40,570 bases of DNA. Source: Nitrospirota bacterium (GTDB lineage: Bacteria > Nitrospirota > Thermodesulfovibrionia > Thermodesulfovibrionales > JdFR-86). The position numbers were made by a program, and so were the translations under genes. Of this stretch, positions 1 through 40,570 are shown in pieces. Every line of letters starts with the position of its first letter. Within the stretch, counting starts at the first letter, position 1. The stretch is from positions 1 through 40,570 of the forward strand of contig JARRLN010000006.1 of NCBI GenBank assembly GCA_037386965.1. The letters run 5' to 3'. The notes below the pieces were generated by a model that made no database searches, was not told the origin of the DNA, and was given only the letters and a program-made list of their open reading frames with translations.

Positions 1-24
1 TATATAAAATTTATGTAAAAACTG

Positions 25-53
25 TTGACCTTTGCCACATAAGGTAGCATAAT
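25..53 (+). promoter_or_regulatory. Sigma70-type promoter of the first BTAD regulator
   Basis: TTGACC at 25-30 and CATAAT at 48-53 are separated by exactly 17 bp, a near-consensus sigma70 arrangement on the plus strand. Transcription would begin near position 60, about 35 nt before the coding frame of the large regulator opens. The same TTGAC(C/T)-N17-CATAAT arrangement recurs at 23747-23775. Confidence 0.6.
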
Positions 54-95
54 ACCCTACAATCTCTTTTCGAGAGATTTTTTGGGGGGTAGACT

Positions 96-3000
96 CTGGG
101 GGGGTCACTTGCCAAGATAAGCCGTCCAACACTCAGCGGGATACTGGAGCGAAAGCGGCTTTTCCGCCAGCTTGACGCCGGGCGCCAACACCCCGTGGTC
201 TGGGTATCAGGGCCTGCGGGGTCGGGCAAGACCACCCTTGTAAGCAGCTATGTCGATTCCCGCAAACTGCCCTGCCTCTGGTATCAAATGGACGAGGGGG
301 ATTCTGACCCGGCCACCTTTTTCTACTATATGGGGCTTGCGGCAACACGGTCCAACCGGAGGAGGCGCAAGCCCATGCCGGTTCTTACGCCCGAATACTT
401 GGGGGGCGGGATGCCCGCATTTTCCCGGCATTTTTTTGCCGAGACGTTCAGCAGGCTGAAGGACCCTTCCGTGGTCGTATTCGACAATTATCAGGAAGTA
501 TCCCACGGGGCTCAGCTTCATGACGCCATCCTTGAGGGACTGACCTACATGCCGGAGCATAAGACGGCTGTGTTCATCAGCCGAACTCGTCCGCCGGTGC
601 CGTTTGCGCGGATGATGACCAACGGCATGTTGGCGCAGCTGGAGTGGGAGGACATGAGGATGACAGCCGGGGAGGCGGAAAGAATTGCAAACCTGAGGGG
701 TTATGATGCAAAGGAAGCCAGGGGCCTTCATGAGAGAACGGACGGATGGGCTGCGGGGCTTGTCCTTCTTCTGGAGGGGGGAGCAACAGGCAGTTATGAG
801 GACGCTTCGCTCAGGGAGAGAGATACCGAGGAGGTGTTTGATTATTTTGCGGGAGAGGTGTTCAGGAAGACGGACGAAGAGGCCCGTGCCTTTCTGATGA
901 AAACATCATTCATGCCGCAGATGACGGCTAACATGGCGGCTGCGGTTTCAGGTACCGAACAGGCGGGAAGAATCCTTTCCGCTTTGAGCCGGGACAACTT
1001 TTTCACGACGAGGCAGGGACCTCCGGTCGCCATGTACCGGTATCATCCGCTTTTCCGGGAATTCCTGCAGGAGAAAGCCGGGGGAAATTTGAACCGGGAA
1101 GAGGTTGCGGAGATACAAAAACACACCGCGTTCGTACTTGCCGAGAAGGGCTGGCTGGAAGAAGCGGCGCAGTTGTTTACGAAGACGGCGCAGTGGGAGG
1201 AACTGGCGGGGCTGGTCATGGGGGAAGCGCAATCGTTGCTTGCCCAGGGACGCTTCGGCGTACTGGACGGATGGCTGCGGGCGCTCCCCCGGGAAATGGT
1301 GGAGGGCAACCCTTGGCTCCGGTTTTTCGCGGGCGCCGCCATATTCCCCCGCGACCCGGCCGCAAGCACAATACTTTTTGAACAGGCCTTCCACGGTTTT
1401 TTGGAGAACGGCGATGCTGCGGGGGCATTCCTCTCGTGGTCGGGCGTGATTGAGGCGATTATCTTCAGGTCGGAAGACCACAGCGGACTGGATGCGTGGA
1501 TTCCCCGCTATGGCGCCCTAACGGAGCGCTTTGGAGAAGTTTTACCTGAAGAGTTAAAGGACCGTGTGACGGCCGCCATGTACACGGCCCTGGCGCTGAG
1601 GATGCCCGACCACCCCGATTTCGAGCGTTGGCAGGCCGAGGCATTGAAGGTCATTCACCATTCGCATGACATTGACCTCAAAGTGAGGCTGCTTTTTAAC
1701 CATGCGCTTTACCTTCAGGACAGGGGATATTTCGACGAGGCCGAAGCCGCACTGAATTCATTCCGAGGCGTTGTAAAGCATAAAGACATGACACCCCCGG
1801 CCTCACTCATATACCGGCTGGCCGAAATCCATCAAAAGTCTTTTACTCACCGCCATGAGCAATGTCTCTTGCTTGTAGACAAAGCACTTGAACTTTCTCG
1901 AAATGCAGGTGTTCACGTGCTCGATTCGCTCATGGCGGGACAGGCCGCATGGAGTTGTCTGAATCACAACGATGTCACTCGTTTGCGCCATTATCTCACG
2001 CTCATGGAGAAGAGCCCCTCATTTGCGCAGCCCTTCTGCAAGGCGTTCTATCTGTTCCTGAAGGCCTTCGAGGCCCTCGAATCGGGAAAGCTTCACATTG
2101 CCCGTGATTATTCAGAGCAGAGTATAGCCCTTTCAAGGAGAGCGGGGTATGCGGGAAATATCATGTTCTCGCTGTTGCTGGGCGCCCATGTCGCCTTCGA
2201 GCTTGGCGACTCCGCCGGGGCGCAGCTCTTGATTGACGAGGTCGGTGAACACCTTCGGCGGTTTGGCAAACCAAGCATGTCGCACAGGTTTGCGCTCCTG
2301 CTTGCCATGGGGTATTTCGCCTTCGGCGTAGATGATGCGGGCGCCGGCTACGCCTGTCTTCGCGAGGCGCTCGAACTGGGCAAGGGGCGAGGGTATTTCC
2401 GGTCCTATATCTGGCGAGAGAAAATGATGGCAGAGCTCTGCATAAAAGCCCTGGAAGCCGGCATCGAAACCGAGTATGTGAAAGCGCTGGTCACGAAGGC
2501 ACGGCTCATTCCTGAAACGGCACCCGTCCATATCGAGGAATGGCCTTGGCCCTTGAACATTTACACCCTGGGACGCATTTCCGTTCTCAGAGACGATTCG
2601 CCTCTCCATTTCGTCGGCAAGGCCCAGCGGAAGCCCGTGGAGATGCTCAAAGCGCTCTTGGCCCTCGGAGGGCGTGGCGTGCACGAGGAAAGAATAAGCG
2701 ACATCCTCTGGCCGGAGGCCGATGGGGATGCCGCCCATTCGAATTTTACGACCACCCTTTCTCGCCTGAGAAGGCTTCTGGGCAGCGACGAGGCCATAGA
2801 GTTCACCGGCGGCCGCCTGAGCCTGGATGCGAGGCGCTGCTGGGTGGACGCATGGGCCTTCGAGCGCGCGATGTCAGAGGCCGAGGCCCGCGGCGTCTCG
2901 GAAGAGACGGTGGAAAGCGTGGAGCGAGCCCTCGCTCTTTACCGGGGAGCGTTCCTGGCAGGTGAGGACGAGGACTGGACCATCTTCCTCAGGGAGCGCC

Positions 3001-3276
3001 TGAGACGCAGGTTCTTGCAGAGCGTGCTGGACCTCGGGCTTTTCCGGGAGAAGGCCGGGCAGTGGAAAAAGGCGGTGGAGTGCTACCAAAGGGGGCTCCG
3101 GGTGGACGACCTGGCCGAGGAGCTCTACCAGCGCCTCATGATTTCCTATGGGGAGCTCGGCCTCAAAGGCTGAAGCCCTCTCCACGTACGAACAGTGCCG
3201 ACAGGCACTTCATCGCACCTTCGGAGTGGGGCCGTCTTCACGCACCGAGGCCATATACAGGGAAATAAGAGCTTGA
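96..3276 (+). CDS. MalT-like NTPase / BTAD (SARP-type) transcriptional regulator, 3' frameshift
   Basis: This is a large one-component transcriptional regulator. The order is a P-loop NTPase module (GPAGSGKTT, encoded just after 195), a long TPR-like helical middle, a winged-helix OmpR/SARP-type domain (around the ILWPEADGD segment) and a C-terminal BTAD helical domain. The uninterrupted frame with a usual start codon is 195-3173 (GTG, 992 aa). The frame is open back to a TAG at 90-92, and codons 111-194 match the paralogue at 5786-8986 (KISRPTLSGIL versus KITRPSLSGIL), so translation must start earlier; CTG at 96 after a G-rich stretch is the only near-usual candidate. At the 3' end the frame stops at 3171, but the +1 frame from 3169 encodes AEALSTYEQCRQAL and runs to 3276, matching the paralogue's last 35 residues. 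One surplus base near AAAGG (3165-3169) therefore truncates the BTAD domain. The regulated genes are unknown. Confidence 0.85.
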
Positions 3277-3528
3277 GCTACAGGTTGCCCCCTTCCGGAG
3301 AATAGACGAAGCACGAGTCCCCGCCAAGAAGCAGATATTTCGCTTCCTCCGCGTAAGACACTGAATTAGCGCTATTTTTTCGTGTGACCTATCTGAGACC
3401 TCCTTCCTGGTAGAGTGAAAGCATAATTTTACCGGTGTTTTTAAGGGCGATGGCATCCGGCTGGAAGGTGTTTCCGGACCTCGCGGACCCAGCCGTAAGG
3501 GCCCGGTCGTCAGAGTAAGGGAGGTTGT
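3277..3528. other. Short intergenic stretch, no gene seen
   Basis: About 250 bp separate the regulator from the next small gene. I see no convincing ORF, terminator hairpin or RNA gene. The last bases before 3529 contain the AGGGAGG ribosome-binding site of the next gene. Confidence 0.4.
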
Positions 3529-3766
3529 GTGCAGAGCTACATAGTACGCATATACCGCAAGGAAAAAGGTGGCCTCCTGGGCGTGGTGGAAGCTCCCGAA
3601 GGAAAAGAAGAGGGCCTTCACCGACTACGACGAACTTTGGAAGATTCTGAACTCTCAAGATGGGCAGTATCTGACAGAGAGAAGAGATAGGGACAGAAAG
3701 AAGAAGAAGAGGAGCAGCCGGTCTCTTCAGGGCCAGCCTCCTCCGATCGCCCCGGCAGGAGGATAA
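3529..3766 (+). pseudogene. Small YIVRIYR-module protein, interrupted by a +1 frame shift
   Basis: This is a small gene of the module family also seen at 4615 and 5361 (minus). A GTG at 3529 follows AGGGAGG and reads QSYIVRIYRKEKGGLLGVV. The typical continuation (KRAFTDYDELWKIL) is in the +1 frame and ends at 3766. The switch lies in a purine-rich run near 3597-3615, where one surplus base is present. The unshifted frame stops at 3690 after 53 residues. The second frame ends one base before the response-regulator ATG, and its last codons contain that gene's Shine-Dalgarno site, which argues that this frame is the real 3' half. Function is unknown. The C-terminal tail is rich in Lys/Arg. It could be a real frameshift mutation, an assembly error or programmed frameshifting. 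Confidence 0.5.
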
Positions 3767-3767
3767 G

Positions 3768-4202
3768 ATGAAGAATGACAAACCAGCCATAAACATCCTG
3801 GTGGTCGATGACCAGCCACTTCTGCTCCGCTTGATGGCAAGGGTTCTTCCCTCGACAGATCCTTCCGTCGAGGTGGTGGCCGCCCACACCGGCAGAGAGG
3901 CTTTGGAGGCCCTCGAGGCCCATTCCTTCGACCTCTGTTTTCTGGATGTCGGGCTCCCGGACATGAGCGGCCTCATGGTCATGGAGAAGATGAGGGCCAT
4001 TTCCCCCGAAACCAGGATTGCCGTAATGACCGCAAGCCACTTGACCGAAGCCATGAAAGGGCAAATACGGGAGGGCGCATGGGCTTTCATCGAAAAACCT
4101 TTCAGGCTCGCCGATATACGAAAGATCGTGAACAACGCACTCATCAGGACATCCCGGAACCTAACCGGGGCGCATTCCAGAGACGTGCCGAGAAGGTTGT
4201 AA
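3768..4202 (+). CDS. Single-domain response regulator (receiver domain)
   Basis: This 144-residue CheY-like protein has one receiver domain and no output domain. The acidic pair is in VVDDQ near residue 14, the phospho-acceptor Asp is in CFLDVGLPD near residue 64, the conserved Thr/Ser is in VMTAS and the conserved Lys is in EKPF near residue 112. The ATG follows AGGAGG with a 5-nt spacing and lies one base after the upstream small gene's stop, so the two are probably translationally coupled. No histidine kinase is present in the window, so its partner is unknown. It probably relays phosphate or acts by protein contact. A basic tail of about 20 residues follows the domain. Confidence 0.9.
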   Translation: MKNDKPAINILVVDDQPLLLRLMARVLPSTDPSVEVVAAHTGREALEALEAHSFDLCFLDVGLPDMSGLMVMEKMRAISPETRIAVMTASHLTEAMKGQIREGAWAFIEKPFRLADIRKIVNNALIRTSRNLTGAHSRDVPRRL

Positions 4203-4212
4203 AGGAAGATTC

Positions 4213-4471
4213 GTGAAAAAGAAGAACCCGGTGCAGAATCTGCTTCAGACACATTTAGGAGGAGAACGTCTGCGGCGTCGAAACAGTGTACGCGAACAGC
4301 AACGTGGGCGACAACAGCGATGAGGCCATGACCCGGATTGGAGGTGGCTCCATCGTCATCCAGGAGAAGCAGAAACAGCCGAACCCTTACAGGGAGGCAG
4401 GGCCACTGTTCATCGAGGAAAGGCGTCAGGCTTTGTGCGGGTCCGCGGCGGTTATAAGTCTTGGAATATAG
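4213..4471 (+). pseudogene. Small unknown protein, apparently split by a +1 frame shift
   Basis: A GTG at 4213 lies 10 nt after the response regulator stop and follows AAAGGAAG. It reads KKKNPVQNLLQTHLGGE and then runs to a stop near 4320 in an arginine-rich, unlikely sequence. From about 4258 the +1 frame reads ENVCGVETVYANSNVGDN and continues to 4471 with a balanced composition (for example PYREAGPLFIEE). Joined, the two would give a protein of about 86 residues. I do not recognise the family. As at 3168 and about 3600, the two halves are related by one surplus base in a purine-rich run (GGAGGAGAA). The coding status is uncertain. Confidence 0.35.
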
Positions 4472-4570
4472 GGAATAGCGAAGGTCTCACATGGTAAAAA
4501 GAGGGACCAAGACCATAAACGCTGCTCTAATTGCCGGAATCCCTCTCCACTGTTCCATGTATGTCTCTTC

Positions 4571-4588
4571 CTGCGACCTTCCTGTAAC
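4571..4588 (+). promoter_or_regulatory. Pho-box-like direct repeat upstream of the PilZ gene
   Basis: CTGCGAC (4571-4577) and CTGTAAC (4582-4588) are 7-bp direct repeats with a 4-bp spacer, the 11-bp period typical of PhoB and other OmpR-family operators. TAAAAA at 4600-4605 would be a -10 element 11 bp after the box, the same spacing as in the copies at 9373 and 12833. It lies very close to the ATG at 4615, so the leader would be almost absent. Confidence 0.45.
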
Positions 4589-4614
4589 TATCCCCCGTTT
4601 AAAAAGGTGCGCGA

Positions 4615-5058
4615 ATGAACCTGGATGAAAAGGATAACTATATCGTCAAAATATATAACCGGGATGCTGAGATCGGAAGGCTGGTGGGCGTCGTCGAAGA
4701 CGTGCAAGGAAAGCGGAGGCGGCTTTTTCAGGCGCCCGAGCACCTGCTGAGCTTTCTCTGGGAGTATGCCCCTTGCGACCGAAGGCTTTGCGGCCGCCTC
4801 CACCTCCGCCTTCCGGTTCAGGTCAAGGGGGTAAACACAGACGGCAGGGTATTTGCCGAAGACACCACCATCAAGGACATCAGCACGCGGGGTGCCTATT
4901 TGTTCTTGAAAAACAGAATGAGCGAGGATGACGAGCTGAGGCTTCTCATAGACCCTGATAATTCCGCTCTAGACGTGAGGGCGCGAATCGCAAGAGTGGA
5001 GGCCGCCACCCGGCCAAGCATAGGCGTGGGGGTCCGTTTCGAGTTGAAGGGGCTTTAG
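4615..5058 (+). CDS. YIVRIYR-module / PilZ fusion protein
   Basis: This 147-residue cytoplasmic protein has two parts. Residues 8-50 (DNYIVKIYNRD, LVGVVEDVQGK) match the small module encoded separately at 3529 and 5361. Residues 55-145 form a PilZ domain, with an RxxxR-type motif (RLCGR) followed by DISTRG, which fits the (D/N)xSxxG signature of cyclic-di-GMP binding. The protein probably senses cyclic-di-GMP; the N-terminal module would be an unknown interaction or regulatory element. The ATG follows AAGGTG with 5-nt spacing. A Pho-box-like repeat lies 26 bp upstream, suggesting its own promoter. The PilZ motif residues appear intact. Confidence 0.82.
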   Translation: MNLDEKDNYIVKIYNRDAEIGRLVGVVEDVQGKRRRLFQAPEHLLSFLWEYAPCDRRLCGRLHLRLPVQVKGVNTDGRVFAEDTTIKDISTRGAYLFLKNRMSEDDELRLLIDPDNSALDVRARIARVEAATRPSIGVGVRFELKGL

Positions 5059-5145
5059 CGTCACGCATCAGAGAGCAAGCAGAGAGCCGAGCAACCAATT
5101 GCCTGGGCTTAAAGAGAAAAAACATAGAAAAAGCCGATAGTTACA

Positions 5146-5189
5146 TGGTGGAGGCGGTGGGAATCGAACCCACGGATTGGCCTCTTAAG
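5146..5189 (-). pseudogene. Orphan 3' half of a tRNA (possible att remnant)
   Basis: Read on minus, the segment gives an anticodon-loop-like CTTAAGA, a 3' stem GGCCA, a short variable region, a perfect T arm (GTGGG, loop TTCGATT, CCCAC), an acceptor strand CGCCTCC and an encoded ACCA. No matching 5' half (GGAGGCG plus D arm) lies upstream on the minus strand within 150 bp. Fragments broken at the anticodon loop are typical scars of tRNA-directed integration. The T arm and acceptor also resemble some bacterial selC genes, but the discriminator is A rather than G and no long variable arm is visible. Confidence 0.6.
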
Positions 5190-5360
5190 GACTTGTAAAA
5201 TAATAACTTTATTTTGGCGTGAGACGAAATAGGCTACTCGGCTGTGCCAGGGGAGCGGTCAGCCTTGCCCTCATCACGGACCATCAGATTACGAATTACA
5301 CGTACCGCAAGAAACTGCTTAAATATCACGATCTAATGAGCGTAATACAGGATTTTTGCT

Positions 5361-5567
5361 CTATCCTTGCTTTGGAGAAAGTTTCTTCTTTTCTCCAGGC
5401 CTCCTCCCCGGCGGTGGTCTCCGGGTAGCCTTCAAAATATCCCAAAGCTCATCTATGCTGGTAAAAGCCTTTTTCTTGCCTTTTCCGTCCACATCTTCCA
5501 GGGTTCCTACTAATTGACCGGACGTTTTCTCTGCATCTCGATAAATACGGAGTATGTAATTTTTCAT
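5361..5567 (-). CDS. Small intact YIVRIYR-module protein
   Basis: This 68-residue protein is the cleanest free-standing copy of the module. It begins MKNYILRIYRDAEKTSGQ, continues LVGTLEDVDGKGKKKAF and DELWDIL, and ends in a basic, proline-rich tail. The ATG at 5567 follows AGGAGT with 5-nt spacing. It has no transmembrane segment, signal peptide or recognisable catalytic motif. Its relatives are at 3529 (frameshifted), 4615 (fused to PilZ) and about 5704 (remnant). It may be a signalling adaptor, because the fusion links the module to cyclic-di-GMP sensing, but the function is unknown. Confidence 0.65.
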   Translation of the reverse strand: MKNYILRIYRDAEKTSGQLVGTLEDVDGKGKKKAFTSIDELWDILKATRRPPPGRRPGEKKKLSPKQG

Positions 5568-5703
5568 GAGATACTCCTTTGATTGATGTCGTTCATGACC
5601 CCTGCCCTCCTCGCCCGAGGCGTTGCTACTTCAAAAGAAGGCTCTCATGCTCGCTCTCTTGTCAACCCATCGGGAGATGCCGGCAATTTCCATCTATTGC
5701 AGA

Positions 5704-5811
5704 ATGACGACGACCATAATAATGGTAAAAATCTATCACGCCGAGGATTACAGGGAGGTTACACGGAAGAGCGTTGGGCGGCTGTTCACCCGGAGCGAAG
5801 GGAGCGGTAAA
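5704..5811 (+). pseudogene. Truncated YIVRIYR-module remnant
   Basis: An ATG at 5704 reads MTTTIIMVKIYHAEDYREV and then SVGRLFTRSEGSGK, matching the first half of the module (IVRIYR, LVG, EG-GK). The expected FTxxDELWxIL half is missing, and the frame runs on into the antisense of the regulator's 3' end. There is no good Shine-Dalgarno site. It is probably a decayed fourth copy overlapping the convergent gene by about 26 bp. The similarity is short and could be partly chance. Confidence 0.35.
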
Positions 5812-8800
5812 TCTCCTCCGTCCTCTCTGAGGGAGGCAGGCCGAAGGTGCAGGAGAGAATCCTCTTACATCGCTCGTACACCGCCAGCGCCTCGGCCCTT
5901 CGTCCCAGTTTCTGGTAGCAGGACATAAGATGTTGATAAAGCTCCTCCGCCAGTTCGTCCACTTCCAACCCTTGCTGATAGCATTGCAGGGCTTTTTCCC
6001 AGTGCCCGTTTTCCTGCCAGTAAGACCCCAGCGTGCTCAGGCCTCTCAGGAATTTGCTCAAGAGTCGCTCGCGCGTGGCCGCGGTCCAGGGCTTGCCGGC
6101 CTCTTCCTTCAGGAAAGGTCCCTGGTACATTCTCGAGGCTCTTTCCATGAGCTGTACAGCGCTCGCCGCCTCGCCCTTTTTCCACAATCCTTCGGCCTGC
6201 CCCAGGAGGCGTTCGAATGCCCAGATGTCCACACGGCAGTATCTCGGGTCCAGGGTCAGCCTCCCTTCCCGAAGCTGAATTGCGTCATCGCTGCCCAGTA
6301 ATTTGCGCAGCCGGAAAAGGGTGGTGGCGAAGGACTGGTGTGCCGTGTCTCCCAGGGATTCGGGCCAAAGGGCATCAGTGAGGCGCTCTTCGCTGACCTC
6401 CCTTCCGCCGAGGGCGATGAGTGCCTTAAGCAGGGAAAGCGGCCTCTGGCGGCTCTTTCCCGTAAATGCCAAGGGCTTTCCGTCTCTTACGACCCCGAAC
6501 CTCCCGAGCATATATATCTCGAACCGCCACGGCCAGTTCTCTATGGTGACCCCCTGGGCGCCGGGCAGGAGATTGCGCTTCCTGATGAGGTCCCGGACAT
6601 AATCGACCTCGATACGGGCCTCAAGAGCCTTTTCGCAGAGGCGGGCCATGATTCTCGGACGCCAGAGGCAGGTGACGAAATAGCCGTGCCTCCGGCCCAG
6701 TGCCATGGCCTCGCCGAGAAGGGCGAGGGCCTCCTGCTTGCGCTCCATGGTAAAAGCAACCTGTGCCTCGGCAATAAGGTACGTGAAGGAAAAGAGCGGG
6801 CTCCTGAGCCGCGTCTCCTTGCGCTTTCCTTCCTCGATGTGTCTCCGTGCCTCGTCGAGGAGGCCGATGTCATAGTCGAGTTGCACCCGGAACATGGGGA
6901 ACATTACGTCGATCTTTGCCATCCCCGTGGAATTCACCATGCCCCGGCACAGTTCCAGGTGTTCCGCTGCGACCCGAAGATCGCCACCGGTCTCCATAAG
7001 AAAGAACGCGCTTATCGCGTGGTAGAGTCCCGCGTCAAGGGACGTGGCGCATCTCAGGGAAGGCTCCATTTCCCCGAGATATTTTTTTGCGGCGGTGTGG
7101 TCGCCGGCATGCAGGCAACTCCAGACGGCATGGCCCAAGATCTGGAAAACAAGGAAAGGAACGCCGCTCCGGGCTGAAAGGTCGAGCCCTTCGTTTACGG
7201 CTTCAAGGCACCGGGCATGGTTGCCGCGAAAGAGATGGAGGATGGCCTCTGCCACTTTCACCGCGATGAGGGTGAAAGGCGAGACATTCCGAGACGCGGC
7301 GGTCTGCTTCAACTTTTCGATGAGAAGCGCCGCCTTGGCGAGGTCGCCGGTGTTCAGCACGTGCCAAGCGTTGTAAAAGAGTGTGACTGTTTTGAGATTT
7401 ACATCCGGGCTTTTCTCCACCAGCGTAACGGCCTTCTCCTGCCAAAAGGTAAGCTGCCGATGGTTGGGATGACGCACAACGAGGGCGCAGAACATGCTTG
7501 CCGCCACCCGCGTCTCGATGGCGGGCGAAGGAAATCCCCTGTGACGGCGGATGAGCCCATCGAGCCTTGAGACCCAGGGGTCGAGGCGCCGGAGGTTGCT
7601 GAGGCTGTAAGAGATTGCATCCACGACTCCCGACCAGGAAAGATATTCTCCCTCCGCGTGGCCGAGGGTCGTGAAAAGCCCGTGGGCGCGCTGGAAGTAA
7701 AGCTCGCTCTCCGGCGGGCTCAGATGCAGAAGGCTAGCACCCATCCAGTATTGAAGCCATGGGGATTGAGCCATGACCTTTTCCGGAAGGGCGGCCAGCC
7801 ACTGTTCGAGGAGCCGGCTCCGACCCTGCATGATGAGTGTCTCCGCCTGGCTTGCGATGAGCCGGGAAAGCCCTTCCCAGTCTTCGGCGTCAAGAAAAAG
7901 CCTGGCGGAATCTTCCACGTTTCCCGCCTCTTCGAGTACGACCGCTGCTTCTCTGGCGAGCGCGGAGCATTTGGCCCTCTTCCATGTGTCCCTTGCTTTT
8001 TCGAGCAGAAATTCCCTGAACAAAGGATGGTACTGATACACGGGAGCATTTTCAGAGCGTTTCTCCGTGAAGAAATGCTCCGCGCTCAACCTCTCCAGAA
8101 TCCGCCAGGCGGATGCAAGGCCCGTCTGTCTCTGCGCCATCCGCCCGGTCATGCTGGGAAGAAACGCGCTTGCAAGCAAGAAGTCTTTCGTTTCCGGGTC
8201 GCTCTTGCCGAAGATTTCACTGGCAAAATAATCAAAGACCTCTTCCGGAGCACTATCCGCGAACGACTGAGGCCCCGCGCCCCCGAAGCGAACATTTTCG
8301 GCCATGAGCACGAGGCCCGCGGCCCATCCCTGGGTCTTCTCGCTAAAGTGTTTGACCGCCTCTACAGAAGGGGTTTCCCGTGTGAGGAGCTTCACGATGG
8401 CTCCGGACTCCTTTTCGGTCAGTTTGAGGTCCTTCCAGCCGATACGCTCCATTCTCATGCCGGCTTTCAGGCGCGCGAAAGCCGCCGGGGCGGCTCTCCT
8501 GCTCAGGAAAAAGACGTTTATTTCCTCGGGAATTTCGGTCATGGCGTTTCTCATCACGTCGTAGAAAGACGAGCCTTCGGGCGCTTCCTGGCAATTGTCG
8601 AACACGACGGCGGACGGAACGGGCAACCTTCCGAAGAGGTCTTCAAAATATCTTTTCGAAAACGTGGCCATGCCCTGCCAGTATTCGGGGGTGAAAAGGG
8701 GAAGGAGTTTTCGCCTGCGGGGAGCCGCTTTCTTTCCGGCAAGCCCCAGGTAATAGAAAAAGGTTGCGGCATCGGCGTCGCCGCCGTCCACCTGGTACCA

Positions 8801-8986
8801 GAGGCAGGGCAGCCGCCGGTCGTCGAGGTAGCTGCTGACCAGGGTCGTTTTCCCGGAGCCGGGAGGGCCCGACACCCAGATGACCGGGCGGCGTCTTGCG
8901 CGGTCAATCTGCTGAAAGAGCCTCTTCCTCAGGAGAATTCCCGAGAGGCTTGGCCGGGTTATCTTGACTGTGGAGGCACGGCTCAT
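5786..8986 (-). CDS. MalT-like NTPase / BTAD (SARP-type) transcriptional regulator
   Basis: This intact paralogue of the regulator at 96-3276 has about 1066 residues. The domains are an N-terminal P-loop NTPase (GPPGSGKTT at about residue 42) with a Walker-B-like VVFDNCQEA, a long TPR-like region, a winged-helix domain near residues 815-900 (ALWPESLGDTAHQSF, TTLFRLRKLLG) and a BTAD domain to the C-terminus (ELYQHLMSCYQKLGRRAEAL). Such proteins are one-component ATP-dependent activators, with MalT and the SARP regulators as relatives. I prefer ATG 8986 (MSRASTVKITRPS) because it aligns with the readable N-terminus of the paralogue; the frame is open to a TTG at 9079 without a clear ribosome site. 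Its effector and targets are unknown. Confidence 0.9.
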   Translation of the reverse strand: MSRASTVKITRPSLSGILLRKRLFQQIDRARRRPVIWVSGPPGSGKTTLVSSYLDDRRLPCLWYQVDGGDADAATFFYYLGLAGKKAAPRRRKLLPLFTPEYWQGMATFSKRYFEDLFGRLPVPSAVVFDNCQEAPEGSSFYDVMRNAMTEIPEEINVFFLSRRAAPAAFARLKAGMRMERIGWKDLKLTEKESGAIVKLLTRETPSVEAVKHFSEKTQGWAAGLVLMAENVRFGGAGPQSFADSAPEEVFDYFASEIFGKSDPETKDFLLASAFLPSMTGRMAQRQTGLASAWRILERLSAEHFFTEKRSENAPVYQYHPLFREFLLEKARDTWKRAKCSALAREAAVVLEEAGNVEDSARLFLDAEDWEGLSRLIASQAETLIMQGRSRLLEQWLAALPEKVMAQSPWLQYWMGASLLHLSPPESELYFQRAHGLFTTLGHAEGEYLSWSGVVDAISYSLSNLRRLDPWVSRLDGLIRRHRGFPSPAIETRVAASMFCALVVRHPNHRQLTFWQEKAVTLVEKSPDVNLKTVTLFYNAWHVLNTGDLAKAALLIEKLKQTAASRNVSPFTLIAVKVAEAILHLFRGNHARCLEAVNEGLDLSARSGVPFLVFQILGHAVWSCLHAGDHTAAKKYLGEMEPSLRCATSLDAGLYHAISAFFLMETGGDLRVAAEHLELCRGMVNSTGMAKIDVMFPMFRVQLDYDIGLLDEARRHIEEGKRKETRLRSPLFSFTYLIAEAQVAFTMERKQEALALLGEAMALGRRHGYFVTCLWRPRIMARLCEKALEARIEVDYVRDLIRKRNLLPGAQGVTIENWPWRFEIYMLGRFGVVRDGKPLAFTGKSRQRPLSLLKALIALGGREVSEERLTDALWPESLGDTAHQSFATTLFRLRKLLGSDDAIQLREGRLTLDPRYCRVDIWAFERLLGQAEGLWKKGEAASAVQLMERASRMYQGPFLKEEAGKPWTAATRERLLSKFLRGLSTLGSYWQENGHWEKALQCYQQGLEVDELAEELYQHLMSCYQKLGRRAEALAVYERCKRILSCTFGLPPSERTEEIYRSLRSG

Positions 8987-9372
8987 TCTTCGGTCATTAT
9001 TTCCGGGACCTCGTGCTCCCTTGGCGCTTTCTCGGGCGGGTGGGGAAACCGGGCACGTGCTCACCCGCGTGAGATACAACGAACAGCTACTGCTTTGGCA
9101 ACCCCTAAAGCCCTACGCATTCAAAAAATAAACGGAAAAGCGAATTTTGTCAAGGATATAGGCCTTTGCGGCAGGGCGGGCGAGTCCCGGTTCCTTGCGC
9201 CGCTGCGTTCGCACGAGGCCGCTCGAGGGCAAGTGCGGTGAGGAAAACGTCCTATATCTTCAAGCCAAGCAGCGACGAGACCCCGGCCTTTGAGCAGTGC
9301 GGCTTACTTTTCCCTTTTTTGCAGGGAGATTTCTGCGAGGGAAAACCCCCTGGCTTGCCTTTTCCGGCGGAC
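8987..9372. other. Intergenic region between divergent genes
   Basis: About 390 bp separate the minus-strand regulator from the Pho-box-like repeat. The short ORFs here lack ribosome sites and family resemblance. I see no RNA gene or clear hairpin terminator. It probably carries the promoter of the minus-strand regulator, which I could not place. Confidence 0.3.
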
Positions 9373-9407
9373 CTGTAACCTTCCTGTAACTTTAATGCTG
9401 ATATTCT
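9373..9407 (+). promoter_or_regulatory. Pho-box-like direct repeat with -10 element
   Basis: Two perfect CTGTAAC heptamers (9373-9379 and 9384-9390) are separated by CTTC, giving the 11-bp period of PhoB-type sites. TATTCT at 9402-9407 lies 11 bp beyond the box and could be the -10 of an activator-dependent promoter. This is the best of the three copies. Transcription would run towards the flavoprotein gene with a leader of about 200 nt. Confidence 0.55.
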
Positions 9408-9529
9408 TCCCACATCTTGGAGAGGCTTGCCAGCAGACGCTAAGGGTTATGGATATCCCACAAGCTGCATCTTTTTTAGATGTCATTGTCTCTCTCGTTA
9501 GGTGTCAGCCGCTTTTTACCCTGATTCCA

Positions 9530-9550
9530 GAGAATTGAGGTATAATTCTC
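9530..9550 (+). promoter_or_regulatory. Inverted repeat overlapping a TATAAT box
   Basis: GAGAATT (9530-9536) and AATTCTC (9544-9550) form a perfect 7-bp inverted repeat with a 7-bp spacer. A consensus TATAAT (9541-9546) sits inside it, without a good -35 at 17 bp. It may be a repressor or activator site controlling a second promoter 70 bp before the flavoprotein gene. Confidence 0.4.
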
Positions 9551-9619
9551 GTAGGGGTTGTCGGCAACACGAATGCACGCCCCGGAATTTAATCGGGGGA
9601 ATCCCGGAGAGCCGTGGTC

Positions 9620-10963
9620 ATGGACGCTGACCCGTACGTATTAGAGGATGGCTCGCGAATCGCCGTTATCGGAGGTGGGCCCACCGGTTCCTTCTTCAGC
9701 ATCTTCGCTCTCAAGATGGCAAAGATGCTCGACAAGCAAATCAGCGTCACCATCTTCGAACCCAAGGATTTCACCCGAGACGGCCCCATCGGATGCAACC
9801 ACTGCGGCGGCATCATTTCCGAGCTCCTCGTGCAGACTCTGGCTATTGAAGGCATCAACCTGCCGGATTCGGTCGTCCGGAAGGGCATCAATTCCTATCG
9901 TCTCCACACGGAAAAGGGCAGTGTCCACATCGCCACGCCGGCACTGGAGAAAACCATAGCGACCGTTTATAGGGGGGGCGGACCCAAGGGCATCATCGGC
10001 CGGGGGAAGGAAAGCTTCGACAGGTTTCTCCTCATGGAAGCCGTCAGGGACGGAGCCGAGCACCGTCCCCTGAAGGTCGACAGGGTGGAACTGAGGGAAG
10101 GACGGCCGGTGCTTTTCTCCAAAGACCGCGAGGTCCTCGATGCCGACCTCGTGGTCGGGGCCTTCGGTGTCAACAGCCGGTCGGCGGAAATGTTCGAGCC
10201 GCTCGGCTTCGGATACAGGAGCCCGAAGACGGTGAAGACGGCCATTGCCGAAATCGCGTTGAGCGAGGACGTCATGGCGGAATACTTCGGCGATTCCATC
10301 CAGCTCTTTCTTCTTCCGATGAAGAACATAAAGTTTGCGGCCATGATTCCCAAGGGGACCTACGTGACCCTTTGCATCCTCGGCAAAGGGATGGATGCCA
10401 AGACCGTCGAGCGCTTTCTGGAGCACCCCGTCGTCAGGCGCGTCCTGCCGGAAACCATTCCGTACAAGGTTGGATGCCGCTGCGTTCCCCTGATGAATGT
10501 CCGGGCTCCGAAGAGGCCCTTCACCGACAGGGTGGTCCTGTGCGGCGACGCCGGTTCCACCCGGCTTTTCAAGGACGGCCTCGGCGCCGCTTACATCATG
10601 GGCAAGGCGGCGGCGCGGACGGCCGTTTTTCGGGGAGTGAGCAAGGAGCATTTCAACAGTGACTACCACCGGGTATACAGAAGCATTATCACGGACAACG
10701 GGTTCGGGAGGCTCCTGTACATGGCCACCGACCTGTACCGGAACTATGGGACGCTGACGAGCCTTATGCTCGATGTCGTCCGAGCCGAACAGGAGAGCCC
10801 GGAGAAGGCCAAGCATCTGAGTTCCATCCTCTGGGACATGTTTACGGGGAATGAACGGTACAAGAATGTGTTTTTCAGGACCCTGAGCCCCGGGCTCAAC
10901 GTCGACCAGGCGGGGGCCTTGGCAAAAATCCTTGTGGGAAGGGGGCGCCATGGCGGAAGGTGA
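9620..10963 (+). CDS. Geranylgeranyl-reductase-like FAD-dependent oxidoreductase
   Basis: This 447-residue flavoprotein of the geranylgeranyl reductase / PHBH-like superfamily has an N-terminal dinucleotide-binding motif (AVIGGGPTGS, residues 15-24), a CNHCGG segment near residue 60 and the second FAD motif VVLCGDAGSTRLFKDGLGAA near residue 303. Relatives reduce isoprenoid chains or oxidise aromatic or lipid substrates. The substrate here cannot be told from sequence. ATG 9620 follows GGAGAG with about 9 nt; GTG 9614 in the same frame is an alternative but sits too close to that site. It overlaps the next gene by 14 bp, indicating one operon. A Pho-box-like promoter and a TATAAT-centred inverted repeat lie upstream. 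Confidence 0.82.
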   Translation: MDADPYVLEDGSRIAVIGGGPTGSFFSIFALKMAKMLDKQISVTIFEPKDFTRDGPIGCNHCGGIISELLVQTLAIEGINLPDSVVRKGINSYRLHTEKGSVHIATPALEKTIATVYRGGGPKGIIGRGKESFDRFLLMEAVRDGAEHRPLKVDRVELREGRPVLFSKDREVLDADLVVGAFGVNSRSAEMFEPLGFGYRSPKTVKTAIAEIALSEDVMAEYFGDSIQLFLLPMKNIKFAAMIPKGTYVTLCILGKGMDAKTVERFLEHPVVRRVLPETIPYKVGCRCVPLMNVRAPKRPFTDRVVLCGDAGSTRLFKDGLGAAYIMGKAAARTAVFRGVSKEHFNSDYHRVYRSIITDNGFGRLLYMATDLYRNYGTLTSLMLDVVRAEQESPEKAKHLSSILWDMFTGNERYKNVFFRTLSPGLNVDQAGALAKILVGRGRHGGR

Positions 10964-11813
10964 GCTTGGCAGGATGTACGCGGATGGCGAGGCCATTTGC
11001 AAAGAGGGGGAAAAGGGCAATGCGATGTACGTCATACAGTCCGGAAAGGTCCAGATTACAAAGAAAACGCCCACGGGTCAGATGAACATCGCCACACTGG
11101 GAAGCGGCGAGATTTTCGGTGAGATGGCCCTCTTCGATAAGTTGGAAAGGTCGGCGACGGTTACGGCCTCGGGCAGCGCCAGGGTGCTCAGCATCGACAG
11201 AAAGAAACTCTTCAGGTCCATAAGCAGGGACCCCACACTGGTTTTCAAGGTCCTGGAGTCCATGAGCCACCGCATACGGAGCCTTGATGAGCAGCTGGCA
11301 GAGCTGAAGAAGAGCAAGCTCGATGCAGACAGGATGTGCCTAAGCGTAGAGGAGTCCTGTGCCGTCACCCTGGAGAAAGCCAGAAATATCATCTCGGCCG
11401 ACAACGGCTCCATTATGCTGCTCGAGGAGGACACGAAGGACCTCGTCATCAAAGCCGCTTTCGGCACGGAAGCCGGAGAGAAGGTGCGTCTAACCGCCGG
11501 GGAAGGGTTGGCGGGGGCGGTGCTTTCCTCCGCCTCCGCCGAAATGGTCAACAACGTGTCGCTGGATACGAGGTTCAAGCCCGGGGCGATGCGGCTCCGG
11601 TCCATCCTCTGTGCCCCGCTGAAATGCGGGGACGAGGTGTTTGGCGTTATAAACCTGAGCAACAGCTCGGAGAGGCTTTTCAGTCTGGAGGACCTGAAAG
11701 TTTTGGATTCCCTGGCCTCGTACGCTTCTATCGCCATCGAACAGGCCAGGAGCTTCGCTCGCCTGGATGGCGCAACGGAGGCCTTTCTCAGGCGAGCCGG
11801 TGAGTTGCCTTAA
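10950..11813 (+). CDS. cNMP-binding / GAF-domain sensor protein
   Basis: This 287-residue cytoplasmic signalling protein has no DNA-binding domain. Residues 5-110 form a cyclic-nucleotide-binding domain whose phosphate-binding cassette is intact (FGEMALFDKLERSATV). A helical linker leads to a GAF domain at about 130-280 (GSIMLLEEDTKDLVIKAAFG, then GVINLSNSSERLFSLEDL). ATG 10950 follows GGAAGGGGG and overlaps the flavoprotein gene by 14 bp; the in-frame GTG at 10932 is a less likely start. It probably binds cAMP or a related nucleotide plus a second ligand and may regulate the flavoprotein by direct contact. The class III cyclase at 14297 is a possible source of ligand. Confidence 0.85.
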   Translation: MAEGELGRMYADGEAICKEGEKGNAMYVIQSGKVQITKKTPTGQMNIATLGSGEIFGEMALFDKLERSATVTASGSARVLSIDRKKLFRSISRDPTLVFKVLESMSHRIRSLDEQLAELKKSKLDADRMCLSVEESCAVTLEKARNIISADNGSIMLLEEDTKDLVIKAAFGTEAGEKVRLTAGEGLAGAVLSSASAEMVNNVSLDTRFKPGAMRLRSILCAPLKCGDEVFGVINLSNSSERLFSLEDLKVLDSLASYASIAIEQARSFARLDGATEAFLRRAGELP

Positions 11814-11865
11814 AGGTCAAGGCCAGAGTCAATCACGGGGGAGGAAGGCGCTATGAGAACCTGTG

Positions 11866-12030
11866 ATGGACAAGGGCGAAGACCTTTTCGGGACCGTCTA
11901 CGGTAAGGGCGAGACGGTTTTTGAGCAGGGAGACCCGGGTGAGACGATGTTCGTCGTCCAGTCCAGGGCCGTGGCGGTCACCCGGCTGGACGGCGGGCGG
12001 AAGACGGCTCCGGGGTTTCTGAGTATCTGA
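11866..12030 (+). pseudogene. Truncated cNMP-binding domain fragment
   Basis: The 54-codon frame starts MDKGEDLFGTVYGKGETVF and continues EQGDPGETMFVVQS, clearly the first half of a cyclic-nucleotide-binding domain. It ends at TGA 12028 before the FGExAL phosphate-binding cassette, so it cannot bind nucleotide in the usual way. No matching second half is visible in the next 300 bp. The AGGAAGG upstream lies too far from the ATG. It is most likely the remnant of a duplicated relative of the gene ending at 11813. Confidence 0.6.
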
Positions 12031-12463
12031 GCATCGTAGCGCGCGTGGCCCCTGCCAGGCGGCTTTGAGCTTGGCTCGGGCATGTACGCCAACCCGTTGA
12101 GACCGGAGCAAAGCGCACAATTCCTGAGGGCTGTGAAAGTACCTTCTTGAAAAGCATGACAGTTCCCACCCAGACTGTGCGGCACGAGAATTCTTGATGT
12201 GTGTTTTTATGCTTGAAGGAAAAATATTCAAAAATATCAACTATAAACGTAATTTTTGAACCCCTCTAAGAGGCCATCCATTTGTTTCTAAGTCCGCGGC
12301 GTCGGGCCTGTTTTTCGCTGCATCACATTGATTCCATGCAATATTTTGTCAGTAAACTCGTTTTGCGCTCCAGGAATTAACAAAAATTTTTATTGACAAA
12401 ATAGAAATCCTCATGCATCTTATATGTGGGGGAGGCTGATTTTCGAGAAAACGTGTTGTTTTG
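12031..12463. other. Non-coding region with a possible -35 element
   Basis: No gene is supported here. The base composition shifts to AT-rich between about 12190 and 12420. A perfect TTGACA at 12393-12398 is followed 17 bp later by a poor -10 (CATCTT, 12416-12421), a weak plus-strand promoter candidate leading into the inverted repeat at 12464-12547. Confidence 0.3.
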
Positions 12464-12547
12464 GGCGAGTGGACCCGCTGGTCGAAGTATCTTAGAACTG
12501 CATAGTTTCGGTTGAGAGGCATCCCGCTTTCGGTTTCTCCACTCGCC
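12464..12547 (+). ncRNA. Possible structured RNA: 10-bp inverted repeat closing an 84-nt segment
   Basis: GGCGAGTGGA (12464-12473) and TCCACTCGCC (12538-12547) are perfect inverted repeats 64 nt apart and could close a long hairpin. A TTGACA element lies 66 bp before it. The inner sequence shows only weak further pairing, and I recognise no RNA family. No ORF with a ribosome site covers the segment. It may be a small RNA or just a chance repeat. Confidence 0.25.
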
Positions 12548-12832
12548 AGGGGGAGGGGTGAAAATGGATACCCGGGATGGGGGGATCGGTATTTTCTTCT
12601 CATCCCCATTTTGCCCGCGGTTTCTCGTGGGCGAAAAAACTCTGGCCTTCTCTCTCACCCGCCACGACATAAACCATCGGCATTTCGTCCCTTGGAGCTC
12701 CCCAAGGTTCCCCGTCACGGGGACGCGTTATTACTCCGCGCTTTTGATGGCCGACATGACAATGCGACAACAGGCCTTGAAATACGCTTGTTTCGAGTAT
12801 CGCTGACATATATGAAACTAACTGGTCCGTAT

Positions 12833-12867
12833 CTGTAACCCAGGTGTAATCTCCTCAGAGGTAGTCT
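12833..12867 (+). promoter_or_regulatory. Pho-box-like direct repeat with -10 element
   Basis: CTGTAAC (12833-12839) and GTGTAAT (12844-12850) are direct heptamers with a 4-bp spacer. TAGTCT at 12862-12867 sits 11 bp after the box, exactly as at 9402. A start near 12874 would give a leader of about 65 nt for the exported protein gene. Confidence 0.45.
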
Positions 12868-12901
12868 GAGGGCAAACGGTTTCATCAAAAAAAGGGTGGG
12901 T

Positions 12902-12918
12902 GGGTCTGTTTCAGACCC
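12902..12918 (+). promoter_or_regulatory. Leader hairpin before the exported protein gene
   Basis: GGGTCTG (12902-12908), a TTT loop and CAGACCC (12912-12918) form a perfect 7-bp stem just upstream of the GGGGGA ribosome site. It could stabilise the mRNA or influence translation. There is no T-run, so a terminator is unlikely. Confidence 0.4.
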
Positions 12919-12939
12919 CAACGTTACGAAGGGGGAAGT

Positions 12940-14181
12940 ATGGTGAAGGGAAAAGACATAGGGATTTTGTTTATGGTGCTGATGGCTGCCCTGCTGTTTT
13001 TCGGCAGGACCCAGGCGAGTGCCTATGACTCGCCGGATGGACAGTGTACGGCGACGGAGCTGGCGAATTATCCCGGCGAGTGCGTAGAGGTCTTCGATGC
13101 TAATGGAGACCTTTGGGGCGTGGTGGAGGTCGTCCCGGATGGCGAGGGGCACTTTCCGGTTTATTATTCCGCCGCGGACCGAGCCTGTTACACCAAGCCC
13201 GGCCAGTATGTCGAGTGCTCCAAATTCGAGTACCGGATAACGGCATTCCGAGCCGACGCAACTCTTTCCCAGGTCAATCTCCTGATACCTGCAGGAGCGA
13301 TGACTCTGGTCATGAAGGACAATTCCGTCAAGATTCGGGAGTACGAACCCTCGACGGGGTTCGGGAAGTTCTCGACGGACGACGTGATTACCTGGGATTC
13401 CCTCAAACTCGACCCGTCGAACCAGGCGAGAATTGTAGCACTTACCTCACCGGCGGGCCGGAGGATGACCCAGATGGAACTCGCGGACGGCCCAATTTAT
13501 GCCGACCCCATCCTGGGACCCGACCGCTGCAGCGAAACACAGGCCAAAGGAGAGATCACAGTCCAAAGTGGCCAGGAGGGTACGCCCACCACGGCTACCT
13601 TTGACCTGTGCACCGGCGACCTGACGGGGGTGTTTAGCGGTGCGGACGCAAATGACGCAAACAGCCTCCAACCGCTTCAAACCGACGTCTGGGCCTGCTT
13701 TGATGACCCCGATATTTCCGGCATTCTTGATTACTGCAGCAAAATCAAGAAAATAGGTCCGGAGACCGGCGCTTTCTTCGACGTTTCCGCGGATACGGGG
13801 AGCCCGGGTGATCCATATGTGGGGACGCGTATTTTTGGCTGGGGCAACACCTTTTACAAACAAACAGGAGTAACGGGCACCTTTCCGGCATCTTGCGCCG
13901 AGGACACCGGTGCACTGGTGGAGCAGAAGATAATATTCGACAAGAAGGTGAAAGTCTCTTATAACGAATGCGGAGACACAATCTCCGCAACTGTAGACGG
14001 CAATGAGCTCATCGAGGGCACCCTTTATGTCTTCGAGTCCAACAGGGACCCCAGAAAGGTCAATTGGCAGTTTCCTCTCGACTGGTACCGTGTCGTGAAC
14101 GCCGGCCCAAGGCACGGGGCTTTAATGAACGGGTCGACGTATGATTCGTTCGGTGGATGGTACGGTTATTGGCCGTGGTAG
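12940..14181 (+). CDS. Exported cysteine-rich protein of unknown family
   Basis: This 413-residue protein has an N-terminal signal peptide (hydrophobic core ILFMVLMAALLFF, likely cleavage after TQASA near residue 27). The mature part contains ten cysteines, an even number that suggests disulfides in the periplasm or outside. The rest looks like beta-rich secreted sequence and ends in an aromatic Gly/Tyr/Trp tail (GGWYGYWPW). I see no catalytic motif, haem-binding CxxCH or sorting signal. The ATG follows GGGGGA with short spacing. The gene stands alone, with a Pho-box-like promoter upstream and a GC-rich hairpin downstream, so phosphate- or envelope-stress-linked expression is possible. Confidence 0.8.
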   Translation: MVKGKDIGILFMVLMAALLFFGRTQASAYDSPDGQCTATELANYPGECVEVFDANGDLWGVVEVVPDGEGHFPVYYSAADRACYTKPGQYVECSKFEYRITAFRADATLSQVNLLIPAGAMTLVMKDNSVKIREYEPSTGFGKFSTDDVITWDSLKLDPSNQARIVALTSPAGRRMTQMELADGPIYADPILGPDRCSETQAKGEITVQSGQEGTPTTATFDLCTGDLTGVFSGADANDANSLQPLQTDVWACFDDPDISGILDYCSKIKKIGPETGAFFDVSADTGSPGDPYVGTRIFGWGNTFYKQTGVTGTFPASCAEDTGALVEQKIIFDKKVKVSYNECGDTISATVDGNELIEGTLYVFESNRDPRKVNWQFPLDWYRVVNAGPRHGALMNGSTYDSFGGWYGYWPW

Positions 14182-14240
14182 TAGCGGTATCTGGTTAAGA
14201 TACTTGGGGCTCGAATTTCAGGACACTGATTTGAGCAGAA

Positions 14241-14265
14241 GGCGGGGCCGCTGAGCGGCCCCGCC
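14241..14265. terminator. Strong GC hairpin after the exported protein gene
   Basis: An 11-bp perfect stem (GGCGGGGCCGC / GCGGCCCCGCC) with a TGA loop lies 60 bp after the stop codon. No T-run follows on either strand, so it is not a classical intrinsic terminator. It probably acts as a barrier or 3' end stabiliser. Confidence 0.5.
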
Positions 14266-14296
14266 TAAACGTATAACCTTTAGCCAGCAAGAATAG

Positions 14297-16567
14297 ATGC
14301 CCAACAAGCGGGCCCGGAATGGACATATAAGGTCTCCCCTCCTGAAGGCTCTGCTCTTGGGGCTTCTGGTAGGGCTGGTGGGCCTCGTGGCCAGTCCCTT
14401 GCATTTCGTCCTCGGTCTCGAGGAAAACGTCGGGTTGGGGATGCTCTTTGCACTGAGGGGCGCGCGCGCGGCGCCCCCCGATGCCGTCGTCGTCAGCATC
14501 GACAAGGAGTCCTCCGAGCACCTCGGCATCCCGGACAACCCGGATAAGTGGCCCCGGTCCCTCCACGCGCGGCTCACGGACGCCCTGAAGGCCGCCGGCG
14601 CGGAGGTCATTGCCTTTGACGTCCACTTCATAGAGCCGCGTTCGCCTGAGGACGACCGCCTTTTCGCGGAGGCCTTGGACAGGGCGGGCAACGTGGTGCT
14701 TACCGAGCCCATCAAGATGAAGGAAATTCCCGCGGGAGGCGGAAACTCCGGAGAGTGGAATCACAACCTCATCCGGATAGTCCGGCCCATAGAGATGTTC
14801 TCCCGGGCGGCCGTCGCCACGGCGCCCTTTACCCTTCCCCGCATACCGTTCAAGGTGAACCGGTTCTGGACCTTCGAGACGGCCGCGGGGGATTCTCCCT
14901 CCGTGCCCATCGTCACGCTTCAGCTTTACTCCATGCGGGTGTACGGGACGTTTTCCCGCCTGCTCGGGAAACTGGCTCCGGAGCTGGCCGCGGAAATACC
15001 TCCGGATGCCGCGGGGGCCATGAGGAGGGGCGTGCGGGACCTGACCAGGGACATCCGGGCCATCTTCGAGCGCAAACCCGAACTCGCCCGGTTGATGCTG
15101 AGGGAAGTCGCAAATTCCGTCTCGGCCACTCCGCAAGAAAAGAGGCTGCTTGCGTCCCTTATTATGATGTATTCTGGGGGCAGCAGCCGATACATAAACT
15201 ACTACGGCCCTCCGGGCTCCATCAGGACAATCCCCTATTATCGGGCGCTCGAGATTGCCGAAGGCAAGGACCCCGGAGTCGACCTCCGGGGAAAGGCGGT
15301 CTTTGTGGGGCTCTCGGAGGTCCTGCTCGCCGAAAGGAAGGACAGCTTCTATACCGTCTTCTCCCAGGCAAACGGCACCTTCATCAGCGGGGTGGAGATC
15401 GCGGCCACGGCGTTTTCCAACCTTTTGACGAACACGCCCGTCAGGCCCCTCGGCCTTCCGTCTCACATTGCCGTCCTTCTGCTCTGGGGGGTCCTCATGG
15501 GCGTCGTATGCCGCGTCTCCCGGGTGGGCATGGCCGCGGCAGGGGCCCTGGGGCTGAGCGCTCTGTACCTTTTCGTGGCCGTGCATCAGTTCAAGGCTGG
15601 CAATGCGTGGTATCCCCTGATTGTCCCGCTTTTTGTACAGGTCCCTCTCGCTTTCGTCGGGGCGGTGCTCTGGAACTACAGGGACGTGAACAAGGAGCGC
15701 CGGAACATAAGGACGGCCTTCGAGCACTATCTCCCCAAGGACGTGGTCGACCAGCTCTCCCGGGACGTGGCGCATATCCAGACGGGCAGCAAGGTCGTCT
15801 ACGGGGTCTGCCTTTTCACCGACGCGCAGCAGTATACCGAATTTTCCGAGGCCATGGAGCCGCATGAGCTGGGCAAGTTCATGAACCGCTATTACGAGAC
15901 CATGTTCACGCCCGTCAAGGAGCAAGGCGGCTTCGTCTCGGGCATCATCGGCGACGCCATGCTTGCCCTGTGGGTGTCCACGCGTTCGGAGACGGCCCTG
16001 AAGGAGAAGGCATGCCGCGCGGCGCTGCAGATTAACGGGCAACTGGAGAGATTCGACGAACAGCCCGAGGCCCGGAGGCTCAAGACCCGCATCGGGCTGC
16101 ACTGCGGGCAGATACTCCTGGGCCATGTGGGCGCCCTGGACCACTATGAGTATACCCCCATGGGGGACATCGTCAACACAGCCTCGCGCATCGAGGGGCT
16201 GAACAAATACCTGGGGACGAATATCCTCGTATCCGAGGACGTGGTGGACCAGATAAAGGGCTTCCTGACCAGAAAGATGGGAAGCTTCCGGGTGAAGGGG
16301 AAGATGAAGCCGGTCGCGGTCTATGAGTTGGTCTGTCGCCTTGAGGATGCCGATGAGCGGCAAAGGCAGGGGTGCCAGGCCTTTGTGGAGGCCCTGAACG
16401 CCTTCGGGAGGGGCGCCTGGGATGAGGCCGCCGGGAAATTTCAGGGAACGTGCCGGTGCATGGGGGAAGACCAGGCCTCGGAGTTTTACCTGCGGCTCTG
16501 CGAGGATTTCAAGAAGGCCCCGCCCGAGGCGGAGTGGGACGGCATCGTCGTCATGGAGAAGAAATAG
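14297..16567 (+). CDS. CHASE2-domain class III nucleotide cyclase
   Basis: This 756-residue membrane protein makes a cyclic nucleotide in response to an extracytoplasmic signal. TM1 is at about residues 15-37, a periplasmic CHASE2 domain runs to about 380 (VVSIDKESSEHLG, AFDVHFIEPRSPEDD), several TM helices lie at 389-460 and the catalytic domain spans about 500-690. The metal-binding Asp residues are in CLFTDAQQYTEF and GDAMLALW, and the transition-state Asn and Arg are in DIVNTASRIEG. The purine-selecting Lys of typical adenylate cyclases (KxxGD) is replaced in GFVSGIIGDAM, so substrate choice is uncertain. The Shine-Dalgarno site before ATG 14297 is poor. The FecR-TPR-barrel gene follows within 130 bp, a pairing I recall from other Gram-negative genomes. 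Confidence 0.9.
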   Translation: MPNKRARNGHIRSPLLKALLLGLLVGLVGLVASPLHFVLGLEENVGLGMLFALRGARAAPPDAVVVSIDKESSEHLGIPDNPDKWPRSLHARLTDALKAAGAEVIAFDVHFIEPRSPEDDRLFAEALDRAGNVVLTEPIKMKEIPAGGGNSGEWNHNLIRIVRPIEMFSRAAVATAPFTLPRIPFKVNRFWTFETAAGDSPSVPIVTLQLYSMRVYGTFSRLLGKLAPELAAEIPPDAAGAMRRGVRDLTRDIRAIFERKPELARLMLREVANSVSATPQEKRLLASLIMMYSGGSSRYINYYGPPGSIRTIPYYRALEIAEGKDPGVDLRGKAVFVGLSEVLLAERKDSFYTVFSQANGTFISGVEIAATAFSNLLTNTPVRPLGLPSHIAVLLLWGVLMGVVCRVSRVGMAAAGALGLSALYLFVAVHQFKAGNAWYPLIVPLFVQVPLAFVGAVLWNYRDVNKERRNIRTAFEHYLPKDVVDQLSRDVAHIQTGSKVVYGVCLFTDAQQYTEFSEAMEPHELGKFMNRYYETMFTPVKEQGGFVSGIIGDAMLALWVSTRSETALKEKACRAALQINGQLERFDEQPEARRLKTRIGLHCGQILLGHVGALDHYEYTPMGDIVNTASRIEGLNKYLGTNILVSEDVVDQIKGFLTRKMGSFRVKGKMKPVAVYELVCRLEDADERQRQGCQAFVEALNAFGRGAWDEAAGKFQGTCRCMGEDQASEFYLRLCEDFKKAPPEAEWDGIVVMEKK

Positions 16568-16693
16568 TCGAGGTTGCTACTGAGGGTGTGCTATAGTTCA
16601 TGCGCTAGGGTTTTCCCGAGTTTCCGCTGTGAAGGTGAAGATTAACTGGTGCGTAATGGATCTTTTGAACAGAACGAAAAAGGGGATGGGCAC

Positions 16694-19600
16694 ATGAAAA
16701 AAGTCCGGTTTCGCCTGTGGGGGGTTTTCGTCTCTTTAAGCTTCATTATAATCCTTGCTCCGAGCCTTGCGGCGGCCGGGACATGCGAGAAGTGGGCGGC
16801 CAAGGTTGTCTCCGTGCAGGGGACGGTCGAAGTGCGCCAGGAAGGCCAGACCCAGTGGCTTCCGGTCAAGCCGGACGACACGTACTGCCCCGGTGACGTC
16901 ATACGCGTGGGGGAAAAAAGCCGGGCGGACCTGGCGCTGAGCAACCAGCCCATTGTCCGTCTGGACGAAGGCAGCACGCTCGTTCTGGGCGGCCTCAAGG
17001 ACGAGCGCACATCCGTGGTGAACCTGATTGACGGCGCCCTGTATTTCTTCAGCCGCGTGGTCCGGAACCTGGAAGTGCATACCGCATTTGTAAACGCCGG
17101 CGTCGAGGGGACCGAAGGGCTGGTCAGGGTCGAGAACAGGAGCACGTTTATCCTCATACTCGAGGGAAAGGTGCTGGCATCAAACGATGCGGGGAGCGCG
17201 ACGCTGACCAGCGGCCAGGCCGCGCTGACTGAGGAGGGCAAGGCGCCGGAGCCAAAAGTCGTCGTGCGCCCTTGGGATGAAGTGCGGTGGGCCATATACT
17301 ATCCTCCTCTCATTTATTATCGTCCCGCCGATTTCGCCGGCCATCCCGAGGGAGACTGGCGGACACAGGTCATGGAGTCCCTGAAGGCCTACTGGGCCGG
17401 CAACATCGCCCAGGCCTTCGCCCGGATTAAGATGGTACCGGAGGACATCCAGGACCCCCGCTTCTTCATCTATCGAGCCTCTCTGCTCCTTACCGTTGGC
17501 CGCGTCGAGGAGGCCGGCAAGGATGTGCAGCGCGTTTTGCAACTGGCCCCCGGAAACAGCACCGCCACGGCCCTTCAGTCGGTCATGGCCGTGGCCAGAA
17601 ACGAGCGGGAGAAGGCTCTCGAGCTGGCCAGGAAGGCCGTGGAGGCATCTCCGGAGTCCGCCGTGGCACGGGTGGCCCTCTCCTACGCTCAGCAGGCAAA
17701 CCTGAATCTCGACGGGGCCCTTGAGAGCTTGAAAAAAGCGGTGCAACTGGAGCCCGAAAATGCCCTGGCCTGGGCGCGGCTTTCGGAGCTCTGGCTCTCC
17801 TTCGGCAAGCTGGGTAATGCCCTGGAGAGCGCGCAAAAGGCCGTGGCCCTGAACCCCGGCCTTTCCAGGACACAGACCGTGCTGGGGTTTGCGTACCTGA
17901 TGCAGGTCAAGACGGGGAAGGCCGCCGAGGCCTTCCGAAAGGCCATCGGGCTCGACCAGGGTGCACCCCTCCCCCGTCTCGGCCTCGGATTGGCCATGAT
18001 ACGGGACGGGGACCTCGACAACGGCAGGAAACAAATCGAGATTGCCGTGAGCCTGGACCCCGACAACGCCCTCATCCGGAGCTATCTGGGAAAGGCCTAT
18101 TTCGACGAGAAGAAGGAGAAGCTGGCCGGGCGCCAGTACACGATGGCGGAGGACCTGGACCCCCGGGACCCCACGTCCTATTTTTATGCTGCCATATTGA
18201 AACAGACGACGAACCGCCCGGTGGAAGCCCTGCACCTTATGCAGGATGCCATAAAGAAGAACGACAACCGGCTCGTGTACCGGTCGAGCCTGTTGGTCGA
18301 CCAGGACCTCGCGGCCCGGAGCGCCGGCCTCGCCAGGATTTACTCGGACCTGGGCTTTCAGCAACTGGGCCTCGTGGAAGGCTGGAAATCAGAAAACACA
18401 GACCCGTCCAACTACTCCGCGCACAGGTTTCTGGCCGATGTCTATTCCGCTCTGCCTCGCCAGAAGATCGCCCGGGTGAGCGAGCTTCTTCAGTCGCAAC
18501 TGATGCAGCCGCTGAACATCACTCCCATACAGCCGAGCCTGGGCCAGAGCAACCTCTTCATCCTCGAGGGCGCCGGCCCGGGGGCGCTTTCCTTCAACGA
18601 GTTCAACCCGCTGTTCTCCCGGAACCGAATTGCGCTACAGGTCAGCAGCATCGTGGGCGAGAACGGCACGATGGGCGAAGAAATGACCATCTCGAGGCTG
18701 TATAACAAGACGTCCGCCAGCGTGGGACAGTTCCACCACGAGACGAACGGTTTCCGGAAAAACAGCGACGTCAACGATGACATTTACACTGTCTTCTTAC
18801 AGCAGGAGCTCACCCACAAGACAAGCGTGCAGGCTGAATACAGATACCGGAAGCTCAAGAGAGGAGACGTCGCCCTGAGGTTTTTCGAAAACCCGTTCCC
18901 TTCCCAAAACTCCGGTTTCCAGCCCGGCCTCAGGCAGTCGGATAAAACCTCGTCGGTGCGTCTGGGCTTCCACCACGCCTTTTCTCCGGGCTCCGACCTC
19001 ATCGGCAATGCGATGTATCAACACGCGGACCGCGCTGAGTTCAACAAAGTGGACTTCCCGGCCTTTACAATCGCCCCTTTTCCTTTCCGAGAGGTACGTG
19101 AGAGAGACGGTGATGAGAATGCCCGCGGCGGAGAGCTTCAGTATCTCTACAGCTCGAAATACGTCAAGGCTACCGGCGGCGGGGGACACTTCGACATAGA
19201 CTCGGGCGAAGTGAGAACCGATGATGGCTTCAATGCTTCCGGGCCCGTTCCGATTTTCTTAGGTTCTGCATTTGCTAATGCCGGTGATCCGACTGCGGAC
19301 CACGCGGATGTGGACATCGACACCCGCCATAGCAATGTCTATCTTTACACATACATCAACTACCCCAAGATTGTGACCTTTACCATCGGAGTAAGTGCGG
19401 ACTTCTTTGACTCTGAAACGGTAACCAGCATCTCGGGGTTGCCCGACCTCCACGAGAAGATCGATAAAAATCAGGTCAACCCGAAATTCGGGATTACCTT
19501 GAATCCTCTTCCCGGCACGACCATCCGCGGGGCCGTGTTCAGGACGTTGAAGAGATTGCTGATTACTGATCAGACCCTCGAGCCCACCCAGGTGGCGGGC

Positions 19601-20212
19601 TTCAATCAGTTCTTTGACGATGCCAACGCCGCGGAGGCATGGCGCTATGGCGGAGCCGTGGACCAGAAATTCTCCAAAGACGTATACGGAGGTGTGGAGT
19701 ATTCCCTCAGAGACCTGCCGGAAATTCCCTTTTTTAATAATGTGACCGGTAAGATGGATAGCGCGGACTGGCACGAAAAATTGGGCCGGGCCTACCTTTA
19801 CTGGACACCCCATGATTGGGTGGCCCTCAGGGCTGAATATCGCTATGAGGAGTTTGACAGAGATGTAAAATTCACCTTCAATGTAAAGGAGCTCAAGACG
19901 CATTCCGTTCCCCTAGCGGCCAATTTCTTCCACCCGTCGGGCTTGAGCGCAGGCGTGCAGGCCACGTATTATAATCAAGAGGGCGATTTTGAGACACTTG
20001 AGGCTCCCATTGGTGTCCTTACGCACGGTGAAGACAGCTTTTGGCTTTTCGATGCATCACTGGGCTATCGTCTGCCCAAGAGGCACGGCTTCGTCACCGT
20101 GGGGGCCAAGAACCTGTTTGACAAGGATTTCAAGTACTTCGACGTCGATTTCCAAAACCCGGCGATACAGCCCGGCAGGTTCTTTTTTGTGCGCGCCACT
20201 TTGGCCATTTGA
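16694..20212 (+). CDS. FecR-domain / TPR / outer-membrane beta-barrel protein
   Basis: This 1172-residue envelope protein starts at ATG 16694 after AGGGG; the in-frame codon at 16649 would place 15 residues before an obvious signal peptide (KKVRFRLWGVFVSLSF, cleavage near AAAG). Residues about 30-190 form a FecR-like domain (VVSVQGTVEVRQEG, VGEKSRADL, AFVNAGVEGTEGLV). About 215-560 are TPR repeats with A/L-rich helices and P at repeat ends. From about 610 alternating beta-strand sequence forms a barrel ending in RFFFVRATLAI, similar in style to TonB-dependent receptors but without a plug or TonB box. It lies directly after the CHASE2 cyclase, so the two may form one envelope-sensing or secretion unit. 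The ligand or cargo is unknown. Confidence 0.87.
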   Translation: MKKVRFRLWGVFVSLSFIIILAPSLAAAGTCEKWAAKVVSVQGTVEVRQEGQTQWLPVKPDDTYCPGDVIRVGEKSRADLALSNQPIVRLDEGSTLVLGGLKDERTSVVNLIDGALYFFSRVVRNLEVHTAFVNAGVEGTEGLVRVENRSTFILILEGKVLASNDAGSATLTSGQAALTEEGKAPEPKVVVRPWDEVRWAIYYPPLIYYRPADFAGHPEGDWRTQVMESLKAYWAGNIAQAFARIKMVPEDIQDPRFFIYRASLLLTVGRVEEAGKDVQRVLQLAPGNSTATALQSVMAVARNEREKALELARKAVEASPESAVARVALSYAQQANLNLDGALESLKKAVQLEPENALAWARLSELWLSFGKLGNALESAQKAVALNPGLSRTQTVLGFAYLMQVKTGKAAEAFRKAIGLDQGAPLPRLGLGLAMIRDGDLDNGRKQIEIAVSLDPDNALIRSYLGKAYFDEKKEKLAGRQYTMAEDLDPRDPTSYFYAAILKQTTNRPVEALHLMQDAIKKNDNRLVYRSSLLVDQDLAARSAGLARIYSDLGFQQLGLVEGWKSENTDPSNYSAHRFLADVYSALPRQKIARVSELLQSQLMQPLNITPIQPSLGQSNLFILEGAGPGALSFNEFNPLFSRNRIALQVSSIVGENGTMGEEMTISRLYNKTSASVGQFHHETNGFRKNSDVNDDIYTVFLQQELTHKTSVQAEYRYRKLKRGDVALRFFENPFPSQNSGFQPGLRQSDKTSSVRLGFHHAFSPGSDLIGNAMYQHADRAEFNKVDFPAFTIAPFPFREVRERDGDENARGGELQYLYSSKYVKATGGGGHFDIDSGEVRTDDGFNASGPVPIFLGSAFANAGDPTADHADVDIDTRHSNVYLYTYINYPKIVTFTIGVSADFFDSETVTSISGLPDLHEKIDKNQVNPKFGITLNPLPGTTIRGAVFRTLKRLLITDQTLEPTQVAGFNQFFDDANAAEAWRYGGAVDQKFSKDVYGGVEYSLRDLPEIPFFNNVTGKMDSADWHEKLGRAYLYWTPHDWVALRAEYRYEEFDRDVKFTFNVKELKTHSVPLAANFFHPSGLSAGVQATYYNQEGDFETLEAPIGVLTHGEDSFWLFDASLGYRLPKRHGFVTVGAKNLFDKDFKYFDVDFQNPAIQPGRFFFVRATLAI

Positions 20213-20387
20213 GGAAGCGAGACGTGAGTGGAATGCGGCACGTGGCGAAGGCCGTGGCCTGCTATCTTTGAATGACTCGGGCAGGATATAATATAGGCTG
20301 AATAAGAGAAGGCAGGTTCCCATACGCGTGTCTTTGTCGCATCGGATTTCCTGTACATAAACTGAATGAGCGGATCGGCTTCGTGCG

Positions 20388-21869
20388 ATGAGTAACGGGA
20401 TTACCATAAAGGTCCTCGGTGACTTCGGCCCTTTCTCCCGGATAGGGAAGAGTATAGGGTATCAAGTATTTCACGGGAATTTGTCATATCTCATCGACTG
20501 CGGGGCTCCGCTGTTTCAAGAGATAGGCGGACACGGCCTCAAAATCGTCGATGCCCTTATTGTCACCCATTGCCATGACGACCATAAGCGCTGGTTCACG
20601 GACCTTGCCCTCTTTCACCGGTACGCGCAGGACGTCGGAGAGAGGCTCACGCTCGTCACATCCGAAGACATCCGCGACGAGCTCATGAAAGCCTCGGCTC
20701 CCGCTCTCGACAGGAGCCTTTCGCAGGACTCAAAGAGGATTGTTGATATTCCTTACGAGGAGTATATCGATTATCGGGTCCTGGGTCCGAGGGCGAAATA
20801 CAGGATTGTCTCACGCCACGAGGGGGCCGGAAGGACCGTCCTTTGCATTACCGACGCAAACGGCTCTCTCGTCGGCCCCGACGTGGCGAAAATCGTCATC
20901 AGCGCAAAGACCGGCAGGCAGCGGATGCTCTTCAGGGACCCCCACTACGGCGAATGGGTTGAGCCTGAGAGTTTCTATCCCTTCTCCTCCACAACGTTTT
21001 ACGAAGAGGATCGGAACATCTACCATTCCTCTGAAGGGTTGACGGTAGAAGCTGTGAAGGCCCCCGTCTGGCACGGCGTTCCGGCTATCGGACTGAAGCT
21101 CCGCAGTGAAAAGGAAAGGGTTTTTTTCACGTCCGACACGATTCACAACAAGAACTTGTGGGAGCATCTGGCCAAGGAGAAAAGGGCGCAGACGCTGAAG
21201 GGCATGTCAAGGAGGGAGTTTGAATCCGCCGGCGTCCTAGTCGGAGATATCAACGATTATATCGAGCGGACCTGGAGCGAAGAGAGGTACAGAGAGGCCA
21301 TAGAAGCGTTTGATGACGTCGTGGTCATCCACGACGTCGCCATGTGCAACAGCATCGTCCATACGGATTACGAGAGACTCGGTGAAACCGTCCTGAGGCC
21401 CGAAAGGACCATCCTGACACACAGTCCGGACCGTATAGTCTCGGAGTGGGTCCTCTGCGATATCGGAAAGACAATCAAGATCGAGGGAGACAAATTTGCG
21501 GAGGTGGTGGGAAGGGATCTTTACCCCATGGACGCCGACATCTACCTGAAGGATGTGGGGAAATACTATGTGGGCTACAAGAGCGACCAAGGACGCTACG
21601 GCGTCTATCAAAAGGATGGCCTTCTATCGATATCTTCGGACGAGAAGGAGAACGCAGGCTCTCTCCTTTACAAGGTTGACCTTTATGAGGACCTCGGTGG
21701 GCGGTATTTTCCCAAGGAAGAGAATGGTGATTCCTGGTATTTCATGCGGAAGGACGGAAAGGTGGAGCGTGTGGAGGCGGGCGATGACGGCAGCCGGGGG
21801 AAGGTCGTCGACGACCAGAGGGTCAATCTTCAGAGGAGGCCTAACCGCGGCAGTCGAAGCAGAATTTAG
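20388..21869 (+). CDS. Metallo-beta-lactamase-fold hydrolase with C-terminal extension
   Basis: This 493-residue cytoplasmic protein has the HCHDDH metal motif at residues 61-66, after a GNLSYLIDCG strand segment. Further metal ligands are likely in APVWHGVPAIG, FFTSDTIH and the late LTHSPD. The fold resembles RNase Z or phosphodiesterase-like members of the superfamily. A C-terminal extension of about 110 residues (from YLKDVGKYYVGYK) carries repeated beta-like K/Y/G segments and ends in an Arg-rich tail. The substrate is unknown. The ribosome site is weak. A TATAAT near 20290 with no good -35 may be its promoter. It ends 114 bp before the convergent SDR gene; no terminator hairpin is evident there. 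Confidence 0.82.
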   Translation: MSNGITIKVLGDFGPFSRIGKSIGYQVFHGNLSYLIDCGAPLFQEIGGHGLKIVDALIVTHCHDDHKRWFTDLALFHRYAQDVGERLTLVTSEDIRDELMKASAPALDRSLSQDSKRIVDIPYEEYIDYRVLGPRAKYRIVSRHEGAGRTVLCITDANGSLVGPDVAKIVISAKTGRQRMLFRDPHYGEWVEPESFYPFSSTTFYEEDRNIYHSSEGLTVEAVKAPVWHGVPAIGLKLRSEKERVFFTSDTIHNKNLWEHLAKEKRAQTLKGMSRREFESAGVLVGDINDYIERTWSEERYREAIEAFDDVVVIHDVAMCNSIVHTDYERLGETVLRPERTILTHSPDRIVSEWVLCDIGKTIKIEGDKFAEVVGRDLYPMDADIYLKDVGKYYVGYKSDQGRYGVYQKDGLLSISSDEKENAGSLLYKVDLYEDLGGRYFPKEENGDSWYFMRKDGKVERVEAGDDGSRGKVVDDQRVNLQRRPNRGSRSRI

Positions 21870-21983
21870 AAATGTTAAGAGCGTAGAGAAGCAGAGCGGC
21901 CTCCTTGTTACTTCCAGGAAGAATCGGAAATGGACCGTAGCTGAGTGGTCGAGAGTCTGTGTACCCTTCTCGTGGACTGTTCG

Positions 21984-23417
21984 TTAATCTGTTTCCCTGG
22001 CGCGCTTGACTATGCTTCGTATCATGTCTTTGAAAATGAAGGCATGGAAGGGCATCATGCAATACCAGTACATGCGGCCGAGAATCCCTTTGGGATAGTG
22101 ATGGGCGGTCTGGGTGAGGGTGTTTCCCTCTATTGCAAACTCAAGCCATGCTTTTCCGGCGACTTTCATGTGGGCCTCCAGAAGAAGCCTTCTGTTCTGC
22201 TTGAGGTCGACGACTTTCCAGACATCGAGCATGTCTCCCAGCCGGAGGTCTGAAACGACCCTCTTCCCCATGGCCGTTCCGTAACCGCCGACCAGCTTGT
22301 CCAGCAATCCCCGAATCCGCCAGAGGAAATCGAAGGTGAACCATCCCGTCCTGCCTCCAATTGATTTGACCGACTGGAATATCTTTTCCGGCGGAATGTC
22401 CCCGAAACTCATGCTCCTGACGTCTCGATAGACCGCCCGCGAGATATCCTCTTTCGGGCTCGTGCGGAAGGCGTGTCCGAGAGTGTCACTCCACCTGCTA
22501 ACGACTTGGTCGTTCTCGATCTCATGCAGAGCCCTCAGGAGTGCCCTGTCAAAGGGATGCGGCGTGATTTGCGGGAAATAATGCTTCGCTGTCCTCTCCG
22601 GGGTGGCGGCTCTTATTGCTCCTGACCGGAGGGCCCGAATTAGTGAGGAGGAGAATTCGTAGGAAAATGGAGTGGCGAGCATCAAAAGAAAGGAAGACAG
22701 GCGGGGCGCGGTGCAGGGAAGGGGAATGAATAGCCTTTTCAGGCCCATCTCTTGTGCTGCAACTTTGAGCATCTCCTTGAAGCTCAGCTCCTGTGAGCCG
22801 ATATCGATGACCAGATTCCCCTGCGCTTCAAGCTCCCCGGCCCTGACCAGATACTCAACGACGTCCGGGACGCCGACGGGGTTGACTCGGGCGTTCATCC
22901 AGGGGGAATAAACAATGATGGGTACCTTTTGAACAATGTTCCTCAGGAGCTCGAACAAAACGCTGCCCGACCCTAGGAGAACCCCCACCCGGAACCAGAT
23001 GACCTGAATGTCCTCGGGACGGGCGCTCAGAATGGTGCCGGTCTCGAGGACGTTTCTCAAGGATTGAACCGATGTTTCCTCAGCCGCGTGAAGCCCCACG
23101 AAGACGAGTCTCTTTACTCCGGCCTCGACGCACGCATCTCTGAACCGTTCCACGGCAGCCTTGTCAAAGTCTGATTCCCACACGGCGCCAAACAAGCGAA
23201 TAGGGTAGTAGGCAAGGTCGACTCCTTTTACCGCCTGTCTGACCGCTTGAAGGTCATCAACGTCACCCTCGACGATTTCAACTCTTGGCCGCGTGGTCTC
23301 GCTGACGAGATGCGTGTCAGGCACCAGGAGCCTTAGGCTGACGCCCTCTTCGCTCAATAACCTGAGCTTGAGCCTTCGCCCAAGGTACCCGGTGGCACTT
23401 GCAATGAGAATGTTCAT
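21984..23417 (-). CDS. NmrA-like SDR / DUF2867 fusion protein
   Basis: This 477-residue protein starts with an NAD(P)-binding Rossmann motif (MNILIASATGYLGRRLKL) of the atypical SDR/NmrA type, and VEIVEGDVDDLQAV and VKRLVFVGLHA are typical strands. The YxxxK catalytic pair is not in the expected place, as in other regulatory or atypical members. From about residue 320 it continues into a DUF2867 domain (LGDMLDVWKVVDLKQNRRLLL, AHHYPKGILGRMYWY). This SDR-DUF2867 arrangement is a recognised family without an established substrate. ATG 23417 follows GAGGA. It is convergent with the gene ending at 21869. Confidence 0.87.
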   Translation of the reverse strand: MNILIASATGYLGRRLKLRLLSEEGVSLRLLVPDTHLVSETTRPRVEIVEGDVDDLQAVRQAVKGVDLAYYPIRLFGAVWESDFDKAAVERFRDACVEAGVKRLVFVGLHAAEETSVQSLRNVLETGTILSARPEDIQVIWFRVGVLLGSGSVLFELLRNIVQKVPIIVYSPWMNARVNPVGVPDVVEYLVRAGELEAQGNLVIDIGSQELSFKEMLKVAAQEMGLKRLFIPLPCTAPRLSSFLLMLATPFSYEFSSSLIRALRSGAIRAATPERTAKHYFPQITPHPFDRALLRALHEIENDQVVSRWSDTLGHAFRTSPKEDISRAVYRDVRSMSFGDIPPEKIFQSVKSIGGRTGWFTFDFLWRIRGLLDKLVGGYGTAMGKRVVSDLRLGDMLDVWKVVDLKQNRRLLLEAHMKVAGKAWLEFAIEGNTLTQTAHHYPKGILGRMYWYCMMPFHAFIFKDMIRSIVKRARETD

Positions 23418-23424
23418 GGCGTCC

Positions 23425-23625
23425 TCAGAAGTCTCTCAACTCTTCGAAGCGGTCATAGGTTACCACAAGCCGCCCGCTCAAAGGCGTGATGGTTGACAGG
23501 GCCGAGATACGGGGCCTCCTCTTCCTGTCGTAGAATGCCTCAGTGGAGTCAAAGATATCATACCTGGCGCATTTTTTAGCACTTACTCCTTCCTCATGGT
23601 TGCCAGGGACGGTGCAACAGTTCAA
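23425..23625 (-). CDS. Small hypothetical ORF just upstream of the SDR gene
   Basis: The frame stops 7 nt before the SDR start and reads AKKCARYDIFDSTEAFYD and later SGRLVVTYDRFEELRDF, a plausible protein-like composition. The only start is TTG at 23625; an AAGGAG site lies inside the frame without a usable in-frame start behind it. It may be a small gene coupled to the SDR or the 3' relic of a longer one. I do not recognise the family. Confidence 0.3.
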   Translation of the reverse strand: MNCCTVPGNHEEGVSAKKCARYDIFDSTEAFYDRKRRPRISALSTITPLSGRLVVTYDRFEELRDF

Positions 23626-23746
23626 TGGTCGGTATTGACTTCCCTCGAGTCCGCAGTTTAAAGATTCTTAGCCGTCCTTTATTGTGAAAGGCACTTTTTC
23701 CTTAATGGATAAGGCTTCAGGATATATTGTAATTGAAGTTAATAGA

Positions 23747-23775
23747 TTGACTTTTCGCATCGTAACGCTCATAAT
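23747..23775 (+). promoter_or_regulatory. Sigma70-type promoter upstream of the TusA-like gene
   Basis: TTGACT (23747-23752) and CATAAT (23770-23775) are separated by 17 bp, the same layout as at 25-53. Transcription would start near 23782, leaving a leader of about 230 nt before the TusA-like ATG. Confidence 0.6.
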
Positions 23776-23784
23776 GCGACTGCG

Positions 23785-23804
23785 CTGATTGTTGTGTCAA
23801 TCAG
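23785..23804 (+). promoter_or_regulatory. Inverted repeat at the predicted transcription start
   Basis: CTGATTG and CAATCAG form a perfect 7-bp inverted repeat with a 6-bp spacer, right at the start expected from the promoter at 23747. The 20-bp dyad has the size of a CRP/FNR-family operator but not their consensus. It could repress the promoter or form a 5' mRNA hairpin. Confidence 0.4.
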
Positions 23805-24014
23805 GGGGGAAAGCGGGGCGTGTGCTTTGTTTGCATGGGGAGGACGGGGCACAATGAGGTGTTCCCGGTTGGCGGTGGGCTGTTCCCTTCCGGGCGATGG
23901 TGTCATGTCCATTGCTGTCTCACGAAACATAATCCCTTCTTTCATCGTTTCCCTCAGAGTTTTTCTGCTCTCCTCTCCGACGCGAACTTCTCTCAACCCG
24001 AAAAGGAGGAACCT

Positions 24015-24239
24015 ATGGAAATCGATGTGCGGGGTTTAAGCCACCCCGAACCCTTGCAGATTGTTCGTGAAGCCATACGGAACATGTGAGTTTCGTGCGA
24101 GCACATCGTGGTGTCGGTCGACACCAGTGAAAGCAAGAGGCTGAAGAGTTTCGCATCCATGTCGGGCTGCCAGGCCGAGATCTCGGAGGCAGACGGGTAC
24201 CGCATCGTGAAGTTCATGGGAAAAACCTGCAAATGTTGA
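24015..24239 (+). CDS. TusA-like sulfur-carrier protein with in-frame TGA: candidate selenoprotein
   Basis: An ATG at 24015, 5 nt after a strong AGGAGG, opens a 74-codon frame. Residues 1-24 match the start of the TusA/SirA fold (MEIDVRGLSHPEPLQIVREA). Codon 25 is TGA (24087-24089). The same frame continues with VSCEHIVVSVDTSESKRLK and IVKFMGKTCKC to TGA 24237, giving the expected second half of the domain. Reading the TGA as selenocysteine gives a UxxC redox motif. The usual TusA active-site Cys (CPxP) is His here (SHPEP), so chemistry may have moved to residue 25. A hairpin with a GGUC loop lies 26 nt downstream. The family carries sulfur, or selenium in YedF-like relatives. The alternative is a nonsense-mutated pseudogene; the coherent second half, the UxxC and the hairpin favour recoding. 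Confidence 0.6.
24102..24129 (+). promoter_or_regulatory. Candidate bacterial SECIS element
   Basis: TGGTGTC (24109-24115) pairs perfectly with GACACCA (24120-24126) around a GGTC loop. CAC (24102-24104) and GTG (24127-24129) can extend the stem below a 4-nt bulge. The loop begins 26 nt after the TGA, within the range known for bacterial SECIS hairpins. The E. coli fdhF element also presents GGUC in its apical loop and has a bulge below the upper stem. Confidence 0.55.
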
Positions 24240-24314
24240 CTCGCCTGGACGAACGTAAAACCGCAGCTGTTGAAGGTCTCCCCCTGTGAAGCCGACTCGC
24301 CACGGGAGGAAGCC

Positions 24315-25271
24315 ATGAAAGCTCTGCGGCGAGGGAATAGCGAAGCATACAAAGAAATGCTTCCTTCCCGACTCAGGAGCTACTGTTACTTTTCCTGCCT
24401 TTCGGATGAGGCTCTGCGGGAGATTGTGGCACGTTTGCAGGATGTGAAATACTCCGCCGGCAAGAAGATAATCGACAAAGGGGCTCCCGGCGATTCCTTC
24501 TACTTTGTCCGCGAGGGAGAGGTGAACATTTTCAAGAAGACCCCGGGAGGCCGGGACGCTTTTCTCTCCACCGTGGGAGGCGCAGAGGTATTCGGCGAGA
24601 TGCCGCTGGTGACGAGTTCTCCTCGCGCCGCGACGGTCATCGCAAAGACGGACGTCAGCCTTCTTCGCCTTCTGAAGAGGGATTTCGACAACGTGGTGCT
24701 TGCGGACTCCATGGCGAAGAAGCGCACGGACGAATATGCCTACCTTAACCAGCTGAAAGCGCTGGAACCCTTCGCTCCCCTTGAACTGGCTCGGATGATA
24801 TCGCTCTTCGTGAAAGCGGAGCAACGGAGGTATTCCCCGGGCGATACCATCATAACCCAGGGAGACGCAGGAGATGTATACTACATCATCCGGTCCGGCC
24901 ATGTTGTCGTGCTGAAGCAGATGCTCAAGGAGACACAGGAAGAAGTGGCCGTCTTGGGCGAGGGCATGGGATTCGGAGAGGAGGCTCTTCTCACCGGCGG
25001 CCCTCGGAGTGCCTCGGTAAAGGCGGTGGAGGAGACCGTGGTTCTGGCGTTCACGAAGGCGGACTTCGACCGCATCCTGAAGGCGTCTTTCCTCGAGGAA
25101 ACCCTTTTCGATGACATTGTATTTGACGAGTTTCCCCTTGGTGATATCCGGCAGTGTCAGCGCGAGGACTGCGACAATTATTTTCTCCGGGCCACCGCGA
25201 AAGAGAAGCGGTTCTGCTCGAACAAGTGCGGGTGGGTCGTTAGCGCCCGAGAAAGACGAAAAGAAAAGTAG
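24315..25271 (+). CDS. Tandem cNMP-binding domains fused to a CGNR-like zinc finger
   Basis: This 318-residue cytoplasmic regulator starts at ATG 24315 after GGGAGG; the same frame is open back to TGA 24237, with a weaker TTG at 24270. Two cyclic-nucleotide-binding domains follow each other, at about residues 25-145 (cassette FGEMPLVTSSPRAATV) and 150-265 (FGEEALLTGGPRSASV), both with the conserved Arg. The C-terminus, from about 278, is a zinc-binding CGNR-like finger: CQREDC, NYFLRATAKEKRFCSNKCG and a basic tail. CRP-family proteins use a helix-turn-helix instead, so DNA or RNA binding through the finger is inferred. It sits 75 nt after the TusA-like gene and is probably co-transcribed with it. 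Confidence 0.85.
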   Translation: MKALRRGNSEAYKEMLPSRLRSYCYFSCLSDEALREIVARLQDVKYSAGKKIIDKGAPGDSFYFVREGEVNIFKKTPGGRDAFLSTVGGAEVFGEMPLVTSSPRAATVIAKTDVSLLRLLKRDFDNVVLADSMAKKRTDEYAYLNQLKALEPFAPLELARMISLFVKAEQRRYSPGDTIITQGDAGDVYYIIRSGHVVVLKQMLKETQEEVAVLGEGMGFGEEALLTGGPRSASVKAVEETVVLAFTKADFDRILKASFLEETLFDDIVFDEFPLGDIRQCQREDCDNYFLRATAKEKRFCSNKCGWVVSARERRKEK

Positions 25272-25350
25272 CCGCCCCGCTCCGCAGAGGGCGATCTGTC
25301 ATTCTATCGATCCAAGAAGCCTGTTGTGCTAGACCAAATACGGGTTTTCT

Positions 25351-25377
25351 CTCGAGACACCCTGACAGTGTCTTGAG
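25351..25377 (+). terminator. Hairpin downstream of the cNMP-zinc-finger gene
   Basis: CTCGAGACAC (25351-25360) pairs with GTGTCTTGAG (25368-25377), ten pairs including one G-T, around a 7-nt loop. It lies 80 bp after the stop codon. The downstream sequence (TGGTTCTTG) is only mildly T-rich, so termination is possible but not certain. Confidence 0.45.
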
Positions 25378-25558
25378 TGGTTCTTGCCGTCGCTATCCCT
25401 GAGCTGAAGTGCGTCGATACCTATTGGGGTGCGTATGTGCTGGGTGAAAGCCCTACTTCCATAGGGAATTCCCTCAGATTCCCTTATAGTATCTGTACCA
25501 GTTTCCACGCTAGTTTCTACGGGGGATAAAATCGGAACGATCTCGTTCTTCGAAACCT

Positions 25559-25648
25559 GACGGACCTATTCTCAGGAGTCGGCCCTTCCCATTCTCTGGA
25601 TTAGAACGAATGCCCGGGAGTCCGTCCATTCATATTCTCAGGAATCGG
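25559..25648. repeat. Short repeats in a gene-free region
   Basis: GACGGAC (25559-25565) and GTCCGTC (25620-25626) are perfect inverted repeats. TATTCTCAGGAGTCGG (25567-25582) recurs with one change at 25633-25648. The surrounding 25378-26009 has no supported gene. The arrangement could be a small degenerate mobile element or a structured transcript; I recognise no family. Confidence 0.3.
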
Positions 25649-26009
25649 AACACCGCCGCCTGACGCCGGCGGCCTTGAACTCCTTGAGAACTTCCGTTTC
25701 TGGGACCTTCTCGCTTCTCGTACTTCGCGCAGCGCGCTCCTCGAAGCTCAAGCTCTCTCTTCAACGAGGGCTCTGTGAGTTACTTGTGGAAGGCTTCGGC
25801 CACTACTGCGGTTGCGGGCGCTTCCGTAGGAGAGCACCTAATTTGAAGCGTACGTCTTGAGCCGAATCGAGCCTCTCGAAGGCCCCAGGCGTAATGAGTG
25901 ACCTTTGGGTCTCCAGGGTGCTGTGTACACCTGCTTAGCCGCAGTTGCATGAAGTTGAAATCGGTTCGTATTTCACTACGAAGAAGTCAATCATGAGAAG
26001 ATATGAGAG

Positions 26010-26480
26010 TTAACGATTACTGAAAGAAACAGCTGTAACTCGACCCAATCTAAATTTCTTGTAATGGTATGGACCCGTAAAATAGTCGTAAGCATGAATA
26101 GAGACCGCCTCAACGTAATAGAAAAATCATCAATTATTTCTGCTATGTCGAGGTCAAATAATGGGACATTCAAACCTCTTCTCAAGGCGCTCCTATATAC
26201 AACGCCATCAAACCCATTATTCTTAAAGAGTTCTGCGATGATTTATGGGAACATAATCGGCACTCTGATCACTAATTGTAACGCGCTGTGAAAGCGCACG
26301 ATCTGTGTCTGACCAGACAGACCATTATTCTTTTTCTATATTTGATTTCAGAGGCTTCTTATTTCTTTGAAGATGTCGGAAGTTTGGTAGAATCAGCAGC
26401 ATTTTGGAGCCCACAGGCTCAATTTGGGATCAGTAGTCAACCCGTCGAAATGTAAGCTCTGCCGCGACTCCAGTCCTCCC
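26010..26480 (-). pseudogene. Decayed RES-domain gene
   Basis: Read on minus, three frames together give a RES domain. One frame gives DRALSQRVTISDQSADYVPI; after a shift near 26245, IIAELFKNNGFDGVVYRSAL and then RGLNVPLFDLDIAEIID follow; after another shift near 26130, FFYYVEAVSIHAYDYFTG and GPYHYKKFRLGRV follow to a stop at 26010. The GFDGxVYxSA and LFDxDxAE blocks are characteristic. Intact RES proteins include NAD-degrading toxins of RES-Xre toxin-antitoxin pairs. No Xre/DUF2384 antitoxin is visible nearby. The upstream part is too damaged to place a start. The AT-rich composition contrasts with the neighbours, suggesting acquired DNA that has decayed. Confidence 0.7.
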
Positions 26481-26563
26481 GAATCGGAATCTTAGATTTC
26501 GTTTCTGGAGTGTGAGAAAATCGTCTGTTACTTTCAATCCACCAATATAGTATGGAAGCTTCA

Positions 26564-29500
26564 TTAAAACTCATAGCGAAGCTCTCCCATCACGCCGTGG
26601 GCCTCATAGTTTTCACGGATCTCTGCGCTGTATTTAAGACGCGTGCTAAACCCGTCCCTATTCATAAACGTAATGCCTGTGCCCAGTGTCGCGCCATTCC
26701 TTTCAACTTTTTGCCCCGCGATGGAAAACGCGGCATCGGGCGAGCCCTCAAGAGAAGCCGTGATAACTCGTTCGTCTATGTCGAAGTCGTAATTCCACGC
26801 TGCGCTTATCTCCGGCAGGAGGCTCCCGCCGTCCGTACTGAAGACGCGGGCGGCCCGCAGACCCACGCTAGATACAAGGGAGTCGGTCTTGCGGGCACCG
26901 ACGCTCAGGTTCAAGGCGCCGGCCCCGGTCTCTAGGAAAGCGTCTTCATCGATTAACACGTATTGAAGCGAAGCAAACGGCTGAAGGACCATACTGTCGA
27001 GGATGAAATTATAGCCGCCGCCTCCGAATGCGGAGAATACATCCCCGTCATGCTTGCTGCTTGCGGTGCTCGCCAGAGGGCCAATGACGATATCACGAGA
27101 ATTCGAGTAGTCCTGACCGCCGTATGACAGCACCCCTTCTATGTATCCCTTCTTCGAGAAATACGTTCCATAAATCGACCCGAAGATGCTGTCTATATCG
27201 CCGCGCCCCATGTCGTTGTGAAGGTCTATATCGGCGAAGGAGGCTGCGAGGCTGACGCCTGCGATGAACCTGTCACCGAAGGCATGGTCAAGGCCCAGCG
27301 TTAAGCCTGCGACGCTGAAGTCGAATCCGCTGAATCCTGCCTCTCCGTCCTGTTCGCCCCACTGCCCAAAGCCACGACTCCAGAGGCCGTAATCCGCTTT
27401 CTCTTTCTCATACTGCCCGTCGGCAAGGTGCCCGAAGCTAAAATCTGAACCATTGAAGGCAACCAGCAAAAGTTCCCTGCCCAGCGCTGGCTTCGTCCTT
27501 GAGGCATAAGAAGATGCGGCGGAGGCCATGCGTACGCTTTGCATGCGGTTAATGAGGGAACCGGCATGTTGCCGGGCCACGCCGTACGTGGTTCTTGTGA
27601 GGCCATCATAAGAGCCGGGGCTGAGGCTCAGGAAAGCGGCTCTGTATTGCTCCGGCTTGGGCAGGGCCTGGAACTCGCCGATGGCGACCGACAGATCTCC
27701 GGCCACCGAGGGTAGTATCTCATCAAGATGCTCGGCTATGGCTCTTTCGACCGGATTTGTTGCAACCGTTATAAAGCGCTCTGTAGAAACCTCTACCTCA
27801 ATGTTGTCGGGCTCACGATTGAGCTCAAAGCTCAAAAGCGGAGTGGCGGCTGGCACTCGTTCCTCAAGACTGCCGGTGATGGCGTCGGCAGACAGAACGT
27901 TAAATGTCGTGCCGTCGACATACGCTCCCGGGCCTCTCCTCACTTCCAGCGTGCCGTCCAGCGAAGCAACGCCGTCAACCTTCAGCATTCCACATTTTCC
28001 ATCGCCTTCAACCTGAGTAATGATTGTTAAACCGTCCTGGGGACTGTAATCATCCGTGACCTCCAGAATCCCTTCTTCTATTTCAAGCTGTTCAACGACG
28101 GGCATGACCGGGATGGTGAGGGTGCTGCTGCCCAGCTTGAGGAGATTCTCGAAACTCGTAGCCGACGCGGAGAATGTCTCCACATTGTCGAAAATGAGGG
28201 AATCGGTGCCCTCATTGCCCGTTACATGGCCCTTTACCTCCCCGCCGCTGCCAAAGGAAAGAGAGTCGTCCCCGAGGCCGAGGTCGATGTCCCCGGCCAC
28301 AAAGGAGTTCAGGATGACCGAATCATTGCCGCCGCCCGAGTTGATAGCCACTCCGGCGTAAGTCAAGAGGTTCTCGGTGACCGTCGTCGTGATGCTGCCC
28401 CGATTGATGATTACGTCGTCTCCCGAGCCGGTCCTGATGCCGACGGCGCTTGCCGAAGCAGACCCGTCCAGTACGAATTCAGTTCCAGCCGTGGCGACGG
28501 ACGACACGGTGATGACGCCGTCGTTTTCAATCCAGTTGTTTCCCCCGCCCGCATCGATGCCTATAGCCCACGCACTGGCTACCGATTTCATATGAATATG
28601 CAAGAAGTTGTCTCCTTCCGGGACAGTGGCATTTCCGGAGGCTTCCACAACGATGTCGCCTGTATTCAGTACCGTGTCGCCCTGAGCGCCCGTGGCGATT
28701 CCCGACGCAGAGCCTGACCCCGAGACGAGCGAGTCAAATGTAAAAGGGATAGGGCCGGAATAGTCCGCAGTCCCGAGGGCGTTTGCGCGGATGGTGCCCT
28801 GATTGCCGATGATGATGTTGCCGCTTGCTGCGGAAATGCCCGAAGCCAGCGCTCTGGCGATTCCGTCTGAGGAAACCGTGTGCGCCATCGACGCGCTGCT
28901 TACCTCTGCGCCCTCCTGTACCGTTATTGCCGCATCGCCGTTTCCTGCGTTTATGCCAAAGGCATCGGCAGTAGCAGAGTTCAGGCCGAACAAGGTACGG
29001 ACGAAGGAGACGCCCGAAGGCTCGTTGTCGGCCACCGCGCTTACTATTATCCTCCCGCCGGCATCAACGGCTCTTGTGCCTCCGTCGCCCAGCTCAATTC
29101 CCGTTGCGGTGGAGCTGGAGACCGTTGTGGCGACGTGGTCGTTAGAGCTCTGGAAGTAAGCGAATGCGCTGGAGCTGACGAAAATGTCCCCGCCGCTCGC
29201 TACGGCACTGTCACCGCCGGTTATTTTGATGCCGTAAGCCTTGTCGGCGCCCCGGGCGCTCATCGTCGGTTCGTCGTCCTGTGTCAGTGCGATGGACCGG
29301 GACGTAGCGTTTATTAGACCGGAGTTACCGATGTATATCGGTGTCAGGCCCGCACCGGCATAGATGCCGTAGGCGCTGCCGTAAGCGAATGCATGGGAGT
29401 AGGAGTCGTCATCGCCGTGGGCGAAGGCTGTGGCATCCGCCGTGGCATTGACATCGACTATCCCGGCATTTTCGACGCTCACGTCCCCGCCGTCGGCCAG

Positions 29501-32500
29501 GATGCCAAAGGCGTCCGCATAGGCCCACGTGTTGGAGGTTGAATCTCCTTCAGCAGTGGCCATCGCTCTGTCCGCCCATCCCCACGTGTCCGCATCGACC
29601 GTGGCTGTAGCCGCCACATAGCCGTGATTGACAATCTGGCTCTGCCCCGCACCGGCGTGTATTGCCTCGGCCCTTGCCGAGCCGATGGCCCACTCGTAGG
29701 TCCAGGCGTCACCACCTGTATCCGAATCCGAATTGCCCCTTGCATATGCCGAGACCGCGGCCGTGGCATTGACCATGCCGTAATTGTCGGCCCTATTAAT
29801 TCCGATTCCGCCCATGATTCCCGTCGCCAGCGCGGTGCCCGTGGCCTTGATGGGGTCATCGCTGTAGCCGCACCGGCCGTCGCCGTCAAACACCTGGCCG
29901 TTGGAGTCTGCAAACGCCCGGGCCGACGGGGAGGCCATGACGGATATCTCGCCGTTGTTGACCACCCAGTTTTCTGAGGCAACCTCGTCATTTGCGCCGA
30001 CGCTGATTCCGAAGGCGCTAGCGTTGGCAGAAGACCTTGCAAAGGAGTCCGCGTCCCCTGAGCCCACGCTGCTCGGACCGTCGGCGTCCACGACCGAGAC
30101 GACTTCGGGAGAGATGCCGAGCAGTATCCGTCCGTCGTTGACCACCTGATTCACCCCGGTGCCGGCCGAGATGCCGGCCGAGGTGAACGTGCCGGACGCG
30201 TAAGCCTCTCCGTAGCCGTCGCCGTCCACGGTCAGGGCCCCTCCGCCGTTAGGGTCAGAGACAGCGCTTACCTTGAAGCCCACAGTCGGGGACGTGCTGA
30301 TTGCCACATCTCCTCTGTTCGTGATTATATTTTCCCCGTCACCGGCCAGTATTCCCGTCTGGCCTGTCGTCGCATCCGCCGTAGCCCTGCCGTGGGCATC
30401 GGCATTGCCAAGGAAGAGGTCGAAATCACCGCCTTCGGCATCAACTCGCGCGAAGACGCCATCCAAGGTTCCGTCACCGTCTCCGTCCCTCGTGCCTGAC
30501 GACATCTCCAAGGAGATGATGCCCTCGTTGAGGATTTCGTTATCCCCGTCGCCCACCGACACGCCGGATTCCGTCAGACGGGCTGCCGCGTCTGCTGCGG
30601 CGAAGCCGCCCGAGTAGAAGAAGCCCGCCGAAGCGCTGTGAGTTGCCTGGGGCTCGGCGGTAGCCGTTACAGCAATGCCCGCGGAATTTATCACCACGCT
30701 ATTTGTGATTCCACCGTGAACGCCTGCGGCGTTGACGTCAACGGAGATAACGCCGCTGGCACTGGCCCCCCCTGCAAGGTCTGACGAGGCCCCGCCCAGC
30801 GATTTCGCCACGGCTGTCGCATCGACGGTAACGTCTCCCCTGTTCCATATATCATCGGAACCGCCTCCCCCGTCAAGCCCGACGGCGTTGCTGAATGCCG
30901 TGAGAAGTTCCGAGGTTGCCGAGCCTCCCGCAAAGCTCGCCGAGGTTGTGTTAGAGGTCAGATTCGCTGTTGAGCTTACATCGACGGCCCCTGCGTTTTC
31001 GATGGTGTCGTCGGCATCGCCGCCGTCCACGCCGACTGCGAACGCATCCGCCCGGATCTGAGAGCCTGCCTTCGCGCGTCCGAAGGTGGCCTTTCCTCCG
31101 CCTACGGAAGACAGCACCGACTCACCCCTGACGGTGATGCTCCCCTCGTTGAGTATCTGGTCCATCCCGCCGCCGCCGGCGATGCCCGACGAGCGGGTAC
31201 CGGCGGTCAAAAACGCCTTGGCCTCCTCTCCGCCGCCGAATACCCAGGAAGAGGCGGAGGATGAGGTCGTGGAATAGACTATGGCAGAGATGTCTCCCCG
31301 GTTGAGCACCGTATCGTCCCCTTCTCCGGCTTCGAGACAGACACCCTCCGTAACCGAGCCGATTATGGCGCTTGACGAAGCGCTGCCGAAAACCGAGTCC
31401 GCCTTGTTAGCAGAAGTCAGCGTAGCAGAGGCGCTTATCGCCATGGAACCGTCGCTCAGAACCCAGTCCTCTCCGCTCCCTCCTGAAATGCCTAAAGCGC
31501 GGGTCGAGGCCGTAAGCGTCCCCCCTGCCTGGCTGGTGCCGCCAAAGGCAAAGGACGAGCCTTCCATCGTAGCCACGGCCGAGGAGGATACCCCTACCGT
31601 AGAATGGCTCTCTATAATATCGTCTCCGCCGCCTCCCTCGATGCCCATGGCCGTGGTGTCCGCCGAGATGGTGGAGCTTGCGTAAGATGAGCCGAAAATG
31701 ACCGTGGCCTTGGTTGATGACGTAAGGTAAGCATTAGCCGTGGCTGAAATGCCGCCATTGCTCAGAATCCGGTCTTCCCCTTCGCCACCTGAAATTCCGG
31801 TGGCCTGCGTGTCGGCGGTAAGGGTCGCGGTTGCGCCCGCCGAGCCGGCAAAGGAGAAGGCCCCCTTCTGGACATCAAGGGTAGCGGTGGACTGGACGTT
31901 TACGGTGGATGCGCTCAGGATAACGTCGTCGCCCCCTTCACCCTCGATGCCCGATGCGATGGTCACCGCGCCGGTGGAGCCCCCGGTGTCCGAAGCCCCA
32001 AAGACGGCGGTCGAGTCCCCGTCGGAACTCAGTGAGGATGACGTCACCACGGACACCGCCCCGACTGAATTGATGATGTCGGCTCCCTCGCCGCCGGCGA
32101 TTCCCCGGGACCGGTTGTAGGCCGCAAGGACGCCGGTCTCGGATGACGCGCCTCCCAGGGTGAAGGAAGAGCCGTCCTGCACAAGCGTCGAGAACGAATT
32201 GGCGGTCACTGTGCCATAGTTGAAAATACTATCGTCGCCTTCGCCTCCGGTGATGCCCCCGGCGTAGCTCCGGGACGTGACGGTGGAAACCGAGTCCGCA
32301 TTGCCGAAGATGTTGATTGAGGATGAATCCGCCGTCATGTTTGACGTAGTCATGGCAAAGACATCCGCCTCGTTCTGGATGAAGTCCACGTCTCCCCCGC
32401 CGTCTATGCCCACGGCGTTCGTGATGGCGTTTGTTCCGGCATCAGCGATGGCTGAGCCGAGAAGGGTGACGTTCGTGACTTCGGAATCTCCAGTCGCGGA

Positions 32501-35500
32501 GCTTAAAACCGTAATATCCCCCGTGGTGAGAATCGCGTCCTTGCCCTCGCCGCCGGTTATTCCGGCGGCATCCGTCACCGCGTTCGCAGATGCCCCCGCA
32601 TCCGCAAAGCCACCGATGACGACGCCCACGCTCTTGGATTCCGTCGTCGTCTTCGCATCGACATAGATGGCGCCCTCGTTATAGATGGTGTCATCCCCGC
32701 CGCCGCCTTCCATGCCTCGCCCGAATGCCTGCACCAGGGTGTCGGCGTCTACGGAAAGGGCGCCAACAGGCGTGACATTGACTGACTTGGCCTGTCCCTG
32801 TCCGGTGCCGTATACCGTGATGTCACCGGTGCTCCGCATGTAGTCGTCGCCCTCTCCCCCGTGCATCCCGGTTGAGTTGGCCGCCACATTGGTGGTCGCG
32901 CCCGCATCCCCATATCCAAGCACCGTGACACCAACGGCCTGCGCATCTCCGAAGGCCGTCGCGTCGACAACGAGCGGTCCGGCGTTGTCGAGCATGTCGT
33001 TTCCGCCGCCGCCGTCAAGGCCCGTTGCGGCGGCGCGAATGAGGGTCTCAGCATCAGCGAAGGTGGCGCCGAGGAGGTTGACGTTTACGCTCACGGCCTT
33101 GCCCGTTGCGCTGCCCAGCACATCCACGGGGGCATTGTTCGAAATGGTGTCATCACCCTCGCCGCCGCCCATGCCCACTGCATTGGCAAAGGCGTTTGTC
33201 GAGGCGTCCGAGTTGGAGTATCCTCCTATCTGCACGACGGTGGCCGAGGCCTGGCCGTATGACGTGGCTGTCGAGGCTATTGCGGCCTCGTTGTAAAGAG
33301 CATCGGCGCCTTCGCCGCCATCCATGCCGGAGGAGAAGGAGGAGGCCGTTGTCGTTACCTCTCCCATGGCTCCCCCAAGGAGGTTGACGCTCACGGCTCC
33401 CGCATATCCTTGTGAATCGCTCTTGGCGACAATTCCACCCATGTTCGTGATGGTGTCGCTTCCCTCACCGCCGGAAAGGCCCCACGACTGGGACTGGGCG
33501 AGGATGTCCGCGTCGGAGTCCGCGTAGCCCAGGAGCCCGATGTTGACCGCAACGCTCGTGGCATCCGCAATTGTCGTCGAATTGGAAATCACGGCGCCCC
33601 TGCTGTTGATGACGTCGTCCCCGAGGCCGCCCTCAACGGCCCGGGCGTCAGCGCTGGCGATACTGCCGGCCTTTGCCAGAGCCGCGCCTCCGCCAACGCC
33701 GAGAGAGAGATTCGTCGATACGCCCGCGACATCCACGTCAGAACTGGCGTGAGCTTCGATTGAGCCGTAGCTCGTGATATCGTCACTTCCCTCGCCCCCG
33801 TCAATGCCCGCGGACCTGGCCGCAAGAAGAGTCGAGGCATCGGTAAGGGCCGCGCCCCCCGCGACGGGCGCCGCCGCAAGGCTCACGCTGACGCTTGCCG
33901 CATCCACTTCAGAGCGCGCATAGGACGTGACCTCCTTATGGGTGACAACCGTGTCGCCTCCTCCCCCGCCGCTGATGCCCGTTGCAGAGGAAAGGGCATT
34001 TGTCGTCGAGTCCGTCAGGGCCGCGCTCCCAGCAAATCCTTCCGCGGTACCCGTCACGCTGACCGTTACGTCCGTCGCGTCGATATCGCTGACGGAAGTG
34101 GCCGAAACGGTCTCTGCGCTCTCGATGGCGTCGTCCTGAGCCGCTCCGTCCAGACCCACCGCGTTGGAGATGGCCGTGTGCGACGACTTGGAGAGAGCGG
34201 CTCCCAGGGCGGCCCCCGTGCCTGCGAAGCCAAGACTGACTGACACGTCGGTGGCTGTCAGAAAGGAAGACGCCGTCGATGTGACGTGTCCCTCGCTTGA
34301 GACAATATCCATCCCGCTGCCACCCGTGACGCCCGTGGAAGAGGCGCTTCCCACAGAGGAGGTGTCCATGAGTGCCGCCCCGATGGCTGCTCCCGTGCCG
34401 GTGCCCGAGATATTTGCCGTGACCTGTGTGCTCGTGATATCGGACCAGGCGCCGGCAATCACGTCTCCGTCGCTCAGGACGTCATCGTCCCCGCCCCCGG
34501 CATCGATGCCCCAGGCGCGGGCGTCTGTCCGTATGCCCGATTCAGCCAGGGCCGCGCCTCCGCCCACTCCCGTCCCGGTTGCCCCGATGCCCACGCTCAC
34601 ACCGGTTCCGTCCACCTCTGCCGTGCTGAGCGCAAGCGTCGCGCCCCGGGTGTTTATGAGACTGCCCCCGTCGCTTCCTGCCACGCCCACGGCGGTGGCC
34701 GCTGCCGAGGCATCTGTGTCCATGAGGGCTGCGCCCAGGGCGGCTCCTGTACCCGCACCCGCGATGTTCGCGGTCACGTTGACTGCCGTCGTCTTGGCCA
34801 CCGCATGAGATGTTATATTTCCTTCTGTTACGACATCGCCTTCCACGCCGTCAATTCCCTTGCTCAGAGCCTCCGCTATTGTTTCAGAATCCGCCAGGGC
34901 TGCGCCCAGGGCAGCACCCGTGCCTGCAAACGTAAGACCCACGGTAACGCCAACGGAGTCCGTGTCCGCCGTTGCGCTTACGGAGATGTCCCCGCCGCTC
35001 TGGAGCGTGTCGGTCCCCGCTCCGCCCTGTATTCCTGTAGCCGTGGCCTTCGCAAGGGCGTCGGAGTCCATCAGGGCCGCGCCTATGCCAGCACCCGTGC
35101 CCGCGCCGGAAATACTCATGCCCACGCTGACGGCAGTGGTGTTTGCCAGAGCCGCGGTGTTAACGCCTTTGCTGAGTATGGTGTCATCCCCATCTCCGCC
35201 GTCCAGGCCTGTGGCCGTGGCATCCGCCGTGGTTTCCGCGCTTGAGAGGGACGCCCCGATGGCGGCACCAGTGCCCGCAAAGGCAGCGTTCACCGTAACG
35301 CCCACAGCATCGGTATCAGCCGTCGAGTTTGCGGTGACCGTCCCCGTGCTCTCGATGTAGTCGCTTCCGGAACTGCCCTTTACGCCCGTTGCGCTTGCTT
35401 TCGCCAGGGCATCGCTGTCCATCAGGGCCGCGCCTATTCCGGCACCCGTACTCACTCCCGAGATACCCACGCCCACGCTGACGGCAGTGGTGTTTGCCAG

Positions 35501-38500
35501 AGCCGCGGTGTTAACATCTTTGCTGAGTATGGTGTCGTCACCCTCTCCGCCGTCCAGGCCGGTGGCGTACGCATCCGCCGTGGTCTCGGCACGTGAGAGC
35601 GCCGCTCCGATGGCGGCACCCGTGCCCGTATAAGCAACATTCACCGTAACGCCCACCGCGTCTGTGTCAGCCGTGGATTTTGAAGTGACCGTCCCCGTGC
35701 TCTCGATGTAGTCGTTTCCGGAGCCGCCCTTTGCGCTCGTCGTGCTTGCCTTTGCCAGGGCGTCGCTGTCCAGCAGGGCCGCCCCTATACTGGCACCCGT
35801 ACTGGCCTTCTCAATCCCTACGCCGACGTTCACGGCAGTGGTGTTTGCCAGAGCCGCGGTGTTAACGTCTTTGCTGAGTATGGTGTCGTCACCCTCTCCG
35901 GCGTCCAGGCCTGTGGCCGCGGCATCCGCCGTGGTCTCGGCGCTTGAGAGCGCCGCCCCGATGGCTGCACCCGTGCCCGTATAAGCAACATTTACCGTAA
36001 CGCCCACCGCGTCTGTGTCAGCCGTGGATTTTGCAGTGACCGTTCCAGCGCTGAGAAGAGAGTCATTCCCCGTGCCTCCGCCGATACCCATGGCAGTCGA
36101 TGTAGCAAGGGCGGTTGTATTCATGAGGGCCGCGCCGAGGCTTGCCCCTGTCTTTGCTTTTTCAAAGCTCAGGTTTGCACTAACGGCCGTGGTATTGGCT
36201 ATGGCCCCGGCCGTCACATCGTGAGTCGCTATCGTATCGATCCCTCCGGCACCGTCCACACCGACAGCATGAGCCTCTGACGTTGTCCCCGAATTAGCGA
36301 GCGCCAGCCCGATTGCAGCGCCCGTATTTGCAATGCCAGCGCTTACAGAGACGCCCACCGCGTCCAGGTCGGACACCGCGATGGACCGTATCGTATCGGC
36401 ACTGGTAATGACATTATCGAGGTCATTGACCATTATCCCCGTTACATTGGAAAAGGCCAGCGACGATGTCTCCGTGATTGCCCCTCCCACTCCTGCCCCC
36501 TTGGACACGCCCTGCACGTTGAGGCCGACGCTCACTGCCGTGGTGTCGGCCCGGGCAGTGGAGTAGACCGTGTCCGCGATGACGTCGGCGTCCTCCTCGT
36601 GGGCATCGATGCCCACGGCATCCGCCATGGCCGTGCTTTCGGAGCGGGCCAGGGCGGCCCCGACAAGGAGGCCTTTCTGCTCGAACTGAAGGTTGGCCGA
36701 GACGCTGACGGCGTCAACGTCAGAGGTCGAAACGGCATTGACGATGCCTGAGCTCGTAATCGTCTCCGTACCGCTTCCACCGGTTATGCCCGTCGCCGAA
36801 GAGATGGCCGTGGCGGACGTATCGGTCAGCGCCGCGCCGATGGCTACCGGCGAGTTCATGAACCCCATGAAACTCATGCCCACCCCAACGCTCAAGGCGC
36901 CGGAGTGGGCCTCGGAGAAGATGGTTCCCGTGTTCAACAGTTGGTCGTCGCCCTCTCCTCCATCAATGCCGATGTCGGTGCTCTCGGCCCTGTTTTCTGC
37001 ATTGGCCAGTGCCCCGCTCAGGGCCAGCTTGCCTTCCTGCTTTATCTGGACGCTGGCGGACACGCTCACCGCGTCGTTGTCAGAGACCGCTGTCGTGTGC
37101 AGGTTTCCTGCATTCGTGATAGTATCATCATCCGTCCCGCCTTCAATGCCCACGGCACGGGAGGATGAAGTGGCCGACGCGTCCGTCAGGGCAACCCCTG
37201 CGGCGGCGGGTGCGTTGATGAATCCCTGAAAGTTCAGGCTCCCGCTTCCGCTTGTCGCCATGGACAGGGCCGATGATGTGAGGTCGCCCTCGTTGGTGAG
37301 GTCATCCCTCTTGTCCCCACCACTTATGCCCACCGCCCATGTCTGCGCCTGGGTGGAGGAACGGGCAAGAGCTCCCCCGACCGCGAGGAAACCCTCACCT
37401 TCTGCCTGAACGTCAACTGAGACGCTGGTCGAATCCACATCAGACGTCGCCGATGAAGTCAGAGAGCCCGTGTTGGTGATAACGTCTCTTCCCTCATCGC
37501 CGGTAAAGCCCATTGAATTCGCAATCCCGACAGCTGACGTATCCGCGAGCGCGGCCCCCACGGTCAGCTTCGTATTGAACCGGCCCTGCAAGGCGACGTC
37601 CACGCCGGTGCTCGTCGCATCGGAGAGGGCCGCGGACGTGAAATCCCCCGAGTTTGTCATGACGTCATCGCCGTACCCCCCTGTGATGCCCTGCACCTCG
37701 GATTCCGACCGGGTTTCTGAACGCGCCACCGACCCCTCCAGTAGGAATTTCCCTTTCGCCTTGCCCCAGGTAACGGAGACGCTCGTGGCGTCCGCATCGG
37801 ACGTGGCGTTTACGGTGGAAATTCCCGAGTTCGAGATGTCGTCGTTCTGCATGCCTCCCTCTATGCCCGTTGCGCTAGTCATTGCCACGGTTGAGGTATC
37901 CGATAATACGAAGCTAATGCTTCCTTCCAGGGGGAATTTCTTGTTCTTCAGGCCCGGCACCTTAACGCCCAGCTCCGAAATGTTCGCCGAGACGGTTACC
38001 GCAGAGGCGCTTGAGGAGGCGTCCACGTCCATGAGCCCTTCCTGCCGGATGACATCGGTCCCGCTTCCGCCGCTAATCCCCATGGATGTGGCATTGGATA
38101 TTGTAGCGGCGCTACCCAAAACAAGACCCGGAGTGGGGACCTTGAAGTCGAAGATGCCGACGCCGAGATTGGCGCTCGCCTGGGTGGTTTCGGACGTGGC
38201 GCGCGAGATGAGGGTGCCAGCGTTTGTAATGTCATCGTTCGCGTTGCCTCCGTCTATACCCAAGGCGTCGGCATGGGCCGTGATGCTGGCGTCTGCCAAC
38301 TTTCCGTTGACAATGAGGTCTTTGGTGCTGCCAGGGACCCCTTCGGATGCGATGGATACGCCAACGGAGGTCGCATCAGAGGATGCGACGGCGCTTACCG
38401 TCCCCTCATTCGTAATGGTATCCTTCTCATTGCCGCCTCTTATGCCCACGGCGGTGGCCTGGAGCGTCGTGCCTGCGTTGGCATTGCCCTTCTGGTCGAC

Positions 38501-39454
38501 GATGGTCACATCGGCAAAGGTGACGGTAACCCCAACGTCAGTTACACTAGCAATTGCCTCCGCTGTGACGGTTCCTGTATTGAGGATTTCGACATCATCC
38601 TTGGCCCCGCCGGCGTCTATGCCCACGGCCGTCGCGGTCGGCGTGATTGTTGTGTCTGCCGAGGCCGCGTCTACGATGTCAGACTCCACGCTCACTACAT
38701 CGATGTCAGCCGTCGCTCTTGCCGTGATATCGCCCGCATTGGTGATAGTGTCTTTGCCGTTGCCGCTGGTTATCCCCGTTGAGCTGGCATCGGCAGCCAT
38801 GCTGGTGTCCGCATGGGCCGCGTCAATGAGGTTGTGAGAGATGCTCAAGGCGTCAATCTCTGCTTCTGAGGTGGCCGAGACGTTCCCGTTGTTCGTGACT
38901 TCGTCCTTGCCGTTGCCGCTGTCGATTCCCCATGAGAAGGCCGAGACGGCGGTCGTGTCTTCTATCTCGTCCTTGCCACTGAGAATGTAGAACACGTCTC
39001 CCAGGTCGGCATTTGCGGAAGAGCTGGCGGAGACGACATTGTCATTGACGATGACGTCCTTGCCGTTTCCGCTGTCGATACCCGTTGCCGCGGTCGCTGC
39101 GGTAAAGGCATCATTCTGGTCATCAGGGGTTCCACCTCCTGAGCTGACCTGTACCGATACCGTACCGTTATTTTGCACGGAGTCGTTGCCGTTGGCCGTG
39201 TCCAGGCTGGCCCCCGTGGCGTCCTGCCCTTCCGGGACGCCCTCCGAGCAGACAAGCTCAGCTCCGGACTCGATGAATAAGATGTCTCTTGAATTGCTTC
39301 CTATGAATCCGCCCGCCGTCGTCCCTGAGCAGACAATCGTAAATTGTCCCTTCACCCGTTGAAGGGTGCAAGCCGCGTATGCTGTCCGGTTGGTGTGAAA
39401 CGGGAGCGTGAAAACGGCGGTCAGCAAAAGAGACACGAGCGCTTTGCTTTTCAC
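26564..39454 (-). CDS. Giant autotransporter with GGxGxD-type repeat passenger
   Basis: This 4296-residue type V secretion protein starts at GTG 39454 after GGGGGG. A signal peptide ends near AYA-A (residues 27/28). The passenger, about 30-3650, consists of dozens of units of roughly 55-85 residues with the core GIxGGxGxDxIxNxGxVxAxAxS followed by A/S/T/V-rich beta strands. It is acidic and poor in Lys, Arg and aromatics. The GGEGDD cores resemble single RTX calcium-binding turns. A non-repetitive passenger end leads to a 12-strand-type autotransporter barrel from about 4020 (YGLWSRGFGQWGEQDG) ending in RYEF, with the terminal Phe needed by the BAM machinery. It probably forms a long beta-helical surface fibre for adhesion or matrix building. 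The frame is intact over 12.9 kb. No processing protease is seen nearby. Confidence 0.9.
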   Translation of the reverse strand: MKSKALVSLLLTAVFTLPFHTNRTAYAACTLQRVKGQFTIVCSGTTAGGFIGSNSRDILFIESGAELVCSEGVPEGQDATGASLDTANGNDSVQNNGTVSVQVSSGGGTPDDQNDAFTAATAATGIDSGNGKDVIVNDNVVSASSSANADLGDVFYILSGKDEIEDTTAVSAFSWGIDSGNGKDEVTNNGNVSATSEAEIDALSISHNLIDAAHADTSMAADASSTGITSGNGKDTITNAGDITARATADIDVVSVESDIVDAASADTTITPTATAVGIDAGGAKDDVEILNTGTVTAEAIASVTDVGVTVTFADVTIVDQKGNANAGTTLQATAVGIRGGNEKDTITNEGTVSAVASSDATSVGVSIASEGVPGSTKDLIVNGKLADASITAHADALGIDGGNANDDITNAGTLISRATSETTQASANLGVGIFDFKVPTPGLVLGSAATISNATSMGISGGSGTDVIRQEGLMDVDASSSASAVTVSANISELGVKVPGLKNKKFPLEGSISFVLSDTSTVAMTSATGIEGGMQNDDISNSGISTVNATSDADATSVSVTWGKAKGKFLLEGSVARSETRSESEVQGITGGYGDDVMTNSGDFTSAALSDATSTGVDVALQGRFNTKLTVGAALADTSAVGIANSMGFTGDEGRDVITNTGSLTSSATSDVDSTSVSVDVQAEGEGFLAVGGALARSSTQAQTWAVGISGGDKRDDLTNEGDLTSSALSMATSGSGSLNFQGFINAPAAAGVALTDASATSSSRAVGIEGGTDDDTITNAGNLHTTAVSDNDAVSVSASVQIKQEGKLALSGALANAENRAESTDIGIDGGEGDDQLLNTGTIFSEAHSGALSVGVGMSFMGFMNSPVAIGAALTDTSATAISSATGITGGSGTETITSSGIVNAVSTSDVDAVSVSANLQFEQKGLLVGAALARSESTAMADAVGIDAHEEDADVIADTVYSTARADTTAVSVGLNVQGVSKGAGVGGAITETSSLAFSNVTGIMVNDLDNVITSADTIRSIAVSDLDAVGVSVSAGIANTGAAIGLALANSGTTSEAHAVGVDGAGGIDTIATHDVTAGAIANTTAVSANLSFEKAKTGASLGAALMNTTALATSTAMGIGGGTGNDSLLSAGTVTAKSTADTDAVGVTVNVAYTGTGAAIGAALSSAETTADAAATGLDAGEGDDTILSKDVNTAALANTTAVNVGVGIEKASTGASIGAALLDSDALAKASTTSAKGGSGNDYIESTGTVTSKSTADTDAVGVTVNVAYTGTGAAIGAALSRAETTADAYATGLDGGEGDDTILSKDVNTAALANTTAVSVGVGISGVSTGAGIGAALMDSDALAKASATGVKGSSGSDYIESTGTVTANSTADTDAVGVTVNAAFAGTGAAIGASLSSAETTADATATGLDGGDGDDTILSKGVNTAALANTTAVSVGMSISGAGTGAGIGAALMDSDALAKATATGIQGGAGTDTLQSGGDISVSATADTDSVGVTVGLTFAGTGAALGAALADSETIAEALSKGIDGVEGDVVTEGNITSHAVAKTTAVNVTANIAGAGTGAALGAALMDTDASAAATAVGVAGSDGGSLINTRGATLALSTAEVDGTGVSVGIGATGTGVGGGAALAESGIRTDARAWGIDAGGGDDDVLSDGDVIAGAWSDITSTQVTANISGTGTGAAIGAALMDTSSVGSASSTGVTGGSGMDIVSSEGHVTSTASSFLTATDVSVSLGFAGTGAALGAALSKSSHTAISNAVGLDGAAQDDAIESAETVSATSVSDIDATDVTVSVTGTAEGFAGSAALTDSTTNALSSATGISGGGGGDTVVTHKEVTSYARSEVDAASVSVSLAAAPVAGGAALTDASTLLAARSAGIDGGEGSDDITSYGSIEAHASSDVDVAGVSTNLSLGVGGGAALAKAGSIASADARAVEGGLGDDVINSRGAVISNSTTIADATSVAVNIGLLGYADSDADILAQSQSWGLSGGEGSDTITNMGGIVAKSDSQGYAGAVSVNLLGGAMGEVTTTASSFSSGMDGGEGADALYNEAAIASTATSYGQASATVVQIGGYSNSDASTNAFANAVGMGGGEGDDTISNNAPVDVLGSATGKAVSVNVNLLGATFADAETLIRAAATGLDGGGGNDMLDNAGPLVVDATAFGDAQAVGVTVLGYGDAGATTNVAANSTGMHGGEGDDYMRSTGDITVYGTGQGQAKSVNVTPVGALSVDADTLVQAFGRGMEGGGGDDTIYNEGAIYVDAKTTTESKSVGVVIGGFADAGASANAVTDAAGITGGEGKDAILTTGDITVLSSATGDSEVTNVTLLGSAIADAGTNAITNAVGIDGGGDVDFIQNEADVFAMTTSNMTADSSSINIFGNADSVSTVTSRSYAGGITGGEGDDSIFNYGTVTANSFSTLVQDGSSFTLGGASSETGVLAAYNRSRGIAGGEGADIINSVGAVSVVTSSSLSSDGDSTAVFGASDTGGSTGAVTIASGIEGEGGDDVILSASTVNVQSTATLDVQKGAFSFAGSAGATATLTADTQATGISGGEGEDRILSNGGISATANAYLTSSTKATVIFGSSYASSTISADTTAMGIEGGGGDDIIESHSTVGVSSSAVATMEGSSFAFGGTSQAGGTLTASTRALGISGGSGEDWVLSDGSMAISASATLTSANKADSVFGSASSSAIIGSVTEGVCLEAGEGDDTVLNRGDISAIVYSTTSSSASSWVFGGGEEAKAFLTAGTRSSGIAGGGGMDQILNEGSITVRGESVLSSVGGGKATFGRAKAGSQIRADAFAVGVDGGDADDTIENAGAVDVSSTANLTSNTTSASFAGGSATSELLTAFSNAVGLDGGGGSDDIWNRGDVTVDATAVAKSLGGASSDLAGGASASGVISVDVNAAGVHGGITNSVVINSAGIAVTATAEPQATHSASAGFFYSGGFAAADAAARLTESGVSVGDGDNEILNEGIISLEMSSGTRDGDGDGTLDGVFARVDAEGGDFDLFLGNADAHGRATADATTGQTGILAGDGENIITNRGDVAISTSPTVGFKVSAVSDPNGGGALTVDGDGYGEAYASGTFTSAGISAGTGVNQVVNDGRILLGISPEVVSVVDADGPSSVGSGDADSFARSSANASAFGISVGANDEVASENWVVNNGEISVMASPSARAFADSNGQVFDGDGRCGYSDDPIKATGTALATGIMGGIGINRADNYGMVNATAAVSAYARGNSDSDTGGDAWTYEWAIGSARAEAIHAGAGQSQIVNHGYVAATATVDADTWGWADRAMATAEGDSTSNTWAYADAFGILADGGDVSVENAGIVDVNATADATAFAHGDDDSYSHAFAYGSAYGIYAGAGLTPIYIGNSGLINATSRSIALTQDDEPTMSARGADKAYGIKITGGDSAVASGGDIFVSSSAFAYFQSSNDHVATTVSSSTATGIELGDGGTRAVDAGGRIIVSAVADNEPSGVSFVRTLFGLNSATADAFGINAGNGDAAITVQEGAEVSSASMAHTVSSDGIARALASGISAASGNIIIGNQGTIRANALGTADYSGPIPFTFDSLVSGSGSASGIATGAQGDTVLNTGDIVVEASGNATVPEGDNFLHIHMKSVASAWAIGIDAGGGNNWIENDGVITVSSVATAGTEFVLDGSASASAVGIRTGSGDDVIINRGSITTTVTENLLTYAGVAINSGGGNDSVILNSFVAGDIDLGLGDDSLSFGSGGEVKGHVTGNEGTDSLIFDNVETFSASATSFENLLKLGSSTLTIPVMPVVEQLEIEEGILEVTDDYSPQDGLTIITQVEGDGKCGMLKVDGVASLDGTLEVRRGPGAYVDGTTFNVLSADAITGSLEERVPAATPLLSFELNREPDNIEVEVSTERFITVATNPVERAIAEHLDEILPSVAGDLSVAIGEFQALPKPEQYRAAFLSLSPGSYDGLTRTTYGVARQHAGSLINRMQSVRMASAASSYASRTKPALGRELLLVAFNGSDFSFGHLADGQYEKEKADYGLWSRGFGQWGEQDGEAGFSGFDFSVAGLTLGLDHAFGDRFIAGVSLAASFADIDLHNDMGRGDIDSIFGSIYGTYFSKKGYIEGVLSYGGQDYSNSRDIVIGPLASTASSKHDGDVFSAFGGGGYNFILDSMVLQPFASLQYVLIDEDAFLETGAGALNLSVGARKTDSLVSSVGLRAARVFSTDGGSLLPEISAAWNYDFDIDERVITASLEGSPDAAFSIAGQKVERNGATLGTGITFMNRDGFSTRLKYSAEIRENYEAHGVMGELRYEF
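35049..36101 (-). repeat. Three 351-bp tandem repeats inside the autotransporter gene
   Basis: Three highly similar copies start at 35049, 35400 and 35751 with a period of exactly 351 bp, or 117 codons. Each encodes two passenger units, one with GTVTSKSTADTDAVGVTV and one with DTILSKDVNTAALANTTAV. Flanking units are clearly related but more diverged. Such identity indicates recent duplication or gene conversion and a likely source of length variation and assembly error. Confidence 0.8.
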
Positions 39455-39581
39455 GGCATTTTACCCCCCTGGGATAATCTTTGTTGATATTTAAATAAGC
39501 AATTGAATTGAAATGAATGACTGTGTATATTTGTGCAATAATTATGCCTAAATGAAACCTTCGATCATTAAAGGATTTATT

Positions 39582-39609
39582 AAATGATTCATTAAGTAAG
39601 GAATCATTT
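39582..39609. promoter_or_regulatory. 28-bp dyad upstream of the autotransporter
   Basis: AAATGATTC (39582-39590) and GAATCATTT (39601-39609) are perfect 9-bp inverted repeats with a 10-bp spacer, about 130 bp upstream of the autotransporter start, in AT-rich DNA. It could be an operator for the giant gene or a hairpin in the divergent transcript. Confidence 0.45.
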
Positions 39610-39811
39610 GCGTAAAGAACGCCGGCATATTATTGTAAGCAAAATCGACGCTTTATATGACTTTTATACTCTGAAGAAGCTGTTTGTTTCGCGGGTTAAA
39701 AACGATCAGAATCTGAAACCGTTGCGATGTCTAAGAAGCTTTCCTACTGATTTCCGAAAGAAAGCAGTAGCTCTCCACTGGCTAGGTGCTGCTTATTTCA
39801 AATGCCAGTAG
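39608..39811 (+). CDS. Weak small ORF (67 codons)
   Basis: The frame begins with TTG at 39608, which lies inside the right arm of the 28-bp dyad and 7 nt after AAGGAA. The product is basic (RKERRHIIVSKIDALYDF and further K/R/L-rich sequence) with no recognisable domain. It may be a real small protein, a gene relic or noise; I lean to relic given the truncated neighbour. Confidence 0.2.
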   Translation: MRKERRHIIVSKIDALYDFYTLKKLFVSRVKNDQNLKPLRCLRSFPTDFRKKAVALHWLGAAYFKCQ

Positions 39812-39835
39812 TCATGACTCAGGCAGGCCTCCTAG

Positions 39836-40201
39836 GTGCAGACTACTGTGAGAAGCCACCTCTACTTGTTCTGGCATAATCATCAATGGTCGTTGTTTGG
39901 GGGAATAGTGGCCCTCGCTCTTGGTCTCGGATATATTGGCTTTTCCGAATATTTTAGGATTGATGATATACACAAATCTCCATTGGATATTTTTTACCTT
40001 TCTCTTCAGCTTTTCGTTCTCGGCTCGGGCTCGGTTGAAGGGACAGTTCCTTGGACACTGGAAGTTGCACGCCTGTTAGCACCCGCTGCTGCCGCGTACG
40101 CAACTATAAAGGCACTGACCGTTATTTTTCTAGATCAGTTCCAGCTCGTGAAGGCTAAACATCTCAGGGACCATGTCGTAATCTACATCGCCCACCATTG
40201 A
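39836..40201 (+). pseudogene. Truncated TrkA-type ion-channel membrane protein
   Basis: The 121-codon frame from GTG 39836 encodes a first TM helix (WSLFGGIVALALGLGYIGF), a pore-like segment (DIFYLSLQLFVLGSGSVEG), a second TM (RLLAPAAAAYATIKALTV) and the linker FQLVKAKHLRDHVVI. In full-length relatives this linker continues straight into a TrkA-N (RCK) Rossmann domain (DHVVICGLGRKG type). Here it ends after VIYIAHH, and no Rossmann sequence follows in the next 240 bp. The cytosolic regulatory half is therefore lost. It is probably a broken gene; a short functional membrane protein is less likely. Confidence 0.55.
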
Positions 40202-40442
40202 ACTTATTGATTTCATTGTATTTTGGTTCAAATTGCCCGGGCAATGGCCGGGTAATGACTTTTTTCCCCTGCTGTTGCAACGCCCCCTTAGCCTGTCGGT
40301 AATTGCTTTCGCGTAGTTTATACATCTATATGCCTCATTAGCTCCCGAGCATCGAACTGGTTGGGAGAGAAAATGACTGGATTGTGATATTCAAATATGC
40401 TAGACTTCGAATATTGGAATCCAACTCCAAAGGAGGCAACAG
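40202..40442. other. Intergenic region before the ArsR gene
   Basis: CCCGG/CCGGG (40236-40240, 40248-40252) could form a short hairpin, with a T-run starting near 40260, a weak terminator candidate. The 40389-40425 stretch has imperfect AATAT/ATATT symmetry just before the ArsR ribosome site, as expected for an autoregulatory ArsR operator. Confidence 0.35.
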
Positions 40443-40570
40443 ATGGCAGAGACCACGGCGTGTGCTTCAGGGGTCACCGAGGCGCCGATATCCAACCATA
40501 AGATAGAGCTCCTGAAGGTCATCGCTCATCCGGTGAGGATTATGATACTGGAAGAATTGACCAAAGGAGT
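40443..40570 (+). CDS. ArsR-family transcriptional regulator, N-terminal part
   Basis: An ATG at 40443 follows AGGAGG with 7-nt spacing. The readable 42 residues include KIELLKVIAHPVRIMILEEL, the first helices of an ArsR-type winged helix-turn-helix (the AxPxRxxIL signature). The gene runs off the window, so the metal- or ligand-sensing residues are not visible. Preceding AT-rich imperfect inverted repeats may be its operator. ArsR proteins are usually autorepressors controlling an adjacent transport or redox gene, which must lie beyond the window. Confidence 0.85.
   Translation, partial: MAETTACASGVTEAPISNHKIELLKVIAHPVRIMILEELTKG

Follow-up and report, generated by a model that had tools for sequence, protein, structure and literature searches.

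In bacterial selenoprotein genes, a hairpin with a small, G-containing loop lies just 3' of the UGA (PMC1088965). An inventory published in 2026 counted 119 families and subfamilies of prokaryotic selenoproteins, with DsrE-like and rhodanese-like proteins in its Table 1, and described the physiological selenium donor to SelD as incompletely elucidated (PMC13188914). SirA-like and YedF proteins were linked to selenium metabolism earlier, those proteins having Cys and containing a DsrE-like domain (PMC2432076, PMC5322559).

The window, i.e. the whole stretch of 40,570 nucleotides analysed here, carries a TusA-like gene (24015..24239, +) with a predicted product of 74 residues and Sec at codon 25. 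Judged from its sequence and relatives, this is very probably a real gene whose in-frame TGA is decoded as Sec. The explanation as a whole, namely a genuine TusA-fold selenoprotein having a chalcogen or redox Sec/Cys site and a cyclic-nucleotide-binding protein as its partner, is put forward with high confidence.

The Gene and Its In-Frame TGA

The gene starts with ATG at 24015, downstream of a ribosome-binding site (AAGGAGG, 24003..24009, +), and ends with a TGA stop at 24237-24239 (+). Its frame translates as MEIDVRGLSHPEPLQIVREAIRNM-TGA-VSCEHIVVSVDTSESKRLKSFASMSGCQAEISEADGYRIVKFMGKTCKC-TGA. The first of these TGAs (24087..24089, +) is codon 25, and reading it as Sec creates the motif UVSC, with Cys28 (24096..24098, +) completing a UxxC pair. 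The match to the Pfam TusA model (PF01206) runs across this TGA with 29.5 bits against a cut-off of 28.6, placing the codon inside a conserved domain, as is required of a bacterial selenoprotein. A His codon (CAC, 24042..24044, +) is found where the CPxP motif of TusA has its catalytic Cys. A first-pass annotation of this DNA had described a TusA-fold frame with one TGA at codon 25 after which the same frame resumes, a strong ribosome site, a UVSC motif and the replacement of CPxP by SHPEP, and each of these was recovered here. The terminal TGA (codon 75) was also considered as a second Sec codon and was rejected because neither a hairpin nor a continuation of the protein is conserved there.

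Orthologous Family

Using the readthrough protein as query, a search of 230 genomes of the class identified an orthologous family of the window gene; across 396 sampled genomes from the phylum, all matches listed at E <= 1e-10 fell within the class. Of the 36 aligned members, 24 have Cys and two have TGA at codon 25, the Cys/Sec exchange looked for at the TGA of a selenoprotein gene, and the remainder have Arg (8), Ile (1) or Pro (1). As 10 of the 36 lack both Cys and TGA there, this residue is not indispensable throughout the family. PF01206 is matched by 21 of the 36 at E <= 0.01, and in the alignment (A3) no member retains the catalytic Cys of CPxP. Widely conserved features are an MSGC motif and a CxC at the C-terminus.

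The second TGA-bearing member (L031) belongs to a genome from another family of the class, G007, and reads MQIDVRGHDQKQALIKIRETMQDM-U-ASCDYVEVLV...GKTCKC. Among the aligned members the UxSC motif, and with it Cys28, occurs only in these two. They form a clade (support 97/90) that lies on the side of the tree where Cys members are associated with LysR_Sec and YedF, away from a TsuA-associated subfamily. The window genome also carries a Cys-bearing paralogue (G000:C24), which falls within the TsuA-associated subfamily. A TGA-containing match in G182 was left out of the count, its codon 25 being missing and Ns being present. In a scan of genome contigs with a single sequence as query, the two matches that were translated proved to be CPxP TusA-type proteins of Lachnospiraceae, and a search of plasmids found nothing.

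Hairpin Downstream of the TGA

Folding predicts a SECIS element at 24087..24135 (+), made up of the UGA, short lower stems, a bulge and an apical hairpin. The apical hairpin (24109..24126, +), supported by folding and by comparison with L031, is UGGUGUC-GGUC-GACACCA; its arms (24109-24115 and 24120-24126) form 7 Watson-Crick pairs and its GGTC loop (24116-24119) starts 26 nt past the TGA. The gene thus has a hairpin with a small G-containing loop just after its UGA, and the GGUC loop, offset, stem, bulge and lower stem proposed in the first-pass annotation agree with the folding.

A total of 12,428 TGAs from the window and related loci, including the orthologue locus in G007, were scanned for a loop 16-37 nt downstream. 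A GGUC loop carried by 6 or more Watson-Crick pairs follows only two of them, namely the TGA of the window gene and that of its orthologue, and the hairpin is therefore more than a chance occurrence. Relaxing the search to any 4-nt loop starting with GG gave 6 TGAs in all. The folding energy is mildly unusual (z = -2.5 over 71 nt and -1.5 over 51 nt), and an Rfam search did not find a SECIS match.

The hairpin of L031, AGGUGCU-GGUC-AGCACCU, has the same offset of 26 nt and the same 7 bp. Two loop-proximal pairs differ between the two genes by compensatory changes, with different residues encoded (VSVDT in the window, VLVST in L031), and the outermost pair is U-A in the window and A-U in L031. 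This covariation comes from one pair of sequences, as only two TGA-bearing members were found. Among the Cys members of the aligned family, none has a SECIS-like hairpin with a GGUC loop. One Cys-bearing member (L072, G070:C8:36109-36330, +) has a 6-bp hairpin with a UGUC loop at the same 26-nt offset, possibly a SECIS relic or a product of chance.

The SECIS of E. coli fdhF, which was folded for comparison, likewise presents an apical GGUC on a stem a short way past its UGA. The window element resembles it in this arrangement, but its upper stem lacks the bulged U and its lower stems are shorter and differently spaced.

Selection and Decoding of the TGA

The codon-position differences between family members are alike on either side of the TGA: second positions have changed least, and third positions have changed most in the majority of comparisons. 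This supports a protein-level constraint that persists past the TGA, although at such distances the pattern taken alone is still compatible with a very recent decay. A pseudogene, derived from TGC or TGT for Cys by mutation to TGA and now degenerating in its second half, would fit with TGA being one substitution away from both Cys codons and with the Cys-bearing paralogue in the same genome. It is nevertheless very improbable: a second genome has the TGA as well, in a gene of one supported clade with that of the window, the hairpin has been retained through compensatory changes, neither the UxSC motif nor the ribosome site is damaged, and the codons after the TGA vary in the same way as those before it.

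The ordinary reading of a TGA is as a stop, and in selenoprotein mRNAs generally termination competes with Sec insertion. On that reading only a 24-residue peptide would be made, with or without re-initiation downstream. Such a peptide would cover just strand 1 and helix 1, and the frame after the TGA is maintained as protein in two lineages, both of which make a true stop highly improbable as the explanation.

The window genome (2.54 Mb, 96.7% complete) encodes selA (590 bits), selB (363 bits), selD (362 bits) and a tRNA-Sec with the anticodon UCA. Its selD (L095, G000:C114:5168-6091, -) has an in-frame TGA of its own, within TCGUAAKIGP at the known Sec/Cys site of that protein, and a stable hairpin follows it. 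With selA, selB, tRNA-Sec and a TGA-bearing selD all present, the genome is very likely to make and use Sec. A tRNA-Sec is present in G007 too. Decoding of the UGA as some other residue, e.g. Trp, or its suppression independently of a SECIS is extremely unlikely; no support for either was found in the analysis, the relatives have Cys and not Trp at codon 25, and the UCA anticodon of the tRNA-Sec and the TGA of selD both speak for Sec.

The first-pass annotation had read the TGA as Sec and had named the sel genes, the homologues and the selection past the TGA as the places where this reading could fail. It held in all of them: selA, selB, selC and selD are present, most relatives have Cys at codon 25 while L031 shares TGA, motif and hairpin with the window gene, and the codon-position pattern continues across the TGA. 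In the mechanism proposed here, SelB and Sec-tRNA(UCA) would read the UGA at 24087 as Sec under the direction of the hairpin that follows it, and the product would be a protein of 74 residues with a Sec25-x-x-Cys28 pair.

Predicted Fold and Placement of the Reactive Residues

AlphaFold2 modelled the protein with a mean pLDDT of 86.9 and with strands at residues 2-4, 31-35, 53-59 and 62-68 and helices at 12-23 and 37-49; pLDDT was lower in the block of residues 21-30 (77) and in the tail (52). Among PDB structures, Foldseek placed a SirA-like protein and the TusA of the IscS-TusA complex highest (TM 0.70-0.80, E ~0.004). The protein thus combines a TusA fold and a PF01206 match with the loss of the catalytic CPxP Cys.

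In the model, Sec25 and Cys28 lie between helix 1 and strand 2, Cys52 lies between helix 2 and strand 3, and the CxC tail follows strand 4. From this order of strands and helices, these residues should gather at one pole of the molecule, opposite the loop between strand 1 and helix 1 that holds CPxP in TusA. The TusA-like family has given up the sulfur-carrying Cys of CPxP and keeps instead a Cys or Sec after helix 1, the MSGC Cys after helix 2 and the CxC. This cluster is most likely a redox or chalcogen-handling site in selenium or sulfur metabolism.

Gene Neighbourhood

Downstream of each of the two Sec forms is a gene encoding a tandem cyclic-nucleotide-binding protein; the one in the window lies at 24315..25271 (+). 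The two partners are 44% identical over 254 residues; that of G007 ends in a rhodanese domain, where the window partner (assigned by Pfam) has a CGNR-like zinc-finger tail that scores below the Pfam cut-off. For the remaining cyclic-nucleotide homologues with retrieved flanking sequence, no TusA-like match was found within ~1.5 kb. Several genomes of the class have cyclic-nucleotide/rhodanese relatives without a nearby TusA-like gene (L101-L105, L116-L118, L122), often as two or more tandem copies. In G007 (L057, 7232-11167, -), the cyclic-nucleotide/rhodanese gene is followed by a gene of 198 aa that looks sigma-factor-like by eye and has no Pfam match, and beyond it by genes for a zf-HC2 protein and a cyclase-CHAT protein.

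The window is rich in cyclic-nucleotide genes, as it also encodes a cyclic-nucleotide/GAF protein (10932-11813) and a CHASE2-adenylate/guanylate cyclase adjoining a FecR-TPR protein (14297-16567, + and 16649-20212, +). A single open frame of 4296 aa (26564-39454, -), with many GIDGGEGDDTI-type repeats and a C-terminus that appears autotransporter-like by eye, ends ~1.3 kb downstream of the cyclic-nucleotide gene.

LysR-type regulators are located beside Cys relatives; the one in G009 passes the selenium-metabolism model LysR_Sec (302 against 250 bits), and five further genomes have LysR homologues of 43-50% identity near Cys relatives. The yedF gene adjoins Cys relatives in G102 (192 bits, cut-off 110) and G077. 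A YeeE/TsuA-type transporter gene adjoins 16 of the 36 aligned members, and the one tested matched Pfam Sulf_transp with 238 bits while scoring below the NCBIfam TsuA cut-offs. These neighbours of the Cys relatives place the family in selenium or sulfur handling, a role to which they point without fixing the reaction. The sulfur or selenium carrier suggested in the first-pass annotation is therefore plausible from the neighbouring genes, but the classical TusA mechanism is argued against by the loss of the CPxP Cys.

The same selenoprotein could instead be a thiol/selenol redox switch or sensor for its cyclic-nucleotide-binding partner and not a handler of sulfur or selenium. Speaking for a switch are the redox nature of the UxxC motif, the absence of the CPxP Cys and the tandem cyclic-nucleotide-binding protein as the neighbour common to both Sec forms. 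Against this stand the LysR_Sec, yedF and TsuA/YeeE-type neighbours of the Cys relatives and the rhodanese domain of the G007 partner, all of which indicate sulfur or selenium handling, and we regard the switch as a real but less probable possibility. Judged from neighbourhood and topology, the adjacent cyclic-nucleotide-binding protein is most likely the co-expressed regulator or partner of the selenoprotein. A more tentative proposal, which may well not hold, is that the TusA scaffold, after losing its canonical sulfur-carrier Cys, gained at the opposite pole a selenol site (Sec25, Cys28, Cys52 and CxC) that would carry or sense reactive sulfur or selenium and report it to the cyclic-nucleotide partner, the two forming an undescribed selenium-signalling pair.

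Comparison With Known Systems

A TusA/PF01206 selenoprotein is not listed in Table 1 of PMC13188914, in the 2022 review PMC9312934 or in Table 3 of deep-Sep (PMC12013277), and NCBIfam has no model that names or matches a TusA-type selenoprotein. The family is thus absent from the published lists examined, though someone may still have noted such a protein.

The window protein resembles the DsrE-like and rhodanese-like selenoproteins in having Sec within a small fold of the sulfur-relay type and a bacterial SECIS, and it shares the UxxC motif with the DsrE-like ones; their folds are different, and PF01206 lies outside the families of that Table 1. With YedF (TIGR03527; TusA and C-terminal DsrE-like domains, selenium metabolism) it has in common the TusA-like domain, and yedF adjoins its Cys relatives in two genomes. 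Unlike YedF, it is a single-domain protein of 74 residues without the CPxP Cys, scoring 19.5 bits with the TIGR03527 model, for which the cut-off is 110. The Cys relatives that have LysR_Sec and yedF as neighbours mark out a small family that likely acts in selenium metabolism.

In fold and length the protein is like the TusA and SirA-like sulfurtransferases (PF01206; E. coli TusA, 3lvj_C; Desulfitobacterium hafniense, 3hz7), whose Pfam model it passes just over the cut-off. It differs from them in lacking the CPxP Cys and in having instead a Sec/Cys that follows helix 1, a Cys that follows helix 2 and a CxC at the C-terminus. If the selenoprotein reading is true, the TusA fold, a central scaffold of sulfur relay, would join the folds that carry Sec, with its reactive residue relocated.
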